Assembly: GCA_010672965.1 (NCBI GenBank) | Contig: JAAHFN010000035.1 | Location: 1 to 64,000 of the forward strand | Direction of reading: 5' to 3' | DNA length: 64,000 nt | Origin: Oscillatoria sp. SIO1A7 | Lineage (GTDB): Bacteria; Cyanobacteriota; Cyanobacteriia; Cyanobacteriales; Laspinemataceae | Shown here: positions 1-64,000 of the stretch, one piece after another | How the letters are laid out: every line of letters begins with the position of its first letter | Numbering within the stretch: the first letter of the stretch is position 1 | Notes under the pieces: generated by a model | Told to the model about the DNA's origin: nothing | The model's input: the letters and a program-made list of their open reading frames with translations, nothing else | The model's database searches: none | Position numbers and translations under genes: made by a program

Positions 1-316
1 CCTACACCCGGAGAAGGTTTTCAATCGGGTATCTTTATTATCAGAAATCTCCTCAACAAAATTCTCTCGCCTAGGGGCTCCAATGACAGCTCCGATAGAG
101 GCTCCCCTACCTTTCCAGCCTCCTCCATCTTCTTCCCTACACCCTACACCCTACACCCGGAGAAGGTTTTCAATCGGGTATCTTTATTATCAGAAATCTC
201 CTCAACAAAATTCTCTCGCCTAGGGGCTCCAATGACAGCTCCGATAGAGGCTCCCCTACCTTTCCAGCCTCCTCCACCTTCTTCCCTACACCCTACACCC
301 TACACCCTACACCCTA
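1..316. repeat. 149-bp tandem duplication with heptamer array
   Basis: Two near-identical copies of a 149-base unit lie head to tail (the GGAGAAGG block starts at 10 and again at 159). Each copy ends in a run of CCCTACA heptamers, and the last run (284-316) stops 15 bases short of the kinase stop codon. The left copy runs off the window edge, so the full copy number is unknown. I see no reading frame worth calling here. Confidence 0.85.
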
Positions 317-331
317 ATTTATGCTCCTTTT

Positions 332-1705
332 CTATAACCCTTCGATCGCTTGCTTAAATGTTGTGGCTCTTTTAAAATAGAGTCGCGGTCGGTCTAGTAA
401 GGCTCTATCTATTACTTCGGCTAGCAATGGCGAAATGCGGCGATCGCGATCGCGAATTGGCACTGGATCGTTTCTTAATACTGCTAAAAACGGATCGCGA
501 TCGTTCAAATCTCGGGGAATATAACCAGTTAGCATAAAATAAAGAGAAGCTGCTGCCGCCCAGACATCAACCGCTGGCTCGGCATATTTAAAATCAAGGA
601 TTTGCTGCCGGGGCATAAAAGCCGGAGACTTCGCAGTGGAACCGCTCATAGTTAGTCCGCTCAAGCCTGCCAATTCAAAAGCTTTCGCTAAACCATAGTC
701 GCCAATTTTCGCCAATGTCTTCGAGCCTTGGCTAGCTAAAAAAATATTACCCGGTTTAATATCGCGATGTACCAAGCCCCGACCCTTGCCAAAGCCTCCT
801 TGCGCTAACTTGACCGCCGGTATTTCTGCCTGATGAGCGTAGGCTAAGCCATCGAGAACTTGGCGAATTATTGCCAGGGCTTGATCGACCGCTAGAGGTC
901 GCCCTTCTCGCCGCATCAAATCCACAACGCTGCCGCAGTTACAATATTCCAAGCTCAGAAAAAAATTGCGATCGGCAAAGCCGGCATCTGTGACTTTGAC
1001 AATATTAGGATGATCCAGCGCCTTGGTATTTTCGATTTCTCGTTGAAACATCTCTACGGCGCGGGGGTTCGCCGCCACTTTGGGCAGCATAATTTTTAGC
1101 GCTACTTGTTTGCCGATCGCCTGGTTTTTGGCTAAATATACTTCGCCAAAGCTGCCCTCGCCCAGTTTGCAAAGCAGGGTATAACCGCGAATTGCTTGTA
1201 AGCTTTTTTCTCCGGCATTGGCTCGCTTTAATAAACCCTCTAGCCAATCCCAGAAATTGGGATTGGGAGAGCGAACGGTTTTTATAGGCTGTGGCTTGGC
1301 AACATCAATAGTCTTTGCCGAACTGTTTGCCGATTGGGGGTCGAGGAAGATATCCACGGAGAAAACCAAGTCACTTAGTTTAATTGTATCCCCCGCCTTT
1401 AGGTCGTATTCGGGAAATCTTATTCTTGCTCTTTCCTCTGGAGTTTGCCCCGGCTGGCGCTGGCCAATCTTTTGCCCGTTAACCAAAGTGCCGTTTTTGC
1501 TCCCAAAGTCCCGCAGTCGGATATCCGGCGGGTTAATGTCCAGCAAGCAATGATAGCGGGAAATAGTGCGATACTTTTCGCGATCGGGAATTCTGGGATA
1601 GCAATCTTCAGCCCGCCCGAGGATACAGGTGGCGCGCTCCTCAAATTCAAATTTTTGCCCTTTGATGTCCCCCGCAGTCACCGTGAGAATAACTTTGTCT
1701 GGCAT
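332..1705 (-). CDS. FHA domain serine/threonine protein kinase
   Basis: Cytosolic 457-residue Hanks-type kinase with an N-terminal phosphothreonine-reading FHA domain. The FHA signatures GRAEDC (30-35), ISRYHC (48-53) and FGSKNGTLVNG (67-77) are clear. After a linker (about 120-170) comes a kinase domain with P-loop GEGSFGEV (182-189), ATP-binding K204, catalytic loop HRDIKPGNIFL and a DYG in place of the usual DFG. All residues needed for phosphotransfer look present. FHA-kinases phosphorylate protein Ser/Thr and often bind their own or partner phosphothreonines; the target here is unknown. The start is an ATG. The gene is the last of a minus-strand series after the DUF5682 gene, about 830 bases away, so co-transcription is uncertain. 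Confidence 0.9.
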   Translation of the reverse strand: MPDKVILTVTAGDIKGQKFEFEERATCILGRAEDCYPRIPDREKYRTISRYHCLLDINPPDIRLRDFGSKNGTLVNGQKIGQRQPGQTPEERARIRFPEYDLKAGDTIKLSDLVFSVDIFLDPQSANSSAKTIDVAKPQPIKTVRSPNPNFWDWLEGLLKRANAGEKSLQAIRGYTLLCKLGEGSFGEVYLAKNQAIGKQVALKIMLPKVAANPRAVEMFQREIENTKALDHPNIVKVTDAGFADRNFFLSLEYCNCGSVVDLMRREGRPLAVDQALAIIRQVLDGLAYAHQAEIPAVKLAQGGFGKGRGLVHRDIKPGNIFLASQGSKTLAKIGDYGLAKAFELAGLSGLTMSGSTAKSPAFMPRQQILDFKYAEPAVDVWAAAASLYFMLTGYIPRDLNDRDPFLAVLRNDPVPIRDRDRRISPLLAEVIDRALLDRPRLYFKRATTFKQAIEGL

Positions 1706-1921
1706 GGGTTTGTGGTATTTTCAATAGCTATCTGACCTAGTTTACTACGATAGTAGGGGCGTAGGCGGAGCCTGCCCGGGAGGGCATACTGCCGTTTCGC
1801 GCCGGCGACATGAAACGCCCCTACAAGCCGCCCTAATCTTAATGCCTAATGCAAGATTGAGAGTGACGCAGATATTAAGCTTAATTTTTATAAAAAATTA
1901 TAACTTTTTTCAAAAAAAGAG

Positions 1922-1949
1922 TTGACAAACCAAAAATAAGTGTTATACT
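1922..1949 (+). promoter_or_regulatory. sigma70-type promoter
   Basis: A perfect -35 TTGACA (1922-1927) is followed after 16 bases by TATACT (1944-1949). It points at the small gene starting at 2016. It is the best consensus promoter I found in the window. Confidence 0.7.
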
Positions 1950-1960
1950 AGATTTATCCA

Positions 1961-1985
1961 AAAAAAAGAGGGGCTGTTGCCCCTC
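1961..1985 (-). terminator. stem-loop, possible minus-strand terminator
   Basis: A 7-bp stem GAGGGGC/GCCCCTC (1968-1974, 1979-1985) with a four-base loop has a run of A immediately to its left. Read on the minus strand this is a hairpin followed by a T tract, the shape of an intrinsic terminator. On the plus strand it lies in the leader of the 2016 gene, so it could act there instead. Confidence 0.5.
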
Positions 1986-2015
1986 GGATCGTGCAAAAAA
2001 GTTGAGGTTTAAAAA

Positions 2016-2288
2016 ATGAACGGAAATCACTGGGTCCTAGATGACCTAACCGTAAACCATCATAACACGCCCGAAGGCCGCCGAAGCCTTACTCGCGAAG
2101 AGGTGTTTGTTTTAAGCTGGCTCATCTCCAATCCTAAAAATCGCACCTATCGCGATCTGATGAAAGATTGCAAGCTCAACTTAGAGCAGTGGGCATTGGG
2201 CATTGGGCATTGGGCATTGGGCATTGGGCATTGGGCATTGGGCATTGGGCATTGGGCATTGGGCATTGGGGTATTTGCGTTTGCTTGA
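2016..2288 (+). CDS. small protein whose C-terminus is replaced by a repeat array
   Basis: A 90-residue frame with a good promoter and a GAGG ribosome site before its ATG. The first 58 residues look like a genuine small helical domain with the stretch [11 protein letters not shown] and a conserved-looking YRDLM. I do not recognise the family. From residue 59 on, the frame runs through a TGGGCAT heptamer array (2190-2271) and yields only the periodic WALGIGH peptide. I infer a longer gene cut by array expansion, or a small gene with an added repetitive tail. Confidence 0.5.
2190..2271. repeat. TGGGCAT heptamer array
   Basis: About eleven and a half copies of TGGGCAT in tandem, in frame with the upstream small gene. 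It is the same repeat family (GCCCAAT on the other strand) that abuts many stop codons elsewhere in the window. Confidence 0.95.
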
Positions 2289-2360
2289 TAATTTGCAATT
2301 CTACCATTTTATAGGTATTATATAACGCTTCGCTTGAAAAATTTATGCAATACCAAGAGG

Positions 2361-2545
2361 TAGGGGCGACAGCATCCCGAGAGAATTCATGCTATAAGCC
2401 AAAGGTATTATAATTGGATGCTTCGCCCCAGAAATTTATGCCTCCCACCGACTTTTCTCGCATAGGATCGAGAGGGACAGGCGGGACGCCCGTCCTACGG
2501 GTGGCTAAAATTAAAAAGTCAAAAGTCAAAAGTCAAAAGTCAAAA
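2361..2545. repeat. hairpin element, half MITE-B and AAAAGTC array
   Basis: The pair GTAGGGGCGACAGCATCC / GGATGCTTCGCCCC (2361-2430) is one copy of a dispersed hairpin. It is followed by half of the GGACAGGCGGGACGCCCGTCC element (2474-2500) and by an AAAAGTC array (2513-2545). The array overlaps the 3' end of the DUF5682 gene. Confidence 0.8.
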
Positions 2546-5391
2546 CTTGCCGCTTCTTGCCAACTTAGATTTTCCACTCCTAACAAACGAGCGATCGCCT
2601 CTGTAGTTGCCCGCTGCTGGAATAGCAGAGCGCGCACGGGCATTTCTTCTTCGCTAAGAGCTTTTGCTGCTATCTGTTTTGCTGCTGTCTGTTTCGCTCC
2701 AGTTCCTGCTGGGTCTTTTGCCGTCGGAGCCGCCGCCGCTTCCCAGGGGGCTTGCCAGGTATCGAGCTGTGCCAGAGAATTGGGAAAACTAGCCGCCGCT
2801 TCTTTAATTAGCACTTGCAGAATTTGGCCGTGAGGTCGCAAGCGCAGAATCAAATTAGGCAGCCAGGGCAACAGGACGCGATCGGGAACCGAGGCAAAAA
2901 GTTTGCTCAGCAGCTCCACTATGAACTTGGCGATGCGCGGGGCAAAACTCAGAGCTAAAATAAAACCATTTAAATAGTCGGGAAACGCCTGGGTTAGGAG
3001 CGGATTTTCCAGAACCTCCGCAAAAAATTGGCGCATCTCTGGCAAAGTCCGCTGTTGTAATAGCCATTCCGCAGTCCAGAGCAAACCGAGTTTCGCAGCA
3101 TCGTCCAATCCTTGCGCTGCTTGCTGGAGGCCGATGAGCAATTGACTGCGATTGCAGCCGAGAGATAGCGCCAAACTTTCTAAGGTAAAAATAAAACCCA
3201 GCATTCCGGCAATCTGTTCTGGGGAAGTACCGCGATCGCCAAAAGCTTGGGGCAACAAAGTAGCATAATGCCCGTAACCCACAGCCACAAATTGCTTAAT
3301 CCAATCCGGCAAACCCGTCGGCGTAGAGCGATAGTAATGTACCAAACGGCGCACCCGCTGGAAAATTTCCGGAGCGTCTTCGGCTCCAGTCTCCCGAGTC
3401 AGCAAAGTAATAGAATGTATTCCTAACTCTTCCGTCAAGCGCGGGCTATGCAAATATAAAATACTTTCTTCTGCAGCTGCCAGAGCGGAATTGGCTTTCG
3501 CCTGAGAACCGAGCCCCTGCTTTTTCAGCCGCTGTTCCAATACCTGCTCGACGGTCACCGCTTCGTAGCCCAGCATAATTAACTGTCGCTGCCGCTTGCC
3601 GATGCGAACTTCCCAGGATTCTTGCAAGGGCTTATGTCCCAGAGTCCGCTCCCCCATAATCGGCTGCACTATAGAATTGCCCAATAAATAGTTGAGCCGC
3701 CAGAGTAGGTCGGAGCAGGGCAGCCAATCCGGCTTTTGCTTGAAATCCATCAAAGCGCGCTGGTTGTTTTTCGCCAGCAAATTCAGTTCCAAAGGGGCGA
3801 GGCGATCGTAAACATCTTGCGCCAGGGGAGGCAGGGATTCGTATCCAACCGTACCCTGGCGATCGCCTCCTAATAAAATTTGGCATAACTGGCGAACATT
3901 GCGCTTTTTGGGAGTGCGGTCTTTTTCCAGACAAGTAATCGCCGCATCCTGAAAATCGTAGGGAGTCGGATGGCGGCGATTTCTCATGTTCGCCAGCAAA
4001 ATAGAAGTTTGATAAATAGCAATCGAATCGGCGGTACTGGCCAGATAGCCATTTTTGCGGGACAAAGCCACAATCTCCGTACACCAAGAAAGGAGCTGCT
4101 CTTCGTCGGCGGCAATCAAATCCGGCGATCGCATTAAAAAAGCGATTAGTTCGTTTGCTTCGTTTGCTTGATTTTCCTCAATTCCTCCGGCGGCTCCTTT
4201 CTTAGTCGTAGAGCCTTTTGCCTTAGCGCTTGTTTTAGAACTTGTCTTAGCACTGGCCTTAGGGCTGGCTTTAGCGGCTGTTTTTTTAGACTTTTGGCCG
4301 GACTTGCTGAGAGTAAAGGGTTTAGTCTTAGCAGCACGGAGACTTTTTTTCCAAGTCGATTCCGCCAAAACCACCGTACCCGGAGGATGGGAAAATTGAT
4401 ATTCTATAGCGGCGAAGCTGGAAGGAATCAGCCCATAGAGCCATTTGGTTGCGGTGCGATCTGGAATTTCCCAGACAGTATCGCTGCCGGTTCCAAACTC
4501 CGGGACATCGCTGGCGGTATGAGCCGCGCCACAAATATAAATCGCTTCTTCTGGAGCAATCCGATTCGCCGCCAGATGTTCTTTAATCCGCGTCCACATA
4601 TAGCGCTCGCGCAGGCGGTCTTCTTCTACATCTTTTTCCTGGCGTCCCAAGCGGCGCATCAAGCTGCCAATCATAAACATAACTTGCCGATAAGTTTCAT
4701 AGTCCGCAGCAATAATCGCTTGTTCCACATATCGATCCCACCATTCGGCAAAATGGCGCGTATTGCTGTTGCGCAGCAAAAAAGTCAGAAATTCTCCGAA
4801 AGTGGGGACTATGCTGCCGACTTCCACTCCCCTAGCACTGCCGTGCAATTTGGCTTCCTCGGAAGTCGCCTCCTCTTCTTCTTCTGATTTTTCTGCTAAT
4901 TGCTCTGGGTCTTGGGGACGCCATTGATATACAAAGTCAACCGCTCTATCTACAAAAACCAGTTTTGTTGCCGGGTTTTGCAGGGTATAGGCGATCGCCT
5001 GATATTCTGCAGAGGCTTCCGTCAAAGGAGCGATCGCGCTCAAAGGCAGCAAATCTGGGTCAAAAGCATCGGTTTCGCTGGCAAAAGCTTGCAAAGCAAC
5101 TGGCAGCCGACAATCCCGCAAATTTTCCACAACCCCCAGCAAGTCTTCGCACAGTTCTATATAAATTACTTTCGGCTGCTGGCGCTGCAAGCGTTGCACC
5201 ATTTGAAAAGCTGACGAAGGAGAATGGTGGCAGACCGGAAACAGTTCTAAAGGTTCCGCCGCCGCCCGAGCCACATCGCCGACCAAAGCTTCCAGCAATT
5301 CGCTCAAAGGCTGGGCATCGCTGGCAAACTTCCGAGCTGCATCCAGCAGTTGTTGTTGCAAGGAATCAAATTGACTTGGTATTTTAACCAT
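2533..5391 (-). CDS. DUF5682 (TraB/EreA-like) large protein
   Basis: A 952-residue protein whose N-terminal half matches the DUF5682 family, related to the TIKI/TraB/EreA/ChaN superfamily. The motif CHHSPSSAF followed by VIYIELCEDL fits the family's expected active-site region. A low-complexity basic linker (about residues 355-405, Lys/Ala/Ser/Thr) joins it to a helical C-terminal half. In other bacteria DUF5682 genes sit with MoxR ATPase, VWA and SWIM genes in possible conflict or quality-control loci; none of those partners is in this window. The stop codon and last residues are encoded by the AAAAGTC array, so the native C-terminus may have been rewritten. Start is an ATG. Biochemical activity is unknown. 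Confidence 0.8.
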   Translation of the reverse strand: MVKIPSQFDSLQQQLLDAARKFASDAQPLSELLEALVGDVARAAAEPLELFPVCHHSPSSAFQMVQRLQRQQPKVIYIELCEDLLGVVENLRDCRLPVALQAFASETDAFDPDLLPLSAIAPLTEASAEYQAIAYTLQNPATKLVFVDRAVDFVYQWRPQDPEQLAEKSEEEEEATSEEAKLHGSARGVEVGSIVPTFGEFLTFLLRNSNTRHFAEWWDRYVEQAIIAADYETYRQVMFMIGSLMRRLGRQEKDVEEDRLRERYMWTRIKEHLAANRIAPEEAIYICGAAHTASDVPEFGTGSDTVWEIPDRTATKWLYGLIPSSFAAIEYQFSHPPGTVVLAESTWKKSLRAAKTKPFTLSKSGQKSKKTAAKASPKASAKTSSKTSAKAKGSTTKKGAAGGIEENQANEANELIAFLMRSPDLIAADEEQLLSWCTEIVALSRKNGYLASTADSIAIYQTSILLANMRNRRHPTPYDFQDAAITCLEKDRTPKKRNVRQLCQILLGGDRQGTVGYESLPPLAQDVYDRLAPLELNLLAKNNQRALMDFKQKPDWLPCSDLLWRLNYLLGNSIVQPIMGERTLGHKPLQESWEVRIGKRQRQLIMLGYEAVTVEQVLEQRLKKQGLGSQAKANSALAAAEESILYLHSPRLTEELGIHSITLLTRETGAEDAPEIFQRVRRLVHYYRSTPTGLPDWIKQFVAVGYGHYATLLPQAFGDRGTSPEQIAGMLGFIFTLESLALSLGCNRSQLLIGLQQAAQGLDDAAKLGLLWTAEWLLQQRTLPEMRQFFAEVLENPLLTQAFPDYLNGFILALSFAPRIAKFIVELLSKLFASVPDRVLLPWLPNLILRLRPHGQILQVLIKEAAASFPNSLAQLDTWQAPWEAAAAPTAKDPAGTGAKQTAAKQIAAKALSEEEMPVRALLFQQRATTEAIARLLGVENLSWQEAASFDF

Positions 5392-5441
5392 AAAATTTAT
5401 TTTGCTAGCGAAGGTTAGCTCTATATTTTAGATTAAATCAG

Positions 5442-5835
5442 ATATAGATCGAATCTAAAAAAACAAAACCAGGCTATGTAGGGGCGACAGCATCCCCAGG
5501 GACAGCTTTTGCTATATAATAAGGTTTTTGTCTCGGGATGCTTCGCCCCAGACTATGCACCCCACTGACAAAACCATCCTTGGGAAGCACAGCGGTCTGG
5601 GGCGAAGCATCCCGAAAGCGAGATTATTAGTAGGCAGCATAGCCTGTCTCTGGGATGCTGTCGCCCCTACAATTTCTGAATTGGTCGTTCAATAATCGCC
5701 TTCATATAGATCGAATCTAAAAAAACAAAACCAAGCTATGTAGGGGCGACAGCATCCCCAGGGACAGCTTTTGCTATATAATAAGGTTTTTGTCTGGGGA
5801 TGCTTCGCCCCAGACTATGCACCCCACCGACAAAA
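5442..5835. repeat. 132-bp direct duplication with hairpin elements
   Basis: A block at 5442-5573 recurs nearly unchanged at 5704-5835, offset by 262 bases. Each copy holds the GTAGGGGCGACAGCATCC / GGATGCTTCGCCCC hairpin, and a third, inverted copy lies between them (about 5595-5675). This accounts for most of the gene-free stretch 5392-5899. No gene is seen. Confidence 0.85.
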
Positions 5836-5899
5836 TCAAAACTGAGGATTGTAGAAGACATATGTATGTAAGGAAAGGGTTAGCAGTCGGTCGGCAAAA

Positions 5900-6145
5900 T
5901 CACCACCAGCCCGAATGAAAAAGATCCGCTAAAAATTTCCAGAACTTATCGCCATAGCGCGCGGTTAGAAAGCCGAAAATTAGCGCAAAAATTAACCCTC
6001 CTATGAGGACTCCAGCTAAGCTCTGGGCTTCCCATAACAAGCCGGCTGATATAGCTATAACTATACCCAGAATTGCGCCGCAGACAAAGCGGACGCTCAA
6101 CTCAAAGCGATCGGGACGGTTGGGAGGAGGAGGAGTTTTTGTCAT
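5900..6145 (-). CDS. small membrane protein
   Basis: An 81-residue protein with two predicted membrane spans, centred on the segments GAILGIVIAISAGLL and LAGVLIGGLIFALIFGFL, and a short basic tail. I chose the ATG at 6145; an in-frame ATG at 6217 would add 24 polar residues. The layout resembles small cyanobacterial membrane proteins of unknown role. It is followed by dispersed repeats and has no operon partner. Confidence 0.6.
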   Translation of the reverse strand: MTKTPPPPNRPDRFELSVRFVCGAILGIVIAISAGLLWEAQSLAGVLIGGLIFALIFGFLTARYGDKFWKFLADLFHSGWW

Positions 6146-6447
6146 ATTATTTTGAGCATTGGGCCTTCGCTGACTGGGGTTGAGTTGGCTTAGAAAATCA
6201 ATGCTTTGTGTCGTCATAGCTCAACTGGGCGATGCCCCAAGCATTCCCTTCGGGATTGGCAATATTATTTTAGCCCAACTCAACTTGCTTTACAATACGG
6301 GAATGGGCACCCTCTTCGACTGCGCTCGGGGAGATGGGCACTGGGCAAAGGTTAAGGTTGAGGGGTAAACAATTTATTATTCTCCCCCTCCCCCTTACCC
6401 CTTTCCCTCGGGCATTGGGCACAAAATGTTAACATTCATCTATATCT

Positions 6448-6795
6448 ATGATTCCACTCGTCCAACAACTTCGCGATCGCCAGATGCCGCCGGAACTCCT
6501 CGACTTCTGCGATCGCTGGCGCATTCAGGAAGTTGCCCTTTTCGGCTCGATTTTACGGGATGACTTTACCGATCGCAGCGATGTCGATATTCTCGTTCGT
6601 TGGGAACTCGATACGCATTGGACGCTGCTCGATCGCGCCGATATGAAATACGAGCTAGAAGCGCTTCTCGATCGCCGGGTCGATCTCGTTAGCAGACGGG
6701 CGATCGAGCAAAGCGAAAATCCCCTCCGCCGCGCTGCTATTTTGAATACTGCACGAACTATCTATGCAAGACCGCGATCGACAATCTCTATTTGA
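6448..6795 (+). CDS. MNT-type nucleotidyltransferase antitoxin
   Basis: A 115-residue minimal nucleotidyltransferase with the family signature GSILRDDFTDRSDVDILV, which matches GSxxRxxxxxxSDxDxxx and keeps the metal-binding aspartates. In HEPN/MNT toxin-antitoxin pairs this protein AMPylates and silences the HEPN RNase. The frame overlaps the downstream HEPN gene by 32 bases, as expected for a translationally coupled pair. The partner is frameshifted, so this antitoxin may now be an orphan. Confidence 0.85.
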   Translation: MIPLVQQLRDRQMPPELLDFCDRWRIQEVALFGSILRDDFTDRSDVDILVRWELDTHWTLLDRADMKYELEALLDRRVDLVSRRAIEQSENPLRRAAILNTARTIYARPRSTISI

Positions 6796-7097
6796 TATAG
6801 TCAACTCCGCCCAAATTGCCTTGGAGTACGTCAGCGAGCGAACAAAGGCCGACGTTTTGGGCGATCGCATGGCTCAAGATGCCTTGGTGCGCCGCCTCGA
6901 AATCATCGGTGAAGCGGCAACGCGACTATCGGATGAGGCTCGCGACGAGCTTTCGCACATTCCTTGGCGCAGCATTATTGGAATGCGAAACACGATGATT
7001 CACGAAGCGCGATCGCGTGGAAGTTGAAACGGTTTGGGACACCGTTACAAAAGTCTTGCCGGACTTCATTCGACAGCTAGAGCCCTACCTCGACTAG
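6764..7097 (+). pseudogene. HEPN toxin, frameshifted at a HIP1-type site
   Basis: A HEPN-fold RNase partner of the upstream MNT gene. The catalytic motif RNTMIH (R-x4-H) is intact just before the lesion. The first frame stops at 7025-7027. One extra base around 7011-7016, inside a GCGCGATCGC tract, shifts the rest out of frame. Downstream of it, in another frame, lies the expected HEPN C-terminus, with VWDTVTK and a final LEPYLD, ending at 7097. I infer a recent +1 frameshift; a sequencing error in this GC palindrome is the alternative. Confidence 0.8.
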
Positions 7098-7830
7098 CGA
7101 TCGCAGTAAATCCCGATAAACGGTTGGCTGCTGAAGTCCAGGGGATGCGGTGCGCGATCGCGGCGGCGACTATTACAGGACTTACGCAAACTGTCCATAT
7201 CTAGTCTTTGTAGGGGCAATCCCCCCGCGATCGCCCCTATGACTAGAGTCTATGCGTAAGTCCTATATTAATTATATTAATTGCGGCGATCGCCTATGCC
7301 CTCCTCTCTACAATGCCACCAGTTCCCGAACTCCTAATATAAAATCCGGTTACTGCTATATAGCATTTCTCACGCTTGATGTGAGGTTATCTGGGGCGAA
7401 GCAACGAGAGGACAGGGGTTGTCGTTCGGGGCCGAGATTGTCTTTTGGCCGATCTTGCCTGTAAGCCCTAGAAGCCTTGGCTCTGCTGGCTTTTGGCTAG
7501 TCTTGCCCGTCTTGCCCGTATTAAGTCGCATAAAATCTCTGGAAGAGTCCTAATAAGTAATAAGGAGACAGGAAGAGTCCGCTGATTCCGAGCTTGCTTG
7601 TAAGCCTTTTGAGTGGGGACAAGGGAGAGACAAGGGAGGCTAGCACTTATCAGCTTCTTGTCTTTGGATTGTCTGTTGGCAAGGCTTATGTTTTAGCAAG
7701 GCTTATATCTTGGCAAAGCTTATATCTTGGCAAGGCTTATCTGTCTCAATGTTGGGAGCATCCTTTATTTTTCTTAGATTACTGTTTTATGATTGGTAAG
7801 TTTTTCAATAAACCTTGGAGGTTTAATTCG
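7098..7830. other. gene-free region with MITE-A and 17-bp repeats
   Basis: It holds one complete MITE-A copy (7177-7264), several HIP1 sites and four imperfect copies of a 17-18 base unit containing GCAAGGCTTAT (7676-7744). The open frame running into the downstream gene from 7594 is made of these repeats, so I do not call it coding. Confidence 0.6.
7177..7264. mobile_element. MITE-A copy
   Basis: A small element bounded by AGGACTTACGCA and its inverted complement TGCGTAAGTCCT, with an internal GTAGGGGC/GCCCCTA pairing. The same ends occur at 16163-16252, 26672-26789, 60737-60824 and 60906-60997. There is no room for a transposase, so it would be mobilised in trans, if at all. Confidence 0.75.
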
Positions 7831-8697
7831 ATGCCACAAAAAACTTTTCAAAAAAAAACGATTACTTTTAAACGGCCTAATCTTGTCGATTTTCATCAAG
7901 GTGCGGCTTGGTGGCTAGCCCGATGTTTTGTAGTTATTGCTATAATAATATACTTCGCCGCAAATTTCAGTGGAAATGTTGAGTTAAAAACAGCTGCTCT
8001 TTCCGTTGGATTAACAAACTTAATAATTATAGTTGTAGATTTTCAAAGGAGCTTGTTTGGCAAAATTGATAATCTAAGAAGCACTGTTTTAAGTTGTAAA
8101 GATGAGATAAAAAATGCTATATCCAGTTTGAATCCTCCGTCCTTTGAAGATTACACTGAAATGAGACAAGATTTGCAAGAAATACTGAAGGATTTAAGCA
8201 GTAAGGACGGTATATCATTAAGTTTTATAGCTGTAGCCATGAGATATTCATGGCCGATGATTGAGGATAACATAGATTTTCTACTGGAACAATGCCCAAA
8301 GGGAACAGCAATATCAATAGAAGTTGCAATGGTAGATAATTCTTACTTGGCTGACAAGCAATTATTTGACTGGGCTGAGGAAAGTGAAAAGACGGATAGT
8401 AAAATAAAACTGTTTCGAGATAGGTATGCTAAAGAATTAAATGAAGATAAAAGCATTAAACTAAATGTTTACCATTATAACAATCTTCCACACTGGCACG
8501 GAATATTGATTAACAATGAAATTCTTTTCCTTGGAAGAACAGACTGGAGATTTAAAGAGGGAGAGAGTATTCCTTACTTTTATGTTGGACAAACCAAATA
8601 TCGACTGTTCAAACAAGACGATAATGTTGGTGGAGGTGAGAGAATTAAAAAATTTGTTAATTGGTTTAAATACTATACAACGAGCAATAATAACTAA
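7831..8697 (+). CDS. membrane protein with degenerate PLD-like domain
   Basis: A 288-residue protein started at the ATG preceded by GGAGG (7817-7821) with nine-base spacing; in-frame starts upstream lie in repeats. Two membrane segments (about 28-47 and 54-70) precede a short helical linker and a soluble domain. Residues 221-239 match the register of the phospholipase D motif HxKx4Dx6GSxN. The positions read H221, H223 for Lys, N228 for Asp, G235, R236 for Ser and D238 for Asn, then W239. I infer a PLD-like fold that has lost part of its catalytic set. The gene is clearly richer in A+T than its neighbours, which suggests transfer. A strong terminator hairpin follows. Function unknown. Confidence 0.7.
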   Translation: MPQKTFQKKTITFKRPNLVDFHQGAAWWLARCFVVIAIIIYFAANFSGNVELKTAALSVGLTNLIIIVVDFQRSLFGKIDNLRSTVLSCKDEIKNAISSLNPPSFEDYTEMRQDLQEILKDLSSKDGISLSFIAVAMRYSWPMIEDNIDFLLEQCPKGTAISIEVAMVDNSYLADKQLFDWAEESEKTDSKIKLFRDRYAKELNEDKSIKLNVYHYNNLPHWHGILINNEILFLGRTDWRFKEGESIPYFYVGQTKYRLFKQDDNVGGGERIKKFVNWFKYYTTSNNN

Positions 8698-8761
8698 CTA
8701 GGAGGCCAGTCTCATAAAGCCAAGTCTGCGCTCATAAAAAACTCTATGGAGGTCGCGATTT

Positions 8762-8807
8762 TGATGCCCAAAAGCACTTTTTTTGTCCAAGGTGCTTTTG
8801 GGTATCA
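8762..8807 (+). terminator. 16-bp stem-loop after the PLD-like gene
   Basis: Arms 8762-8777 and 8792-8807 pair over 16 bp, with a single G-T wobble, around a T-rich 14-base loop. It lies 65 bases after the stop. There is no clear T tract, so it may protect the 3' end rather than terminate. Confidence 0.6.
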
Positions 8808-8919
8808 ATAGTTAAGCTGCCTTTCTTGCTGCAAGGATTATGCCTTTACAGAGATTTATTTGAACTCAAGCTAAGAAATTCAAACTCTCAAGCTAAAACT
8901 ATCAAGCTAAGAACGTTCC

Positions 8920-8951
8920 AATGCCCAATGCCCAATGCCCTATGCCCTATG
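8920..8951. repeat. GCCCAAT heptamer array at a 3' end
   Basis: A short run of AATGCCC units ending 10 bases from the antiporter stop codon. It is one of the stop-proximal arrays. Confidence 0.85.
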
Positions 8952-8961
8952 GTGTATGCCG

Positions 8962-11529
8962 TCATTTAACTTCCTCCTTGCGCTTAGCCTCTTCCCAAGC
9001 GGTCTTAATGCCGGGATTGCTTTCGGCTAGTTCTAGCAAATCTTGTTTGGCCAGTTCGAGCGTGCGAGCATCCGTGGCCGCTTGAAGGGTAAAATCGCAA
9101 GGTTTGGAAAGCACAAGCATTTTAGCACCATAATGTTCCCCCGGATGGAGGGAAGCGCTGCGCTTGGATATATGGTGTTCTGGGTCGTCCAATATGGCAA
9201 CAATACCGCTGGCTATCATAATAAGTGAAGGATTAGAATTCCCGTGAGAAACGATATTCTCTCCTGCCAGAACAGTGCGATCGCTCAGTTTGCTCAAGAC
9301 CTTCTGTAAGTCTGCTTCTTCTAGATGCTTAAACATAGGAACTTCTTTGAGCAATGCCTTGGGCTTGGAAGAGACTGGCACTGCGGGACGACTCATCAGC
9401 TTATATTGCTCCCCTTCTACGGTATGGCGAACTTCATCGGCCACAGTTTCTGGGATATCTCCCTCATCTGCCAGATGTTCTACCGCTTTTATTTCTCCCT
9501 CCAAAGCAGCAAATTGTGCCGATCGCTGTTGCAATAACAGAATATATTGCGGCCAATCCTCGGCTAATTTATCCAAGCGCTGCATAGCTGCGATACTAAG
9601 ACGCTGGTACTCTTCTCGGCATTCAGAGATAATATCTGTTTCGGTATCGAGCATTAACCCCTGGAATTTCATCTCTTCTGCCACATGGGATGCCGCTTCT
9701 GCCAAAGCCGCATCGCATTCATACATTGAGGTGAGGATTTCTAGCCGATGTCGCTCTGCCCAACGGCTGGAGGGAGCGATGCGATCGATAATCCCGCTGA
9801 ACCGTTCGCGGATTTCGATATCCAGGGGCATGGCCACCGCAGTCCGAGGGGGAGTTTTCCCGCTTTTAACATCGTCTCGCTTCAGCAGAACCGTCAGCTC
9901 TAGTTCTCGCATCACCGACTCGGAAATACTGCCTCGGTTGTACAGTTCCAAATAAGCTTTTTGCTCGATATTAAAAGCTTGAAACCAGACAATCTGGCGC
10001 AGGGAACCGTATCTTCCAGGACTGGCATTCGCACGCAGGCTCTGAAGGTGATTTTCTGCATCGGCGACGGCTTGGCGGTAGTCGCCCCGGAGTTTTCGCA
10101 TCAGGCGATCGGAAAAATGCCCCCCGCGAGCCATCTTGGTAACTCGGGTGAGGGCTTCGCGCTTGGCAGCCAACCAAGCCTCTGCCTTAGCGATGCGATC
10201 GGCTAAAGAGGGTTGGTCTAATTTCAGGGCGTGGATTAAGCGTCCCATAGTGCTGCCGCTGCCGATAACCGTAAACAAAACAACTCCCAAAGTCAGGATT
10301 ATAATCAATTCTTTATCTACGGCTTCCTGTTCGAGGCTCAGTCCTAAAGCCAGCCCCACCGCTCCTCTGAGTCCGCCCCAAAACATAACGGTTTGATAGC
10401 GCCAGCCTACTGGCTCGTTACCTGGTAACTTGCTCACTAAAGGAATCATCACCATAATAACTGTAGCTCTGGCAACCAATACGGCAAAAATAGCTGCGGC
10501 TATAGGTAGGACAAAGTCGCTCAATCTGGTTAAATCGCCGACGGTTCCCCCTTCGCTCAATTCTCGAATGAATTCTGCTAGAGCCAAGCCCACCAATAGA
10601 AAAATCAAGCTATTGGCTAAAAAGGCAGCAAATTCCCAGAATTCCTTGACGCTTCCTCTGGTCTCGGGGCTATAGCGAATCGACCCCAACCATCCGACCA
10701 TTACTCCGGCACCGACGACAGACATTATACCCGAGACATGTAGATAATGTTCGGCGATGATGAAAGCAATGTAGGCAAGGGCAATAGAAATCATCACTTG
10801 GAGAGAAGGATTGCCTCTGCCCAGGGGAATCAGGCTGATCAGGGCATAGCCGAGGACTAAGCCGACTAATAGACCTCCGGCGAAAACGACAGCAAATCTG
10901 GAGAAACCTTCGAGAAAGACACCGACTCCAATAGCGCCTCCATAACCCCCAGAACTCAGCCGATTATAGATGAGGCTGAAAACGACAATGGCGGTCGCGT
11001 CGTTAAATAGGCTTTCTCCTTCTACCAAAGTCATTAACCTTTTGGGAGCGCCCAATTCTTTGAAAAGGGCAATAACTGCTACTGGGTCGGTGGCAGAAAT
11101 CAAGGCACCAAATAAGAGTGCTTCTCCCCAGCTAAGAGGAGTCATTGCTCCCACAATACCTCCGGCGATCGCGGTGGATAAGAGCATGCCGGGAATTGCC
11201 AGAACCATTACGGGTACAATATTGCGCAACAACAACCTATTGTCTAGATTGTAGGCGGACTCGAAAATGAGAACTGGCAGAAAAACAAACATGATGACTT
11301 CTGGAAAGAGGGAGAGCGATCGCAGGGGGGTCATTATCTCGTTCTCTCCCACAAATCCCAGCAACAAGCCGACAATTAACAATCCAATCGTGTAAGGGAA
11401 ATGCAGTCGTTTAAATCCAATTGCCGAAGCTGCGGCCACAATCAGCAGTAGCAGTACCGCTAATTGAGTATTTATTAATAGCTCGCCGAACTCGCCAGCT
11501 TCCGCACTCAATATTATGTATTGGTTCAT
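8962..11529 (-). CDS. CPA1-family Na+/H+ antiporter with CNBD-like tail
   Basis: An 855-residue inner-membrane antiporter exchanging Na+ (or K+) for H+. About twelve hydrophobic segments fill residues 15-430. They include the CPA1 hallmarks ATDPVAVIALF and GESLFNDATAIVVF, whose aspartates bind the cation. A long cytosolic region follows. From about 725 to 845 there is a cyclic-nucleotide-binding-like domain with the stretches SGIVAIL and HPGEHYGAKML. Such tails commonly gate NhaP/SOS1-like antiporters. The start is an ATG. The gene stands alone, between MITE-B upstream and a heptamer array downstream. Confidence 0.92.
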   Translation of the reverse strand: MNQYIILSAEAGEFGELLINTQLAVLLLLIVAAASAIGFKRLHFPYTIGLLIVGLLLGFVGENEIMTPLRSLSLFPEVIMFVFLPVLIFESAYNLDNRLLLRNIVPVMVLAIPGMLLSTAIAGGIVGAMTPLSWGEALLFGALISATDPVAVIALFKELGAPKRLMTLVEGESLFNDATAIVVFSLIYNRLSSGGYGGAIGVGVFLEGFSRFAVVFAGGLLVGLVLGYALISLIPLGRGNPSLQVMISIALAYIAFIIAEHYLHVSGIMSVVGAGVMVGWLGSIRYSPETRGSVKEFWEFAAFLANSLIFLLVGLALAEFIRELSEGGTVGDLTRLSDFVLPIAAAIFAVLVARATVIMVMIPLVSKLPGNEPVGWRYQTVMFWGGLRGAVGLALGLSLEQEAVDKELIIILTLGVVLFTVIGSGSTMGRLIHALKLDQPSLADRIAKAEAWLAAKREALTRVTKMARGGHFSDRLMRKLRGDYRQAVADAENHLQSLRANASPGRYGSLRQIVWFQAFNIEQKAYLELYNRGSISESVMRELELTVLLKRDDVKSGKTPPRTAVAMPLDIEIRERFSGIIDRIAPSSRWAERHRLEILTSMYECDAALAEAASHVAEEMKFQGLMLDTETDIISECREEYQRLSIAAMQRLDKLAEDWPQYILLLQQRSAQFAALEGEIKAVEHLADEGDIPETVADEVRHTVEGEQYKLMSRPAVPVSSKPKALLKEVPMFKHLEEADLQKVLSKLSDRTVLAGENIVSHGNSNPSLIMIASGIVAILDDPEHHISKRSASLHPGEHYGAKMLVLSKPCDFTLQAATDARTLELAKQDLLELAESNPGIKTAWEEAKRKEEVK

Positions 11530-11681
11530 AAGTTATATTATTCTACCCGGGCTAGAAGATCTTAATAACGGCAGGACAGATACGATTCGAGCGATTGGAG
11601 ACGCGCGCGATCGCCCGTCTGCTGCGCTGAAATCTTTTATATCTTAGGCAACACCTAGGCAACACCAGCATTGGCAATGTT

Positions 11682-11829
11682 ATATCATGTCGGTTTGAAT
11701 GCCCCAAAAAAAGCTTCTGTGTAGGATGGGCGTCCCGCCTGTCCGCCTGGGCTCTTTGGGACAGGCGGGACGCCCGTCCTACGGGAGATTCCAAATTTTT
11801 TCTGTGGATATTTAACCAGACTTGATATT
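11682..11829. mobile_element. MITE-B copy
   Basis: An inverted-repeat element with ATATCATGTCGGTT at one end and an AACCAGACTTGATAT end opposite, around a GACGGGCGTCCCGCCTGTCC-type stem. The copy at 53849-53996 is almost identical, including its unpaired arms, which points to recent spread. The rest of 11530-11934 holds only the palindrome listed next. Confidence 0.8.
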
Positions 11830-11838
11830 ACAAGCTAA

Positions 11839-11876
11839 AAGCAAGTAAGGTGCGCGATCGCGCACCTTACTTGCTT
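11839..11876. terminator. 38-bp perfect palindrome centred on HIP1
   Basis: Left arm 11839-11857 and right arm 11858-11876 are exact reverse complements, and the centre is GCGATCGC. It follows the stop of the secreted lectin-like gene at 11935. On the minus strand it is followed by TTTT, so it could serve as that gene's terminator. Confidence 0.7.
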
Positions 11877-11934
11877 GATTAATCGCATTACATAACTGTG
11901 CGATCGGGTGAGGATGCCACCGGATCTTTTCCTA

Positions 11935-14598
11935 CTAACAGTCTTTCTCTTCGGGTTGCAACACAGTTAAGTCATAGTCAAGGGTTTCGGGTTCAACTTC
12001 CACAATACCCGGGACGGCCTCACCGTCATTCGGTCCGGCATTTTCCACATCACCCCAGCCACCACTGGGATCTTGGATATCGCGCCAGTTCATAACTACA
12101 TAGTCTTCCTCTTCACCGCCATAGTAGCCACTATCCGGCTTAGTGTCAGACCAGTAGTCGTCAAAATCAATGTCGGGAGTCTGACCGCTCGCCCACTCGA
12201 AGCTGCCTTCATCTACAGCATCATTTAAACCGATCCAGAACGGCTCTCCATTGCCGAAAGTTCCCCAAAGCCAATCGTTTTCAGCCAATTCGTTGATAGT
12301 GACAAGATTACCATCAACGGCTTCAGCTTCTGCTTGGGCTTCAGTCCAAGTTAAAGGCTCAGTCAGGTAATAGATATGGCCGTTGTCTGGGTTGATAAAC
12401 GTCTCTTTTTGAGCCAGAACCGATTGGACGATCGCATTAAAGGTATCGCTGACGACGCCACCATTACCATCATCAGCAACGATGGTAATGCAAATACTGC
12501 TAATATCCCCATTGCCCGGAGTACCGCTCAACGTACCGGAGCTTGGGTCAAAGCTCAGCCAGTCGGGTAGGGGGGAGCCGTCATCTTGGGTTGCGCTCAG
12601 GGTCAAGCTGTCGCCATCGGGGTCGCTAAAAGTAGAACCCGGAATGACGAACTCAAAATCTTCTCCTGTGGTACTGGTTTGATTGTCGATCGGGTTGACC
12701 ACCACAGGTGCCCCATTAATCTTCAGGTTGAAGGTATCGCTAACCACACCACCTTTACCGTCATCGGCGGTTACTTTGATGGAGATCGTCCCATAGTCTC
12801 CAGATTCTGGAGTACCGCTAAATGTACCGGAGCTTGGGTCAAAACTCAGCCAGTCGGGTAGGGGGGAGCCGTCATCTTGGGTTGCGCTCGGGGTCAAGCT
12901 GTCGCCATCGGGGTCGCTAAAAGTAGAACCCGGAATGACAAACTCAAAATCTTCTCCCGTGGTAGTGGCTTGGTCGGAAATCGGCGTGGCAACTGTTGGT
13001 GGTTTATTGCTGGGTAGGATTGTAAGGTTGAAGTTATCGCTTTGGATACCACCATGCCCGTCGTTAGCGATCGCCTTGATGGAGATACTGCCCACACCAC
13101 TTTCAGGAGGAGTACCGCTAAAAGTTAGCGTATTGGGATTGAAGCTCAGCCAACCTGGCAAGGGGTTACCATCGGCAAGGGTAGCACTGATAACCAAGCT
13201 GTCACCATTTGCATCGCTAAAAGTATCGGGGCTAACGATGAAGCTGAAAGCTTTAGTTGCAGTTGCGGTTTGGTCTGGGATCGGATTAGCGACAACCGGC
13301 GGCACATTGCTGACCAGCAGATTCGCAAAGTCAATATCTTTTGCGATCGTATCGGACTCGATTTCAACCTCGTAGAAACCTCGCTCTTCAGCACTAGCAG
13401 CACCTGGAAACATCACTGCCACCAGGAAAATAGAGTCATCGTTGGAAGGATTCGCCGTATCGAGGCGAATCGATGCGTCCCCTTTTTTCAAGAAAGGAGT
13501 CAAATCGTACAACTCATCATCGCTTTTATCTGTTGTGCTTGAGGGATTAGCGGGGTTAGATAGGGAATCTCCCACTCCTCCTACTGTCACCAACTGACCA
13601 TTAGAACCGCTGCCATCATCAAAGTCGCCAGCCGAACTGGTCAAGCGTTTGCCGTTTACATCGATCGTGCTGTATTGACTACCATTCAAGACACCATACT
13701 GAATCCCTAGAGCCATTTGAGCCTGGAAATCGGCAACAGTCGGATCTAAAGGTTCATTTAGATATAAGGTGTTGGTTTTTGGAGTCGGCCCGGTCAAACC
13801 ACCATCTAAAACCAGAATGGTTCGCTCTGGTAATGTGGGATTAGAGTAAATGACTGTCAAGCTGCTTCCTTCTACTGAGCTTGGATCGCCGGTAACTGTT
13901 TCATCTAAGGTGAAGTTGAAGGTTCCCCCACCATTGCCAACTTGGCTTGCTACAATCCCCGTGACATCAGCCCGTCCAGTCCTAAATTTAGCCGATCCTG
14001 GTTCGGCATTGCTCAACCAAGTTAAAGAAACTCCCTGACCGCCGAAGCCTATTTGTGCGGGTTGAATGCTTCGAGTAGCAACATGCAAAAACGCATATTC
14101 AACGGTAGATTCGGCCGGAACTTCTGCTTGAAGCGTGCCGCTACCAGTCGTTCCCAAACCATCAGTAGAGATGCCAGCATTGCCAATAAAAGTAGCCGCC
14201 ACCGCTGGATTTGGTTTAATCATCTCTAACGAGCCTTCTGTGGAAGCCCCCCCTTTATCGTTTTTGGGAGGTTTCGGGCTTGTTTGGGCAAATCCTTTAG
14301 GTACGACTTCTCGTACAATATAAGTATCTGACTCCAGATCCGTAAATTGATACTTGCCATCCGCAGCCGTGATTTGGGCGGGTTCCCCTGGATCGAATAC
14401 CCGGTTATTATTCAAGTCGAGGTATATTTTTACCCCAGATAACGGCACTTCCGACTCCTGACGAATGCCATCACCATTGAAGTCATTCCATTTAGTGCCC
14501 TGAATTTCTCCTGCTTGGGCCAAACCTGAAACCGGGTTAACCAACATTAGTATTAAACCCAGCAGTAAAGCCGTCAGAAAAGCTACGATTTTCTTCAT
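11935..14598 (-). CDS. secreted SdrD_B / cadherin-like / C-type lectin protein
   Basis: An 887-residue exported protein with signal peptide (1-28, basic start then a long Leu-rich core). Next comes an SdrD B-like Ca-binding repeat (about 32-108: NDFNGDG, DLNNNRVFDPGE). Residues 130-420 form a beta-rich region. Three cadherin/He_PIG-type repeats of about 95 residues follow (about 435-725), each with FSDxxGDSL, PxWLSF and FSGTP or LSGTP motifs. A C-type lectin domain closes it (about 735-870: FWIGLND, WGDVEN). The second and third repeats are near-identical at DNA level. This is the build of a cell-surface adhesin or glycan binder. The ATG is preceded by AGGAG. A HIP1-centred palindrome follows the stop. 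Confidence 0.85.
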   Translation of the reverse strand: MKKIVAFLTALLLGLILMLVNPVSGLAQAGEIQGTKWNDFNGDGIRQESEVPLSGVKIYLDLNNNRVFDPGEPAQITAADGKYQFTDLESDTYIVREVVPKGFAQTSPKPPKNDKGGASTEGSLEMIKPNPAVAATFIGNAGISTDGLGTTGSGTLQAEVPAESTVEYAFLHVATRSIQPAQIGFGGQGVSLTWLSNAEPGSAKFRTGRADVTGIVASQVGNGGGTFNFTLDETVTGDPSSVEGSSLTVIYSNPTLPERTILVLDGGLTGPTPKTNTLYLNEPLDPTVADFQAQMALGIQYGVLNGSQYSTIDVNGKRLTSSAGDFDDGSGSNGQLVTVGGVGDSLSNPANPSSTTDKSDDELYDLTPFLKKGDASIRLDTANPSNDDSIFLVAVMFPGAASAEERGFYEVEIESDTIAKDIDFANLLVSNVPPVVANPIPDQTATATKAFSFIVSPDTFSDANGDSLVISATLADGNPLPGWLSFNPNTLTFSGTPPESGVGSISIKAIANDGHGGIQSDNFNLTILPSNKPPTVATPISDQATTTGEDFEFVIPGSTFSDPDGDSLTPSATQDDGSPLPDWLSFDPSSGTFSGTPESGDYGTISIKVTADDGKGGVVSDTFNLKINGAPVVVNPIDNQTSTTGEDFEFVIPGSTFSDPDGDSLTLSATQDDGSPLPDWLSFDPSSGTLSGTPGNGDISSICITIVADDGNGGVVSDTFNAIVQSVLAQKETFINPDNGHIYYLTEPLTWTEAQAEAEAVDGNLVTINELAENDWLWGTFGNGEPFWIGLNDAVDEGSFEWASGQTPDIDFDDYWSDTKPDSGYYGGEEEDYVVMNWRDIQDPSGGWGDVENAGPNDGEAVPGIVEVEPETLDYDLTVLQPEEKDC

Positions 14599-14915
14599 TG
14601 CTTGCTCCTAGTATTTTCGTTGCATTCTAAAATGTTATGCCTGTTGGCAACTGCTGGATAACCCTCTTAATTGGGGTAGCAATCGATTGTTCGCATTTGG
14701 CAAATCAGACTCGCTACAACCGACGCGCCAACTATACATGGGGTGCATCTTAATTGTCAATGAGTAATTATACTCAAATGCTCTTAGTATTATTCAATAC
14801 TCCGAACTGTTTTTAGACCCCAGAACCACCACCCAGCAAGGGTTGCTGCCCATTGGCATTTGTACGCAGCCGCCCGACGCCGCCCGACCCCCCGACCGGC
14901 GCGCTCCACCAGTGA
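14599..14915. other. gene-free spacer with GC-rich array
   Basis: The left part must hold the promoter of the lectin-like gene, but no consensus stands out. At 14870-14900 there is a GC-rich (GCCCGAC-like) array lying within about 20 bases of the next gene's stop codon. Confidence 0.5.
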
Positions 14916-15884
14916 CTAATGGGTTCCAGCGGTAGGCAGATGAGCTACAAACATCAAAGCTCCAAAAACAATCGCTCCAGTTGCAAACCAAGTATAGCTA
15001 GAGCGATCGTTTTCCGGTAGCTCTTCTTTAAAAGCATTGAGCAGAATAAAGCCAGCCAACAGAGCGATGAGAATGTCGGAAACCAATATATGACGAGGGA
15101 TTACCCCTAAAATAGAGCCGAGCGCTGGCGCTGCGGCTAAGACATAGCATCCCCAAGCCTTAAACTGCTTGGCATGGCGCTCTTGCAAGACATGGTCGCC
15201 CCCAAACAAATGCATTAGCATGGCAAACATATATATAACTACGCCCACCTCACCCACATAATTAACCTGCTCTGGAATGGTATAAACAATCAGAGCGTTA
15301 TATACGAATAAAAACCCTACTTGGAGTTTAAAGACGTATTTGTTTACCGTACTCTTTTTCTTAACAAAATCCCACTCGTTAGATTTAGATTTACGCGGTG
15401 CTGCCAGCTTATCTGCTAGTTTTTGCAAGCCGTAGAACAACATGAAACCAAGCAGAGTAACATAGTAGCTCAGGTTCATATCGGCGACCCACTTTAAAAA
15501 ACCCCCCTCCTGTTTCAGTTGCTGGGTAAAGTAGGATAGCTCGGGCAGCAAATGCACGAAAACGTAAGAAACTGCTATGCCACCGCCGAGGGAGGAGACG
15601 ATTGTTTGTAGATTGACACCTCCCTCATCCTTACCATGCTCTTTACCATGCTCTGATTTGTGATGCATCCATTCGAGAATTCTGGAGGAAAAGATATGCA
15701 TCGCGCACAAGGCGATCGCGAAGCCAAATATGAAGGCGAATTCCAATGGTTTCGACGGTTTTATCGTCGTGCTTTTTGCTGCGCCAGCCCCAAGAGCAAT
15801 ATTAGCCTGGAGCAAAATTGGCAAGCCAATTGTCAGCACAAATACAGTTAGCGCTAAAATTTTATTTTTTATTTTATGTCTCAT
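14916..15884 (-). CDS. ZIP-like membrane protein
   Basis: A 322-residue protein with about eight hydrophobic segments, the first possibly a signal anchor. A His-rich loop (about residues 75-95, HHKSEHGKEHGKDEGG) precedes a span ending in VSYVFVHLLPEL. That resembles the HLLPE stretch of ZIP metal transporters; a second histidine pair lies in GGDHVLQERHA. I infer divalent-metal transport or sensing, but this is distant similarity. The ATG at 15884 follows a purine-rich site. An ATG-like start 23 codons upstream reads into the repeat border and is less likely. Confidence 0.6.
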   Translation of the reverse strand: MRHKIKNKILALTVFVLTIGLPILLQANIALGAGAAKSTTIKPSKPLEFAFIFGFAIALCAMHIFSSRILEWMHHKSEHGKEHGKDEGGVNLQTIVSSLGGGIAVSYVFVHLLPELSYFTQQLKQEGGFLKWVADMNLSYYVTLLGFMLFYGLQKLADKLAAPRKSKSNEWDFVKKKSTVNKYVFKLQVGFLFVYNALIVYTIPEQVNYVGEVGVVIYMFAMLMHLFGGDHVLQERHAKQFKAWGCYVLAAAPALGSILGVIPRHILVSDILIALLAGFILLNAFKEELPENDRSSYTWFATGAIVFGALMFVAHLPTAGTH

Positions 15885-15924
15885 CTGCTTTTCCCGCTGA
15901 AGAGAGATTTGACGCGCGAGGGTA

Positions 15925-16075
15925 ATATCAAATCCGCTTAAACACCCGCACAAAAAAATTTTCCCCCCCCCCCGTAGGACGGGCGTCTCGCCTGTCCTTA
16001 CCGGGCGCTTCGGACAGGCGAGACGCCCGTCCTACGGGATAATTTTTTTTAGGTTAATTAAACCGGATTTGATAT
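15925..16075. mobile_element. MITE-B copy
   Basis: Terminal ATATCAAATCC and GGATTTGATAT enclose a GTAGGACGGGCGTCTCGCCTG stem whose two arms are complementary over more than 25 bases. It sits just upstream of the ZIP-like gene. Confidence 0.85.
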
Positions 16076-16162
16076 AATTAGAGCTTCGATCAAAAGACGG
16101 GCTCGCGCAGAGGAGGAAAGCGGGGCGGGTTTTACCACTTTTCCTTACCTGCTTTTCCTTAT

Positions 16163-16252
16163 AGGACTTACGCAAGTTGTCTTGTTCAAACCTAAATGTA
16201 GGGGCGATTTCACCATTTGCCCTACCAGATACAGGGGTAATGCGTAAGTCCT
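16163..16252. mobile_element. MITE-A copy
   Basis: Complete element with AGGACTTACGCA and TGCGTAAGTCCT ends. Its interior (16198-16225, GTAGGGGCGATTTCACCATT and onward) is the same as the piece found twice inside the dnaX intein. Confidence 0.85.
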
Positions 16253-16273
16253 GCCTTACCTGCCAATACTGGC

Positions 16274-16326
16274 ATATCCCAAACCCCTTACCTATTATGT
16301 ATGCCTAGGTAAGGGGTTTGGGATAT
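16274..16326. terminator. 20-bp perfect stem-loop
   Basis: Arms 16274-16293 and 16307-16326 pair perfectly around a 13-base loop. It lies downstream of the AGE-STAS gene on the minus strand, about 210 bases past the stop, so the link to that gene is loose. Confidence 0.55.
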
Positions 16327-16368
16327 TGCTCAGTCTAGCAGATTCGATCTGTAGTTGCCGCACTAGGG

Positions 16369-16534
16369 TGTGGGGTGTAGGGCGTGGGGTGTAGGGGTTT
16401 GAATTAGGGTTTAGGGGTAGGCTGTAGGGGTTTTAATTGGGGGTTTAGGATGTAGGCGGCAAAGCCGAAAATGCGATATTTTCTTCTTCTCTACACCCTA
16501 CACCTTATACCCTACACCCTACACCCTACACTCT
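16369..16534. repeat. TGTAGGG / CCCTACA arrays in opposite orientation
   Basis: Degenerate TGTAGGG heptamers (16369-16455) are followed by the complementary CCCTACA series (16491-16534), so the two can pair. The second run ends four bases from the AGE-STAS stop codon. Confidence 0.8.
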
Positions 16535-16538
16535 AGAC

Positions 16539-18689
16539 TTACCTCATGGTAACTTCTTGACCGAATTCGCTGTTTTTGATTGCTTCTTTCACTTGGCCCT
16601 TAGCGCCTTCAATAACAATCTCGAATTTAGCGCCGAGCTTTTGCTTGGTGAAAATCATATAGCGAATTCCTTCGCTAGAGATATGGTCGAGCTGAATCAT
16701 ATCGAACTCGATGGAGGTGGCGTTCTGCTCTTTGGCACCTTCCATCGCTGCTTCGAGATACTTGATTCCCGAGGGATCGAAATCACCTTCCAAAGCAATC
16801 TTGGCAACACCGCCAGTTACATTTACCAGGTCGGCGCTGAATTTAACCCCTTTAGGAACCAGACGTACCCGGACTTCCAGTTCGCCGTGGTCGTCAGGCA
16901 GATTAACGGTCAGGGCATTCTCATCGTAGTCGGTGTAAGAACGACCGTTTAACCAGACTTCGATCAAGCGGACGCTACCTTCGGGCAGAATATCCGGCGC
17001 TACGCGCAGGATGTTGTCTTCAAAACCACCGGGCATGGGCTTGAAGAAGAAGTCCATCGGCTCCTTGGTAATCAGCAGGTTGATATAGACTGCTGCCAAG
17101 TAGCACAGCTCGAAGGAGTGGTAGCCGGCCATCGAGTGGCTGCCTTTGCCGCGCTCGGTACCCAGAGCGTAGGGAAGTCCGTTGGTCAGGACGTTGAAAT
17201 AGACGCCACCGGCTTCAGTATCCAGGAACCATGCATTGTAGAAGGCAGTACCTTCGCGAGCGTAGTTGAGGTATTCCTGCTTGTCGCCATAGACCCCCTG
17301 CATGATGTAGTAAGCCAGGATGCCTTGCTCTTGCTGCCACCAGGCTTTGCGATCGTGCCATGCAAAGCGGTGGAATTTTTCCCCGGGTCCGGTAATGCGC
17401 TCTACCACGTCCCACCAGCCGCCGCGCTGGCGATCGCAACCTGCATCTGGCATTAAATCCCCAATTTTTTGGGCAAAATCCTTGTACTTATCTTTAGCCT
17501 TCAGGCTGTACATCCGGGTCAAGTTCCAGGCAATCTTCAGGTTGTGGCCGACCACGCCCCGGTTCTGTTGCCATCCCCAAGTCTGGTCTTTAGACCAATC
17601 ATCGTAGAACTTCTCTTGGACGAAGGGACTTTCTTCGTAATCGGGGAAGTGAGCCTCAATAGTATCGAAGGTGTACTCCAGGAAGTCGGCATATTCTTGT
17701 TTGCCCGTTGCCAGCCAGAGATTGATCAGGTAAGCAGGGGCGTGGTCGCCAACGGAGTTCCAATTTTTCTTGGCTTTGTTGCGTCCGAGACCTTCAACGT
17801 GCGGACTTAGGGTAATCGGATCGATGTGAGAGTAGTATCCGCCTTTCTCTGTCTTGTCCTTAAAGAAGCGATCGAACAAGTTTATGGTTGACTTGACATC
17901 TTCGAGAATCCGAGGATCTCCGGTAATCCGGTAGGTCTGCACCGGACCTGCCAAGGCATAAATTTGCTCGTAGCAGGGGATAGCATCGAAGTCGTCGTCA
18001 GACTCCGAGGCAAAGATTTTTTGCTCGCTGCCGTCATCGTTGATATCGACGGCATGATACCAGTAGGTAATGCCTTCGCTCTTATCTTGGAAGCGGAGGT
18101 GATCGCGCAGGTAGTCCGTTCCTTTTTGGGCGGCTTCTAGATAGCGTGCTTCTCCGGTTAGCAGATAAGCAGAGGCAAACCCATAGACCAGACGAGACAT
18201 GGTATCGGTTTCTTGGCGGCCTGCCTTTTTCTTCTGTCCGCTAATCGTCAGGTTAGTCCGATAATTAGCGTAGTCAATCTTGCCACCTTCTTGGACGTTA
18301 AATTCTGCTTCTAAGTAGAATTCAGCCAATTCGCGAATCTGCTTTATCCACCAGTCTTGCTTCTCGAACATGTACTGGTTTTCAGTACGGCCGACAAAGA
18401 CGAGATGCTTGGCATCAAACAGGTATTCTCCGCCCTCGCCATCTGGATAGAATATGCCATACACAAACAGAAACCGTCCGGGCTTCAGCATATCCCGCAT
18501 CTGACCCGAGGCATCGTGATAGCCTTCTCCGAGGTTGCGCATCAGTTCTGCGAACGCAGTCTCGGTGAAATGGACTTGAAATTCCCGGCCGTCGGAGGTT
18601 TTTAAGCCAAAGGTATCTTTAGCTTTATCATACTGAGTGACATACCCAGCAATCAAGTCAGAAAAAGGAAACTCGATTCTTGTTGGCAT
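16539..18689 (-). CDS. AGE-family epimerase fused to a STAS domain
   Basis: A 716-residue three-part protein. Residues 1-110 form a beta-rich domain I cannot name. Residues 120-560 match the (alpha/alpha)6 barrel of N-acylglucosamine 2-epimerase/cellobiose 2-epimerase enzymes; GVVGHNLKIAW and DRKAWWQQEQG sit where catalytic His and sugar-stacking aromatics are expected. Residues about 620-716 look like a STAS domain: LDHISSEGIRYM carries Ser at the position phosphorylated in anti-sigma antagonists. The fusion suggests an epimerase whose activity or partners depend on a partner-switch signal (inference). GlgX and a ThuA-like gene lie just upstream, so a sugar role is plausible. Substrate unknown. 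Confidence 0.8.
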   Translation of the reverse strand: MPTRIEFPFSDLIAGYVTQYDKAKDTFGLKTSDGREFQVHFTETAFAELMRNLGEGYHDASGQMRDMLKPGRFLFVYGIFYPDGEGGEYLFDAKHLVFVGRTENQYMFEKQDWWIKQIRELAEFYLEAEFNVQEGGKIDYANYRTNLTISGQKKKAGRQETDTMSRLVYGFASAYLLTGEARYLEAAQKGTDYLRDHLRFQDKSEGITYWYHAVDINDDGSEQKIFASESDDDFDAIPCYEQIYALAGPVQTYRITGDPRILEDVKSTINLFDRFFKDKTEKGGYYSHIDPITLSPHVEGLGRNKAKKNWNSVGDHAPAYLINLWLATGKQEYADFLEYTFDTIEAHFPDYEESPFVQEKFYDDWSKDQTWGWQQNRGVVGHNLKIAWNLTRMYSLKAKDKYKDFAQKIGDLMPDAGCDRQRGGWWDVVERITGPGEKFHRFAWHDRKAWWQQEQGILAYYIMQGVYGDKQEYLNYAREGTAFYNAWFLDTEAGGVYFNVLTNGLPYALGTERGKGSHSMAGYHSFELCYLAAVYINLLITKEPMDFFFKPMPGGFEDNILRVAPDILPEGSVRLIEVWLNGRSYTDYDENALTVNLPDDHGELEVRVRLVPKGVKFSADLVNVTGGVAKIALEGDFDPSGIKYLEAAMEGAKEQNATSIEFDMIQLDHISSEGIRYMIFTKQKLGAKFEIVIEGAKGQVKEAIKNSEFGQEVTMR

Positions 18690-18763
18690 TGGTTTTCGCT
18701 ACCTACAATCTAATAGTTTCTTGTCAATCTCGCTCGTTTTTGTCTTGCAAGTCCCTAACCTAT

Positions 18764-19084
18764 AGGGGAGAAACCCGGTTTTTTGGACAATACCCTCGCC
18801 ATTTTCCCGCGTGTTAACAAGGTGTAGGGGCGACAGCATTCCTTAGATAACTTTTGCACTCTTGGCAAAAACTTATTGTGTTGGAATGCTTCGCCCTGGG
18901 TTGCATAGGGGATGCATAGGCGTCTGGGGCCCGCGCATACCAAGATAATAAGTTTACCATAAGAGCAAAGATTGTCGTTCGGGATGCTGTCGCCCTTACA
19001 TCCCCTACATCCCCCTACCAGGAAGTTTTTCAGATAGGCGTTGGTATTGTTGGAAAAACCGGGTTTCTGGCTCCGGCTCCCCTT
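18764..19084. repeat. composite 320-bp inverted element
   Basis: The outer ends GAGAAACCCGGTTTTTTGG and CCAGAAACCCGGTTTTTCC face each other. Inside are two arms of the GTAGGGGCGACAGCATTCC / GGAATGCTTCGCCC hairpin family. A sister copy with the same internal order is at 27845-28195. It fills most of the gap 18690-19098. Confidence 0.75.
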
Positions 19085-19098
19085 TGCGATTAGGCCGT

Positions 19099-19992
19099 TT
19101 ATGACCCTAGCCACAAAGCTGCGTTGCGGACGTATGCCTTAACGTCTTCCAACAGTTGCGGGTTTTTTTGGATGCGATCGCTTGGCGCTTCTGTTACAAA
19201 ACTGGGGCAGCCCAGGTCTGGATCCCAGTTGTAATCTACCAAATGATGGAAGCTGGACTCTGCGATCGCCCGACCCAACTTATGCCCGTCGGCATCCTCG
19301 ATTGACTCGAAAGCCACGATCAGATTAAACGGCCGATTCGTGACTTTGCTGCTGCTCGTCGCGATCGCGCGGGCATGCGAGGCTCCAGGCGGAACGCTTA
19401 TCGCTCCCTCATGGGGATGGCTGGGCAAATTTTCCACTACTCCAGAAGGGGTGCGCATTAGTTCGTGAACTGGTTCTACCACCGTCACTTTCTGACAGTC
19501 GCCATTGGCTCCAGAGTGGTAGTTTGGCCAGGTAATGTCCGTTGTATAGGTGTCATCTATACAAAGCCGCTCCGGATCTGGCTCTGGATTTTGAGTGTGG
19601 AAATGGTGGGAGTTGCTCACCGAGTTGCAAGAGCTACCCAGATTGCTAAAAGAAATCCCCAAGTCCTCGTGGTCTCGGGTTGCTAGAATTCCTCCCCCCC
19701 GCTGGTGAAAGGCAGCAATTCCAGCTCCTTCTTTTTCGGTCAGCCCATTGCCACAATCGACCCCAAACAGCCATATTTCGTCGAAGTCTGACTCGCCGAG
19801 GCTGCTCAATACGGGGTCGCTCCCACTCTCATCGGGGGTGCGATCGCGACCCTCGACTTCAAACAAAGGTTCTCCCGCCTCATTTTTCTGCGATGCTAGA
19901 TAATCCCGCAATAAAGAAAAGCGGGTAATATTCCAATCATCCTCTGCCGTAGGGATGGTAGTCTGTAATAAAATCCGAATTGGTTTGGCCAC
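19099..19992 (-). CDS. ThuA-like (class I amidotransferase fold) protein
   Basis: A 297-residue protein that appears to start at GTG. The pattern FDEIWLFGVDCGNGLT, AFHQRGGGILATRDHEDLG and FNLIVAFE fits the ThuA-like / glutamine-amidotransferase-like flavodoxin fold. ThuA proteins occur with trehalose and other sugar-utilisation genes, but their reaction is uncertain. Here it lies between the AGE-STAS and GlgX genes on the same strand, separated by 113 bases from GlgX and about 410 from AGE-STAS. No nucleophile-elbow cysteine of the amidotransferase type is evident. Confidence 0.65.
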   Translation of the reverse strand: MAKPIRILLQTTIPTAEDDWNITRFSLLRDYLASQKNEAGEPLFEVEGRDRTPDESGSDPVLSSLGESDFDEIWLFGVDCGNGLTEKEGAGIAAFHQRGGGILATRDHEDLGISFSNLGSSCNSVSNSHHFHTQNPEPDPERLCIDDTYTTDITWPNYHSGANGDCQKVTVVEPVHELMRTPSGVVENLPSHPHEGAISVPPGASHARAIATSSSKVTNRPFNLIVAFESIEDADGHKLGRAIAESSFHHLVDYNWDPDLGCPSFVTEAPSDRIQKNPQLLEDVKAYVRNAALWLGS

Positions 19993-20104
19993 GGTTGTTC
20001 TTGACTAATGCTTGAGTAGATTACTTTTATTTTAACGCCTCTACCAAAGTAGCTCGCCTACTTACTATCCTACTTGCTACCTGCTTGCTCCTCCGCTTGC
20101 CTTC

Positions 20105-22222
20105 TTACTTAGAAACCAAAACAACAACGCTGCGACCCGTAACCAAGTAGCTATTAGTAGTTATTTGTATTTCTTGCCCGGGTTCGGCGATATCTCCTGG
20201 GGAAGCTTGGGCCGTATCCACTGCCCTGTACCATTTCCGAGATTTAATTCCTGGGATTTTAAATTCTAGGGGTTCCCAGTACATATTCATCATCACATGA
20301 AGATCGTCTGCTTCATCTAATCCTCCCAGGGTGAAAGCCAGACAGCGAGCATCTGGATCGTCCCAACCGGGATTGCCCAACTGGGTGCCGTGCCAGCAAA
20401 GATCTTTCTGACCGCGCTCGTTTAGCTCGCCCGTAAAAAACCGAGGCCGCTTTACGGTTGAATTGCGCTTGCGGAAGTCGATTATCAGCTTCCAGAACCG
20501 GAACATCTGGCTATTTTTTTCCACCAAGCTCCAATCGAACCAGCTTATGTCGCTATCCTGGCAATAAGCATTATTATTACCTTTTTGGGTGCGCCGCACT
20601 TCATCCCCCATCTCCATCATGGGCACCCCTTGGGACAGCATGAGGATAGTGGCAAAGTTTTTAATTTGGCGATCGCGCAGTTGCTCAATCCCCGGATCGT
20701 TGGTCTCTCCCTCTACCCCACAATTCCAGCTCATATTATCGTCAGCCCCATCCCGGCTTTCTTCCCCATTAGCCTCGTTATGCTTGTCATTATACGAGAC
20801 CAAATCGTTGAGGGTAAAGCCATCGTGGGCGATGATAAAATTAACGCTGTTTACTGGCAGGTGTCCGCTTCTTGACCCGTACATATCCGCACTTCCGGCA
20901 ATGCGACTCGCCACCTCCCCGACCAATCCGGGCTCTCCCTTGACGAAACTCCGCACCGTATCCCGATAGCGCCCGTTCCATTCCGCCCAGCGATATCCGG
21001 GGAAATAGCCCACCTGATACAGTCCTGCTGCATCCCAGGCTTCGGCAATTACTTTAGCATCGCTTAAAATATCGTCTAATTCTATCGCCCAAACAACCGG
21101 CGGGTGTTCCATTGGCGCTCCATCTTCCCCTCGGGACAGCACCGAACCTTCGTCAAAACGGAAACCATCCACATGCATTTCTTCCACCCAGTATCGCAGA
21201 CAATCTACAATCAACTTTTCTGCTACTGGGTGGTTGCAATTAAAAGTATTGCCGCAGCCAGTGTAGTCGTAATAATACTGCTTGTCCTCTTGGACTAGAT
21301 AATAGTATATCTTGTTATCTATCCCCTTGTAGGAAAACAAAGGCCCTTCATGGTTGCCTTCATCCGTATGGTTAAAAACTACATCTAGAATTACTTCTAT
21401 TCCTGCTTTATGCAGGGCTTTCACCATATCCCGAAACTCTTTAACGTGCTGGCAAGCTTCTGGTTTAACGCAATAACTCGGGTGAGGGGCGAAAAAGCTC
21501 ATTGTGCTGTAGCCCCAGTAGTTCTTTAGCTCCTTCCCGTTATAGGTTCGCAGCACTTCTGTATCGTCGAACTCGCAGACGGGCAGCAGCTCTATCGCCG
21601 TTACACCTAACTCTTTAAGATAAGGAATTTTTTCTATAATCGCAGAAAACGTACCTGGATTCTTTACGCCAGACGTAGGCGATTGAGTAAAGCCGCCAAC
21701 ATGCATCTCGTAGATAATCGTTTCGCTCATTGGCCGCTTGAGCAGCTCGTCTCCTTCCCAGTCATAGCCCGAAATATCTATGACTGCGCTTCGCATCGAA
21801 GTTCTCAGATTATCCTTACCGGGAATGCAAGCATCGCCGCGATTCCACAAGTTTTTGTTATTTCCTCTTGCATAGGGATCGATAACCACCTTACTTTTGT
21901 CAAAGCGATGTCCCTCGCTCCAGTTTGAAGGCCCATCAAATCGGTAGGCGTAATGCACTCCGGACTTTAAGCCTCTAACATAGGCGTGCCAAAAGTGAAA
22001 TGTTTTATTAACCGTCGGATCCAGTTCGATTATCTGAGTCGGTTCTGGGCTGTCATGTTCGTCGAACAGCAACAGCTCTACCCCTGTGGCATTCTCTGAA
22101 AAAATAGAGAAGTTTACCCCATCCTTATCCGGTACTGCACCGAGAGGATGCGGCCGACCTGCCTCTACTTTGCAATTAGCCTCTACTTTGCAATTAGTTT
22201 TTTGTACTGAAAAAGCTGTCAT
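20105..22222 (-). CDS. glgX: glycogen debranching enzyme GlgX
   Basis: A 705-residue GH13 isoamylase-type enzyme that cleaves alpha-1,6 branches of (limit-dextrin) glycogen, at about the usual GlgX length. An N-terminal CBM48-like domain (about 20-120) precedes the barrel. The GH13 regions are intact: DVVFNH (I), DGFRFDEGS with the nucleophile Asp (II), IAEAWD with the acid Glu (III) and FIIAHDGFTLNDLVSYNDKHN-type region IV. The N-terminus has an 18-base tandem duplication (NCKVEANCKVEA). The gene probably feeds cytosolic glycogen breakdown; the neighbouring AGE epimerase may act on related sugars. Confidence 0.93.
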   Translation of the reverse strand: MTAFSVQKTNCKVEANCKVEAGRPHPLGAVPDKDGVNFSIFSENATGVELLLFDEHDSPEPTQIIELDPTVNKTFHFWHAYVRGLKSGVHYAYRFDGPSNWSEGHRFDKSKVVIDPYARGNNKNLWNRGDACIPGKDNLRTSMRSAVIDISGYDWEGDELLKRPMSETIIYEMHVGGFTQSPTSGVKNPGTFSAIIEKIPYLKELGVTAIELLPVCEFDDTEVLRTYNGKELKNYWGYSTMSFFAPHPSYCVKPEACQHVKEFRDMVKALHKAGIEVILDVVFNHTDEGNHEGPLFSYKGIDNKIYYYLVQEDKQYYYDYTGCGNTFNCNHPVAEKLIVDCLRYWVEEMHVDGFRFDEGSVLSRGEDGAPMEHPPVVWAIELDDILSDAKVIAEAWDAAGLYQVGYFPGYRWAEWNGRYRDTVRSFVKGEPGLVGEVASRIAGSADMYGSRSGHLPVNSVNFIIAHDGFTLNDLVSYNDKHNEANGEESRDGADDNMSWNCGVEGETNDPGIEQLRDRQIKNFATILMLSQGVPMMEMGDEVRRTQKGNNNAYCQDSDISWFDWSLVEKNSQMFRFWKLIIDFRKRNSTVKRPRFFTGELNERGQKDLCWHGTQLGNPGWDDPDARCLAFTLGGLDEADDLHVMMNMYWEPLEFKIPGIKSRKWYRAVDTAQASPGDIAEPGQEIQITTNSYLVTGRSVVVLVSK

Positions 22223-23691
22223 TTCCCTATTCCATTACCCTTTATTCTGTTTTTCTTCTTCTTTCCCTTCCGCCCCATTCTTATATTCCCTCTCCTTTTC
22301 TTGGAGCCAGCTATTTTCTATAGTCCCTTTCGCTGGTCTAAGCTAAAAGCATACTGTCATTGCAGGCCAGCCGTATTTTTTACTATTTATCCTTTTATAA
22401 AACTTTGCTTATAATCTTACTTAATAGCGATCTGCCTTTTCTTATCTTAAATCTATAAGCAGGGAAAACAATGGAAAAATTCTAGGTAAAATTGGCAATT
22501 TTATCGCTAATACAGTCTAAAGAGCGATTTTGTTTCTTGTCTGGAGGTCAGGGAAGGGAAAAACTGGGGGGACTAGCTTTGGTTCTTGCGATTGAAAACC
22601 CAATCTGTCGGACTATACCTTCACTAAAGATGTTAGGGCCATTTACCTTGGGTGTTTTTCCGCCAACATTTGTGGTGCCAGCAAATCTATTGGCCGGGGA
22701 TAAGGTGGATGGCGACCAAAGCTGTGATATTAGGCTATACGACGGTGTAGAAAGTGCAAAAAGTGCAGAAGATGCAGAAAATTTCTGCATTCAATGTTGA
22801 AGTTCGAGCAAAACAGTGCTAATATGCATTTATAGCTCCCTAGCTAAGGGGTGCATAAAACAGGGCCACCTCTAATCGTGACCCTTGACAGTCGATGAAT
22901 GAAAATGTGTTGTAGGAGGTGTTTTCACTCAAAGAGAAAAAATTTCTCCCTTAAAAACCGGGCTGCGGCGGGTAAGCCCTGGACTTGAGGCAACAAGTCC
23001 ATTGGCTTACTCCAATCGCTAGCTCGGGTGGGAAGATAGCCCACCCCAAAATCCCGCCGATCTCGCACCCTGTCGCGGCAGCGGGTGGGTTTCCTTTGGG
23101 AGAAATTCTCGCTAATTTTTACCACTGGTCTTAATAAGGCTGGAAGTCAAGGAGCGGCTAAGGGGAAGTTCCTACCAGAGTCGTTCGATCGCGATCGCCT
23201 GCCGTTTTTTATAGTGATTGTGCCTATCGCCTGCTACGATCGCTCATTGCTGAATGCTTAAAGGCGAGCAGTAAGCGATCTTAAATTGGGAGCGATCGCT
23301 CTCTAATTTCCGAGGCTCGAAAAGCAAATTTATCTAGTGCAGGGCGGCAGAAATAATAAGCGATCGCCCTCTTGTGGCCGGTAGCCCGGATCCAAAGGTG
23401 TTTTGAATTTTGAATTGCGTGAATGAGAGAATTCCGCGCAGCGGCACTAGATAACTTCTTCTTGCGTTTTGGCTTTTTCCCTTAACTCTAAAAATTGAGT
23501 GAAAACAAATCTGTTCTTGGGATTTAAGTCATCAGATTTTATAGGTTATCTTACACCGCTCTTGGTAACGTTAAGCGGGAATGCGCGAGCAATAGGGCTG
23601 GGCATTCCCGCTTCCATCGGTCAATTCTTGCGAAGAGGGGGAGCGTAGAAATAGCAGTAAATTTTCCTACACTTTAGACTGTAGCCTAAAA
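22223..23691. other. 1.5-kb gene-free region with hairpins
   Basis: I find no convincing gene. A 102-codon frame at 22492-22800 has biased, low-quality composition and an opposing frame over the same bases. Structures seen are a near-palindrome ATGCAGAAA/TTTCTGCAT (22772-22790), a nested hairpin (22972-23010, arms GTAAGCC and GGACTTG) and a 12-bp stem-loop (23573-23613). Several HIP1 sites are scattered through it. Its AT-rich left end should carry the glgX promoter. Confidence 0.5.
23573..23613 (-). terminator. 12-bp stem-loop downstream of the VOC gene
   Basis: Arms 23573-23584 and 23602-23613 (AAGCGGGAATGC and its complement) enclose a 17-base loop. It lies about 80 bases after the VOC stop on the minus strand. 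There is no T run, so factor-independent termination is uncertain. Confidence 0.45.
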
Positions 23692-24132
23692 TTACCCTTC
23701 CAGAGGAGGGGGATTTTCTTCATCTTTAAATCCTTCGCTGATTTCGACGATAAGCCCATCTGGGTCGGCAATCCAGACCGTGCGCCAGCCGGGAATCCAA
23801 GGGTCAAAATCTAGAGGACCGAGGGTAATCTTGGCGTCATCCCCCATTTCCTTAAGCTTTTCATCAACGCTGTCAACCTTAAAGCCAATCTGTCGCACGG
23901 AAGGAAAATTATACCCGTCGTTCTTTGCTGGCTCAATGGGAGAGTCTTCTGACGCTTTAAACAACTCCAAGTAGAAGGCCGAATCTTCCATTTTGATAAA
24001 AACGATTTGGTTTCCATCCGGGAGTTTCGCTACTCGGGCTCGCTTGAAACCGAAATGTTTGCTATACCACTTTTCAGTGGCAATAGGATCTTTGCAAGTC
24101 AATGCCAATTGAGAAAATATTTGCAGTCCCAT
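23692..24132 (-). CDS. VOC-fold (glyoxalase/bleomycin-resistance) protein
   Basis: A 146-residue vicinal-oxygen-chelate protein with paired beta-alpha-beta-beta-beta modules (about 5-60 and 78-133). The four metal-ligand positions read Q8, E56, Q81 and E130. In bacterial glyoxalase I two of these are His; human glyoxalase I uses one Gln, so metal binding is possible but atypical. The start is the ATG at 24132; a TTG six codons earlier is less likely. Context with two DJ-1 proteins and several oxidoreductases suggests carbonyl handling (inference). Confidence 0.75.
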   Translation of the reverse strand: MGLQIFSQLALTCKDPIATEKWYSKHFGFKRARVAKLPDGNQIVFIKMEDSAFYLELFKASEDSPIEPAKNDGYNFPSVRQIGFKVDSVDEKLKEMGDDAKITLGPLDFDPWIPGWRTVWIADPDGLIVEISEGFKDEENPPPLEG

Positions 24133-24171
24133 AGTTCTCTGTGTCCTCAATTATTTTCTTAAAGCTTGTAT

Positions 24172-24312
24172 TGTAGCGTTTCTCAAATAAGTGCAATCAA
24201 CGATAGGGTAGGGGCGACAGCATCCCCACAACTATCTCGGCGCTCAAATGGGGAATTCCCTTACTGGGATGCTTCGCCCAGGCAACCTCATATCAATTTG
24301 AGAACCGCTATA
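24172..24312. mobile_element. MITE-C copy
   Basis: Ends TGTAGCGTTTCTCAAATAAG and CAATTTGAGAACCGCTATA are inverted repeats enclosing the GTAGGGGCGACAGCATCC hairpin. The other full copy is at 34057-34207. Confidence 0.8.
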
Positions 24313-24416
24313 AGGGATTGCCAAATATAAAAGACATCCCTTTTTACCCCGTGGGGCACGATCGCGCAATTTGCTAATTTTTTTATTTGCGATCGCCCTA
24401 TTTTGGTGTCGAACCT

Positions 24417-25001
24417 CTAACGCTCTGCCAAGATTTCAATCAACTTGCTGGCAAACAAACCAGCCTCATTGCCCGATCGCCCGGTTACCAAAAGTCCCAT
24501 GTTCTCATCTTCATCGACCACCACATCCTCATCGGTATATTTGGCTCCATAGGCCAAAGCATCGCCGATTAAATTATTGTGGCAAGTGAGGGAGCGACCT
24601 GCCACTAATTCTGGGGCGCGGGAGACGAGCCATAAACCGTGACAAATAATCCCTTTGACGATGTTTTTGTTAGCAAAAGCTCGCTTGAGAAACTCGACAG
24701 CGGGGGGGATTTTATTCACATCTTCGCTGTAACGGAGGCGATCGGACACTATCGCCGAGGGTACGATAATGGCGCTGTAGGTGGCCAGCTCTTCATCGTC
24801 TATATCTTCAAAGCTCTCGTTACAGGTAAAAGGAGCGTGATATTCATGTCCTTGGAAAGTTATAGACTCATTGCCCCACAGGCGAGTGAAGAAATGTAGG
24901 TCTGCTCCTTCTTCTGGAAAGCGATAGTGATAGTACCAAATCTCATGTTCGTAGAAATCGCTTTCAATAAAAATGCCAATCTTTTTTCCTTTGAGCTTCA
25001 T
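24417..25001 (-). CDS. DJ-1/PfpI family protein
   Basis: A 194-residue DJ-1/PfpI-fold protein. The nucleophile elbow GIICHGLWL has C120 followed by His, and the partner acidic residue E13 lies in FIESDFYEHE, so the catalytic set is complete. Members act as glutathione-independent glyoxalases, deglycases, chaperones or peptidases; the sequence does not decide between these. Its neighbours are the VOC gene and an MDR reductase, all on the minus strand. A second DJ-1 gene is at 52.6 kb. Confidence 0.85.
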   Translation of the reverse strand: MKLKGKKIGIFIESDFYEHEIWYYHYRFPEEGADLHFFTRLWGNESITFQGHEYHAPFTCNESFEDIDDEELATYSAIIVPSAIVSDRLRYSEDVNKIPPAVEFLKRAFANKNIVKGIICHGLWLVSRAPELVAGRSLTCHNNLIGDALAYGAKYTDEDVVVDEDENMGLLVTGRSGNEAGLFASKLIEILAER

Positions 25002-25349
25002 AATCTTACCTCAATTAAATTTTTAGGGTCTAGGGTGTAGGGTGTGGGGTGTCGGGTGTAGGGTGTAGGGTTTAGGGCGGAGAGGGAAGTAGAAACACCC
25101 CATCTCTCCCCATCTCTCCCCATCTCTCCCCATCTCTTTTCCCCACACCCCACATAAGCGGGTGTGGGGTGTGGGGTGCTCTTGTGTAGGGAAACTTCAT
25201 GCTATTTCCCGACCGCTTTCGGGAGCTGGAAAGTCCTACGGGAACTCTGGATTCGGGTTTCAATTGGGAACGATCCCGGCGATCGCCAAAAACGGTGACA
25301 ACCCCGAGCGAGTCAACACCCTACCCCACACCCTACCGCCACAGCCTAC
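25002..25349. repeat. degenerate TGTAGGG and CCCATCT arrays
   Basis: The spacer between the DJ-1 and MDR genes contains TGTAGGG-like heptamers (25022-25078), four CCCATCTCTC-type units (25097-25135) and a further GTGTGGG run (25140-25180). The rest shows nothing recognisable. Confidence 0.7.
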
Positions 25350-26333
25350 TTACTGCTTTATGCTAGCAACTATCTTGCCGCGAACATGGCGTTGGGACAG
25401 CTTTATCAGTCCCTCGGGTATTTCCTCTAAACTAATAACTTCTGCTACCATCGGATCTATTTGCCGATCGCCCGCCAGCTTGCCAAATTCCCTACCTATT
25501 CTAGCTAGCTCGTCTTGGGCTTTCGTATCTCCAGCGAAATAGGCACCCCCCAGAGCTATATCGTGAACCGATAATGCCCGATTAAACGATTGAAATTTGC
25601 TAAAATCTGGCAATCCGCTAACGCAAACAATTCCTCCTCCAAAAGCCAGCAACTCTAGTCCGGCCGTAGCGGTAGCGGAACTAACTCCATCAACAATAGC
25701 ATCTACTCCTCGCCCGTTGGTGATTTCTCTCACTCGATCGCCGACATTTTCTGTATTGTAGTCTATTGCTGCGATCGCTCCCAACTTGCGCACCCATTCA
25801 AAATGTCTTTGCGAACAAGTGGCGATCGCTTTTACTCCTGCCAGTCTAGCTAACTGTAGTGCAAAACCGCCCACGCCACCTGCCCCACCCTGAACCAAAA
25901 TTGTTTGCCCTTCTTCTATATGTAACTTCCGGTGCAAAGCCTGATAAGCAGTCCAGCCCGCACATGGCAAGGCCGCCGCTTCCACGAAAGAAAGATTATC
26001 TGGCAACCGCGCCAGGGTTCTAGCAGTTGTAATTGCCTCTTCAGCGAACCCACCGGGCTTCGATAAATTGCCGTGATAATAAACGGCATCGCCAACCTTC
26101 CAATCGCTAACTCCCGCTCCTATCTCATCTATAACTCCCGCTACATCCAGACCGGGAACAAATGGATAACTCCAACTCTTAAATCCGCGCTTCATAAACT
26201 TATAATCTGCCGGATTTAAGCCCGCTGCATATACCTTAACCCGCACCTCTCCTTCCCCCGGTTCGGGCTGAGGCATTTCCGTAAGGCGAAGAGTTTCGGG
26301 AGTTCCTGGTTCGTCGATAACAAGTGCTTTCAT
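25350..26333 (-). CDS. MDR-family quinone oxidoreductase/reductase
   Basis: A 327-residue medium-chain dehydrogenase/reductase. The GroES-like fold is at 1-125. The NADP-binding motif GGAGGVGGFALQLARL lies at about 145-160, followed by the Rossmann domain. Structural and catalytic zinc ligands are absent, as in quinone oxidoreductase (QOR)-like reductases that reduce quinones or enones. I start at the ATG at 26333; frames extending upstream run only through the GCCCAAT array. It belongs to the minus-strand accessory series with the Mo-enzyme subunits. Confidence 0.87.
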   Translation of the reverse strand: MKALVIDEPGTPETLRLTEMPQPEPGEGEVRVKVYAAGLNPADYKFMKRGFKSWSYPFVPGLDVAGVIDEIGAGVSDWKVGDAVYYHGNLSKPGGFAEEAITTARTLARLPDNLSFVEAAALPCAGWTAYQALHRKLHIEEGQTILVQGGAGGVGGFALQLARLAGVKAIATCSQRHFEWVRKLGAIAAIDYNTENVGDRVREITNGRGVDAIVDGVSSATATAGLELLAFGGGIVCVSGLPDFSKFQSFNRALSVHDIALGGAYFAGDTKAQDELARIGREFGKLAGDRQIDPMVAEVISLEEIPEGLIKLSQRHVRGKIVASIKQ

Positions 26334-26339
26334 AATTTC

Positions 26340-26499
26340 ATGGGCATGGGGCATTGGGCATGGGGCATGGGGCATGGGGCATGGGCATGGGGCATTGGGC
26401 ATGGGGCATTGGGCATGGGGCATGGGGCATGGGGTATGGGGCATGGGGCATTGGGCATTGGGCATGGGGCATTGGGCATGGGGCATGGCGCATTGGGCA
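26340..26499. repeat. 160-bp GGGCATG/GGGCATT array
   Basis: The longest array in the window, a mixture of GGGCATG and GGGCATT heptamers and some hexamers. It ends seven bases before the start codon of the MDR gene, so here it lies at a 5' end. Confidence 0.95.
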
Positions 26500-26671
26500 A
26501 GAGTTCAAAGTTCAAAGTGAATAAGCGAACAGGTGAAGACTGTTATACAACTTCAGGACGGGAGCATTTCAATTTTGTACAAAGCCGCCAGCCCCGCCTG
26601 ACGCCTAAAGGCGCGGCTACATAAACAAAGCCCTCCGGGCTGTCCCGTTACAAAAGTGAAATGCTCCCTTC

Positions 26672-26789
26672 AGGACTTACGCTTGCCTGTCCGTATTTAG
26701 TATTTGTAGGAGCAATCCAAAGAGCGATTCTCAGAGGCGGAGACGCGGGGCGCGTTCGCCTCTATTCTTAGAGTCTATGCGTAAGTCCT
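26672..26789. mobile_element. MITE-A copy
   Basis: AGGACTTACGC and TGCGTAAGTCCT ends enclose a longer, GC-richer interior than in other copies. Together with the heptamer array and flanking AATGCCC units (26885-26907) it fills the gap 26334-26918. Confidence 0.75.
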
Positions 26790-26918
26790 AACCTTTTCAC
26801 TTTTCGATTTTCACTTCCAATGCCCTATGCCCAATTTTATCCTGAGCCTGTCGTAGGCGTAGCCCGCCCTCCGGGGCGTAGGGGCCCTATGCCCAATGCC
26901 CTATGCCAAACTCAAAAC

Positions 26919-27803
26919 TTAAGCTCGCTCTAGCGCCCGGGTCAGGGCTCGTTCGGTTAGGACTTTGCGCAGGTGAGCGCGATACTCAGCAGAAGCATAA
27001 ATCTCCAAAACCCGAGCAATATTATTACTGGCTTCCGCTCCAGCCAGGTTTTCCCCAGCCAGCTTGGCAGCCGCCGCAATATTTTCTGGAGTTGCTGCTT
27101 TCCCTTCTAAGGCCGCTTCTACTTCGGGCAGTCGGCTAACTAACGACAAAGCGCTAGCCACAGCAACCCGACATTTGCTAATAGTACCGTCAGCAGATTT
27201 GCTAACTTGAGCCGCAATGCCGCAAACCGTATAGCTGCTACCGGGATGCTTTAGTTTTTCATAGGCGCTGCCCGTACCTGCAGCATTATCCGGCCAGTCA
27301 ATGGCAGCAACAATTTCGCCCGATCGCAATGCTGTCTGTAAAGGAGCTACCAAAAACTCCGAGGCGGGAACAGTGCGAGAATCGCCGCTAGAATTGGCAA
27401 TTGTAAATGTGGCTTCTAGAGCCAAAGCAACTGCTGGCAAGTCGCAGGCTAAATCTCGATAAGCGAAAACATCCCCTATTCTGCCCCAATTGCGGATTTG
27501 GACATCGCCAATACTAGCGATCGCTTCCGCCAGAGCGCTCTGGCCGATCTCGGGAGCCGCCGCCACTCGGTCATAAGTGGTCATGGCACCGATGCGGACG
27601 CTATTTCCCTCCCGGGTTACTTCTTGCAATCCCGGGATTTTTCCCAAATCTACTAACAAAGATGGGGCAATCTCGCCCATTTTCATTGCTTGGAGCAAGC
27701 TGTGACCCCCAGCCAGAATTGCGGCTCCCTCTTTTTCCTGAAGAAGTTGCGCCGCTTTTGCCAGACTCTCGGGGGCAGCGTAGTCAAATTGAACCGGAAT
27801 CAT
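26919..27803 (-). CDS. xanthine dehydrogenase family FAD subunit (CoxM-like)
   Basis: A 294-residue FAD-binding (PCMH-type) subunit of the xanthine oxidase/CO-dehydrogenase family, which takes electrons from the Fe-S subunit. The first FAD motif AGGHSL (31-36) is intact. The second, normally TIGGSLAHADP-like, reads RIGDVFAYRDL (about 108-118), losing a glycine and the following small polar residue. The C-terminal CO-dehydrogenase flavoprotein domain (about 180-285) is normal. It lies downstream of the Moco subunit on the same strand, but 720 bases of repeats separate them. Length is typical. FAD occupancy is uncertain. Confidence 0.88.
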   Translation of the reverse strand: MIPVQFDYAAPESLAKAAQLLQEKEGAAILAGGHSLLQAMKMGEIAPSLLVDLGKIPGLQEVTREGNSVRIGAMTTYDRVAAAPEIGQSALAEAIASIGDVQIRNWGRIGDVFAYRDLACDLPAVALALEATFTIANSSGDSRTVPASEFLVAPLQTALRSGEIVAAIDWPDNAAGTGSAYEKLKHPGSSYTVCGIAAQVSKSADGTISKCRVAVASALSLVSRLPEVEAALEGKAATPENIAAAAKLAGENLAGAEASNNIARVLEIYASAEYRAHLRKVLTERALTRALERA

Positions 27804-27844
27804 GTCTATTTTTTATAATTTTGTTTCTAAGAGTTTTGGCCGAT

Positions 27845-28195
27845 ATTGGAGAAACCCGGTTTTTTGGACAATACCCTCGCCATTTTCCCAGTCGTTAATA
27901 AGGCGTAGGGGCGACAGCATTCCCGAGGTAACTTTTGCTCTCTTCGCAAAAATCTATTGTGTTGGAATGCTTCGCCCTGGGATGCATCGCCTTATAGCAA
28001 CGGGCTTGTCTCGGGGCTCCCAGGCGGGTCTGGGCGAAGCATCCCATTAAGGAGGTTACCGTTTAAGGCCGAGATAGTCGAGGGGGATGCTGTCGCCCCT
28101 ACATCCTCTACATCCCCCTACCAGGGAGTTTTTCAGATAGGCGTTGGTTTTGTTGGAAAAACCAGTTTTCTGGCTTTGGTTTCGAGCTTAACTTC
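27845..28195. repeat. composite inverted element, second copy
   Basis: It shares end sequences (GGAGAAACCCGGTTTTTTGG) and internal hairpin order with 18764-19084. A further AAACCCGGTTTTTTTG arm lies at about 28203. It separates the FAD and Moco subunit genes. Confidence 0.7.
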
Positions 28196-28528
28196 TAGGG
28201 GAGAAACCCGGTTTTTTTGAACCCCCGGGTTTCTGGCTCCCAATCTAATGCCCAATGCCACCCAGCCCAAGGACCCCCTCCCAAGAGGCTTTTAAGGGTA
28301 TGTTTTTTAGATTTGGCATTTTTTAGAGGTATCGAGGGCGTAGGGGCGACAGCATTCCCGAGACAGCTTTTGCTCTTATACAAAAATTATTGTATTGGAA
28401 TGCTTCGCCCCAGAAACTCATGCACCCCACCGATTGCGCTCATTTGGGAGATTATAAAAAACATACCCTTGAAAGCTCCCAAGAGGGGGAGGTTGCCCAA
28501 TTCCCAATGCCCAATGCCCAATGCCCTA
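28196..28528. repeat. hairpin element and stop-codon array
   Basis: Another GTAGGGGCGACAGCATTCC / GGAATGCTTCGCCCC hairpin (28338-28412) is followed by an AATGCCC array (28495-28528). The array includes the TAG stop of the Moco subunit gene. Confidence 0.75.
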
Positions 28529-30901
28529 GTTATTTGAATTCATTGCCCGCCAAACTTTTTCTGGGGTCAGCGGCATATCTAGGTGCCTGACACCCAAGTC
28601 CGAGAGGGCATTGCAAACCGCATTGACAACAGCCGGCGCTACCGGCGGATTGCTCACATCCCCAGCACCTTTTGCCCCTAGGGGATTGTGCGGGGTTGGG
28701 GTCACCGTGCGATCCAACTCAAAGTTTGGCAATCCCGAAGCCCTGGCTATTGGGTAAGTTGTATAGTCGTCGCTTAGCAATTGCCCGTCGGCATCGTAGA
28801 TGGTTGATTCATACAGGGCCTCGCTGATGCCCAAATGAATATTGCCGTGGGTCTGGCCGTCAACCACCATTGGATTGCCCACATTGCCAAAATCGTTTAC
28901 CGCCACATAGCGAATAAGTTCTACTTCGCCGGTTCCTTCGTCCACTTCGACCAGAGCAATATGAGTTCCAAAAGGATAGTTAAAGTCTGGCGGGTCGAAG
29001 AAAACAATAACTTCCAATCCCGGTTCGATGTCCGGGGGCAAATCCCAGGCGTACCAAAGCGCTAAAGCAAGATCTTTAAGAGTCTTTGCGTTATCCGGCG
29101 ACCCTTGCGGATAAAAGTTGCCGTCCTCAACTACCACATTTTCTTCCGGCACTTGGAACATATAAGCGGCTAGCTTGCGGGCTTTATCGTTGATTTTTTC
29201 GCAAGCCTTGTGGACCGTAGCGCCTTCAACGCTAAAGGAGCGGGAACCATAGCTGCCTTGGGCGAAAATTGCCCCTTTGGTGTCCGAATGGAGGATTTCT
29301 ATTTGCTCCATATCGACCCCAAGAGCCTGAGCGGCAATTTGGGCAAACGTGGTTTCGTGGCCCTGCCCGTGGGGTTGGGTTCCCATCATTATGCTGACAT
29401 CGCCAGTTGGGTGAACTCGGACGTGGGCGCTACCCCAGGTGCTGCCATTGAGGCCGATTTTCGAGGCCATAACCGAGCAAGGACCAACACCAGCGATCGC
29501 CGTATAAGAACCGATACCGACACCTAGGCGCTTTCCTCGGGCTTTGGCTTCTGCCGATCGAGAGGAAATGTTTTTGTAATCTATAGCATCTAAGGCTTTA
29601 TCGAGAGCAACCTCATAGTTCCCGGTATCGTAAGTCCAGCCCAAACCGTTGTCATAAGGAAAGCGATCGGGCGGCACCATATTTTTGCGTCGCACTTCCG
29701 CCGGATCCATCCCTATTTCCGCCGCGAACATATCCACCATCCGCTCCATAGTGAAATGGGCTTCGGCACGTCCCGCCCCCCGAAGCGGCCCCGTCTGCAC
29801 GGTATTCGTGAAAGCACAATATACTTCATAGAAGGGATTCGGGATGGCATAAGAGCCAGTTATGCTGCGACCTGTCAAGCTCGTCGGTGCCCCCGGGCCG
29901 TTAGTGGCTGGGTAAGCCCCTAGATTCGCATAGTTGGTGCATTTTAGGGCCGCAATTTCCCCATCTTTGCTTCCGGCTATGGTGACGTAATGGATATGGT
30001 CGTGACAGTGAACTGTAGTGCGAGCCAAGCCTTGGCGCGTATCTATCCATTTGACGGGTCGCTCTAGTTGCTTGGCCAAGAAAAGCATAATCGCCGTTTC
30101 TTGGTATAGATAACCTTTGGACCCGAAGCTGCCGCCAGTGTAGGGAACGATAACCCGCAGTTTGTTGTAGGGAATTCCCATTACGAGCTGGGAGAGCAAG
30201 AAGCGGTTCCCGTGGGGAATTTGGGTATTCGTCCAGAGGGTGTATTCTTCTGTTTCCGGGTTGTAGTCGCCAATGGTTCCCCGCGTTTCGCTGGAGTTTG
30301 CCATCACCCGGGGGATGCGAATTCTTTTGTTTACTACTACTTCTGCAGCAGCGATCGCCTTATCTGTTGCTTCCTTATCCCCATAACTAGCGTACTGATT
30401 GAGATTTCCCGGCACCGCATCGTGCAGTTGCGGAGCCGTATCTTTCACCGCTTCCTCTGCATCTACCACCACCGGCAGCGGTTCGTACTCTATTTTAATA
30501 CCCGCCAGAGCGTCATAGGCTTGCTCCCGGGTCTCCGCCACGACGACGGCCACAAAGTCCCCGACATATCTAACCTTATCCGTTGCCAGAACCGTTTGGG
30601 CTCCGGGAAGTCCATAAGGATGGGGCGGGAATTTTGCCTCGGCACCGCCAGGATTCATAATCACAGGCAGGGGCAGAATCGAGCTTGTGTCGGCCCCAGT
30701 TATTACTTTTACTACCCCTGGCATCTTCTCTGCAGCACTGGTATCGATACCTTTTATTAAGGCATGGGCTTCGGTGCTATGTAGAATTGCCGCATGCAGC
30801 ATATTGGGTAGGTTAATGTCGGCGACAAATTCTGCTTCCCCCCGAAGCAACTTCGGATCTTCGCGCCGCTTAACCGATGTTCCTAATATTTGTTTTGCCA
30901 T
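28526..30901 (-). CDS. xanthine dehydrogenase family molybdopterin subunit (CoxL form II-like)
   Basis: A 791-residue large subunit that binds molybdenum-cytosine dinucleotide and hydroxylates aldehydes or N-heterocycles. The aldehyde oxidase/xanthine dehydrogenase a/b hammerhead domain (about 20-130) precedes the Moco domains. FGSKGYLYQE, LRGAGRAEA, QPHGQGHETTFAQ and GSYGSRSFS mark the pterin and Mo sites. The loop is of GAGR type, not the CSFR of true CO dehydrogenases. The conserved catalytic Glu near the C-terminus is Asp (LGAKGAGDV, D748). The substrate cannot be read from sequence. MocA-like and XdhC genes 6-8 kb away suggest that the cofactor is inserted. Confidence 0.9.
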   Translation of the reverse strand: MAKQILGTSVKRREDPKLLRGEAEFVADINLPNMLHAAILHSTEAHALIKGIDTSAAEKMPGVVKVITGADTSSILPLPVIMNPGGAEAKFPPHPYGLPGAQTVLATDKVRYVGDFVAVVVAETREQAYDALAGIKIEYEPLPVVVDAEEAVKDTAPQLHDAVPGNLNQYASYGDKEATDKAIAAAEVVVNKRIRIPRVMANSSETRGTIGDYNPETEEYTLWTNTQIPHGNRFLLSQLVMGIPYNKLRVIVPYTGGSFGSKGYLYQETAIMLFLAKQLERPVKWIDTRQGLARTTVHCHDHIHYVTIAGSKDGEIAALKCTNYANLGAYPATNGPGAPTSLTGRSITGSYAIPNPFYEVYCAFTNTVQTGPLRGAGRAEAHFTMERMVDMFAAEIGMDPAEVRRKNMVPPDRFPYDNGLGWTYDTGNYEVALDKALDAIDYKNISSRSAEAKARGKRLGVGIGSYTAIAGVGPCSVMASKIGLNGSTWGSAHVRVHPTGDVSIMMGTQPHGQGHETTFAQIAAQALGVDMEQIEILHSDTKGAIFAQGSYGSRSFSVEGATVHKACEKINDKARKLAAYMFQVPEENVVVEDGNFYPQGSPDNAKTLKDLALALWYAWDLPPDIEPGLEVIVFFDPPDFNYPFGTHIALVEVDEGTGEVELIRYVAVNDFGNVGNPMVVDGQTHGNIHLGISEALYESTIYDADGQLLSDDYTTYPIARASGLPNFELDRTVTPTPHNPLGAKGAGDVSNPPVAPAVVNAVCNALSDLGVRHLDMPLTPEKVWRAMNSNN

Positions 30902-31068
30902 ATCAGATCTTCTTTAGGTGAATGCTCCTGCTGCCCCACAACGATCGCGCTTTGGGTCGCTCGACCAATTAGGCGATCCATAGCTCATATATCTAATTGC
31001 TTATTTCCCCATTTCTATATAGCGCTACCCGTGGGATAGGTTTAATGGTTCTGGCATTAAACGGAATA

Positions 31069-31219
31069 ATATCAAATCCGGTTAGTCGCCCTAAAAAAAA
31101 GTCAAGTCTTGCGTAGGACGGGCGTCCCGCCTGTCCGCCCTACCAGTAAGGGACAGGCGGGACGCCCGTCCTACGGCAGGTTACAAATCTTTTTGTTGGT
31201 GTTTTACCGGATTTGATAT
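31069..31219. mobile_element. MITE-B copy
   Basis: ATATCAAATCCGGTT and its complement bound a GTAGGACGGGCGTCCCGCCT stem. It lies in the gap 30902-31708 upstream of the Moco subunit gene. The rest of that gap holds (AGTCAGC)-type repeats at 31298-31335 and the small frame listed next. Confidence 0.88.
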
Positions 31220-31508
31220 AAATGCGCAAATCTGCCTGCGATTAACCTGCTTTGCCGAGTCGGGCGATCGCACTTTGTACTGGTTACGCGGATATATAGC
31301 AGTAAGCTATCAGCTATCAGCAGTCAGCAGTCAGCAAAAGTCCTGCAATCATTGTAATAGAGCGTTTGTAACTGTCCTAACCTTAACCGGTAGTGCTATA
31401 ATTCTCTGTTTCCCTGCTGCATTTTATCACCCCAAAGAAGATCTCTGGTGCTTTTCCTTGCCACTCTGGCAATGTTCTAAGTTTTGTCCCATAAACCATT
31501 GGAAAAAA

Positions 31509-31637
31509 TCACGCTAACTGGGGGCCGTCATTCTGGTTGGGGGGCGTTTGCCTGTCATTCTCAGTACCTCGGTCCGGTGTCTGCTGTAGCAAAGCCTCCA
31601 CAGTGGGAGCGATCGCCTCGCCCAGCAATTGGCGCAT
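31509..31637 (-). CDS. possible 42-residue small protein
   Basis: A short frame starting MRQLLGEAIAPTVEALLQQ and ending in a polar tail rich in Gln, Asn and Pro. A GGAGG lies upstream at 31653-31657, but 15 bases from the ATG, which is long. The first half would form an amphipathic helix. It could equally be a remnant of a longer gene, because in-frame codons continue upstream without a start. No family recognised. Confidence 0.25.
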   Translation of the reverse strand: MRQLLGEAIAPTVEALLQQTPDRGTENDRQTPPNQNDGPQLA

Positions 31638-31708
31638 GCTGCCGATGAATTGCCTCCTTTCAAGACAGGCACCAATGGTATAAATGGGATAGCATTTTTA
31701 GAAAATAA

Positions 31709-32758
31709 ATGACAAAAAGCACTAACGCGAATGAAATTACTTGTTTCAAAGCTTTGGCTTTACAGGTGACGGCTCGCGCAGTTAATCGGGCGAGCAATCG
31801 CGCAGCAGCCAGAGCTATGATGCGGGAAACAATAGATCGCTTGGCACCACAAATTGCCGCTAGTGTGGCCTTTATTGGTTCCGACTGTCGCTTGGTACTG
31901 CTGCCGGAATATTTCCTAACCGGCTTTCCAATGAGAGAATCCCTGGCAGATTGGGGGCAAAAAGCTTGTCTGGAAATGGCCGTTCCTATTTACGAAGCCC
32001 TAGGAGAGATTGCCAAGAAAAATAATATATTTCTGGCTGGGAATGCCTACGAACTAGATCCTAATTTTCCCGAGCTTTATTTCCAAACTTGCTTTGTCCT
32101 CGACCCGAGCGGAGCGATCGCCTTGCGCTATCGAAGACTGAATTCTATGTTTGCCCCAACACCGCACGATGTTTGGGAGAAATATCTGGACTGTTACGGC
32201 CTAGAGGGAGTTTTCCCCGTGGCAAGAACGGCGATCGGCAATCTAGCGGCGATCGCATCGGACGAAATCTTGTTTCCCGAAGTAGCGCGATCGTTGGCCG
32301 TCCGAGGAGCCGAAATCTTTCTGCATCCGACTTCCGAGATTTATGGCAATGCCAGAAGTCCTAAAGAAGCAGCCAAAATCTCTCGCGCCGTGGAAAACAT
32401 GGCTTATGTTATATCGGCCAATACCGCCGGAATCGCCAATACCCCAATTCCCGATGCTTCGGTGGATGGGGGGTCAAAAATTATCGACCATCGGGGACTG
32501 ATTTTGGCGGAAACCGGGGCGGGAGAAAGTATGGCCGCTTTTGCCGATATTGACTTAGCTGCATTGCGACGCGATCGCCATAAGCCCGGTATGAAAAACC
32601 TCCTAGCCCGACAGCGATTGGAAGCTTATACTACCAGCTACCGTCCGGGGCAATTTTATCCCGCCAATACAATGCTCGATGGAGCAGTAGAGCGCCAGCA
32701 CTTTATAGATACTCAGCGCCAAACTATCCAGCGGTTGTCAGAGCAAGGGATAATATAG
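31709..32758 (+). CDS. nitrilase-superfamily protein with Ser at the Cys position
   Basis: A 349-residue carbon-nitrogen hydrolase-fold protein. The catalytic Glu is present (E67 in LLPEYFLTGF). The Lys position is R143 (RYRRLNS), and the nucleophile Cys of the usual CYDxxFPE motif is S184 in AIASDEILFPE. Ordinary amidase or nitrilase chemistry through a thioester is therefore unlikely. Either a serine variant or a binding role is possible. The family may have this change in other organisms; I recall similar cyanobacterial sequences but cannot check. The gene is on the plus strand, facing away from the Mo-enzyme genes. Its TAG stop begins an AGCAGTC array. Confidence 0.8.
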   Translation: MTKSTNANEITCFKALALQVTARAVNRASNRAAARAMMRETIDRLAPQIAASVAFIGSDCRLVLLPEYFLTGFPMRESLADWGQKACLEMAVPIYEALGEIAKKNNIFLAGNAYELDPNFPELYFQTCFVLDPSGAIALRYRRLNSMFAPTPHDVWEKYLDCYGLEGVFPVARTAIGNLAAIASDEILFPEVARSLAVRGAEIFLHPTSEIYGNARSPKEAAKISRAVENMAYVISANTAGIANTPIPDASVDGGSKIIDHRGLILAETGAGESMAAFADIDLAALRRDRHKPGMKNLLARQRLEAYTTSYRPGQFYPANTMLDGAVERQHFIDTQRQTIQRLSEQGII

Positions 32759-32790
32759 CAGTAAGCAGTCAGCAGTCAGCAATCAGCTTT
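32757..32790. repeat. AGCAGTC array at a plus-strand stop codon
   Basis: Units of AGCAGTC/AGCAGTA begin at the nitrilase stop codon itself. This shows that stop-proximal arrays are not limited to minus-strand genes. Confidence 0.85.
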
Positions 32791-32925
32791 TAGCGCATTC
32801 ATGTCGCGAAGCGAAACGCCCCTACAGTAGGGTGCCGCACCGCGCACCAAACCTTATATATAATTAAATCGTCTAATTTGCCTAAGTCCCGATCGCGATC
32901 GTCCAAGTAAGATGGAGATGAAAGA

Positions 32926-33213
32926 ATGAAAAGAGATGAAGCCCTGGCGGCTTTAAAAAGTCAGAGAGAAATTCTGCAAACCAAATTTGGCGTAACTCGT
33001 CTGGGTATTTTTGGCTCGGTAGCGCGGGATGAGGCCAGCGAGCTGAGCGATCTGGATGTGGTGGTAGAAATGGCTCCAGACCTATTTATGATGGTGCATC
33101 TCAAAGAGCATCTCCAGGACACCCTAAAAGTACCTGTAGATATTGTGCGCTATCGCCAAAACATGAACTCCTTTTTAAAGCAGCGCATAGATCGGGAGGC
33201 AGTTTATGTCTGA
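32926..33213 (+). CDS. MNT-type nucleotidyltransferase antitoxin (second pair)
   Basis: A 95-residue minimal nucleotidyltransferase with IFGSVARDEASELSDLDVVV, keeping the GSxAR and SDxDxxV elements. It overlaps the downstream HEPN gene by eight bases. A GGAG site precedes the ATG. It would modify and silence the HEPN toxin, but that partner carries a nonsense codon. Confidence 0.87.
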   Translation: MKRDEALAALKSQREILQTKFGVTRLGIFGSVARDEASELSDLDVVVEMAPDLFMMVHLKEHLQDTLKVPVDIVRYRQNMNSFLKQRIDREAVYV

Positions 33214-33601
33214 TACCGCCCTCTGGCTAGAAGTCCTCGGACAAATTGAAGAAGCGATAGCCCGAATCGAACGGCGTTTTGTAGGCATTCAATCTGCCGA
33301 TGATTTGACCAGTAGCGATGAGGGATTAGACAAACTCGATGGCATTGCTATGATGTTAATTTGGATGGGAGAAGGCATTAAAAACCTGGAAAAATACGGC
33401 GGTAAAGCGCTGCTATAAGCCCATCCAGAGGTTGACTGGAAGGGAGCGAAGGGCACTCGCGATATCCTAAGTCACCATTACGGCAACGTAGATGCAGAGG
33501 TTGTGTTTAATATCTGTGCCAACCTCATACAACCTGTCAAAGCGGCAATCCAAGTTATAAAAGATGACTTAGAAGATGGTAAAATTTACAAACCAGATTG
33601 A
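33206..33601 (+). pseudogene. HEPN toxin interrupted by an in-frame stop
   Basis: The frame runs 70 codons from ATG 33206 to a TAA at 33416-33418. It then continues open in the same frame for 60 more codons to TGA at 33599-33601. The second part has HPEVDWKGAKGTRDILSHHY, where R-x4-H is the HEPN RNase motif. A single change such as CAA to TAA explains the interruption. The truncated product lacks the active site. The final TGA overlaps the ribosome site of the DUF3598 gene, so the three genes form one transcript unit. Confidence 0.85.
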
Positions 33602-33609
33602 GGAACAAT

Positions 33610-34056
33610 ATGTCTATTATAAAATCTGAAATGCCCCTGCTAGTTCGCCACGAAGGGGACTGGAAAGGAACTTATACAGTGGTGGACAACGAGGGCAATG
33701 TTATCGAAAGGTATCAATCCCACATTACCTGTCAGTTTCCTGCCGATGGCAATCCCCCCTATTTCCAAACCAATCGCTATCAGTGGCCCGACGGCAAGCG
33801 CCAGGAGTATCAGTTTCCCGGAGCTTACCGAGACAAAAAGCTTTGGTTTAATACCGATAGGATTGACGGTTGCGCTTGGGAAGCAGACGATGCCACGATT
33901 ATTCTGCACTTTACTTACAAAGGCGTCCCCGATGCTTACATTTATGAAATGATTGTCCTGAGCCCGTGTGGCAACCACCGCGCCCGTACCTGGCATTGGT
34001 TTAAAAATAACGAAATTTATCAGCGCACTCTGATTCAAGAAGAACGAGTGCAGTAA
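33610..34056 (+). CDS. DUF3598 family protein
   Basis: A 148-residue protein whose repeated beta-strand pattern (HEGDWKGTYTVVD, QEYQFPGAYRDKKLWF, ARTWHWFKNNEIYQRTLI) fits DUF3598, a lipocalin/FABP-like beta barrel found mainly in cyanobacteria. The binding partner is unknown. I take the ATG at 33610, which has GAGG six bases upstream, over the earlier TTG. It follows the broken HEPN gene immediately, and a MITE-C begins directly after its stop. Confidence 0.75.
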   Translation: MSIIKSEMPLLVRHEGDWKGTYTVVDNEGNVIERYQSHITCQFPADGNPPYFQTNRYQWPDGKRQEYQFPGAYRDKKLWFNTDRIDGCAWEADDATIILHFTYKGVPDAYIYEMIVLSPCGNHRARTWHWFKNNEIYQRTLIQEERVQ

Positions 34057-34207
34057 TATAGCGTTTCTCAAATAAGTGTAATAAACGATAGGACCCTAGA
34101 AACGTAGGGGCGACAGCATCCCCAAGACCATCTTTGCTGTATAACAGTAATTTCCCTAGTGGGATGCTTCGCCCCAGAAACCTTACATCAATTTGAGAAC
34201 CGCTATA
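34057..34207. mobile_element. MITE-C copy
   Basis: TATAGCGTTTCTCAAAT and ATTTGAGAACCGCTATA ends with the GGGGCGACAGCATCC hairpin inside. The left end adjoins the TAA of the DUF3598 gene. Confidence 0.85.
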
Positions 34208-34606
34208 ATAGCTTGAGGCAAGAACGGGATAGGGACAGGCGAGACGCCTGTCCTAGATTTATATTTTTAGGGGTTGGAGGGGGATTTAATTGTATTTTAT
34301 GCCCTTTTATGCCCCAGACCGGTACGGCGATCGGTTGTTTGCTGCGTAACTGGATTTATCGGCTTACCCCAACCTGGCTGGGAGACTTACAGTTTAAGTG
34401 GTTGTCCGATTATCAACCAACAGAACCCCTATCCCAATTGAAATAATTATATCAAATCTGCTTACCTACACAAAAGACTTAGAAGGTACCGTAGGACGGG
34501 CGTCTCGCCTGTCCCCCCGTCGCTGGTGCCCGTCGTTGGTAGGACAGGCGGGACGCCCGTCCTACGGGAGGGTAGCCGGGTTTCTGACCCATAATTCCTG
34601 AAAAGA
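34208..34606. other. gene-free spacer with a partial MITE-B
   Basis: It contains a weak plus-strand frame ending at 34446 (possible gene remnant, with the segment NWIYRLTPTWLGDLQFKWL). A MITE-B follows whose left end is at 34449 and whose right end is missing after about 34573. Confidence 0.45.
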
Positions 34607-35614
34607 ATGATTGCAAAAACCTACCGAAAATTAATAGCAAAACAAATTGCGCAAGATTTCAAATCTGCTATTGAAATCGTCGAGGCGATCGTTCGAGAAC
34701 CTTTAGCCCATGAAATCCTGATTCGCAATCAATTCGCTGGAGTAAATGGCGGATTCGATACCTTGCTCTGCCGAGGTGAAGTTCCTTATGTCAACCTCGC
34801 CCCACCTTTCGACTTAGGAGTAGAAGCGATCGGAGAAGTTGTCGCCGTAGGCAATAGCGTCGCCGAATTTAAAGTAGGCGATGCAGTTGCAACCGCCATG
34901 CGGGGAGGAGGATATCGCGAGTACCAAACTATCGATGCTAAATTGGCAGTAAAAATTCCCAAAGCTACTCCAGAAATCCTGACTCTTGTCTCTACTGGTG
35001 TCTCCGCTGTGGTGGGATTGGAAAAAGCGGGGCAGATGCTAAGCGAAGAGGTGGTAATGGTTACAGCAGCAGGGGGAGGTGCCGGACATATTGCGATGCA
35101 ATGGGCAAAGATGGCGGGAAATCATGTTATTGGCACTTGCGGCTCCGATGCGAAAGCTCGGTTACTGAAAGAGCTAGGCTGCGATCGAGTTATTAACTAC
35201 AAATTAGAAAATGTCAATGAAGTGCTGCAGAAAGAATATCCCAATGGAGTCGATCTGGTATTTGAATGCGTTGGCAAAGAAATGTTTGATATCTGCGTAG
35301 ATAACTTAGCAAGGCGGGGACGGTTGCTGGTTTTTGGCTTTGTCTCCGAGTATGGCAACAGTCTGGAGAAAGTGGAGCAGCCGCGAATTTATGACAAGCT
35401 TTTCTGGAAAGCTGCCTCGGTTCGTGGCTTTCTGATGCCCCTCTATTCAGAATATGTTCCAGAAGTGCGAGAAAGGCTCATAGAAAAATTACTGGAAGGT
35501 TCGCTTAAAGTCATTGTCGATTCCGCTGAGTTTAGAGGATTGGAATCTATTCCTACAGCGGTGGAATATCTACTTGGCGGGCAAAATCGCGGCAAAGTAG
35601 TAGTCCGGTTTTAG
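34607..35614 (+). CDS. MDR-family reductase (PTGR3/ZADH2-like)
   Basis: A 335-residue zinc-free medium-chain reductase. The GroES-like half is followed by an NADP site, TAAGGGAGHIAMQWAKMAG, and the Rossmann pattern HVIGTCGSDAKARLLKELG. Motifs such as IRNQFAGVNGGFD resemble the prostaglandin reductase 3/ZADH2 branch, which reduces conjugated enones. It converges on the cupin gene, and their stop codons overlap by four bases (35611-35614). Confidence 0.85.
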   Translation: MIAKTYRKLIAKQIAQDFKSAIEIVEAIVREPLAHEILIRNQFAGVNGGFDTLLCRGEVPYVNLAPPFDLGVEAIGEVVAVGNSVAEFKVGDAVATAMRGGGYREYQTIDAKLAVKIPKATPEILTLVSTGVSAVVGLEKAGQMLSEEVVMVTAAGGGAGHIAMQWAKMAGNHVIGTCGSDAKARLLKELGCDRVINYKLENVNEVLQKEYPNGVDLVFECVGKEMFDICVDNLARRGRLLVFGFVSEYGNSLEKVEQPRIYDKLFWKAASVRGFLMPLYSEYVPEVRERLIEKLLEGSLKVIVDSAEFRGLESIPTAVEYLLGGQNRGKVVVRF

Positions 35615-36516
35615 CCTTTATCTGGATACCAGATAACCGTTCCTACTTGTGACAAATCGCGATCGACTCTAACGAAGAATAAACAGCCATCATCAGTTAT
35701 GTGCCTGCCAACAGTGCTAAAGCTGGGAACATAGGCTAAGCGATCCTTCAAAAATCGGTATTCCCCAACATCGCAGTATCCGGCTAGGCAATACCCTTCT
35801 TCGTTGTAGCATTGTATCATCGGATATATGCCATCGTAATGGGGCAATATGGCAAGCAGCCAAGTTCCGCCGCCGTTAGCGTGTTTTCTGAGCCACTTCT
35901 TTTTGGATTGCTCGAATTGCATGGTATCCGTGCGGTTCCAAGGCAGCAGTTTGCTATTCAAAGCGGGGATAAACTCGCTCATCCTGGCATCCGGGAGATC
36001 GCTATCAGCCTCTTGATAGCTTAGGGGTATGGGGCCATTTTCCATCCAGAGCAGTTCTGCCTCCTCCCCCCCCAGAACTTGCCACGGCCCAACCCTGACC
36101 CCAGCGGGAATGAAGGAATAACCGTGCTTGCCTAGCTGCCAATCACCCATTTGGATAGTGCCAGAAAGCACGAAAATTTCTAAATCGGCGGTGAATATAC
36201 CAGCCGGTGCCCGAAACTCAGGGGGCAAAACTACTCTGGAAGTGGATGCGCCGCAGTCGTGCCAAGTCAGCAATCTGCGTCGTCCTGCGGGGACGCTTTC
36301 CGGCATTCCTCTGACCCGCCAGCCCTCCTCTTCTGGCACCGCGTTGGTGTCAAAAAACTGATACTGGCGAGGCATATATTCTTTAGAGATGGCAGTGTGC
36401 CGTCCAGATAGGTTGGCGCGCCCTCGACCGTCTCCACCCCAATCTTCTTTTATCGATTCGACGGGTGGGGGACTATCTGTTTCTTGTGCGGCATTTTCTT
36501 GGTAGCGATCGCCCAT
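35611..36516 (-). CDS. cupin-fold (DUF4437-like) protein lacking His ligands
   Basis: A 301-residue protein with one clear cupin barrel (about 85-160: AGIFTADLEIFVLSGTIQMG, then KHGYSFIPAG). The usual HxH(x3-4)E metal motif reads IFTADLE, so both first histidines are missing. A second beta-rich half (about 190-300) may be a degenerate second cupin. I use the ATG at 36516, with GGAG upstream; an ATG at 36549 would add 11 residues. Function unknown; context is oxidoreductase genes. Confidence 0.65.
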   Translation of the reverse strand: MGDRYQENAAQETDSPPPVESIKEDWGGDGRGRANLSGRHTAISKEYMPRQYQFFDTNAVPEEEGWRVRGMPESVPAGRRRLLTWHDCGASTSRVVLPPEFRAPAGIFTADLEIFVLSGTIQMGDWQLGKHGYSFIPAGVRVGPWQVLGGEEAELLWMENGPIPLSYQEADSDLPDARMSEFIPALNSKLLPWNRTDTMQFEQSKKKWLRKHANGGGTWLLAILPHYDGIYPMIQCYNEEGYCLAGYCDVGEYRFLKDRLAYVPSFSTVGRHITDDGCLFFVRVDRDLSQVGTVIWYPDKG

Positions 36517-36655
36517 CAGGTTACAGTCTCCTTTTGCAGTTTTTTTCATTAGCTGTAGCTATTTTAGCCTGTATTGTATCCTGTATTGTATTCTGCGATC
36601 GCCCGGAACTGACATTATCCATGCCATCAAGCAGGATTATGGAATTTTAATTCAA

Positions 36656-37081
36656 TTAAAAATTGGCGATCGCTTTTTCTTTTTCCTTAGTAGCCACGAC
36701 AAAAGGAGATTCCACATCCACCGACCAATTCTCATCTACTATTTTCAAATTAGCATCTAAAATTAGAGTCAGTTACCCAATCTCTTCATCTTCAATAACA
36801 TTTTCATCATTGCTATTCTCAACTTTCAGCAAAAAATCGAGCTTTATCCAGCGATAACTTTGCTGTTCTATTTTATTCATGCCTATCGCGCGGCTGACCA
36901 GCTCTATCACTGGAATATCGACAAAATCTATTTTTTCATAAAAATCATTTTTACTATTCCAATAACCCTTTATTTTTTTGCTGCAAGACTCCAAATTATT
37001 TCTAGCTATTTGACTGCATTCAAATTCTGTTAATAGTTCCGAACGTTGCTCCCAAATATTCTCATCTATTAACTTGCTCAT
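36656..37081 (-). pseudogene. small gene with in-frame stop
   Basis: From ATG 37081 the frame gives 102 residues and meets a TAA at 36773-36775. It then continues open in the same frame for 38 codons to a TAA at 36656-36658, with protein-like content such as NWSVDVESPFVVATKEKEKA. I infer a nonsense mutation in a gene of about 141 codons. The DNA is AT-rich compared with its neighbours, suggesting foreign origin. Family not recognised. Confidence 0.55.
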
Positions 37082-37223
37082 TTTTTATCCATTAATGACT
37101 TTTTCTAACACCAGGAAAGTATAATATGCCTTCTATGAACCTCCCATGAAAGCGGTAATTTTCCCCCTCTCCTAGCACCTTTTATTTTAGATACTATTTG
37201 TAAGCCCTGTCAAAACTCAAAAT

Positions 37224-37258
37224 CCAATGCCCCATGCCCAATTCCCTATGCCCCATTC
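37224..37258. repeat. GCCCAAT array overlapping a stop codon
   Basis: AATGCCC units that encode the last three residues and the TAG stop of the MocA-like gene. Confidence 0.8.
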
Positions 37259-37839
37259 GCAATTTCTCTTGCCAAATCTTCGGGAGTATCGATATCAATG
37301 GGGTTTCCAGTTTTATCGCAGGGAACCTCGACAACGGGATAGCGCCGCATCAACTGTTTGGCTCCTTCATCCCCTTCTAATTTCATGGCCTCGAACCAGA
37401 GCGATCGCCCCAAAAAAACTGGATTGCGTCGAGCCCCTCCATAAGTAGCTGCGGCCAGTTCGGCTCCTTGGCGGCCAGCAGCGGCTAGGCGGCGATAAGC
37501 CTCGGCACCAATAAAAGGCTGGTCGGCCAAGCCAATACATATTCCTGTTATAGAGCGATCGCCTACCAAAGTTCTCAATGCAGCTTGAAGGCTAGAAGCA
37601 ATTCCCCCCTGCCAATCGGGGTTGCGAACTACAATAGCCTGCTTTGGAGCAACTGCTGCAACTTTTTCGGCTTCGTATCCTACCACCAGCAATACTGGAT
37701 CGAGACCGCTATCTAAAGCTGCTCCAAGAGACCTATCCAAAAGCGTTCGCTCTCCCAACAAAGTTAGAGGTTTGGGACTATCTCCCCCCAAGCGCGATCC
37801 TCTCCCCGCCGCCAATATGGCCACTGCTACTCGCTTCAT
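37246..37839 (-). CDS. MobA/MocA-like nucleotidyltransferase
   Basis: A 197-residue NTP-transferase with the signature LAAGRGSRLGGDSPKPL (10-26) and GLADQPF in the metal region. It fits the MobA/MocA/CTP:molybdopterin cytidylyltransferase group, which attaches CMP (or GMP) to Moco. Xanthine-oxidase-family enzymes use the CMP form, and the adjacent XdhC gene supports MocA. The two lie 266 bases apart on the same strand. The C-terminal NGA and stop come from a repeat array. Confidence 0.8.
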   Translation of the reverse strand: MKRVAVAILAAGRGSRLGGDSPKPLTLLGERTLLDRSLGAALDSGLDPVLLVVGYEAEKVAAVAPKQAIVVRNPDWQGGIASSLQAALRTLVGDRSITGICIGLADQPFIGAEAYRRLAAAGRQGAELAAATYGGARRNPVFLGRSLWFEAMKLEGDEGAKQLMRRYPVVEVPCDKTGNPIDIDTPEDLAREIANGA

Positions 37840-37963
37840 AATTAACTAGGGTGTAGGGATTTTAAGTTTTAAGTTTTTACTTTTGAGTTTTAAATTCAAG
37901 AAGAGCAAGCTCTCAAACTAATATAAGAAGGGTTTAATCCGATTATTCAATAATCAAAAACCA

Positions 37964-38031
37964 CCGTAGGACGGGCGTCCCGCCTGTCCCAGCAAAATAT
38001 ATGGACAGGCGGGACGCCCGTCCTACGGGAG
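37964..38031. mobile_element. MITE-B core
   Basis: A GTAGGACGGGCGTCCCGCCTG stem with its complement, short A/T loop and degraded ends, between the MocA-like and xdhC genes. Confidence 0.8.
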
Positions 38032-38105
38032 ACTAGATATGTTTTTAGGTGGATCGACCATATGTTATATCAAAACTTAAAACTCTCTAGCTAAGAACTC
38101 AAACC

Positions 38106-39230
38106 TCAAACCTTGTGGATTGGATTCTGATTTTCGCAGAGTCTTTGTCCCGTGCGCCCGTTTTTCAGAGCGATAACCTCGGCCATAATCGAAACTGCAG
38201 TTTCTTCCGAAGTAGTACCGCCAAGATCCAACCCAATAGGTGCGGATATTCTGGCAATTTCGGTTTCGTTTAATCCAGCTTCTTGGAGCCGGCGGACGCG
38301 GTCTGCATGGGCTCGGCGGCTGCCCATCGCACCAATGTAGGCGGCAGGAGTCTGCACGGCCCTAACCAGTGCCGGAACGTCGAATTTAGGGTCGTGGGTA
38401 AGTACGGCAATAATCGTGCGATGGTCTATCGGAGCTACGTCCAAATATTTATGAGGCCATTCTGCGATAACTTGGTCGGCTTCTGGGAAACGGGCTTTGG
38501 TTGCAAAGCGAGAACGAGCATCGCAGACGGTCACCCGATAGCCCAGCATTTTTCCCAGTTTGGATAGCGATCGCGTGAAATCAACAGCACCAAAAATAAT
38601 CAGATGTGGCGGCGGGGAAAACGACTCGATAAAAACTGTTACCTCTGTCTCTCGGCGCTCTCCATTTGGGCCATAATTACATAAATCTTTGAGACCTTGG
38701 GCGAGGAGCCCTCTGGCATCCCGCTCTACAACCCGGTCTAATTCTGAATTCCCAAAAGAGCCAATTTTGGGCGCGTCCTCGGCAACTATAATTTTTGCTC
38801 CCGCTAGAGCCCCCTCAACCATAGTACAAATAGCTGCTGGTTTTTCCGAAGCTTTGCGAATGGCATCCAAGACCGCACTAATAGGAATATGGTTATTATT
38901 ATTTTTTTCTAAATTATGCGTTGCTAAAGATTCTACGAATACCTGAATCGTTCCGCCACAGGTCAGACCGACTGATAAACCCAATTCGTCGGTAATTCCG
39001 TAAGTTGTTAGTCTGGGCTGGCTATCGGCGATCGCGGCTAAAGCTTCTTCTACTACCGCCCCCTCCACGCAGCCGCCACTAATCGAGCCCAGCACCTCGC
39101 CGGCTTCATTTACGGCCATTACCGCTCCTGGTTCTCTAGGACTAGATCCCCTAGCGCCAACCAGAGTTGCTAAAGCCACTGAATCGCCCCGACTCAGCCA
39201 TTCTTCAATGCGATCGAGTATTTCTTTCAT
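38106..39230 (-). CDS. XdhC/CoxI family Moco maturation factor
   Basis: A 374-residue protein of the XdhC/CoxI family. These bind Moco-cytosine dinucleotide, promote its sulfuration and hand it to the large subunit. The N-terminal XdhC domain has GSISGGCVEGAVVEEAL (about 48-64) and LTCGGTIQVFVE. The C-terminal Rossmann-like domain has FGAVDF, GYRVTVCDAR and GAMGSRRAHADR, then APIGLDLGGTTSEE. All expected segments are present. With the MocA-like gene it forms a maturation pair, which argues that the local Mo enzyme receives its cofactor. Confidence 0.9.
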   Translation of the reverse strand: MKEILDRIEEWLSRGDSVALATLVGARGSSPREPGAVMAVNEAGEVLGSISGGCVEGAVVEEALAAIADSQPRLTTYGITDELGLSVGLTCGGTIQVFVESLATHNLEKNNNNHIPISAVLDAIRKASEKPAAICTMVEGALAGAKIIVAEDAPKIGSFGNSELDRVVERDARGLLAQGLKDLCNYGPNGERRETEVTVFIESFSPPPHLIIFGAVDFTRSLSKLGKMLGYRVTVCDARSRFATKARFPEADQVIAEWPHKYLDVAPIDHRTIIAVLTHDPKFDVPALVRAVQTPAAYIGAMGSRRAHADRVRRLQEAGLNETEIARISAPIGLDLGGTTSEETAVSIMAEVIALKNGRTGQRLCENQNPIHKV

Positions 39231-39381
39231 AATAGGGTGTAGGGTTAGGGTGTAGGGTGTGGGGTTTAGGGTGTTTGCGATGAGGTTTTTTACACCCGCA
39301 AAGTCAACATCCTAGGTGTAGGGTTGTATGCGGGGATGTAGGCGGGAGAAGCATAGCAAAATTTGTTCTTTCGCCTACAAG

Positions 39382-39444
39382 CTACACCCTACACCCTACA
39401 CCCTACACCCTACACCCTACACCCTACACCCTACACCCTACACT
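39382..39444. repeat. CCCTACA array at a 3' end
   Basis: Nine CCCTACA-type units ending six bases from the SDR stop. Opposing TGTAGGG units lie at 39236-39280. Confidence 0.9.
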
Positions 39445-39450
39445 CTAGTA

Positions 39451-40227
39451 TTACTTATTCGCCAATGCTTCCTGCTTGAGCTGCTCTAACATTGCTGGCA
39501 GCATTCCTGCCAGGTATTTTTCGACACCCTTGGGATCTTGGAGTATTTGTTGGGAAATTTGAGTAGCTTGCTCTCCCGGATAGACATCTTCCGTATCGTT
39601 TGCGATCGCTTCCAATGTGGCTCTTACCACCTCTTCTGGAGCCACTTTCGGCGGCGGATAAAACTCGCCAAACTTGGTATCTACCGTTCCGGGCATTACT
39701 GCAACTACCAGAGTTTCTTGGGCGGCCAGCTCTGCTCGCACGCATTGGGTTAGGGATAATTCTGCTGCCTTTGAGGCGCAATAAGTACCCATAAATGGCA
39801 AATTAACTTTAGCAACTAAAGAGACCAAATTGACAATTGCTCCGCCACCATTTGCCTTTAGCACCGGCGCGAAAGCACGACACATGGCCATGCAACCAAA
39901 ATAATTGGTGTTCATTTCCTGGCGGGCGTTTTCCAGACTCGGAGCGCTCATTACCGATGTATCCCGGCTGACTCCAGCATTATTAATCAGCACGGTCAAA
40001 TCGCTACATTGTTCCGCTGCAGCATTCACCTCATCTTCTTTAGTGACATCGATTTGTACCGCAACTACCCGGGATGAGTCCATCGCCACCACTTCTTCCA
40101 GAGAAGCCAATTTGCGACCTGCTGCATAGACTTTGGCTACCTTTGCATCCAGCAGTTGCTGGACAAATACTTGTCCGATGCCGCCGTTTGCTCCCGTTAC
40201 CAGGACTACCGCACCTTCTAGATTCAT
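39451..40227 (-). CDS. short-chain dehydrogenase/reductase
   Basis: A 258-residue classical SDR: cofactor motif TGANGGIG (11-18), NNAG (82-85) and catalytic S136, Y149 and K153. It oxidises or reduces alcohol/carbonyl substrates with NAD(P). It lies upstream of xdhC on the same strand, 220 bases away. Substrate unknown. Confidence 0.9.
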   Translation of the reverse strand: MNLEGAVVLVTGANGGIGQVFVQQLLDAKVAKVYAAGRKLASLEEVVAMDSSRVVAVQIDVTKEDEVNAAAEQCSDLTVLINNAGVSRDTSVMSAPSLENARQEMNTNYFGCMAMCRAFAPVLKANGGGAIVNLVSLVAKVNLPFMGTYCASKAAELSLTQCVRAELAAQETLVVAVMPGTVDTKFGEFYPPPKVAPEEVVRATLEAIANDTEDVYPGEQATQISQQILQDPKGVEKYLAGMLPAMLEQLKQEALANK

Positions 40228-40534
40228 TCTTTTCTAGCCTCCATTATTTTTTCTAGCCTTTTTGACTTTTTTGCTCGTTCTCTCTATTATAACAAACAAA
40301 CTTTTTAGCTTTTTACATTGTTTTGAAGGTGTAGGGGCGATAGCATTCCCGAGACAGCCTTCGCTCATAGCGCAAAATTATTGTATTGGAATGCTTCGCC
40401 CTCTTCTGCTTGAAGGAGTCAACAACAGGCATAGTAAGGGAGATTGTAAAAAACCTACCCCGAGGTAAGCCGAACCCCCTCCGGGGAGGTTGCCCAATGC
40501 CCAATGCCCAATGCCCAATTCCCATATCGGCCTA
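40228..40534. repeat. hairpin element and GCCCAAT array
   Basis: One GTAGGGGCGATAGCATTCC / GGAATGCTTCGCCC hairpin (40330-40402), then an AATGCCC array (40492-40524) ending 10 bases from the porin stop. No gene is seen. Confidence 0.75.
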
Positions 40535-42940
40535 CTAGAAATTAAACTGAGTTCGGAAGTTTGTAATCACAATAGTTGGGTTATCGTCGAAATTATTAGC
40601 ATTGCCGATGACAAACACAGAAGGAACGATAGCAATATTCGGGCTTACCGGGAAGAAATAGCTAGCTTCAAACTCGTATTGAGTTCCGCCATTGCCGCTC
40701 CCCGTAATCAAAAACTCGCTTCCGTCCAAAATATCGTAGGGCACTAGAAACGAGAGCTGTCCCATAGAGCCCTGCTTGCCCAGATTCGGGAAAGCCAAGC
40801 CAATTTGGTAAGATTGGACGTTCACTTCTCCATCCGAGCGTCCCGGCGTCTTGGCAAAGATATTGGTACTGCCATAGCTATAGCGTCCGTAAATCCCAAA
40901 GCCCGGAGTAATCAGCCAGTCAGCATTGATAGCAAAAGTATCTGCCGTCGCATCCCCAACCCTACCGCCAAAACCATCATCGGCTACTCCCAACAGCGGC
41001 TCGGCAATTCCGAAGCCAATTACCCCGCCAATTTCCTGGATATTAGAGCGGGTGTACAACAACTTAATATTAGAAGTCTGAGTAGGACGGAAAATTAGCT
41101 CTGCAGTCGCCGTATTGGTGGGAGAGAATACGCCATCTGTGAAATCGCTAGCGGAATTAAACAAGCTGGATGGCAAGTATTCGTTACTTTCGCCAATATA
41201 GGCCAGATTCAGTTGCAGCTTGGGATTGATATTCCACATCACCAAAGCGCCAGCACCACGGTCAATAGCATTAACTAGGGTACTGTTGGCCGAGTTGAAA
41301 GAGAAGAAATTGAACAAGAACGGAGCGCCAAACTGAAAGGCAAACTGGTTGCCCTCTATGAAGCGAAAGAAGTTAAACCTAGGACCGACAACTACTTGCA
41401 AGTTGTCTCCTACCGGGAATTGGTAAAACATCTCCCGCAGGTTGACTTCATTGGGATTAACCCCACCTCCCTGGGTCGTGAAATCAGTCCCATAAGTGAA
41501 TTCAAAACCATCGGAGGCATAAGTATTGCCTAGAGGTAGAGCGTCGCTATTGCCAAACGCTAATTGGGTTACCAGAGAGTCTCTACCTGTAAAAGAGGTA
41601 ACAAAATCAATCCATACCAAGCCATTAGCAGTGGCATTAGGGTTGCCGTCGAGTTCGTCGATAAAGCGGCTGGCGCGACTCGGTGCGAATTCATTAACAA
41701 ATGCTTCTCGCTTGAGCCCATCCCCACCAAAGCCTGCATTCGCATTCAACCAAGCAAACGCATACATTTTGGTAGTGGTAGAAAACTGATTTGCTCCCAG
41801 TTCGGCGACGCGCTCTTCTAAGCCATCTACCCGAGCGCGGATGGCCGCCAGTTCGAGGGCGAATTCCTCTTGCAGTCGTTGCAGTTGCAGCAAATCTGCT
41901 TGGCCAATTTCCGAGGCCGCTTCCTCAATCAGACCCTGCACCACATTCATACATTCGTCCAAACCCGCCGCAAACTCGTAGCGAGTCATGGCTCTATTGC
42001 CCCGGTAGGTGCCATCTGGATAAGCCAAAAGACAGTTATACCGCTCGGCAAGGCCGCGCAAGGCACTGTAGGCCCAGTCTGTCGGGCGCACGTCCGATAG
42101 CCTATCGACGGAGTTCACCCGTTCCAAGGGTACGCTATCATCGCCAAATCCTTGGCTTAAGGTCGGATCGCTAGTCGGAACCACCCCTCCCTGGATTTCC
42201 TGAATCGAAAGAACCTCCGTATCTATCAAAGACTGGAGGCTCGACGGTCTAGTAGGGGTTATTTCTACAGAGGCTGTTGTTTCTGCTGCGGTTTTGGAGG
42301 CAGCCCGGTTTTCGGTGCTAGCACCTGGAGAGAGTTCGGCAGTAGAAGAAAGTTCGGCAGTAGGGGACTTGCGCGGAAATAAAGTACCAGTCCCTAAGCG
42401 TTCCACCGTTCGGGCTGAGCGGAGTCGAAGCCCTTGAACTGGTACATTATTAACTTGCAAGTCCCTAGAAGAAAGTTCGGCAACTGGCGATAGGCGATCG
42501 CCTACTTCGGTCGCCGATTCTGCCACAGACAATTCTGCCACCGAGAATCCCGAAGCTTCCCCTAACTCTTGGGAAGTTGCATTTTCCCGATTTACCGTAT
42601 CTATGACAGGAGTCCGATCGCTTGCTCTCGATTCGCCTAATGCCGCTTTTGCCTTAGCGAGGAAACTTTCAATTTTGGGGATTGGCAAGGAATTTTTTAC
42701 GGGCTCTTGGCCGGGTTCGATATTTACATCCAACCTTGGCTGAAAGTTACTTATAGAGCCGTTCCCAAAAATATCGGTTTCCGATGCAGGCAGATTTGAA
42801 GACAAATTGTTATGGTCTGGTTCGCTAGCGATCGCCACCGATGGAGCCCCTACTGCGACGCTAGAAACCAACAAATACATCCAAAGGCTTGTTGGAGCAG
42901 CTTTAAGCAGATAGCTCCAACCATTTGCTCCTTTATCCAT
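40535..42940 (-). CDS. SLH-domain carbohydrate porin (OprB-like)
   Basis: An 801-residue outer-membrane porin of the cyanobacterial SomA/OprB type. An N-terminal export signal (about 1-40) is followed by a long low-complexity region (about 40-280). Next come one SLH domain (LSDVRPTDWAYSALRGL to YRGNRAMTRYEFA, about 285-345), a coiled coil (EEFALELAAIRARVDGLEERVAEL) and an OprB barrel ending in phenylalanine (QFNF). The SLH domain anchors it to peptidoglycan. In the low-complexity region a 107-base inverted-repeat element is read in frame. Ion or small-solute passage is the family role. Confidence 0.9.
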   Translation of the reverse strand: MDKGANGWSYLLKAAPTSLWMYLLVSSVAVGAPSVAIASEPDHNNLSSNLPASETDIFGNGSISNFQPRLDVNIEPGQEPVKNSLPIPKIESFLAKAKAALGESRASDRTPVIDTVNRENATSQELGEASGFSVAELSVAESATEVGDRLSPVAELSSRDLQVNNVPVQGLRLRSARTVERLGTGTLFPRKSPTAELSSTAELSPGASTENRAASKTAAETTASVEITPTRPSSLQSLIDTEVLSIQEIQGGVVPTSDPTLSQGFGDDSVPLERVNSVDRLSDVRPTDWAYSALRGLAERYNCLLAYPDGTYRGNRAMTRYEFAAGLDECMNVVQGLIEEAASEIGQADLLQLQRLQEEFALELAAIRARVDGLEERVAELGANQFSTTTKMYAFAWLNANAGFGGDGLKREAFVNEFAPSRASRFIDELDGNPNATANGLVWIDFVTSFTGRDSLVTQLAFGNSDALPLGNTYASDGFEFTYGTDFTTQGGGVNPNEVNLREMFYQFPVGDNLQVVVGPRFNFFRFIEGNQFAFQFGAPFLFNFFSFNSANSTLVNAIDRGAGALVMWNINPKLQLNLAYIGESNEYLPSSLFNSASDFTDGVFSPTNTATAELIFRPTQTSNIKLLYTRSNIQEIGGVIGFGIAEPLLGVADDGFGGRVGDATADTFAINADWLITPGFGIYGRYSYGSTNIFAKTPGRSDGEVNVQSYQIGLAFPNLGKQGSMGQLSFLVPYDILDGSEFLITGSGNGGTQYEFEASYFFPVSPNIAIVPSVFVIGNANNFDDNPTIVITNFRTQFNF
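42361..42467. mobile_element. 107-bp inverted-repeat insertion inside the porin gene
   Basis: TAGGGGACTTGC at one end and GCAAGTCCCTA at the other are inverted, and internal GTACCAG/CTGGTAC also pair. The element interrupts a local tandem repeat (GAAGAAAGTTCGGCA) and carries a GGGCTGAGCGGAGTCGAAG segment known as a common cyanobacterial dispersed repeat. It is translated as part of the porin. TAG next to both ends may be the target duplication. Confidence 0.7.
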
Positions 42941-43498
42941 CGCTCCTCACACCAACTCATTGTTTTTTTGAGCTTTTAGCCTTCAGCAGTCAGCCTTCAG
43001 CAGTCAGCCTTCAGCAGTCCGCCTTCAGTCAGCGCTCAGTATGTAGGGTGCTACAAGCACACCTTCTTATATATAGCAATCCTAAATTGGTTGCGAGCCT
43101 ATTTGCAGCCAGAAACCCGGTTTCTTTGAGAAACCGGGTTTCTCAATATCGCACATGATTTAGAAATTGCTTAACCGATTCGATTTTTAAGTTTCCCCAA
43201 GCTACAAACCAATAAGTATTAGGACAAAATTAATTACACATTTTCACCTCTGCCCTGACCGGCAACCTAGTCAATCTGTAAATAATTTTGTTCCTGTACT
43301 TAGATGACTGCTGAAAGCTGAAAGCTGACGGGGCGATCGCTCGCTTGGGAATTGCCCCTACAATCCGCCAAAGCAAGGGTATTTTGCGTAAGTCATGAAT
43401 TTGTAAATAATTTTGTTCCTGTACTTAGCTGACTGCTGAAAGCTGACTGCTGAAAGCTGACTTTTGAAAGCTGACTGCTGAAAGCTGACTGCTAGCTG
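42941..43498. repeat. AGCAGTC arrays and AACCCGGTTTC element
   Basis: CAGCAGTCAGCCTT units (42974-43030), an element starting TATAGCAATCCTAAAT with AAACCCGGTTTC/GAAACCGGGTTT arms (43072-43160) and a direct repeat containing TAAATAATTTTGTTCCTGTA (about 43276 and 43402). A GCTGACTGCTGAAA array (43429-43500) ends at the next stop codon. Confidence 0.8.
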
Positions 43499-44434
43499 CT
43501 AGCTAGCAGTTACGGTCAGATTATAACCCGTTTCACCTTGGCGTGGAGGTAGATCCGGCGGCGCAAGGGCGCTGCCAGTCAACGGGGAAAGAGAAACCCG
43601 CACGAAGTAGGTTCCCGCAGATAAAGGAAGGCTGAAGGACTCGGGGAGGGTATTGAAGTTGACCGAAAACCCTAAGATATCCGCTGGCTCTACCAGGCCA
43701 TTGTTATTGTTGTCAAAGATTAGCTCTACATCCGCATCTTGGGTCAGGCCATCCAGACCTACGCCGACCGTACTAGGAGCGCCGAGACTAAAGCGGTAGA
43801 TATCGGTGGTGTTTTGAGGACTAACTGTATCTGTGATTGGTCCAAGGGAGCCGCTGAGTACCCCCAGGTCGATCGCAGTACCCAGATTTTCGCTATTGGG
43901 TGGCGGATCTCCTCGCCGTCCCTCTTCCAGGCCAAAGAGAATAAAATGTTGAAGAGCGGTAGTGATGCCAGAGGCAATCTGTCCGCTCACATCCGGATTG
44001 CTGTTGATATAAAAATCCGTATCGAAGTTCTCGCTGGGGTCGCGGGCGGGTTCAAATTGACCGAATTGGACAAAGTGCTGATAGGCCGTGAGCAAGTCTG
44101 CCGCTACCACAGCATCCACATCGGGATTATTTTGCAGATAATAAGGAGTATCGAAATCTGCGATCGGGTCTCTGCCCTCGAATTGACCTGCTGCCAAGAA
44201 ATGGTCGAATAGGCTGGGGATAAGACCTTGCTCTACGGCATCGGATACATCTGGGTTCGTGGCTTGGTAAAAGCTGTCATCGAACAACGGACCGGAGTCT
44301 CTGCCTTCAAATTTTCCAAGTAGCGTGAAATGCTCGAATCCGCTACTAAAAGTACCCGCTGCAACTGCATTAGCCACATCTGGATTCTCGGCGAGATAGA
44401 CTCCCTCGTTAAATAAGTCTTGGGCGGTTAACAT
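43499..44434 (-). CDS. NPDV-repeat / PPC-domain extracellular protein
   Basis: A 311-residue protein with four imperfect repeats of about 45 residues (about 5-170) built on FYxxxNPDVxxAV and HFxxxGxFEGRDP. They are followed by a bacterial pre-peptidase C-terminal (PPC)-like beta domain (about 200-310, DIYRFSLGAPSTVGVGLDG). This repeat accompanies secreted and hemolysin-like proteins in cyanobacteria. There is no Sec signal, so type I or other export is possible. It probably acts outside the cell as a binding module. The stop lies at the border of an AGCAGTC-type array. Confidence 0.75.
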   Translation of the reverse strand: MLTAQDLFNEGVYLAENPDVANAVAAGTFSSGFEHFTLLGKFEGRDSGPLFDDSFYQATNPDVSDAVEQGLIPSLFDHFLAAGQFEGRDPIADFDTPYYLQNNPDVDAVVAADLLTAYQHFVQFGQFEPARDPSENFDTDFYINSNPDVSGQIASGITTALQHFILFGLEEGRRGDPPPNSENLGTAIDLGVLSGSLGPITDTVSPQNTTDIYRFSLGAPSTVGVGLDGLTQDADVELIFDNNNNGLVEPADILGFSVNFNTLPESFSLPLSAGTYFVRVSLSPLTGSALAPPDLPPRQGETGYNLTVTAS

Positions 44435-44502
44435 TTTCGTAAATCTTATGTTTAATCTTTTCTGGCGCTATTTTTTCGCGTCTTATTAGCGGTGCGATTT
44501 AC

Positions 44503-44582
44503 AAAAAGTGAAAAGTCAAAAGTCAAAAGTCAAAAGTTTTATTCCTATTCACTATTCACTATTCACTTTTCACTTTTCACTC
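44503..44582. repeat. AAAAGTC and GTGAAAA-complement arrays
   Basis: AAAAGTC units, then TTCACTA/TTTTCAC units, ending three bases from the GMC oxidoreductase stop. The two halves are partly complementary. Confidence 0.85.
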
Positions 44583-44585
44583 TCC

Positions 44586-46370
44586 CTATATCGCCCTTCC
44601 CAAGAGCGCGCTCCATTCTCCGCTTTGTCGGATTTTTTCCATAGAGCGTTCTGCGATCGCTGCGATCGTCAGCGCTGGGTTGCAAGCTGCAGTCGAGCCT
44701 GGAATCAACGCCCCATCTACCACATAAAGTCCTTGTGATTGATAGCCCAGTACCCGCCCGTCTAAATCGCAAGCCATACCCATAACAGCTCCTCCTAAAG
44801 GGTGAGCCGTCGAAGGGGCAGCGACGGTTGAACTTGGACGGCGACTTAAAGAAGTATTCCTGAGATTGAGGCGATTTGTCATCCGATACATCGCCTTCAC
44901 ATAGGCTGAATTAGAATTATCCGGCACCCTTAGATTTACCGAATCGTCCGCTGCGTTATAAGTAAAGGGCACTGTTTCCGTTGGCAGACCAATACCCAGA
45001 CCCAAAAGACCATTATTGTTAGTCCACTGCGCCAAGTTCATCAGCGAGACTGGATTAATTCCGTTATAGAGCGGATTGGGTCGGGTCAAAACGGGAGTGC
45101 CTTGGTGACCGGGAGCCAGAGATACCCCATCAAACTCCTCGACAAAGGGGAAATCTTGAAGCACGGCTCCTGCTGGACCTCCTTGTCCGTTGTTATTGCT
45201 ATTGCTGGTAGAGGGCAAACCAAAGAGAAGTCCCAAATGATCGCCATTCCCCCCCCAGCCAGCGCCAATTAAATTATTAGCGCTCAAATTAGCGAGAGTA
45301 TTTTTTCCTTTCGCTCTGACCAACATAGCAGAACTGCCAACCGAACCCGCTCCCAAAAATACCAGGCGAGAGATAAAGGTTTTGGTTCTAACGGTATTGC
45401 CATTGTCATCAATTTCATTAACCATGACCTGGAAACCGCCTCCGGGGTTGTCGGCAATATCCATAACCATGTGCTGGGGCAGAATAGTTGTGCCCAAAGC
45501 TTCCGCCATTGCCAAATAATTTTTATCCACGCTGGTCTTGGCATCGCTATTGAGGCCATGCCAGGTTTCTCCAATAATGGCGGAAGGTACTCTAGTACCA
45601 TTTATTTCATCGCGAACCTTATCCCACTCTATCCCCAGATTGACTAGAAAACTCCGGTATCCTGCTGCCCGTCCTTGTTCTAGCATAACCCGCGTTCCTC
45701 GATACCAATTAGTATTGAGAATATCCGGGGGAGTCGCTCCACTTGGAATAACGGAAAGAACCCGAGGGTAGTAGGTCTGAGCCATTTCACCATAGTCAAC
45801 ACCTTGGGGAAAGATGCGGCGGAAATTCTGCTCGTTGGGCTGATAGAGAATAGCGTTATATACAAGAGATCCGCCCCCAACTCCCGCACCTGTCAGAATG
45901 GCAACTCCCCTGATATTGACTTTCTCTAAATTTAGTCTAGGATCTGGGAACCCTAAAAAATCCAATAGATCGAGATTGTCGAACCCTTCAAAAACCCCTG
46001 CATAGGGTGGATTTATAGTCAGGTTATCGACTGCATCTCCAAAACCAAAACCTACTACTGGCGAGTTGAATCTCAGCCACCCCGATCGCCTATCTGGAGC
46101 GCGGAACGTAGAAAAAGTTTCGTTGGCTTGGGGATTTGTCACCGGCCAGCGACGACCTTTTTCCAATACCACTGTATTGATTCCCGCCTCTGCCAATCGT
46201 AGCGCTGCGACCGCTCCGCCAAAGCCGCTGCCAATCACTACGGCTTCCACCATCTGAGTTTCTTGGGTTCTGGCGAAAGGAACCCGCAGCAGGGGCGTAG
46301 CTAACCCTGCCGAGAACAGCGCCGCATTCCTAATAAAGCGACGACGAGATTGAGAAGAAAAATTACTCAT
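44586..46370 (-). CDS. Tat-exported GMC-family FAD oxidoreductase
   Basis: A 594-residue flavoprotein of the glucose-methanol-choline family, of the cholesterol-oxidase-like kind. A twin-arginine signal (SRRRFIRNAALFSAGLA, 8-24) directs the folded protein out of the cytosol. FAD binding is shown by VIGSGFGGAVAALRLAEAG and E at the end of the second strand (VVLEKG). HPLGGAVMG, VVDGALIPGS and NPALTIAAIAE hold the conserved His/Asn active-site region. It would oxidise an alcohol or sterol-like substrate with O2 or a periplasmic acceptor. It lies on the same strand as the NPDV-repeat gene. Confidence 0.9.
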   Translation of the reverse strand: MSNFSSQSRRRFIRNAALFSAGLATPLLRVPFARTQETQMVEAVVIGSGFGGAVAALRLAEAGINTVVLEKGRRWPVTNPQANETFSTFRAPDRRSGWLRFNSPVVGFGFGDAVDNLTINPPYAGVFEGFDNLDLLDFLGFPDPRLNLEKVNIRGVAILTGAGVGGGSLVYNAILYQPNEQNFRRIFPQGVDYGEMAQTYYPRVLSVIPSGATPPDILNTNWYRGTRVMLEQGRAAGYRSFLVNLGIEWDKVRDEINGTRVPSAIIGETWHGLNSDAKTSVDKNYLAMAEALGTTILPQHMVMDIADNPGGGFQVMVNEIDDNGNTVRTKTFISRLVFLGAGSVGSSAMLVRAKGKNTLANLSANNLIGAGWGGNGDHLGLLFGLPSTSNSNNNGQGGPAGAVLQDFPFVEEFDGVSLAPGHQGTPVLTRPNPLYNGINPVSLMNLAQWTNNNGLLGLGIGLPTETVPFTYNAADDSVNLRVPDNSNSAYVKAMYRMTNRLNLRNTSLSRRPSSTVAAPSTAHPLGGAVMGMACDLDGRVLGYQSQGLYVVDGALIPGSTAACNPALTIAAIAERSMEKIRQSGEWSALLGRAI

Positions 46371-46448
46371 AACAATACAGCCACAAATACAGCATCTTAC
46401 AACTTGCGATTTTATTGTACTAGGTTCGCGAAAATCAACTAAATTTCT

Positions 46449-46745
46449 GGCATAGCAATCCTAAATAGGATGCTGCGATCGAAATGGGGGGGGGTCAGAA
46501 ACCCGGTTTCTTCAACAATACCTTCGCCAAAACGCAAAAATACCTTATTTTTAGGTTGCTCCCGGGAACGAAACACAACAGAGGTCGTTAACCAACGTCC
46601 GATCCCCCCAACCCCCCTTAAAAAGGGGGGCAAGAGAGAGATTCAGAGCTTAGCCCCCCTTTTTAAGGGGGGTTGGGGGGATCAAAACCCTACTGGGAAA
46701 TGGCGAAGGTATTGTTCAAGAAACCGGGTTTCTAATATATCGCAT
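46449..46745. repeat. nested inverted repeat with 31-bp stem
   Basis: Inner arms 46601-46631 and 46653-46683 are exact 31-base reverse complements with a 21-base loop, rich in CCCCCC and GGGGGG. Outer arms (46499-46530 and about 46698-46731, AAACCCGGTTTCTT with TACCTTCGCC) also pair. It fills most of the gap 46371-46778. A CGCTCCCC array (46746-46779) follows, touching the next stop. Confidence 0.85.
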
Positions 46746-46778
46746 CCCCCGCTCCCCCGCTCCCCCGCTCCCTTGCTC

Positions 46779-47174
46779 CTATTCTTCGCGTCTGTAACAA
46801 ACTGGGCTACCCTCGGCGAACGAAGCGCTTCTCCCACAAGCCCTGCCACTAGGTTTTAGGTCGTAAGGACAAATACACCCTTGGGAGCTGGCCTCCCTTG
46901 CGGGTAAATAAGTCCCCCCATCTATTTGGACTATTGGATTTAGTTCCGACTCTTCGCTACTGCCGCACATTTGACTCAAATCGAGAGTGGTTCCGTCTGC
47001 TTGTTCTATGTAACAGATAGGCGGATTGGATTCTATATTATTAGCAGAGGCAGGATATTTCGCCGCTTCCGCCATCCCTCCTAGGGCAAAAATTACCAGG
47101 GCAACTCCCAGGGCAACTACTCCCAAGACAAAAATAATTGCTGTTGTAGCACTAATCCTAATCGATTTCAGCAT
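46779..47174 (-). CDS. single-span Cys-containing small exported protein
   Basis: A 131-residue protein started at the ATG 47174; a GTG eight codons earlier is less likely. One N-terminal hydrophobic segment (about 9-35) acts as an anchor or signal. The remainder has paired cysteines: ICYIEQADGTT, then MCGSS, GCICPYD, RACG and VCY. The pattern is that of small periplasmic proteins common in cyanobacteria, with probable disulfides. The SASFAEGSP segment looks like part of a dispersed repeat read in frame. Function unknown. Confidence 0.6.
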   Translation of the reverse strand: MLKSIRISATTAIIFVLGVVALGVALVIFALGGMAEAAKYPASANNIESNPPICYIEQADGTTLDLSQMCGSSEESELNPIVQIDGGTYLPAREASSQGCICPYDLKPSGRACGRSASFAEGSPVCYRREE

Positions 47175-47799
47175 AATTATTATAGAAGCCAACAGCACTC
47201 AGCTTATGCGCTTTCTGATTTTTTTGCCCAGCAGCTACTAGCCCAATGCCTTTTTGCCCATAAGGGTATAGGGGGAGCTATTGATTTCTTTTCCCTACAC
47301 CCTACACCCTACACCTTTACCCACTACCATTGGTCTGCGAACTATCTCTACTATACAGGGAAATGTTTCTATAATTTTCTTTCGCCGCACTCAAAAATAC
47401 CCTTTTAACCTCCTACTTGAGAGACCCCATCTTAAGGGTGCTAATGAATGGGTATTAGTTTAACATGCAATTAGCCTTTGTCGTACCTATTTTAACCTAA
47501 CTTAACATTCCCCCAAAGAGGGATGGCAATATCAAGGCCCCATTCTTCTTGCTCTCAAGTTAAAAAATTAAAATTTACAACTCAACAGCATTTAGGCTTG
47601 GCGATCGAATGCAACTATATATTATAGCAATCCTAAATCATTTGCTATCTCTGAGAAACCGGTTTTTTAAAGAAACCCGCTAACGGACTGGGCTAAGCGC
47701 GATCGCGCAGGCTGCGCCAACGACTCCGCGATCGCCCGAACGGTGGATGAGGTCGTTATTTGTTGCATCTTCATACAGAATTGGTCTAAAAAGGCAACC
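47175..47799. other. gene-free region with array and repeats
   Basis: A CCCTACA array (47293-47316), a TATAGCAATCCTAAAT element (47625-47690) and a GCGATCGCG inverted pair (about 47698-47735). No gene is visible, and no array touches the small Fe-S-subunit gene's stop. Confidence 0.55.
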
Positions 47800-48264
47800 T
47801 TATTGAGGTTTAATTTTTTCCGCAGCTAGCTGTGCGGCGCGAATCACATTTTGGTAGCCGGTATCCCGGGACAAAACTCCATCTACCCAAGTGCGAATTT
47901 CCCCTTCGCTTGGGGATGGATTGCGTTGGAGCAGATCGCTCAAAGACATTAGCAACCCTGGAGTTGAAAAACCGTTCTGAACCGCATGGGCTTCCCAAAA
48001 TGCCTCTTGCAAGGAATTCAACTGGCCGTTTTGCTCCAGACCCTCGACGGTTACGATTTCCGCACCATCCGCTTGCACTGCCAATATAAAAGAGCTTTTT
48101 ACGGATACTCCGTTTAGCAACACAGTACAGGCTCCCGATATAGAACCACCATCGCTTTTTGTTCCTGTTAGACCCAGGCGATCGCGCAGAAAATCTACCA
48201 GCAGCAATCTCGGTTCCACATCTTCGCTATAAGACTTGCCGTTTACTGTCAGTGAAATTTGCAT
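47800..48264 (-). CDS. CoxS-like [2Fe-2S] subunit that has lost its cysteines
   Basis: A 154-residue protein matching the small subunit of xanthine dehydrogenase/aldehyde oxidases from end to end. The N-terminal ferredoxin-like half starts ISLTVNGKSY and contains LLVDFLRDRLGLTGT. The C-terminal helical domain contains LQEAFWEAHAVQNGFSTPG and DTGYQNVIRAA. Eight cysteines normally bind two [2Fe-2S] clusters. Here only C46 remains; the other positions read D38, S43, S58, N97, S100, S132 and D134. The frame is intact and the length normal, so this is not a decayed gene by frame. It lies 17 kb from the Moco subunit gene, an unusual separation. It may keep only a structural role. Confidence 0.85.
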   Translation of the reverse strand: MQISLTVNGKSYSEDVEPRLLLVDFLRDRLGLTGTKSDGGSISGACTVLLNGVSVKSSFILAVQADGAEIVTVEGLEQNGQLNSLQEAFWEAHAVQNGFSTPGLLMSLSDLLQRNPSPSEGEIRTWVDGVLSRDTGYQNVIRAAQLAAEKIKPQ

Positions 48265-48835
48265 AAAATTTACTCTAGCTTTTTGAAGTTATTGGTGGGA
48301 TGCATAGCTGTCTGGGGCGAAGCATCCATTTATCAAAGTTTATTTTATAGCAAAGGAGCTTCCCTGGATGCTGTCGCCCTTACGCCTTAATATAATAGCA
48401 GGGAGCGGTCAGCATAGGGTTCAATGCCCAATTCCCAATGCCCCATTCTCAATGCGAACATGCCCAATGCCACCCACCCCAAGGGCACCCTCCCAAGAGG
48501 GGGAAGTTGCCCAATGCGAACATGCCCAATTTCCAATTTAAAACTCAAAACTCAAAACTCAAAACTCTCCCACCCCCATTCCCCATTTTTATTTGCTATA
48601 AAGTGGCTGACCGTTGACGGTTCAATTCATTTTCAACCATCAACTGCCAACCACCTATGTACTATTCGGCAGGCGCAAGCCTAATTTGTTTTGCGCATTA
48701 CTTTTACTTTTTCCTTCCAAGGGAGGCAAGGGGGACAAGGGAGAGGGGGAGACAAGGGAGATTCAATCTCTCTACACCCTACCCGACACCCGACACCCTA
48801 CCCGACACCCGACACCCGACACCCGACACCCAGTC
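48265..48835. repeat. hairpin element and several arrays
   Basis: Contains GGATGCATAG / GGATGCTGTCGCCC hairpin pieces (48298-48382), AATGCCC and GCGAACATGCCCAAT units (48424-48535), AAAACTC units (48540-48567) and a CCGACAC array (48772-48831) ending four bases from the next stop. A repeat-rich plus-strand frame here is not credible. Confidence 0.75.
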
Positions 48836-49228
48836 TTAGGCTACCGAACCATCTGGGTATTGGGTCATCCCGGCAAAGTGGATCTTAATCTTGCCATCTT
48901 CTATTACCCAGCTATCGGCAAAGCGCATTTTGGCTTCGCCCTGAGGAGTTTGCATAGTAATAGCTTCCACTATCATCAGGGTAGTCGGATTCTCGGTTTC
49001 TGCCCAAAAAGCAATATCCGTTTCCAGCCCCTCAATGCCTAGAATTCCCTGGAAGTGTTCTTTCAGTTCTTCATGGCCTTTGAAATACAGAGGCTTTTTC
49101 ATAAAGCTGCTGATCAGAACGGCATCTTCGGCATATTGACCCAAGAGCCCATCAATATCCTTTTTCAGGATTAACTCGATATGCTCTTTGTACATTTTAC
49201 CCAGAGCAGTATCCGGTACTCCTTTCAT
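48836..49228 (-). CDS. NTF2/SnoaL-like protein 1
   Basis: A 130-residue alpha+beta-barrel protein: helices with HIELILKKDIDGLLGQYAEDAVL, then FKGHEELKEHFQGIL and strands EAKMRFADSWVIEDGKIKIHF. This fits the SnoaL/DUF4440 part of the NTF2-like superfamily, which includes isomerases, cyclases and binding proteins. The active site cannot be assigned. It is one of three such genes in 1.6 kb, all on the minus strand downstream of the ThDP decarboxylase gene. Confidence 0.78.
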   Translation of the reverse strand: MKGVPDTALGKMYKEHIELILKKDIDGLLGQYAEDAVLISSFMKKPLYFKGHEELKEHFQGILGIEGLETDIAFWAETENPTTLMIVEAITMQTPQGEAKMRFADSWVIEDGKIKIHFAGMTQYPDGSVA

Positions 49229-49354
49229 TTTTCTGTTTCTCCCTAGGTTTTATTTAGTGAAATTGTTTTTGGTTCGAGCGATCGCCTTGGTATTTAGGGC
49301 GACTTTGTAAGGATGGAGGATGTTGGGCGCAAGTCCTTCCCGCAGGGTAGGATG

Positions 49355-49473
49355 AAGTGAAAAGTGAAAAGTGAAAAGTGAAAAGTGAAAATTTAAGAGA
49401 ACCAACCATTCCCTAAACTCTACACCCTAAACCCCACACCCTACACCCCACACCCCACACCCTAAACCCTACA
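49355..49473. repeat. AAAAGTG and CCCTAAA/CCCCACA arrays
   Basis: An AAAAGTG run (49355-49390), then CCCTAAA, CCCTACA and CCCCACA units (49410-49473) that include the TAG stop of the second SnoaL-like gene. Confidence 0.85.
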
Positions 49474-49900
49474 GCTCGGCCGAACCCGGGTAATATTTGA
49501 GTTCGTCAACTATGTAAATGGCGATCGCGGGCTTACCAGTAGCAGGCGATCGCGTCACCTTCCAAGTCTGATAAGCATCCAAAACAATCCGCTTGCTGGT
49601 TGCTTCTGGCGGATTCCACACGCTGGCTTCCCACTTCACCACCACTTTGATGTCCGCTTCCTCGCCACTAGACGAGGTTATAGTCACTTCTTTGACCGTA
49701 TGGACTTCATCAAAGAAAATGTTAATAACCTTATTGTACCAACCCGTATATCCTTCAAACCCAGTAACCGTAGCTTCGGGAAAGCGGAACTCCACATCTT
49801 CGGTCATTAGAGGACGATATTCCTCCAAAGGATCGTGAACGTCCAGCTTTTTATACCAATCTACTGCAAACTCTTTAATTTCGGCCTCACTTAGAGCCAT
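49469..49900 (-). CDS. NTF2/SnoaL-like protein 2
   Basis: A 143-residue NTF2-like protein. EIKEFAVDWYKKLDVHDPLEEYRPLMTED forms the helical entry, and FEGYTGWYNKVINIFFDEVHTVKEV lies where SnoaL proteins close the cavity. Strands at the end carry AYQTWKVTRS. Longer and less acidic than its two neighbours. The stop codon sits inside a CCCTAAA-type array. Substrate unknown. Confidence 0.75.
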   Translation of the reverse strand: MALSEAEIKEFAVDWYKKLDVHDPLEEYRPLMTEDVEFRFPEATVTGFEGYTGWYNKVINIFFDEVHTVKEVTITSSSGEEADIKVVVKWEASVWNPPEATSKRIVLDAYQTWKVTRSPATGKPAIAIYIVDELKYYPGSAEL

Positions 49901-50064
49901 AACCTCTTATCCTTTCCTTAATTACTTTTTTTTACAACCAGCGATCGTCTCAATTTATCTATATCAATTCCTCTATCCTTCGCTTTTTTTAAGCCGTATC
50001 GTAACCAATAGAGGAATTGCTATAGGTAACGCAACGCCTTCATCACGCTGCGGTAGGGAAAAAA

Positions 50065-50460
50065 TTATTTCTGGGGTTTCTCCGACGCCCAAAAACCGTA
50101 GTGAATGGCAATCTTGCCATCTTTCATAGTCCAGGCATCCCCGACTTTCATCAGACCCAGAGCGCAAGTAAACTCGGCTTGAAAAAAGATGCTTCCTTCT
50201 GTGCCGTCAAAATCCTCGGTAAAATCGATTTTCTTGACCTCGATGGTGCCGATAACGCTCATGTACTTGTGGAAGAACGCTTTAATTCCATCCCGACCGC
50301 GAACGGTCATGGGGGGTTCTTCATCGTCAAAACCATTGAAAAAAGTAATCAGCACCGCATCGGGGGTATAGTCGTTATCGACCATTGCATCGATTTCGCC
50401 TGCCCCAATCCGTTCTAGGTGCGTGTCAAAAAACGCTTGTCCTGGTTTTTTGTCTGCCAT
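50065..50460 (-). CDS. NTF2/SnoaL-like protein 3
   Basis: A 131-residue protein clearly related to protein 1: FDTHLERIGAGEIDAMVDNDYTPDAVLI and GRDGIKAFFHKYMSVIG are followed by VGDAWTMKDGKIAIHYGFW. The two probably arose by duplication. The cavity-lining acidic residue in YTPDAVL is shared. It is the first NTF2-like gene downstream of the ThDP decarboxylase, 200 bases away. Confidence 0.78.
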   Translation of the reverse strand: MADKKPGQAFFDTHLERIGAGEIDAMVDNDYTPDAVLITFFNGFDDEEPPMTVRGRDGIKAFFHKYMSVIGTIEVKKIDFTEDFDGTEGSIFFQAEFTCALGLMKVGDAWTMKDGKIAIHYGFWASEKPQK

Positions 50461-50620
50461 TTTTTCAGCTCCTGCGATGGATTTGCTTTATTGCAAGTTT
50501 TTATTCCGCGCTTGTGCGGTGTGAGCCCTTTTCTAAAAGAAGCTCTGAAGAGCTTTGTTTGTATAAGCTGTCGCGCATTTAGGCGTCGGGCGGCTCAGAG
50601 CTGAAAGCTTTTGGGCGAAG

Positions 50621-50661
50621 CCCAATGCCCAATGCCCAATGCCCAATGCCCAATGCCCAAT
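50621..50661. repeat. GCCCAAT array at a 3' end
   Basis: Six AATGCCC units ending five bases from the stop codon of the ThDP-enzyme gene. Confidence 0.92.
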
Positions 50662-50666
50662 TCCGA

Positions 50667-52373
50667 TTATTGCCCGCAGCGAAGGCCAATCAGCTCGGGA
50701 TGGACATTACCCTCTAGAACCACATCAATTAAAAATGGCCCGTCATGTTCCACAGCCTTTTTAATCGCTGGACCAATTTCCCCTGGTTCCTTAACGATCG
50801 CTCCTTCAACTCCCATTGCTCGCGCCAGTTCATGGAATTGAATATCTGGCTTCGACAAATCAAAAGCAAGGGGGAAATCATGTTCCGGTATGCTCTCCTC
50901 CTTCCAATACGCCGAGATATTCAACTGAAGCAGCCGGTAAGAGCGATTGTTACAGATGACAACCTTAATATTCGTATTGTGACGAGCTGCACTCCAGAGC
51001 GCCTGGATAGTGTACATACTGCCGCCGTCGCCGGTAAACACCCAAACTGGTTTATCGGGATTCGCCAACTTAGCACCAATACCGCCAGGAATACCTACCC
51101 CCAAAGAACCGCCACGGGTTTGGAAATAATGTCCGGGCTTCGTTGGCGGCTGGTATCTGACAAGAGCCGGATAACAGGTCAAAGCTTCGTCAAAAATAAC
51201 CGTATTATCGTCAAGGTGCGGTGCTAGCTCTTCCATAAACCGAGAAAAATGCAGGGGCACTTCATCCCGCACTTTCTTATCTGCTTCCAGCGCTGCAGCC
51301 AGCTTTTCTTCCTTCGCCTTGCCCAGCTCTTGGGTACGAGCTTCCGCTGCGCTCTTGGCCTCCGGTGTCATTACTTCTTCTAGCGCTTCGGCCAGCTTGG
51401 CCAGGGTCAGCTTCGGATCGCTAACTATCCCCATATCTACCGGATGGTTCTTGGCAATTTCATAAGCGTTCAAATCGATATGAATTACCTTAGAATCCGG
51501 AGCAAAGATATCAGTCAGTTCTGGAAAAACTTCTGGCAATACATAGGTGCCCGCGACCAGATTGACATCGCCTTTTTCCATAGTCGGGCGGCTAGCGTAG
51601 CCAAACATATGGCCCGTTCCCCCTTGGTAGAGCGGGTGGGTGTGGTCCATGTTCAGCTCCCCTGCATCTGCCTCCCAAACCTCTGCGCCGAGCAGTTCTG
51701 CAACTCTAGTTAGCTCTTCTTGCGCTTGGGAATAGGCGATACCATCTCCCACAAAAATCATCGGTTTTTTGCCCGATGTCAGAATATTTGCTGCCTCTTT
51801 AACTACGCTATCTTCTGGCACTACGCGGGTCGAGGGTATAAATGTCGGAACCACTGGCTCGACAACGGGCATATCCAAAATATCTTGGGGCAAGCAGATA
51901 TATACTGGACCCATCGGCGGCGTAGCAGCTATTTTAATTGCTCGTCGGAGCATTCGCAGCAAAGAAGATGGCTCCATTACCATTGCAGACCATTTTGTGA
52001 CCGGCTCCGCCATTGCCACCAAGTCCCCAGCCATCTGAGCGTCCATTGCCTGATACTTAATACCCGCATCTCCCCCAATTACTACCAGGGGTGCATGACC
52101 TCTATAGGCTTGGTATAGAGCGCCGATAGAATTACCCAAGCCGGGAGTGCTGTGGATTTGCACTACTGTCGGCTTTTTGGTTGCTCGCGCATATCCATCC
52201 CCTGCCATCACCGCGATGGTTTCTTGTAACGTGAGGATGTATTTGATTTGTGGATATTCGGCGAGAGCATCTAGGAAACCCTGCTCCACTGTCCCCGGGT
52301 TTCCAAACATATATTCAATGCCATCGGCTACGAGTTGCTCCAGAATGGCAAAGCGACCAGTTTTAGCAGTCAT
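50667..52373 (-). CDS. ThDP-dependent decarboxylase/synthase (benzoylformate decarboxylase-like)
   Basis: A 568-residue three-domain thiamine-diphosphate enzyme. E51 in LTLQETIAVMAGDGYA activates ThDP. H74 in IHSTPGLGN corresponds to the active-site His of benzoylformate decarboxylase. The Mg-ThDP motif GDGGSMYTIQALW to CNN is present near residues 445-480. Its closest style is 2-oxo acid decarboxylation to an aldehyde, or carboligation. It is minus-strand, with a DJ-1 gene upstream and three SnoaL-like genes downstream. A role as aldehyde source for the local oxidoreductases is inference. Confidence 0.88.
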   Translation of the reverse strand: MTAKTGRFAILEQLVADGIEYMFGNPGTVEQGFLDALAEYPQIKYILTLQETIAVMAGDGYARATKKPTVVQIHSTPGLGNSIGALYQAYRGHAPLVVIGGDAGIKYQAMDAQMAGDLVAMAEPVTKWSAMVMEPSSLLRMLRRAIKIAATPPMGPVYICLPQDILDMPVVEPVVPTFIPSTRVVPEDSVVKEAANILTSGKKPMIFVGDGIAYSQAQEELTRVAELLGAEVWEADAGELNMDHTHPLYQGGTGHMFGYASRPTMEKGDVNLVAGTYVLPEVFPELTDIFAPDSKVIHIDLNAYEIAKNHPVDMGIVSDPKLTLAKLAEALEEVMTPEAKSAAEARTQELGKAKEEKLAAALEADKKVRDEVPLHFSRFMEELAPHLDDNTVIFDEALTCYPALVRYQPPTKPGHYFQTRGGSLGVGIPGGIGAKLANPDKPVWVFTGDGGSMYTIQALWSAARHNTNIKVVICNNRSYRLLQLNISAYWKEESIPEHDFPLAFDLSKPDIQFHELARAMGVEGAIVKEPGEIGPAIKKAVEHDGPFLIDVVLEGNVHPELIGLRCGQ

Positions 52374-52600
52374 TTGTTAATTTTCCTTTGTGCTTTTTCC
52401 CCTAGCATCGGTCATTTGTCGGTCAGTCAATTTATTTATTCCTAGGACAAGCGCAACCCCTACCTCCGAAACAGGACAGGCCGGAAGTCTAGCTCCGAAA
52501 CAGGACAGGCCGGACGCCTGTCCTACGGAGAGATAAGGTAGGGATGTTGCTTTGAAAATCCCTTGCTTTAATCCCAGACAAATAACCGATCGCTCTTAAC

Positions 52601-53467
52601 CTACCAACCGTAGCGTTTCAGTCCATCTTCGAGAACCTGAATTAAGAGTTTGCCGCATTCTAGGGAAGAAGCTGTCGAACGGCTGGTGATGAAGGGATAA
52701 TCTACGAGTACAGAGGTTTCGTGACCGACGTTGCCGATAAAAGCACCATCGGGGCCGACTGCATCGCGAAGAATGTATTCTAAGGGATAGAAGGGAGGCC
52801 CAAAGTTAATATAGCCATCTCCAAATCCTTTGTTAGAACCATCGAGGGCATGAGGTCCTTCAAATCCGGTTCCATCTAGATAGTCATAATCGATGGGGTG
52901 TCCGGTGACATGCTTGCCCCAAATAATGCTCTTTTTCTCCCGGATATCCCGTGCGAATGCCAGACAGGTAACTCCGTAGCATTCCGTGGCCACGGGCTTG
53001 TCGAGTTTGACAAAGCCGAGGATTAGTTCGTGCAGTCTGGAGTTGTTGGCCAGATCTATCAACGCGCCACTACCGCCGACAATTACTAGAGCATCGTATT
53101 TGGGCAGCTCTTCCTCGACGATTTTATCCACCGTCTTGTAATAGGCTTCCATGTCCCGCAGATAGGTAGGAGAGCTGGGGTAGGCTCGCAGGGGAAACCA
53201 ATCTGCAAGGCTTTTGGGATTGTCTAGGCGACCGGACTTGTCCAAGGCTACGGTCTTTTTACCCATTTCTTCTGAGGTGACTGACCGACCTAGAGGGGGA
53301 TCGATGTAGCCGGGAGCGCAGCTTACGGAAAGGGGAGTCGGCTTCTTGCCTGTGGGAGTGATAAATTCGATGTTATAGCCCGCACCATCGCAAGCTTCTA
53401 CAGGACCGACTAGCTCTTCGCCCCAGTAGCCCCAGTCCGATACCATTACTAGAATGTTCTTGCTCAC
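52601..53467 (-). CDS. DJ-1/PfpI family protein, long form
   Basis: A 288-residue DJ-1/PfpI-type protein. I start at the GTG at 53467, which has GGAG eight bases upstream and gives MSKNILVMVSDWGYWGEEL; a TTG 12 codons earlier is less likely. The nucleophile is probably C163 in ATECYGVTCLAF, followed by Tyr rather than His, with the acidic partner in WGEEL. Insertions after residue 45 make it longer than the usual 190 residues, similar to the Hsp31/ThiJ-like branch. It may act on glyoxals or other carbonyls. Confidence 0.8.
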   Translation of the reverse strand: MSKNILVMVSDWGYWGEELVGPVEACDGAGYNIEFITPTGKKPTPLSVSCAPGYIDPPLGRSVTSEEMGKKTVALDKSGRLDNPKSLADWFPLRAYPSSPTYLRDMEAYYKTVDKIVEEELPKYDALVIVGGSGALIDLANNSRLHELILGFVKLDKPVATECYGVTCLAFARDIREKKSIIWGKHVTGHPIDYDYLDGTGFEGPHALDGSNKGFGDGYINFGPPFYPLEYILRDAVGPDGAFIGNVGHETSVLVDYPFITSRSTASSLECGKLLIQVLEDGLKRYGW

Positions 53468-54467
53468 TGAATTATCTCCTAAATCAATAATAAGATCGGT
53501 CAATTTGGTTTGGCAATTTTAGCCACTATTTAGAGCTATCGAAATAGCGCTCTATTTTTCGGCTCGCGATCGCAAGCCCATCATCTCGCCCATCATCTCG
53601 TCCTACAGCAATCTCGTCATATTCCCCGATAGGTTTGCCCCTATCGTTTTGCCCCCAATCGGTATTTGCGACCCATACGACGATTTCTGTCTGTAACGAG
53701 CTTTTCTCTTCCCCTTTTCTCGAAAGCTCTTGCCTTCGATTTCTTCTATGTGCTTTTGAGTTGATTGCACTTGGATTGCTCTTTAGCATTAATTGTGGCG
53801 CTGGGATAGAAACCTTGCTATTTTGACTTATCTCGATCGCTATCTCTGATATCATATCGGTTTGAATGCCTCAAAAAAGCTTCTGCGCAAGGACAGGGCG
53901 TCCCGCCTGTCCGCCTGGGCTCTTTGGGACAGGCGGGACGCCCGTCCTACGGGAGATTCCAAATTTTTTCTGTGGGTATTTAACCAGACTTGATATGAGC
54001 TATTAATCCGCCCACGGATTTTAAACCTAGATGTTTTTTCTGCCTTTGTCCTTTGCCTTACCTATATTTTCTTTTAAAGACTATGTTTTATATGTTTTTT
54101 TGTTTATCCGATCGCTACTATCCAGGTAGTTTTGAAAATTCAGCATTTTTTCCGATGCGAACATTCCACCCACCCCCAACCCCTCCCATAAGGGGAGTGA
54201 CCAATGCCCTTATTGGCATTTATTTATTAGCGGCTATGGATTGCTTCTTCGCGAGCCCGCTAATTTTGAGGCCATTCCAATCCTAGATCTCCGATGCCTT
54301 CTGCCGCAATGGAAAAAATCCCGCTCTTATGTAAAATTTTTACGCTACTGATGCCAAGTCCTTGCTTATGCATGACAGGTACGCGCATCCCCTTGCGATC
54401 GCTTCTGAGGATATAGGAGTCAGCTTAAATCGCAAAATAATAGTTAATAATTAACTATTATTGAAGA
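53468..54467. other. 1-kb region with MITE-B and a doubtful frame
   Basis: A minus-strand frame of 109 codons (53526-53855) begins inside MITE-B and carries a duplicated GRDDGRDDG. It includes VVWVANTDWGQND, so it might be a gene remnant, but I do not call it. MITE-B lies at 53849-53996. The remainder (54000-54467) shows no gene. Confidence 0.5.
53849..53996. mobile_element. MITE-B copy (near twin of 11682-11829)
   Basis: Same arms, loop and flanks as the copy 42 kb away, with only a few differences, including the AAAAAAGCTTCTG and CAAATTTTTTCTGTGG segments outside the stem. Confidence 0.85.
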
Positions 54468-55589
54468 TTAAATCCAATCCGGCCCAAACCAAAGACCTGC
54501 TTTGGCTTCTACAGGGGTCTGAGATTCCCAGGCCAGACGAATATACAGAATCTCTCTAGCCATGACGCTTGAAGCTCTTCCTCCTAAAAACTTGGAAATT
54601 AAGGCCAGATTGGGAGGCCAAGCTTCCTCAGTCGAGCTTTCATAGCACAATCCCGGCCAACTTAACAGAGCTTTACATTTTTCCGGGGTGCATAACTGGG
54701 TTTCAACCAAATAGTTCAATAAGGGTTGCCATTGGGCGCTGTCGTCTAAACGCCGATCCAAGTAGCATTCCAAGCTGATTTTTCCTAAATTATCAGAGCC
54801 AAACTCTATATTGAGAACTACTCTATCCACAAGACCTTCTAGCGTCAGAGCGATCGCCTCCCAATCTACTGCCGACCCAAGCCAGCCGCTGTTATTCGAG
54901 TACTGCGAAAGATCCAGCGCCGGAATAGCGCTGACATCTATTCTTATTTTTTTTAGCTTTATCTCTTGTGACCTGACTTGTTGTGAACTGACTTGTTGTG
55001 GCTTTACCTGTTGTTCGCTCCCTATCATCAATCCGAGGTAAAGCACTTGGGCTCCGGTCGGCAATGCTTGCAAACTGGCGAACAAGTTTTCTTGCACTCC
55101 CCCTGGAATCTCTCGGTCGTATATTTGCTCTATTGCCTTCTGCGCCAGCCAACAGCAGTTGGCAGCTCTCTCCACGCCGAAGTGTAACTCGCCCAAGTCT
55201 AACTCGTCGCTCTCTATTGCCCCCAAAAATACACCATTCGGAATCGGAATATCTTGGTGCTTATCTAGATCGAAGTTCAGCCAAATACTCTCTATTCCTT
55301 GCCCCAGAGCAGATATACCTTGCTCCCGAGCCAGAGATAATTTCTGGATGCACTGCCACTCCTGAAAAGAGAGCAGTTGCGAGTCTATCTGCGAGGCTTT
55401 GTCTGGGAGATGGACGGCAAAGCTGGCGGGTTGGATGCCCGCTCCCAAACCGCATTCCAACCAAGAACCCCAGCTTGGCTGCAAAAGATTAGCGAGGCGA
55501 TCGAGTTGCAACAGGGATGCTTCTGAGACTAACTCGGGCGGGAAATAGGGGTTTATAACTCTTAGGTAATCGGCTAGACGGTAATCCAT
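54468..55589 (-). CDS. unknown protein downstream of the NHLP-like gene
   Basis: A 373-residue protein starting at MDYRLADYLRVINPYFPPE; an in-frame TTG at 55664 would add 25 charged residues. Recurring patterns include AIPALDLSQYSNNSGWLGSA, KISLECYLDRRL and CYESSTEEAWPPNL. A Gln/Ser-rich insert (about 205-230) looks like tandem duplication of short codon blocks (QVSSQQVRSQ). No catalytic motif or membrane span stands out. Its position 212 bases after the NHLP-like gene on the same strand suggests a shared function, possibly peptide modification or immunity. I do not recognise the family. Confidence 0.65.
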   Translation of the reverse strand: MDYRLADYLRVINPYFPPELVSEASLLQLDRLANLLQPSWGSWLECGLGAGIQPASFAVHLPDKASQIDSQLLSFQEWQCIQKLSLAREQGISALGQGIESIWLNFDLDKHQDIPIPNGVFLGAIESDELDLGELHFGVERAANCCWLAQKAIEQIYDREIPGGVQENLFASLQALPTGAQVLYLGLMIGSEQQVKPQQVSSQQVRSQEIKLKKIRIDVSAIPALDLSQYSNNSGWLGSAVDWEAIALTLEGLVDRVVLNIEFGSDNLGKISLECYLDRRLDDSAQWQPLLNYLVETQLCTPEKCKALLSWPGLCYESSTEEAWPPNLALISKFLGGRASSVMAREILYIRLAWESQTPVEAKAGLWFGPDWI

Positions 55590-55800
55590 TGGCCAACCCT
55601 GGGGCTTTAAACCGCTCCCTCGCTCTTGCTCTTCTGGCTTTTCTATCTCTGTTGTAAAAATCAATGATCTTAAGAGCCCCTGACTCTTCCCCCAAAAATT
55701 TTGACTCTTAAACTAGAGTCTGTTTTTGCACTATCTTACCCTTATATTCTCGCCTCACCTTCGCCATATTGCTTAATTGGCTTTAATGGGACATTCCAGC

Positions 55801-56040
55801 CTACTTTATTTTATCTTTAACCAAATAGGGCAATACTATATATATTACCTTTTGGCTTTCTTCCACTACTCTGATTTGAATGTCTGCTGGCAGCTCCGCA
55901 CCGAATTCTTTAGCGATCGCTCTTTTCGGACTAGCCATTAATTCCTGCTTAAAGTCAGAATCCTGTAAGGCTTTGGCGATTACTTGTATCTCCAAATCTT
56001 GTTCGCTCTCTCCATTATTCGCACCTAGCCTTGAGTTCAT
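55801..56040 (-). CDS. NHLP-leader-like small protein
   Basis: A 79-residue acidic-to-amphipathic protein with the features of the nitrile-hydratase-like leader peptide family of RiPP precursors. These are DSDFKQELMASPKRAIAKEF (about 28-47) and the strand IQIRVVEESQKVIYIVLP. After LP only about seven residues remain (YLVKDKIK), so a core peptide, if any, is very short and lacks Cys, Ser or Thr. It may be a stand-alone leader-like protein. It precedes an unknown gene and lies downstream of a two-component regulator. Confidence 0.72.
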   Translation of the reverse strand: MNSRLGANNGESEQDLEIQVIAKALQDSDFKQELMASPKRAIAKEFGAELPADIQIRVVEESQKVIYIVLPYLVKDKIK

Positions 56041-56371
56041 TCCCGATTGCCAGCTAATTTACAACCCAGATTCCCAAATCTCTAATCTTATACTGTTACT
56101 GCTTTAAATATACTTACTTAATGTCAGTATATTTTTATTAAAAATAATTTGAATATATAATTTATCGTTGCTTGCCCTAAAAAACATAATAGCGATTTCT
56201 CGATCGATTCGACAATGGATATTTTTACGATTCGATTGGGAATTTTCTCGATCGGTTCGTTTATAATTCTCTGTTCACTGAAAACGCAGTTGGCGACCTG
56301 TTATAAATTATAAGTCATCTTGACAACCAATAACCTATAACCGATCGCCAATAAATTAAATCCTCTCATTT
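56041..56371. promoter_or_regulatory. AT-rich region with inverted repeat
   Basis: Between the response regulator and the NHLP-like gene. AAATATACT (56106-56114) pairs with AGTATATTT (56126-56134) across an 11-base loop, 66 bases upstream of the NHLP-like start. It could be an operator for the AraC-type regulator (inference). No -35/-10 pair is clear. Confidence 0.4.
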
Positions 56372-57208
56372 CTAAGATAAGCTTTCTAGAGGATCGCCCG
56401 CTCGCTGTGCGTCCCTCCAAGTTTTTGGTGGTTGTTGGTGAACTTTACGAAAATGCTTGACAAAGTGACCCGTATCCACATACCCCACAATCTCTGCAAC
56501 CTTGTGAACTGTCAATTCCGTTTCTATCAAGAGGTGACGCGCCTGGAACATTCGGCGTTGGACAATCCATTGATACAATGTTTGTCCGGTCAAGCGACGT
56601 ACCAAGCTAGTTAAGTAGGATGGCGAGTAGCCGAAAGCTTTTGCAATCTCGTTTAAACCTATGGATTGCGGGTAGTTTTCCTCTACGAAAGCAAATATCT
56701 CCTGCAACTGGCGGTGTTCGGGAAACTGGAAGGGAATCGGAGTTTTGGTCAGAGCCTCCGGTTCTTGCTCCCGAGGTATTGGCACTTTTTTATTTGGCTC
56801 CGCAACATTCTTGGCCGCCCCGTATAGCTGCTTCAGCAAGTTTCGCGATCGCAACCGAGCGGCGATCGCTTCTACCAACTCCACTGTAGTAAAGGGCTTG
56901 CTAAGATAATCATCGGCTCCCAATGCCATCCCCTGACGTTGTGCTAGCCGGTCGTTCTTCGCCGATAGAAAAATAAGCGGAATAGTTGCCGTAACTATAT
57001 CTTTTCTTAAAGCACTCAGTACCCCATACCCATCTAGCTTTGGCAAAACTATATCGCATAGTACGAGATCTGGCTGATGGATATGCGCTTGTTCCACCCC
57101 GCTCCGGCCGTTATTAGCCTCCACAACACTAAAACCCTCAGACTCCAAGCAGTCCGCAATCATGTCTCGGGTTGTTGCTTCGTCTTCGATTACCAAAATT
57201 TTGCTCAT
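56372..57208 (-). CDS. response regulator with AraC-type output domain
   Basis: A 278-residue two-component regulator. The receiver (1-122) has phospho-acceptor D52 (LCDIVLP), acidic pair E9/D10-type start and K104 (LSKPF). A linker leads to an AraC/XylS double helix-turn-helix (about 170-270) with NEIAKAFGYSPSYLTSLVRRLTGQTLYQW and VAEIVGYVDTGHFVKHFRK. It should bind DNA after phosphorylation. The histidine kinase gene upstream, on the same strand, is the likely partner. Targets are unknown; the NHLP-like gene next to it is the nearest candidate. Confidence 0.9.
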   Translation of the reverse strand: MSKILVIEDEATTRDMIADCLESEGFSVVEANNGRSGVEQAHIHQPDLVLCDIVLPKLDGYGVLSALRKDIVTATIPLIFLSAKNDRLAQRQGMALGADDYLSKPFTTVELVEAIAARLRSRNLLKQLYGAAKNVAEPNKKVPIPREQEPEALTKTPIPFQFPEHRQLQEIFAFVEENYPQSIGLNEIAKAFGYSPSYLTSLVRRLTGQTLYQWIVQRRMFQARHLLIETELTVHKVAEIVGYVDTGHFVKHFRKVHQQPPKTWRDAQRAGDPLESLS

Positions 57209-57859
57209 CCTAAACCGCCTTTGAGCTGCACTTTATAATATGGTTCGGTCTCGTTTTTTCTATTTTTTAGCCTTTAGCTTAGCTTGCGGCCTCGGGCAAT
57301 TCGCCCTACAGCTTATGCGCAGAGCGCAAAGCTGCGCCAACAGCTTTTTTGAGCATTCAGCTTGTTAACTTTTTTGCCTAACGAGCGATCGTTAGTTTTT
57401 TTTATTTTTTCGCCTAGCCTGCGCTTCACCTTTGGCGGCCTTTAGCCTTCAGCTTTCATCCATCACCCGTTAGTTTTTTTTGCCTTCACCCATCAGCTTG
57501 TTACTTAGAAATAAGCTTGCAGCGCTCGGCCTACCCTGCCGGAAGGGCTTCACCCAAAAGCTTTTCTTTTTTGCTTACTAGGCCATATCCCTTGGCTCTT
57601 TCCTGAAACTTAGATTTATTTTTATACATTTTAGTTGCACCCATGCCTTACTCGCTCCATAAATTATTATAGCTAATCAAAAATCATCCCTGTTGTTAAC
57701 ATCTGTTTATTTTTTTATATCGGTGCTTCACGAGCTATTTGCGGCCATTGTTTTGCCATTATCATTTTTGCTGCATGGTGGCTGGGCGCATTTCGTCCAG
57801 CCACCATGCAGGCCACCACCATCCACGACTCTATTATATAGAGTTACTGCTAGCTCTGT
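57209..57859. other. gene-free gap between regulator and kinase
   Basis: Degenerate AGCCTTTAGC/AGCTTTTGC-type repeats fill much of it. A 14-bp perfect stem-loop is listed separately. No gene seen. Confidence 0.5.
57772..57810 (-). terminator. 14-bp perfect stem-loop after the histidine kinase
   Basis: TGCATGGTGGCTGG (57772-57785) and its exact complement (57797-57810) with an 11-base loop, 50 bases past the kinase stop. It is not followed by a T run, so it may be a processing or stability structure. Confidence 0.5.
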
Positions 57860-60295
57860 CTAGGAGCTATTTAGGGGCAATGTAACGGTGAATGTTGTAC
57901 CCTTGTCGAGCTGACTCGAACAGGTAATCTGACCGCCATGCAAGCGGACAAACTTTTTCACAACTGCCAATCCTACGCCGTACCCAGGGATATCGCCCAC
58001 ATTCTCTCCTCTGTGAAAGGGTTCAAAGAGTTTTTGCCTATCTGCCCAAAGAATCCCAATACCTCGGTCTTCTATCTGAAAAGTTATCTGACCGCCTATT
58101 GTAGCGCAGGCGTTTTTCGCATCTTGGTTTGTAGTGCAAGCTTCTTCTAATGTAGGGTCATCCCCCTCTTCTGGACTGAAGGCTACCTTGAGAAAAACCG
58201 GACTTTCTGGGGCGGAGTATTTACAGGCATTCGAGAGTAGGTTGGTCAGAATTGGTTCCAGCAGTTTTGCATCTAAGTTGAATAGCTTTGGACTATTAGG
58301 CGTATTAACTCTAGGGTTATTCTCTTCTGTTATATCCTGTATGTTTTTTCCTATCGGTGTTTCGGCGTTTTTTACTGTAGCCTCTAGTTCGCGATCGCCC
58401 TGCGTCTTCCTAGCAAAGTCACCCTGCCTATAAATAAAGTGAATTGGATGTCCGGCGCTTGTTGGTTCCAGCTCTATCGAAGCTACTATCTCCTGGCAAA
58501 ACCGAATTAAGTCTAGGGGTTGGGGGTCGTATTTAATCTTGCCTGCATCGGCACACCCCATCACCAAAACATCATTCAATAATTTGTTGATTTGATGGAC
58601 TGCAGATTGGATGCGAGCCAAATACTTAGATTTTTTCTCTTTTTTCCAGCCATCTCCGTAGTTTTGGAGAGAACTGGCTGCAAAGGATATTATGTTTAGG
58701 GGCTTGCCGAACTCGTGGGAGAGCATGGACACTAAATGCGATCGCCACTGGCTCAGTTCTTTTTCCTGAGCTAACGCCCTATGAACCGCCAGCTCTGCTT
58801 TTTTGCGATCGGTAACATCTACTGCTATGCCCAGCACCGCCATTTCCCCTTCTATTTTTATTTTGCTAATCCAACAGTCCAGCCAGCGATCCTCCCCGCT
58901 CTTGGTTACAAAGCGGAATTCTTTATGCTGCGGATTATTTTCCTCTTGTTCTACTACTTCCGAGTCCTCGCTAACTTCCATCAACTGTTGGAACTTGCTA
59001 TTTTCTAGAAGTTCTGGACTCGAATAACCCGTAATAGTTGTCCCGGCTGGATTGACGTAGCGAAACCTCTCTTTGCGATCTATATATATAATCGCATCGG
59101 TCATCTCGGCCAAAACACGAAACTGTGCTTCGCTTTGACGCAGTTCGCTTTGGGCGCGCTCGCATACCGTAATATCCCGAAAAGTCCAGACCGTACCGAT
59201 AATCCTCTTGCCCAACTTCTGAGTTCTGGAGGAGCAATCGAACATGCGCCCATTTTTCAATCGCAAAATCTCTGGTTTTTCCCCCTCGGTGCTGCCATGT
59301 ATTGCCTGAAATAGACGAATCGCCTCCGCTCGTTCGCACTGGAGCGCTAAAAATTCTAGCCATTGTTTGGAATCGACCACAGCTCTGATTCTCTCGGGAA
59401 TCTCCCACATCTCCACTAGACTTTGGTTAAAAGCCGTGACTGTGCCCTCTGTACTCAATCCTAAAACCCCGTCTGCTAAGGATTCCAAGGTCGATTGCAC
59501 TAGGCAAAAGGATTCATCTGGATTTAATTCATCTGGATTTAATTCATCTGGATTTAATTCATCTGGATTTAATTCATCTGGATTTAATTCATCTGGATTT
59601 AACTTAGGAGACTTCTGGGAACCCTTAGTCCCCTCCTGGGAGGGTTTTTCCCCGATCGCAGTACCCGCCCCCATACTCCCGAGAGGGGGCATCGCGCCTA
59701 AGCGATCGCTACTCTCCCATTGGAGCCTTTCGTTTTCCTCGGTCAAGTCTCGACCAATTACCTGGAGTCGAACTACAGTTCCCGCCCCGTTTCTAATGGC
59801 TTTTACAAATAAATCGATTATGGCCGAACTGCCGTCAAAGCGTTGCAAGGGAACTTGGCCGCGAACCGAACGACCTTTTTGAGCAGTAGCGATCGCCCAT
59901 AGCAACCATTGCTTTGCTGCTTCCTGCGACCACCAGCGCGTTTGCCAAATCGGATCTCCCTTCGATCCCGCCTCTACTCCCCCCAGCTCCAGGGCAGCTT
60001 TATTCGCCTCTATGAGAGTACCTCCAGGGCAGAGCGTCCACTCTAGCAGCGGATCTCCGTCGTTTTCTTCCCCACAGGTTTTTACCTCTTTGGAGCCGAG
60101 GGCGATCGCTACTTTTTCTTGGTCGGCCAGTTCGAGTTGCAGCCTTTTGACTAACTCCTGTACTTCTGGCGTTTCCAGTTCTGGCGTTTCCAGTTCTGGC
60201 GTTTCCAGCTCTGGCTTTTTGGTCCGTGAGGCACTTTCTCGTGCCAAGCCATTAATGGCCCAGTTCCATTTAATCCCAAAAGTCTCAAAAGTCAT
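57860..60295 (-). CDS. multi-PAS sensor histidine kinase
   Basis: An 811-residue kinase without membrane spans. An N-terminal helix with three ELETP repeats precedes three PAS-like domains (about 75-195, 270-390, 395-510). HisKA has the phospho-acceptor His in SMLSHEFGKPLN (near residue 530). The HATPase domain has NLLSNACKYS, EDRGIGI, FEPFHRG and GYGVGLAVV. Between PAS 1 and 2 are six copies of LNPDE. It probably phosphorylates the AraC-type regulator encoded 650 bases downstream. PAS ligands cannot be read from sequence. Confidence 0.9.
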   Translation of the reverse strand: MTFETFGIKWNWAINGLARESASRTKKPELETPELETPELETPEVQELVKRLQLELADQEKVAIALGSKEVKTCGEENDGDPLLEWTLCPGGTLIEANKAALELGGVEAGSKGDPIWQTRWWSQEAAKQWLLWAIATAQKGRSVRGQVPLQRFDGSSAIIDLFVKAIRNGAGTVVRLQVIGRDLTEENERLQWESSDRLGAMPPLGSMGAGTAIGEKPSQEGTKGSQKSPKLNPDELNPDELNPDELNPDELNPDELNPDESFCLVQSTLESLADGVLGLSTEGTVTAFNQSLVEMWEIPERIRAVVDSKQWLEFLALQCERAEAIRLFQAIHGSTEGEKPEILRLKNGRMFDCSSRTQKLGKRIIGTVWTFRDITVCERAQSELRQSEAQFRVLAEMTDAIIYIDRKERFRYVNPAGTTITGYSSPELLENSKFQQLMEVSEDSEVVEQEENNPQHKEFRFVTKSGEDRWLDCWISKIKIEGEMAVLGIAVDVTDRKKAELAVHRALAQEKELSQWRSHLVSMLSHEFGKPLNIISFAASSLQNYGDGWKKEKKSKYLARIQSAVHQINKLLNDVLVMGCADAGKIKYDPQPLDLIRFCQEIVASIELEPTSAGHPIHFIYRQGDFARKTQGDRELEATVKNAETPIGKNIQDITEENNPRVNTPNSPKLFNLDAKLLEPILTNLLSNACKYSAPESPVFLKVAFSPEEGDDPTLEEACTTNQDAKNACATIGGQITFQIEDRGIGILWADRQKLFEPFHRGENVGDIPGYGVGLAVVKKFVRLHGGQITCSSQLDKGTTFTVTLPLNSS
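59511..59600. repeat. six 15-bp in-frame repeats in the kinase
   Basis: Unit GATTTAATTCATCTG, identical in each copy, encodes LNPDE six times. A second 15-bp repeat (three copies of ELETP) lies near the start of the gene at about 60165-60215. Confidence 0.95.
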
Positions 60296-60575
60296 ACCCT
60301 ATAGGCGTTTTAAGTCCTTCTCGACCTACTCTTTTAGCAGCATAGCCTACAAAATTTAGCAGCTCTCCGTAAACTCGCGTATTTCCTTCTCTGAAGTTAC
60401 CGCTATACAAGCATTTGAAAGATTGTGATTATTTTTTTTAGCATTCCTCAATTGCCATAATCTCTCTGCCTTTTGTTGTAGCTACAAAATGCTACCCCTA
60501 TTTAAGCACGCTAGCTAAACCAGCAAGTTTTGCATATTATCTTAATGTTTTCTTCATAATTATCCCCGATCGTGA

Positions 60576-60723
60576 TATAGCAATAAGCTCTCAGCTCTCA
60601 GCTCTCAGCTCTCAGCTCTCAGCAGCATTGCCGGGTGGGTAGCAAACGCAAAAAGTGCTTAGTTAGATGGCAGGACTTTAGCTGACTGCTCAGAGGCCGA
60701 TCGCCTGATAGCTTATTGCTATA
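60576..60723. repeat. TATAGCAATAAGC element with CTCAGCT array
   Basis: TATAGCAATAAGC and GCTTATTGCTATA are perfect 13-base terminal inverted repeats. Inside is an AGCTCTC array of five units (60586-60624). Confidence 0.8.
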
Positions 60724-60736
60724 ACATCCGTTAAAT

Positions 60737-60824
60737 GGGACTTACGCATCTACGCTACGGGTAGGGGCAACCACGGGGGGATTGCCCCTACAACGATCGG
60801 ATATAGATACTTTGCGTAAGTCCT
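60737..60824. mobile_element. MITE-A copy
   Basis: GGGACTTACGCA and TGCGTAAGTCC ends with internal GTAGGGGCAA/TTGCCCCTAC arms. Confidence 0.85.
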
Positions 60825-60905
60825 GTTAAATTAGAACGGGTTACCGATTGATTATTACAAGTAACTTAGTTAGTAATTGACTGGGTGGTGCCAGTTATTT
60901 GTATT

Positions 60906-60997
60906 AGGACTTACGCAGTGACATTATTTGTAGGGTGTCGCACCACGCAAGAGAGCGCTATATCTGCAATTAAATCGTACAGGAAAGCGTAAGTCCT
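60906..60997. mobile_element. MITE-A copy
   Basis: AGGACTTACGCA and GCGTAAGTCCT ends, with a different, unpaired interior (GTAGGGTGTCGCACCACGC). Confidence 0.8.
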
Positions 60998-61189
60998 ATG
61001 TATATAGCATTACCGACGCTCGGGCGCGGACAGTTACGAAGTGCCAATAGCTTGAATTGGCAAGACTTTGACGCTCAAGCTGACTGCTGCCCAAGCGTTG
61101 CCCAACGCGGCAGGGTAAGCTGACCGCTTACTGCTATATTATTGAAGCAAACGGCAATTTAAAAATCGCCAAACTTTCCTCGGCCCATC

Positions 61190-63997
61190 ATGTCTTACGA
61201 GCCCCTACACCAGAAGTATCGCCCCCAGACTTTTGCTGACCTGGTGGGTCAGGAAGCGATCGCCACTACCCTAACTAATGCCATTACACAAAACCGAATT
61301 GCCCATGCTTATTTATTCGCCGGTCCGCGAGGCACGGGCAAAACTTCCAGCGCCCGCATCCTTGCTAAATCTCTAAATTGCCTCAACAGCAATAAACCCA
61401 CCGAAAAACCCTGCGGTACTTGCGAAGTTTGTACCACGATCGCTAAAAGCAATTCTCTAGATGTTATAGAAATTGACGCCGCCAGCAACACTGGAGTAGA
61501 TAATATTCGAGAATTAATAGAACGGGCTCAATTTGCCCCGGTGCAATGTCGTCATAAAGTCTATATTATTGACGAATGTTTAACTGGGGATTCCCTGATT
61601 CTCACTAGCGATGGCTTGATGCGCATCGATAACCCAGCCATCCAAGGTCGCGAAGTCTTAAGTTATAACGAGTCATTGGCAGCCTGGGAATTAAAAAAAG
61701 TTACTCGCTGGTTCGACCAAGGAACGCGGCCAACTCTGACAATTAAAACAACTAGCGGTAAAGCGATTAGATGTACCGGCAATCATTTAATTAGAACGGA
61801 GATAGGATGGTTTCGCGCCCAAGACCTCAGACCGGGAATGAAAATATTATCTCCGGGAGCCGCTTGGGAATATACTCAAGACTTACGCATTAAGCCTATA
61901 GCTGGTAGGGGCGATTTCACCATTTGCCCTACATCTAGGATGCATAGTAGGGGCGATTTCACCATTTGCCCTACATTTAGGAGACAATCTAGAGTCTTAG
62001 AGAAAAAAAGCAGAACTCCCAATTTAGAAACCGTTCTATCTATAGAAGAGGGCAGATTAGAAAGAGTTTACGATATCGAAGTAAAAGACAATCATAATTT
62101 TATTGCGAACGGATTGCTAGTTCATAACTGCCATTCTCTTAGTACGGCGGCTTTTAATTCCCTGCTCAAAACTTTGGAAGAGCCGCCGGAACGGGTGGTG
62201 TTTGTCTTGGCAACCACAGACCCGCAAAGAGTTTTACCCACTATTATTTCTAGGTGTCAGCGCTTTGACTTTCGCCGCATTCCTCTAGACTCAATGGTGC
62301 AGCATTTAGATGATATTGCTCGCCAGGAAAATATTAATATTGCCGAAGATGCTATCCGCACGGTGGCTCAAATTGCCCAAGGGGGTCTTAGAGATGCGGA
62401 AAGTTTGCTGGATCAGTTGAGCTTATTATCCGGGCAAGTTACCGTAGAGGCAGTCTGGGATTTAGTTGGCTCCGTTCCCGAAAAAGATTTAATGGCTTTA
62501 TTGGAGGCAATTCGCAGCAACAATCCAGAATTGCTGCTCGATCGCGCCCGAGCCCTAATGAATCGAGGTAGAGAGCCCCTGATAGTCCTCCAGAATTTGG
62601 CCGGGTTTTACCGAGATTTATTAATTGCCAAAACTGCACCCAAACGCTGGGACTTAGTTGCTATGACTCCTCCCACTTGGGAAGAATTATGCGGCCGAGC
62701 CCAAGAATGGGATATCCCTGCGATTCTCTACAGCCAACAGCATCTTAGGTCTTGCGAAGTCCAGATAAAAAATACCACCCAGCCCCGCTTGTGGTTAGAA
62801 GTGACTTTATTGGGATTGTTGCCTTCAGCAATTTTAGAAGCAACACCCCAAGCAACACCCCAAGCAACACCCCAAGCAGCACCAACTCCGCCGGCTCCTC
62901 GTAGAGTTGCTTCCTCGCCATCTGCCCGGGGAGGCATAGATGAAATTTCCGAAGCGCCCGATCGCCCGGAAATAAGACAAGAGCTACAGAATCGCGAAGC
63001 ATCTGGGCAGCAAAATCGTCAACCTGCTCCTAGGGATGAGTTTCGCGATCGCCCCGCCAGTCCGCCGCCCGCCAGTCCGCCGCCCGCCAGTCCCGCCAAT
63101 CCGCCGCCGATCGCCCCCGAGCCACAAGCCCCCGCTACTTCTGCTGGAGCGGATTCGGCTTATCTAAATGAAGTTTGGGAAACCGTGCTAGCCAATCTAA
63201 AACAGCGATCGACTCAAGCACTCTTGCGCCAACATTGTCATCTAGTGGAGTTCGACAATGATGCTTTTGCGCGCATCAGCATTAGTTCCCCGGGCTTGCA
63301 GAAATTAGCTCAAAACAAATTGGGCGAGGTTGAAGCGGCATTTGCGAAAGCTTTTAATCGGCGGGTGCAAGTAGAATTAGAAGTTGGCAGCGGCACGAAG
63401 GAGTCGAGAACTAGCAAAAATAAGCAAAATTCTGGCGATCGCTCTCTAACTCCCCCGCCGACTCAGGAGAGACCTCCCCAGCAAAGCCAGCCAATCTCGC
63501 AGCCCCCGCCTCCCCAGACAAATTCTTCGCAGCCCAGTTCTGCCGAAGCAAATGGCTCTGCCCAAGCAAATGGCTCTAATGGCAATAGCCTGGGTCAGCA
63601 AAACCAGCGAATCTCGCAGCCCGGTTTCCCGCAATCGGATTCTGGGGCAAATTATCCCCAGCCCGGTTCTCCCCAGGCAAATGGCTCTAATGGCAATAGC
63701 CTGGGTCAGCAAAGAGAAAGGACAATTTCTCCACAGCCGGATAGCGCCCGTTCTGTGGAAAAGTCTGTGGAAAAATCTCTGGAGAAATCTGTGGAGAAAT
63801 CTCTGGAGGAAGATGAGGTAATTATCGCCGCCCAACTTCTGGCCAAGAGTTTTTCCGGGGAAATTATCCCTTTACCCAAGCAGCTAGAACTCTCTCAATC
63901 TGCTGGAGCTTCTTCCCAGCAGGAGCTACCTCCTTCAGAGATTCCGCCTCTCGATGAAAGCGGCAAATTCGTCCCCGGGGAAGACTTGCCCTTTTAA
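61190..63997 (+). CDS. dnaX: DNA polymerase III gamma/tau subunit with intein
   Basis: A 935-codon gene for the clamp-loader ATPase DnaX, of which 751 codons are host protein. Walker A is GPRGTGKTSS (about 44-53). Four zinc-binding cysteines follow (CLNSNKPTEKPCGTCEVC). Walker B is VYIIDECHSLS, and the intein splits it between Glu and Cys. Sensor 1 is FVLATTDPQRV and SRC(Q)RF follows. The C-terminal tau part is Pro/Gln-rich with several short tandem repeats (ATPQ units, EKSVEKSLEKSVEKSLEE). The protein is essential for replication, so the intein must splice. ATG start; no clear frameshift signal for a short gamma form was noticed. The window ends just after its TAA. Confidence 0.95.
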   Translation: MSYEPLHQKYRPQTFADLVGQEAIATTLTNAITQNRIAHAYLFAGPRGTGKTSSARILAKSLNCLNSNKPTEKPCGTCEVCTTIAKSNSLDVIEIDAASNTGVDNIRELIERAQFAPVQCRHKVYIIDECLTGDSLILTSDGLMRIDNPAIQGREVLSYNESLAAWELKKVTRWFDQGTRPTLTIKTTSGKAIRCTGNHLIRTEIGWFRAQDLRPGMKILSPGAAWEYTQDLRIKPIAGRGDFTICPTSRMHSRGDFTICPTFRRQSRVLEKKSRTPNLETVLSIEEGRLERVYDIEVKDNHNFIANGLLVHNCHSLSTAAFNSLLKTLEEPPERVVFVLATTDPQRVLPTIISRCQRFDFRRIPLDSMVQHLDDIARQENINIAEDAIRTVAQIAQGGLRDAESLLDQLSLLSGQVTVEAVWDLVGSVPEKDLMALLEAIRSNNPELLLDRARALMNRGREPLIVLQNLAGFYRDLLIAKTAPKRWDLVAMTPPTWEELCGRAQEWDIPAILYSQQHLRSCEVQIKNTTQPRLWLEVTLLGLLPSAILEATPQATPQATPQAAPTPPAPRRVASSPSARGGIDEISEAPDRPEIRQELQNREASGQQNRQPAPRDEFRDRPASPPPASPPPASPANPPPIAPEPQAPATSAGADSAYLNEVWETVLANLKQRSTQALLRQHCHLVEFDNDAFARISISSPGLQKLAQNKLGEVEAAFAKAFNRRVQVELEVGSGTKESRTSKNKQNSGDRSLTPPPTQERPPQQSQPISQPPPPQTNSSQPSSAEANGSAQANGSNGNSLGQQNQRISQPGFPQSDSGANYPQPGSPQANGSNGNSLGQQRERTISPQPDSARSVEKSVEKSLEKSVEKSLEEDEVIIAAQLLAKSFSGEIIPLPKQLELSQSAGASSQQELPPSEIPPLDESGKFVPGEDLPF
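61577..62128 (+). other. 184-residue mini-intein in DnaX
   Basis: Begins CLTGDSLIL (block A, C1) and has TSGKAIRCTGNHLIRT with TxxH-type TGNH (block B). It ends RVYDIEVKDNHNFIANGLLV (block F) then HN, followed by Cys+1 of the host. No homing endonuclease domain is present; a linker of about 60 residues takes its place. All splicing residues are intact. The insertion point in Walker B is one known for cyanobacterial DnaX inteins. Confidence 0.95.
61905..61976. repeat. MITE-A fragment duplicated in the intein linker
   Basis: Two 30-base copies (61905-61934, 61947-61976), 42 bases apart, of the GTAGGGGCGATTTCACCATT segment also found in the MITE-A at 16163-16252. Each encodes RGDFTICPT. An ACTTACGCAT just upstream (61881-61890) resembles the MITE-A end. 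Confidence 0.9.
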
Positions 63998-64000
63998 GAT

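Follow-up and report, generated by a model that had tools for sequence, protein, structure and literature searches.

What remains of a molybdenum hydroxylase when the subunit that should pass its electrons on has lost almost all of its cluster ligands? Molybdenum hydroxylases have a textbook electron chain of Mo, two [2Fe-2S] clusters and FAD. We analysed a stretch of 64,000 nucleotides from Oscillatoria sp. SIO1A7 (contig JAAHFN010000035.1, hereafter the window), in which a gene for a small subunit of the CoxS type raises this question.

47800 to 48264, minus strand: CoxS-like small subunit with one of eight [2Fe-2S] ligands left (C46); from the open reading frame, translation, Pfam, PDB homologues and AF2.
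48127 to 48156, minus strand: distal-cluster loop of CoxS, residues 37-46 (SDGGSISGAC), with C46 as the sole ligand left and one residue missing relative to the loop of 8-Cys subunits; from alignment.

Translation of the gene gave 154 amino acids with an ATG start and zero internal stops, and the protein could be aligned over its whole length with subunits of the CoxS type (phmmer E values of 1e-45 to 4zoh_C and 7e-42 to 1ffu_A). An AF2 model with 38 relatives as input had a mean pLDDT of 89.7 and a TM of ~0.95 to CO dehydrogenase small chains. Together with the Pfam match to the C-terminal Fer2_2 domain, these data place the protein in the CoxS family by sequence and fold homology over its full length. 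The ligand pattern of that family for two [2Fe-2S] clusters, CxxxxCxxC...C and CxxC...CxC, is missing. Pfam gave no match to the N-terminal Fer2 domain; in an 8-Cys sister protein both Fer2 and Fer2_2 were matched. The 8-Cys cyanobacterial sisters (G197, G162, G149 and G444) carry all eight ligands. Aligned to these sisters, the eight ligand columns of the window protein read deleted, S43, C46, S58, N97, S100, S132 and D134, and the distal-cluster loop changes from GTKSGCDTGQCGACTV to GTKSD-GGSISGACTV. A preliminary description had reported a full-length protein with C46 alone, which open reading frame, phmmer and alignment confirm. It had read the first ligand as Cys replaced by D38, where deletion of one residue is the better description. 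At the level of sequence, these comparisons show a subunit under selection in which both cluster-binding sites have gone and the fold is preserved. With one of eight ligands and a shortened loop it should be unable to hold either [2Fe-2S] cluster, as had been proposed.

Searches for relatives showed that the window is not alone. Cys-poor CoxS subunits with one or two of the eight cysteines, 71-77% identical, occur in six further cyanobacterial species, namely G170, Oscillatoriaceae cyanobacterium M33_DOE_052 (G008), Crocosphaera MAG MO_167.B6 (G580/G688), Trichodesmium MAG_R04 (G579/G695), G613 and G690; two of these are MAGs, and M33 is also a metagenome assembly. The remaining CoxS relatives fetched, leaving aside a few incomplete ones, have at least eight cysteines. 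Matches in a plasmid collection were all below 60% identity, none of them close. C46 alone is kept in four of the seven Cys-poor species, and the other three have one extra cysteine (C132 in M33, C100 in G613 and G690). All seven have S58, D134 and the loss of one residue in the distal loop, and six have N97. C46 (48127-48129) is the sole ligand invariant in all seven subunits. The pattern is not chance, because it is common to six further species. In a tree built without the cysteine columns the seven formed one group with moderate support (89/84; 97/92 in a five-species version). Such near identity of the replacements across species might suggest that something else, such as a different metal or a cluster of unusual type, is bound at the two sets of sites (S43/C46/S58 and N97/S100/S132/D134). 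We regard this as improbable, since the distal loop is one residue shorter, Ser/Asn-rich sets are poor [2Fe-2S] ligands, C46 alone cannot hold a cluster, and the positions of C100 and C132 vary in G690/G613 and M33.

Pairwise dN/dS comparisons of CoxS were saturated in dS in nearly all pairs (the best, Crocosphaera and G170, gave 0.10/1.02), and a codon maximum-likelihood script was therefore used. Its numbers are approximate, as it takes a fixed tree and one omega per branch class with no among-site rate variation: omega was 0.079 within the Cys-poor clade and 0.067 elsewhere, a difference that was not significant (0.25 lnL), and forcing omega = 1 on the clade cost 265 lnL units, so that neutrality was rejected; a five-species version was also run. 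Even with this approximate model the Cys-poor CoxS is under purifying selection, and the conclusion is not close to reversal. The conserved, cysteine-lacking clade under purifying selection that the preliminary description had asked to be looked for thus exists, in seven species. Decay or sequencing error as the source of the pattern is ruled out by seven independent species and an omega of about 0.08. The view that the gene is a decaying leftover draws on G170 (L033:17936-19578), where CoxL, the large subunit, is cut after ~360 residues with an IS-type transposase ORF (19075-19578) just beyond, and where neither CoxM, the medium subunit, nor XdhC was found in the genome, though the Cys-poor CoxS is intact. 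In G170 the system is recently breaking up, and decay of CoxS may be starting there. For the clade as a whole that view is refuted by intact frames and by the rejection of neutrality, in agreement with the earlier opinion that this is not simple decay, and we give it very little probability.

A Cys-complete small subunit encoded elsewhere might serve the complex, leaving another role to the Cys-poor CoxS. No evidence in favour of such a substitute was found. Five genomes were searched with PF01799 (Fer2_2), namely that of the window and those of G008, G170, G579 and G580; each of them matched at the Cys-poor gene alone, and no 8-Cys substitute was found. Three of these genomes are at least 99% complete, and there the idea is contradicted; its probability is close to nil. 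A second Cys-complete gene combined with relaxed selection, which had been named as a refutation, was thus not encountered in the five genomes.

The partners of CoxS in the window genome are single genes, one large subunit (MoCoBD_2, PF20256) and one FAD_binding_5 medium subunit in the genome search.

28526 to 30901, minus strand: CoxL-like large (molybdopterin) subunit, 791 aa; from Pfam, genome search and PDB 8uem_A (E 2e-171).
28658 to 28660, minus strand: Asp748 (GAKGAGD) of CoxL at the catalytic-Glu position of the family; from alignment with a PDB homologue.
26919 to 27803, minus strand: CoxM-like medium (FAD-fold) subunit, 294 aa; from Pfam FAD_binding_5 and CO_deh_flav_C, and AF2.
27441 to 27482, minus strand: altered FAD loop of CoxM, residues 108-121, RIGDVFAYRDLACD replacing TIGG(S/N)xxHADPxxD; from alignment.

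Among 391 genomes sampled from the order, close CoxS (E < 1e-34) and close CoxL (E < 1e-150) occurred in exactly the same 10 genomes, and in Crocosphaera, Trichodesmium and G170 the gene immediately upstream of CoxL is CoxS. Because of this co-occurrence and adjacency, CoxS and CoxL are very likely part of one complex. In G613 and G690 no CoxM was seen within the stretches read around CoxS-CoxL.

CoxL of the window carries PF02738, PF20256 and PF01315, and hence both Mo-pterin-binding domains. The Mo-pterin-site motifs GQG(H/Q)xT and GSYGSR are kept in cyanobacterial CoxL, as is the Gln of TNTQIPH in all eight sequences. The catalytic Glu near Mo that marks xanthine oxidase large subunits is replaced by Asp748, at the position of Glu1261 in bovine XO. 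Asp stands there in all eight cyanobacterial members that reach it, the 8-Cys sisters included, vs Glu in all 61 other homologues fetched; CoxL of G613 and G690 has GAKGAGD too. The catalytic Glu is described as essential and as activating the Mo oxido ligand (PMC10420851).

CoxM matched FAD_binding_5 with an E value of 3.4e-36, and its AF2 model (pLDDT 87.5, TM 0.88 to 1ffv_C) has the expected fold, being least sure near the FAD loop (mean pLDDT 63 for residues 111-120). This loop, which contacts the FAD pyrophosphate in XO-family structures, normally reads T-(I/L)-G-G-(S/N); the window protein has RIGDV. In place of its second Gly all eight cyanobacterial members, again with the 8-Cys sisters, carry Asp or Asn, vs Gly in all 34 others, and its Pro is Leu in all eight. 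The alignment shows a rebuilt loop. CoxM retains AGGHSLL, the first FAD motif.

Comparison with known systems places these changes in order. One close relative is the 8-Cys cyanobacterial sister complex, with CoxL 70-75% identical, the same Asp, the same altered FAD loop and an overlapping neighbourhood; it differs in having all eight [2Fe-2S] cysteines in its small subunit. Since the sisters also carry the Glu and FAD-loop changes, these appear to be earlier than the loss of Fe-S ligands, and parsimony would thus have the Mo-site base and the FAD loop altered first and the Fe-S ligands lost later. Among solved structures, CO dehydrogenases and glyceraldehyde oxidoreductase are the nearest relatives. 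Aerobic CO dehydrogenase (Mo-Cu; CoxS/CutS, CoxL and CoxM in 1ffu, 1n5w and 8uem) is alike in its three subunits, full-length alignment and predicted folds. Here, in contrast, the Fe-S ligands of the small subunit are lost, the FAD loop is changed, Glu has become Asp, and PLRGAGR takes the place of AYRCSFR, the loop of form I CO dehydrogenase (TGPLRGAGR at residue 370 of the window CoxL). As its defining features are lacking, this identity was rejected. Glyceraldehyde oxidoreductase (4zoh; NCBIfam NF041018-NF041020) is the closest solved small subunit by sequence and the best NCBIfam match for the small and medium subunits, but the three subunits fall under the curated NCBIfam cut-offs (191.9/290, 201.8/350 and 546.3/790 bits) and the cofactor sites are changed, so that this identity was also rejected.

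Both partners are under purifying selection in the whole cyanobacterial clade, with omega of 0.076 for CoxL and 0.169 for CoxM; the background including the Chloroflexota outgroup is stricter (0.027 and 0.045). In the 8-Cys sister G197 (L137:8002-10370), CoxL is split over two frames by an in-frame TGA and is probably a pseudogene or an assembly error. Thus, with CoxL truncated in G170 and interrupted in G197, the complex seems dispensable or lost in some species. The maturation genes bear on whether it still does Mo chemistry.

37246 to 37839, minus strand: MocA-like Mo cofactor cytidylyltransferase; Pfam NTP_transf_3, with NCBIfam TIGR03310 below its cut-off.
38106 to 39230, minus strand: XdhC-family maturation factor; Pfam XdhC_CoxI and XdhC_C.

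XdhC was found in eight and MocA-like matches in all nine of the genomes searched, the two MAG matches for MocA being weak. That the whole complex has become a pseudoenzyme, a non-catalytic or binding protein that has kept its fold and does no Mo chemistry, is favoured by the changes in the catalytic Glu, the FAD loop and the Fe-S ligands alike, and by a CoxL and CoxM omega raised over that of the outgroups. However, most members keep the Mo-pterin motifs, MocA and XdhC, and in all eight the Glu is replaced by Asp and by no random residue. We therefore consider a pseudoenzyme unlikely.

Among the genes around the complex, SnoaL-like, TPP-enzyme, DJ-1/PfpI, SDR, GMC oxidoreductase and OprB genes recur.

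23692 to 24150, minus strand: accessory glyoxalase-like ORF, partly shared; 'glyoxalase' from sequence reading, and synteny.
24417 to 25001, minus strand: accessory PfpI, partly shared; Pfam and synteny.
25350 to 26486, minus strand: accessory quinone-oxidoreductase-like gene, partly shared; Pfam and synteny.
39451 to 40227, minus strand: accessory SDR; Pfam and synteny with L035 (Oscillatoriaceae relative).
40535 to 42940, minus strand: accessory OprB porin; Pfam and synteny with L035.
43499 to 44434, minus strand: accessory PPC-domain protein; Pfam and synteny with L035.
44586 to 46370, minus strand: accessory GMC oxidoreductase; Pfam and synteny with L035.
48836 to 50460, minus strand: three SnoaL-like genes (48836-49228, 49469-49900 and 50065-50460), conserved neighbours; Pfam and synteny.
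50667 to 52373, minus strand: TPP-dependent enzyme (type: benzoylformate decarboxylase / acetolactate synthase), conserved neighbour of CoxS in several members; Pfam, synteny and PDB, closest to benzoylformate decarboxylase in the PDB comparison.
52601 to 53503, minus strand: DJ-1/PfpI-like gene, conserved neighbour; Pfam and synteny.

With several redox genes adjoining the complex and XdhC retained, an ordinary Mo hydroxylation might persist in which electrons leave Mo by another route, for instance straight to a soluble acceptor or to a partner protein, of which the GMC oxidoreductase, the SDR and the quinone-oxidoreductase-like protein are examples. The catalytic Glu, however, is changed as well, the redox neighbours differ in identity between species, and the buried Mo site of the xanthine-oxidase family normally needs an electron relay. 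On balance we think this route somewhat doubtful.

We suggest instead, with about an even chance of being right, a three-subunit complex of the xanthine-oxidase family that would no longer use its Mo-FeS-FeS-FAD chain, with a Mo site working without long-range electron transfer. The small and medium subunits may now be a structural scaffold, and the Mo site may run a self-contained cycle, in which a substrate would be converted without net redox (hydration, isomerisation or transhydroxylation) or a second substrate or small acceptor would re-oxidise Mo on the spot. The more specific statement, that a redox-neutral or self-contained Mo reaction arose in cyanobacteria as the catalytic Glu, the FAD site and the two Fe-S clusters were lost stepwise from a complex that remained under selection, is tentative. 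Loss of the chain is favoured by the Cys-poor clade of seven, its omega, the uniqueness of the PF01799 gene, the co-occurrence and adjacency of CoxS and CoxL, the change of Glu to Asp, the lost Gly of the FAD loop, the intact predicted fold, and the retention of Mo-pterin motifs, XdhC and MocA. Against it stand XdhC once more, the kept AGGHSLL motif, with which FAD binding is possible, the broken CoxL in G170 and G197, the unseen CoxM near CoxL of G613 and G690, and the raised omega of CoxL and CoxM. Relatives of XdhC usually act on Mo sites that are sulfurated and accept hydride (PMC2997495). The retention of XdhC suggests that Mo still changes oxidation state, and we therefore stop short of proposing a reaction wholly without redox. 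The gene context (TPP carboligase/decarboxylase-type, DJ-1/glyoxalase-like, SDR and GMC genes) weakly suggests a small carbonyl compound as the substrate. The Mo enzyme with an altered electron path that was first proposed is thus only one of the options. Since the partners have changed too, which the preliminary description had overlooked, a better fit is a self-contained Mo cycle in which the Mo-FeS-FAD path has been lost as a whole.

Precedents exist for parts of this scheme. The nearest that we found is the N-terminal ferredoxin-like domain of proline dehydrogenase, a [2Fe-2S] ferredoxin fold whose cysteines are reported to be lost (PMC1949818); it belongs to another protein family, not to a molybdenum hydroxylase. 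Acetylene hydratase, a non-redox W enzyme (cited in PMC10673323), is a precedent for a net non-redox reaction at a pterin-bound metal, but it is a DMSO-reductase-family enzyme with a different fold and a retained Fe-S cluster. The earlier statement that no Fe-S-free CoxS-family member has been described is not contradicted by searches of an open-access library, which found none; this is weak evidence of absence and does not prove the statement. If our reading is true, a lineage under selection has had its chain dismantled stepwise, with an intermediate stage still living in sister species, a natural experiment that would separate the parts of molybdenum hydroxylases required for chemistry from those required as wiring. 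This lineage may then reveal non-redox or self-contained Mo-site chemistry in the xanthine-oxidase family. It also warns that annotation as '(2Fe-2S)-binding protein' by homology can be wrong.

Several minor observations concern the surroundings of the complex. The ORFs at 25350-26486 and 48424-48684 lie within or start in 'CCCAATGCCC'-type repeats, and the listed start of the former is probably too early, its N-terminus being repeat-encoded. In two genomes the complex has next to it a protein that combines a SnoaL-like domain with calcium-binding repeats of the RTX type (L035:4077-8794 and L138:5103-7643), and a protein that looks similar by sequence lies beside CoxS in G170 (L033:14539-16719). 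Next to the 8-Cys CoxS of G162 is a gene (L038:9954-10667) whose product weakly resembles the alpha chain of nitrile hydratase. In the Crocosphaera MAG (L062:4205-7101), the same run of genes contains two insertions, a GMC oxidoreductase and a cytochrome P450.

Follow-up and report, generated by a model that had tools for sequence, protein, structure and literature searches.

What purpose is served by a RiPP leader domain that has almost no peptide behind it? RiPP leaders and their enzymes are commonly assumed to exist for the core peptide, and a Gly-Gly cleavage motif and a hypervariable core are among the marks given for the NHLP family by Haft et al. (2010, PMC2887384). The window analyzed here, a 64,000-nucleotide stretch of DNA from Oscillatoria sp. 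SIO1A7, contains a gene in which an earlier note, made from the sequence alone, recognized a 79-residue protein with the NHLP pattern, lying with a 373-residue protein of no known family. The note left two readings, either a minimal RiPP-like system or a leader-domain protein with a new use. Here, we describe a comparative analysis of the two proteins, their relatives, and the regulatory genes that accompany them. The features discussed are collected in Table 1.

Table 1. Features of the window that bear on the coreless leader gene and its partner
Feature	Positions	Strand	Basis
Coreless NHLP leader-domain protein, 79 aa	55801..56040	-	TIGR03793; no GG; 8-residue tail after VLP
PT-barrel (alpha-beta-beta-alpha) prenyltransferase-family protein	54468..55664	-	AlphaFold2 fold, profile, tree, residue losses
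CCAA-N17-CCATTG element upstream of NHLP gene, candidate AraC-type direct-repeat operator	56213..56239	-	Conserved in three genomes
REC + AraC-HTH response regulator	56372..57208	-	Pfam; ortholog beside pair in all three genomes
PAS sensor histidine kinase, scytonemin-HK-like	57860..60295	-	Pfam/NCBIfam; kept next to pair in L016
Non-RiPP neighbors downstream of pair: DJ-1/PfpI, ThDP enzyme, three SnoaL-like, 2Fe-2S protein (by eye)	47800..53503	-	Same order in L016; putative link to pair only
Second element copy	22469..22495	-	247 bp upstream of glgX-like gene; one mismatch to longer form
glgX/isoamylase-like gene, possible co-regulated target	20105..22222	-	CBM_48 + alpha-amylase + isoamylase C

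Results

A leader-domain protein that ends before its cleavage site

The 79-residue protein carries the NHLP pattern that had been proposed for it, since it matches the NCBIfam model TIGR03793 (leader_NHLP) with 72.1 bits (E 2.5e-20), well above the cut-off of 50.9; Pfam NHase_alpha additionally matches with 34.5 bits. The TIGR03793 match spans positions 3-61 of the 77 in the model, the end of which is missing, and only eight residues stand behind the conserved VLP, the protein ending before the Gly-Gly site. No Gly-Gly motif is found in the open reading frame and no GG-core in any of the three frames inspected behind its stop, so that the description "almost no core" is an apt one. A frame-shifted core was rejected on the same three frames. 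Within the 9.08-Mb genome this is the only NHLP above the cut-off, and no Nif11 reaches its own. Two sub-threshold NHLP-like precursors, with tails ending in CCCC and CAC, are present in the same genome (G000:C46:21306-21446 and G000:C13:69809-69955), the second of them near a protein resembling a TOMM leader-binding protein.

The partner belongs to a family of RiPP-linked prenyltransferases

The partner gene reads 54468-55589(-) from an ATG (373 aa) or 54468-55664(-) from a TTG (398 aa). The 373-residue protein matches no family in Pfam, NCBIfam, or PHROGs, and a genome scan with its single sequence returned no relatives; a scan with an alignment yielded ten loci. AlphaFold2 models built from 10 sequences (pLDDT 79) and from 46 of the 56 listed family sequences (pLDDT 88.7, pTM 0.88) both consist of repeated alpha-beta-beta-alpha units with ten main strands, and the structure prediction that the earlier note had suggested for the protein with its leader returns, for the 373-residue protein alone, a PT-barrel fold. 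The best solved structures in a Foldseek comparison are indole and other aromatic prenyltransferases (best E 1.1e-6, with 40 matches at E 0.001 or better). VIA, a second aligner, gave best Z values of 17.2 and 17.1 for the two models, and all 50 of the 50 matches listed each time are PT-barrel enzymes. Searching PDB sequences with the family profiles produced no usable match: the 10-row alignment brought up an anti-CRISPR chain (E 0.11) and a kinase (E 1.4), the 46-sequence alignment the kinase alone (E 0.81). The fold is known from structure comparison only.

By fold and family membership the partner is a PRENYLTRANSFERASE-family protein, and its family is one of cyanobacterial RiPP-linked PT-barrel prenyltransferases that includes the enzyme of the Moorena mpp lanthipeptide cluster. 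The claim that it has no known family thus holds for the models of Pfam, NCBIfam, and PHROGs and fails for homology; the partner could be identified because it is recognizable as a RiPP prenyltransferase by its fold and family. The link to mpp runs through locus L022, in which a precursor with a 77-aa leader and the core ACWRWSG, matching the published MppE, is directly followed by a family member in the company of LanM, two UPF0489 (arginase-like) genes, and a Trp halogenase. Judging from MppE and this gene content, without MppC's own sequence, we take L022 to be the published mpp cluster. Its protein, numbered from TTG, has Phe at 340 as published for MppC and Leu, not Trp, at 336; it is a row of the family profile, and the same profile finds the window protein. 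Wakeel et al. (2025, PMC12715784) showed MppC to be a geranyltransferase with the alpha-beta-beta-alpha fold and to depend on its Nif11 leader.

Family members occur in 12 of the 59 genomes first examined and, by profile search, in 52 of 388 genomes of the order (the window's own genome included in each count). Six fragments were dropped from the 63 matches, leaving 57 domains for the tree and the residue counts. A Nif11 or NHLP leader reading frame lies within 3 kb of 41 of these 57 domains and, for 24 of them, within 500 bp on the same strand. Genes around the members encode class II lanthionine synthetases (LanM), YcaO, radical SAM, lasso-type, and other RiPP proteins, as well as methyltransferases, 2OG oxygenases, and metallo-beta-lactamase-fold proteins. 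The family also contains fusions to a 2OG-Fe(II) oxygenase (scanned in L024 and L078), a methyltransferase (L060), or a squalene-hopene-cyclase-like domain (L098 and L099), the last of which is context for isoprenoid chemistry. Prenyltransferase-cyclase fusions were reportedly described by Hubrich in 2024. Long C-terminal extensions are also present in L059 and L074 (2OG-Fe(II) group) and in L071, L073, and L079 (methyltransferase group), as assigned by length and place in the tree only.

Several observations concern the precursors near these enzymes. Nif11 precursors near L018, L024, L059, L065, L067, L074, L076, L078, L084, and others very often end in Trp (KW, KIKW, SQW), a candidate prenylation site. 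Directly 5' of intact members at L060, L071, L073, L079, L081, and L085 there is a short Nif11 that has no GG and mostly an aromatic end; some of these members carry an extension of methyltransferase size, a large TPS-secretion-domain protein often comes after them, and the arrangement is a possible minimal type of prenylated RiPP. Other members lie within lasso-type clusters (L020, L021, L061, L068, L077, L092) where the opposite strand encodes a small Nif11-like protein; at lasso-type loci the Asn-synthase, P450, and PqqD labels were assigned by eye, the methyltransferase (L021) by Pfam.

The coreless pair recurs in two further genomes

A coreless NHLP gene together with a barrel gene was found in the window, at L016 in Oscillatoriaceae cyanobacterium M33_DOE_052 (G001), and at L083 in Coleofasciculus sp. 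S288 (G266). In all three genomes the NHLP gene lies 65-137 bp upstream of the barrel gene on the same strand. The earlier note had staked its proposal on the two genes occurring together elsewhere and had suggested a genome-neighborhood search; the recurrence of the pair in two genomes beyond the window leaves that proposal standing. The 62- and 84-aa homologues of the 79-aa leader score 67.6 and 66.9 bits with TIGR03793, both above the cut-off. GG is absent from all three leaders, which have 8, 4, and 12 residues after VLP, and their tails (YLVKDKIK, YRDN, and HRADKMPYKNGD) contain one Tyr each and have no clear common motif.

The three barrel proteins are 40-45% identical and form one clade (support 100/99 in the tree of 57), with end branches of 0.45, 0.72, and 1.02 changes per column (median 0.31). 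Searches for further clade members gave none besides G001 among 14 genomes of the host family, none besides S288 among 20 of the Coleofasciculus family, and none besides the window's own in a 388-genome sample of the class, where the best others have 34-35% identity. L083 lies on a 4.7-kb contig of a genome that is 67% complete. Among the three loci, pN is 0.20-0.29 for the NHLP gene against a saturated pS of 0.74-0.90, and 0.36-0.41 for the barrel gene against a saturated pS of 0.74-0.78; the pN of the regulator is likewise far below its saturated pS. Leader and barrel genes are under purifying selection and do not look dead.

Residues invariant elsewhere in the family are lost in the clade

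Ten ionic or tyrosine positions (D/E/R/K/Y) are invariant or nearly so elsewhere in the family: E45, D56, E105, D107, R191, R216, E274, K351, K363, and Y365. Nine of them fall on predicted strands of the AlphaFold2 model and R191 one residue past a strand; from these places and from the general architecture of PT-barrel enzymes, the ten positions are predicted to line the barrel.

In a leave-one-out count the window protein has lost five of the ten positions, L083 three, and L016 two. The window losses relative to the family consensus are D56S, E105N, R191S, K351R, and Y365G; K351R, like D56N, is a mild change. Arg191 is gone from all three clade members (Ser in the window and L016, Tyr in L083), probably through a single event. 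Among the 52 other members, 49 show no loss; a single position, a further Lys (K304), is gone in each of L098 and L099, and truncation removes three from the frame-shifted L082. Two long-branch paralogues, L100_6364 and L101_3393, were held outside the 52; they show zero losses despite an equally low overall retention (0.70), which argues that the losses of the clade do not reflect general divergence alone. E45, R216, E274, and K363 of the ten, as well as K304, are kept in all three clade members, and L016 has lost only two positions; diphosphate binding and catalysis may for these reasons survive.

A regulator and an upstream element accompany the pair

The response regulator and kinase that the earlier note had placed next to the pair are a REC + AraC-HTH protein and a PAS kinase, whose genes lie upstream of it in the same orientation. 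The regulator is 67-68% identical to its ortholog in G001 and, over the last 173-177 residues, 65-66% identical to that in G266, which is divergent from the pair and has no recognizable receiver domain. The next best relative in 388 genomes of the order has 53% identity, and among the genomes searched the ortholog is present only in the three that have the pair. Related regulators lie near intact family members (45-49% identity at L025, L057, and L086; 31% at L063). Others, at 52-53% (L168 and L169, in G023 and G090), adjoin a tandem-NHLP precursor (about 190 aa) in which GG and core are intact, with no family member within about 1.5 kb. Because its relatives are found near intact members and near a GG-core tandem NHLP, the regulator type looks like an old regulator of RiPP loci. 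The histidine kinase scores 415 bits with the scytonemin kinase model, under the cut-off of 865, and its N-terminal part contains ELETP and LNPDE units repeated in tandem and in frame.

Each of the three genomes has the sequence CCAA-N17-CCATTG upstream of its NHLP gene, and a longer form, CCAA-N11-AAWTWTCCATTG, matches there without a mismatch every time; a backward-pattern control has no match in the three genomes. The element was first found by eye in a stretch common to L016 and L083 and then tested, so that its statistics are after the fact. The three upstream regions have no exact 9-mer in common. The bare CCAA-N17-CCATTG is not specific to the clade, being present at other loci too, and the longer pattern with one mismatch also matches elsewhere in the three genomes. 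A spacing of 21 bp between its two half-sites would fit binding by an AraC-type dimer. The second copy in the window, upstream of the glgX-like gene, has a counterpart in G001 at the same place before an ortholog that is 79% identical.

Among the proteins scanned, the wider surroundings appear to be of a non-RiPP character. LanM, YcaO, radical SAM, and Asn-synthase-type domains are absent from the ten proteins scanned at 48.8-60.3 kb and from the ten at 11.9-46.4 kb, and the neighborhood held in common with G001 comprises a ThDP enzyme, DJ-1/PfpI, SnoaL-like proteins, a molybdopterin oxidase, an OprB porin, and a GMC oxidoreductase. At 61190-63997(+) the window encodes a DnaX homologue with, as judged by eye, a putative in-frame intein (CLTGDSL ... 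LLVHNC).

Discussion

In the clade the core is gone and the ionic set is incomplete, but the two genes remain open, adjacent, and beside the same AraC-type regulator. These product and active-site losses, in a pair that has been kept together with its own regulator, point to the probable reuse of a natural-product module for a different purpose. The explanation that we place first, with a chance just short of even, is that a RiPP prenylation module no longer makes a RiPP and has been kept as a leader-barrel protein pair under two-component control. The RiPP pathway would have been decommissioned and the leader and barrel retained. We infer that the NHLP domain may still bind the barrel protein in the way that leaders dock on MppC. 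Signaling by the kinase/REC-AraC system, acting at the CCAA-N17-CCATTG element, would switch on production of the complex; this complex could bind a ligand, such as an isoprenoid diphosphate or another hydrophobic molecule, or a protein partner, and no core peptide would be modified. A more specific proposal, in which precursor and prenyltransferase were converted together into a non-catalytic signaling complex, an isoprenoid-diphosphate-type sensor with two-component wiring and a regulon that includes glycogen debranching, seems to us doubtful.

Of the two readings offered at the outset, a new use for a leader-domain protein is a better fit than a minimal RiPP-like system: none of the three leaders has a core or a cleavage site, and the partner lacks residues that 49 of 52 other members retain in full. 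Two readings with an active enzyme retain some weight since E45, R216, E274, K304, and K363 are kept. In the first, which is unlikely, the barrel prenyltransferase would prenylate Tyr or Lys in the 4- to 12-residue NHLP tail and so yield an uncleaved, lipidated small protein. The family offers a parallel in the members directly behind a short GG-less Nif11, mostly with aromatic ends (AYF, YFY, VVW, NYY, EVY), where the enzymes keep all ten ionic residues; the single Tyr of each coreless tail is a possible target, and E45, R216, E274, and K363 are retained in the clade. Against this reading, the ionic set is eroded in the coreless-NHLP clade only, the tails lack a clear common motif, and replacement of Trp82 by Tyr or His was not tolerated by MppC (PMC12715784).

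In the second, which we consider improbable to a like degree, the NHLP protein would be a trans-activating subunit of an enzyme acting on an outside substrate, either a small molecule made by the ThDP/SnoaL/molybdopterin-oxidase neighbors or a peptide encoded elsewhere. Most PT-barrel enzymes act on small aromatics, and the neighboring genes are co-directional and keep their order in L016. The contig of L083 is too short to show neighbors, however, and a peptide substrate would have to come from a genome with no Nif11 and no second NHLP above the cut-off. The ionic losses of the clade also speak against an active enzyme, and MppC is inactive with its leader in trans and rejects free L-Trp (PMC12715784). 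Finally, that the locus is a dying former RiPP locus with a coreless leader and an eroded enzyme as vestiges is very unlikely: hallmark features are lost in both halves and the end branches are long, but the frames are open in three lineages of two families, pN is low against saturated pS, and the upstream element and regulator are conserved.

If the preferred reading of a retained leader-barrel pair is true, the leader-enzyme interface serves some purpose apart from the core peptide, and the pair is a natural minimal system for studies of leader docking. For genome mining it is a warning that a peptide product should not be presumed from an NHLP match beside a prenyltransferase-like gene. The MppC-type family itself is broad, is modeled in neither Pfam nor NCBIfam, and includes fusions to oxygenase, methyltransferase, and terpene-cyclase-like domains.

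Comparison with known systems

Cyanobactin prenyltransferases (TruF/LynF/PagF, TIGR04445) have the PT-barrel fold, are leader-independent, and prenylate peptides as the MppC-type family does. The latter is nevertheless separate from them as judged by sequence: TIGR04445 matches neither the window protein nor any of the 10 rows of the first family alignment up to E 1, and hhalign of the family profile against the cyanobactin prenyltransferases of this genome and of Coleofasciculus gave a probability of 0.2. Oscillatoria sp. SIO1A7 has two genes of the TruF/LynF type, one adjoining a gene for a TPS-secretion-like protein (G000:C154:24208-25035) and one broken (G000:C161:101322-102153). The aromatic and indole prenyltransferases IptA, PriB, CymD, and DMATS1 have the same fold as the 373-residue protein (Z 16-17 over 274-298 aligned residues) and differ from it in sequence, with 7-13% identity; the 373-residue protein has no Pfam match, and the aromatic enzymes work without a leader peptide.

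The 79-residue protein has the same NHase-alpha-derived leader domain as NHLP RiPP precursors, with a score above the curated cut-off, and differs from them in having neither Gly-Gly motif nor hypervariable core. We found no report of a coreless or repurposed NHLP, or of a coreless NHLP with a prenyltransferase relative, in the open-licence PMC literature. Among the closest known systems is MppC/MppE of Moorena producens, which has in common with the window pair the sequence family, the PT-barrel fold, and a leader-domain partner encoded next to the enzyme. The window pair departs from it in having an NHLP rather than a Nif11 leader, in lacking core, GG, and, among the proteins scanned, LanM, in the loss of ionic residues, and in its apparently non-RiPP neighborhood. 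The enzyme family has thus already been published through MppC, and what is new is the coreless and apparently decommissioned pair.
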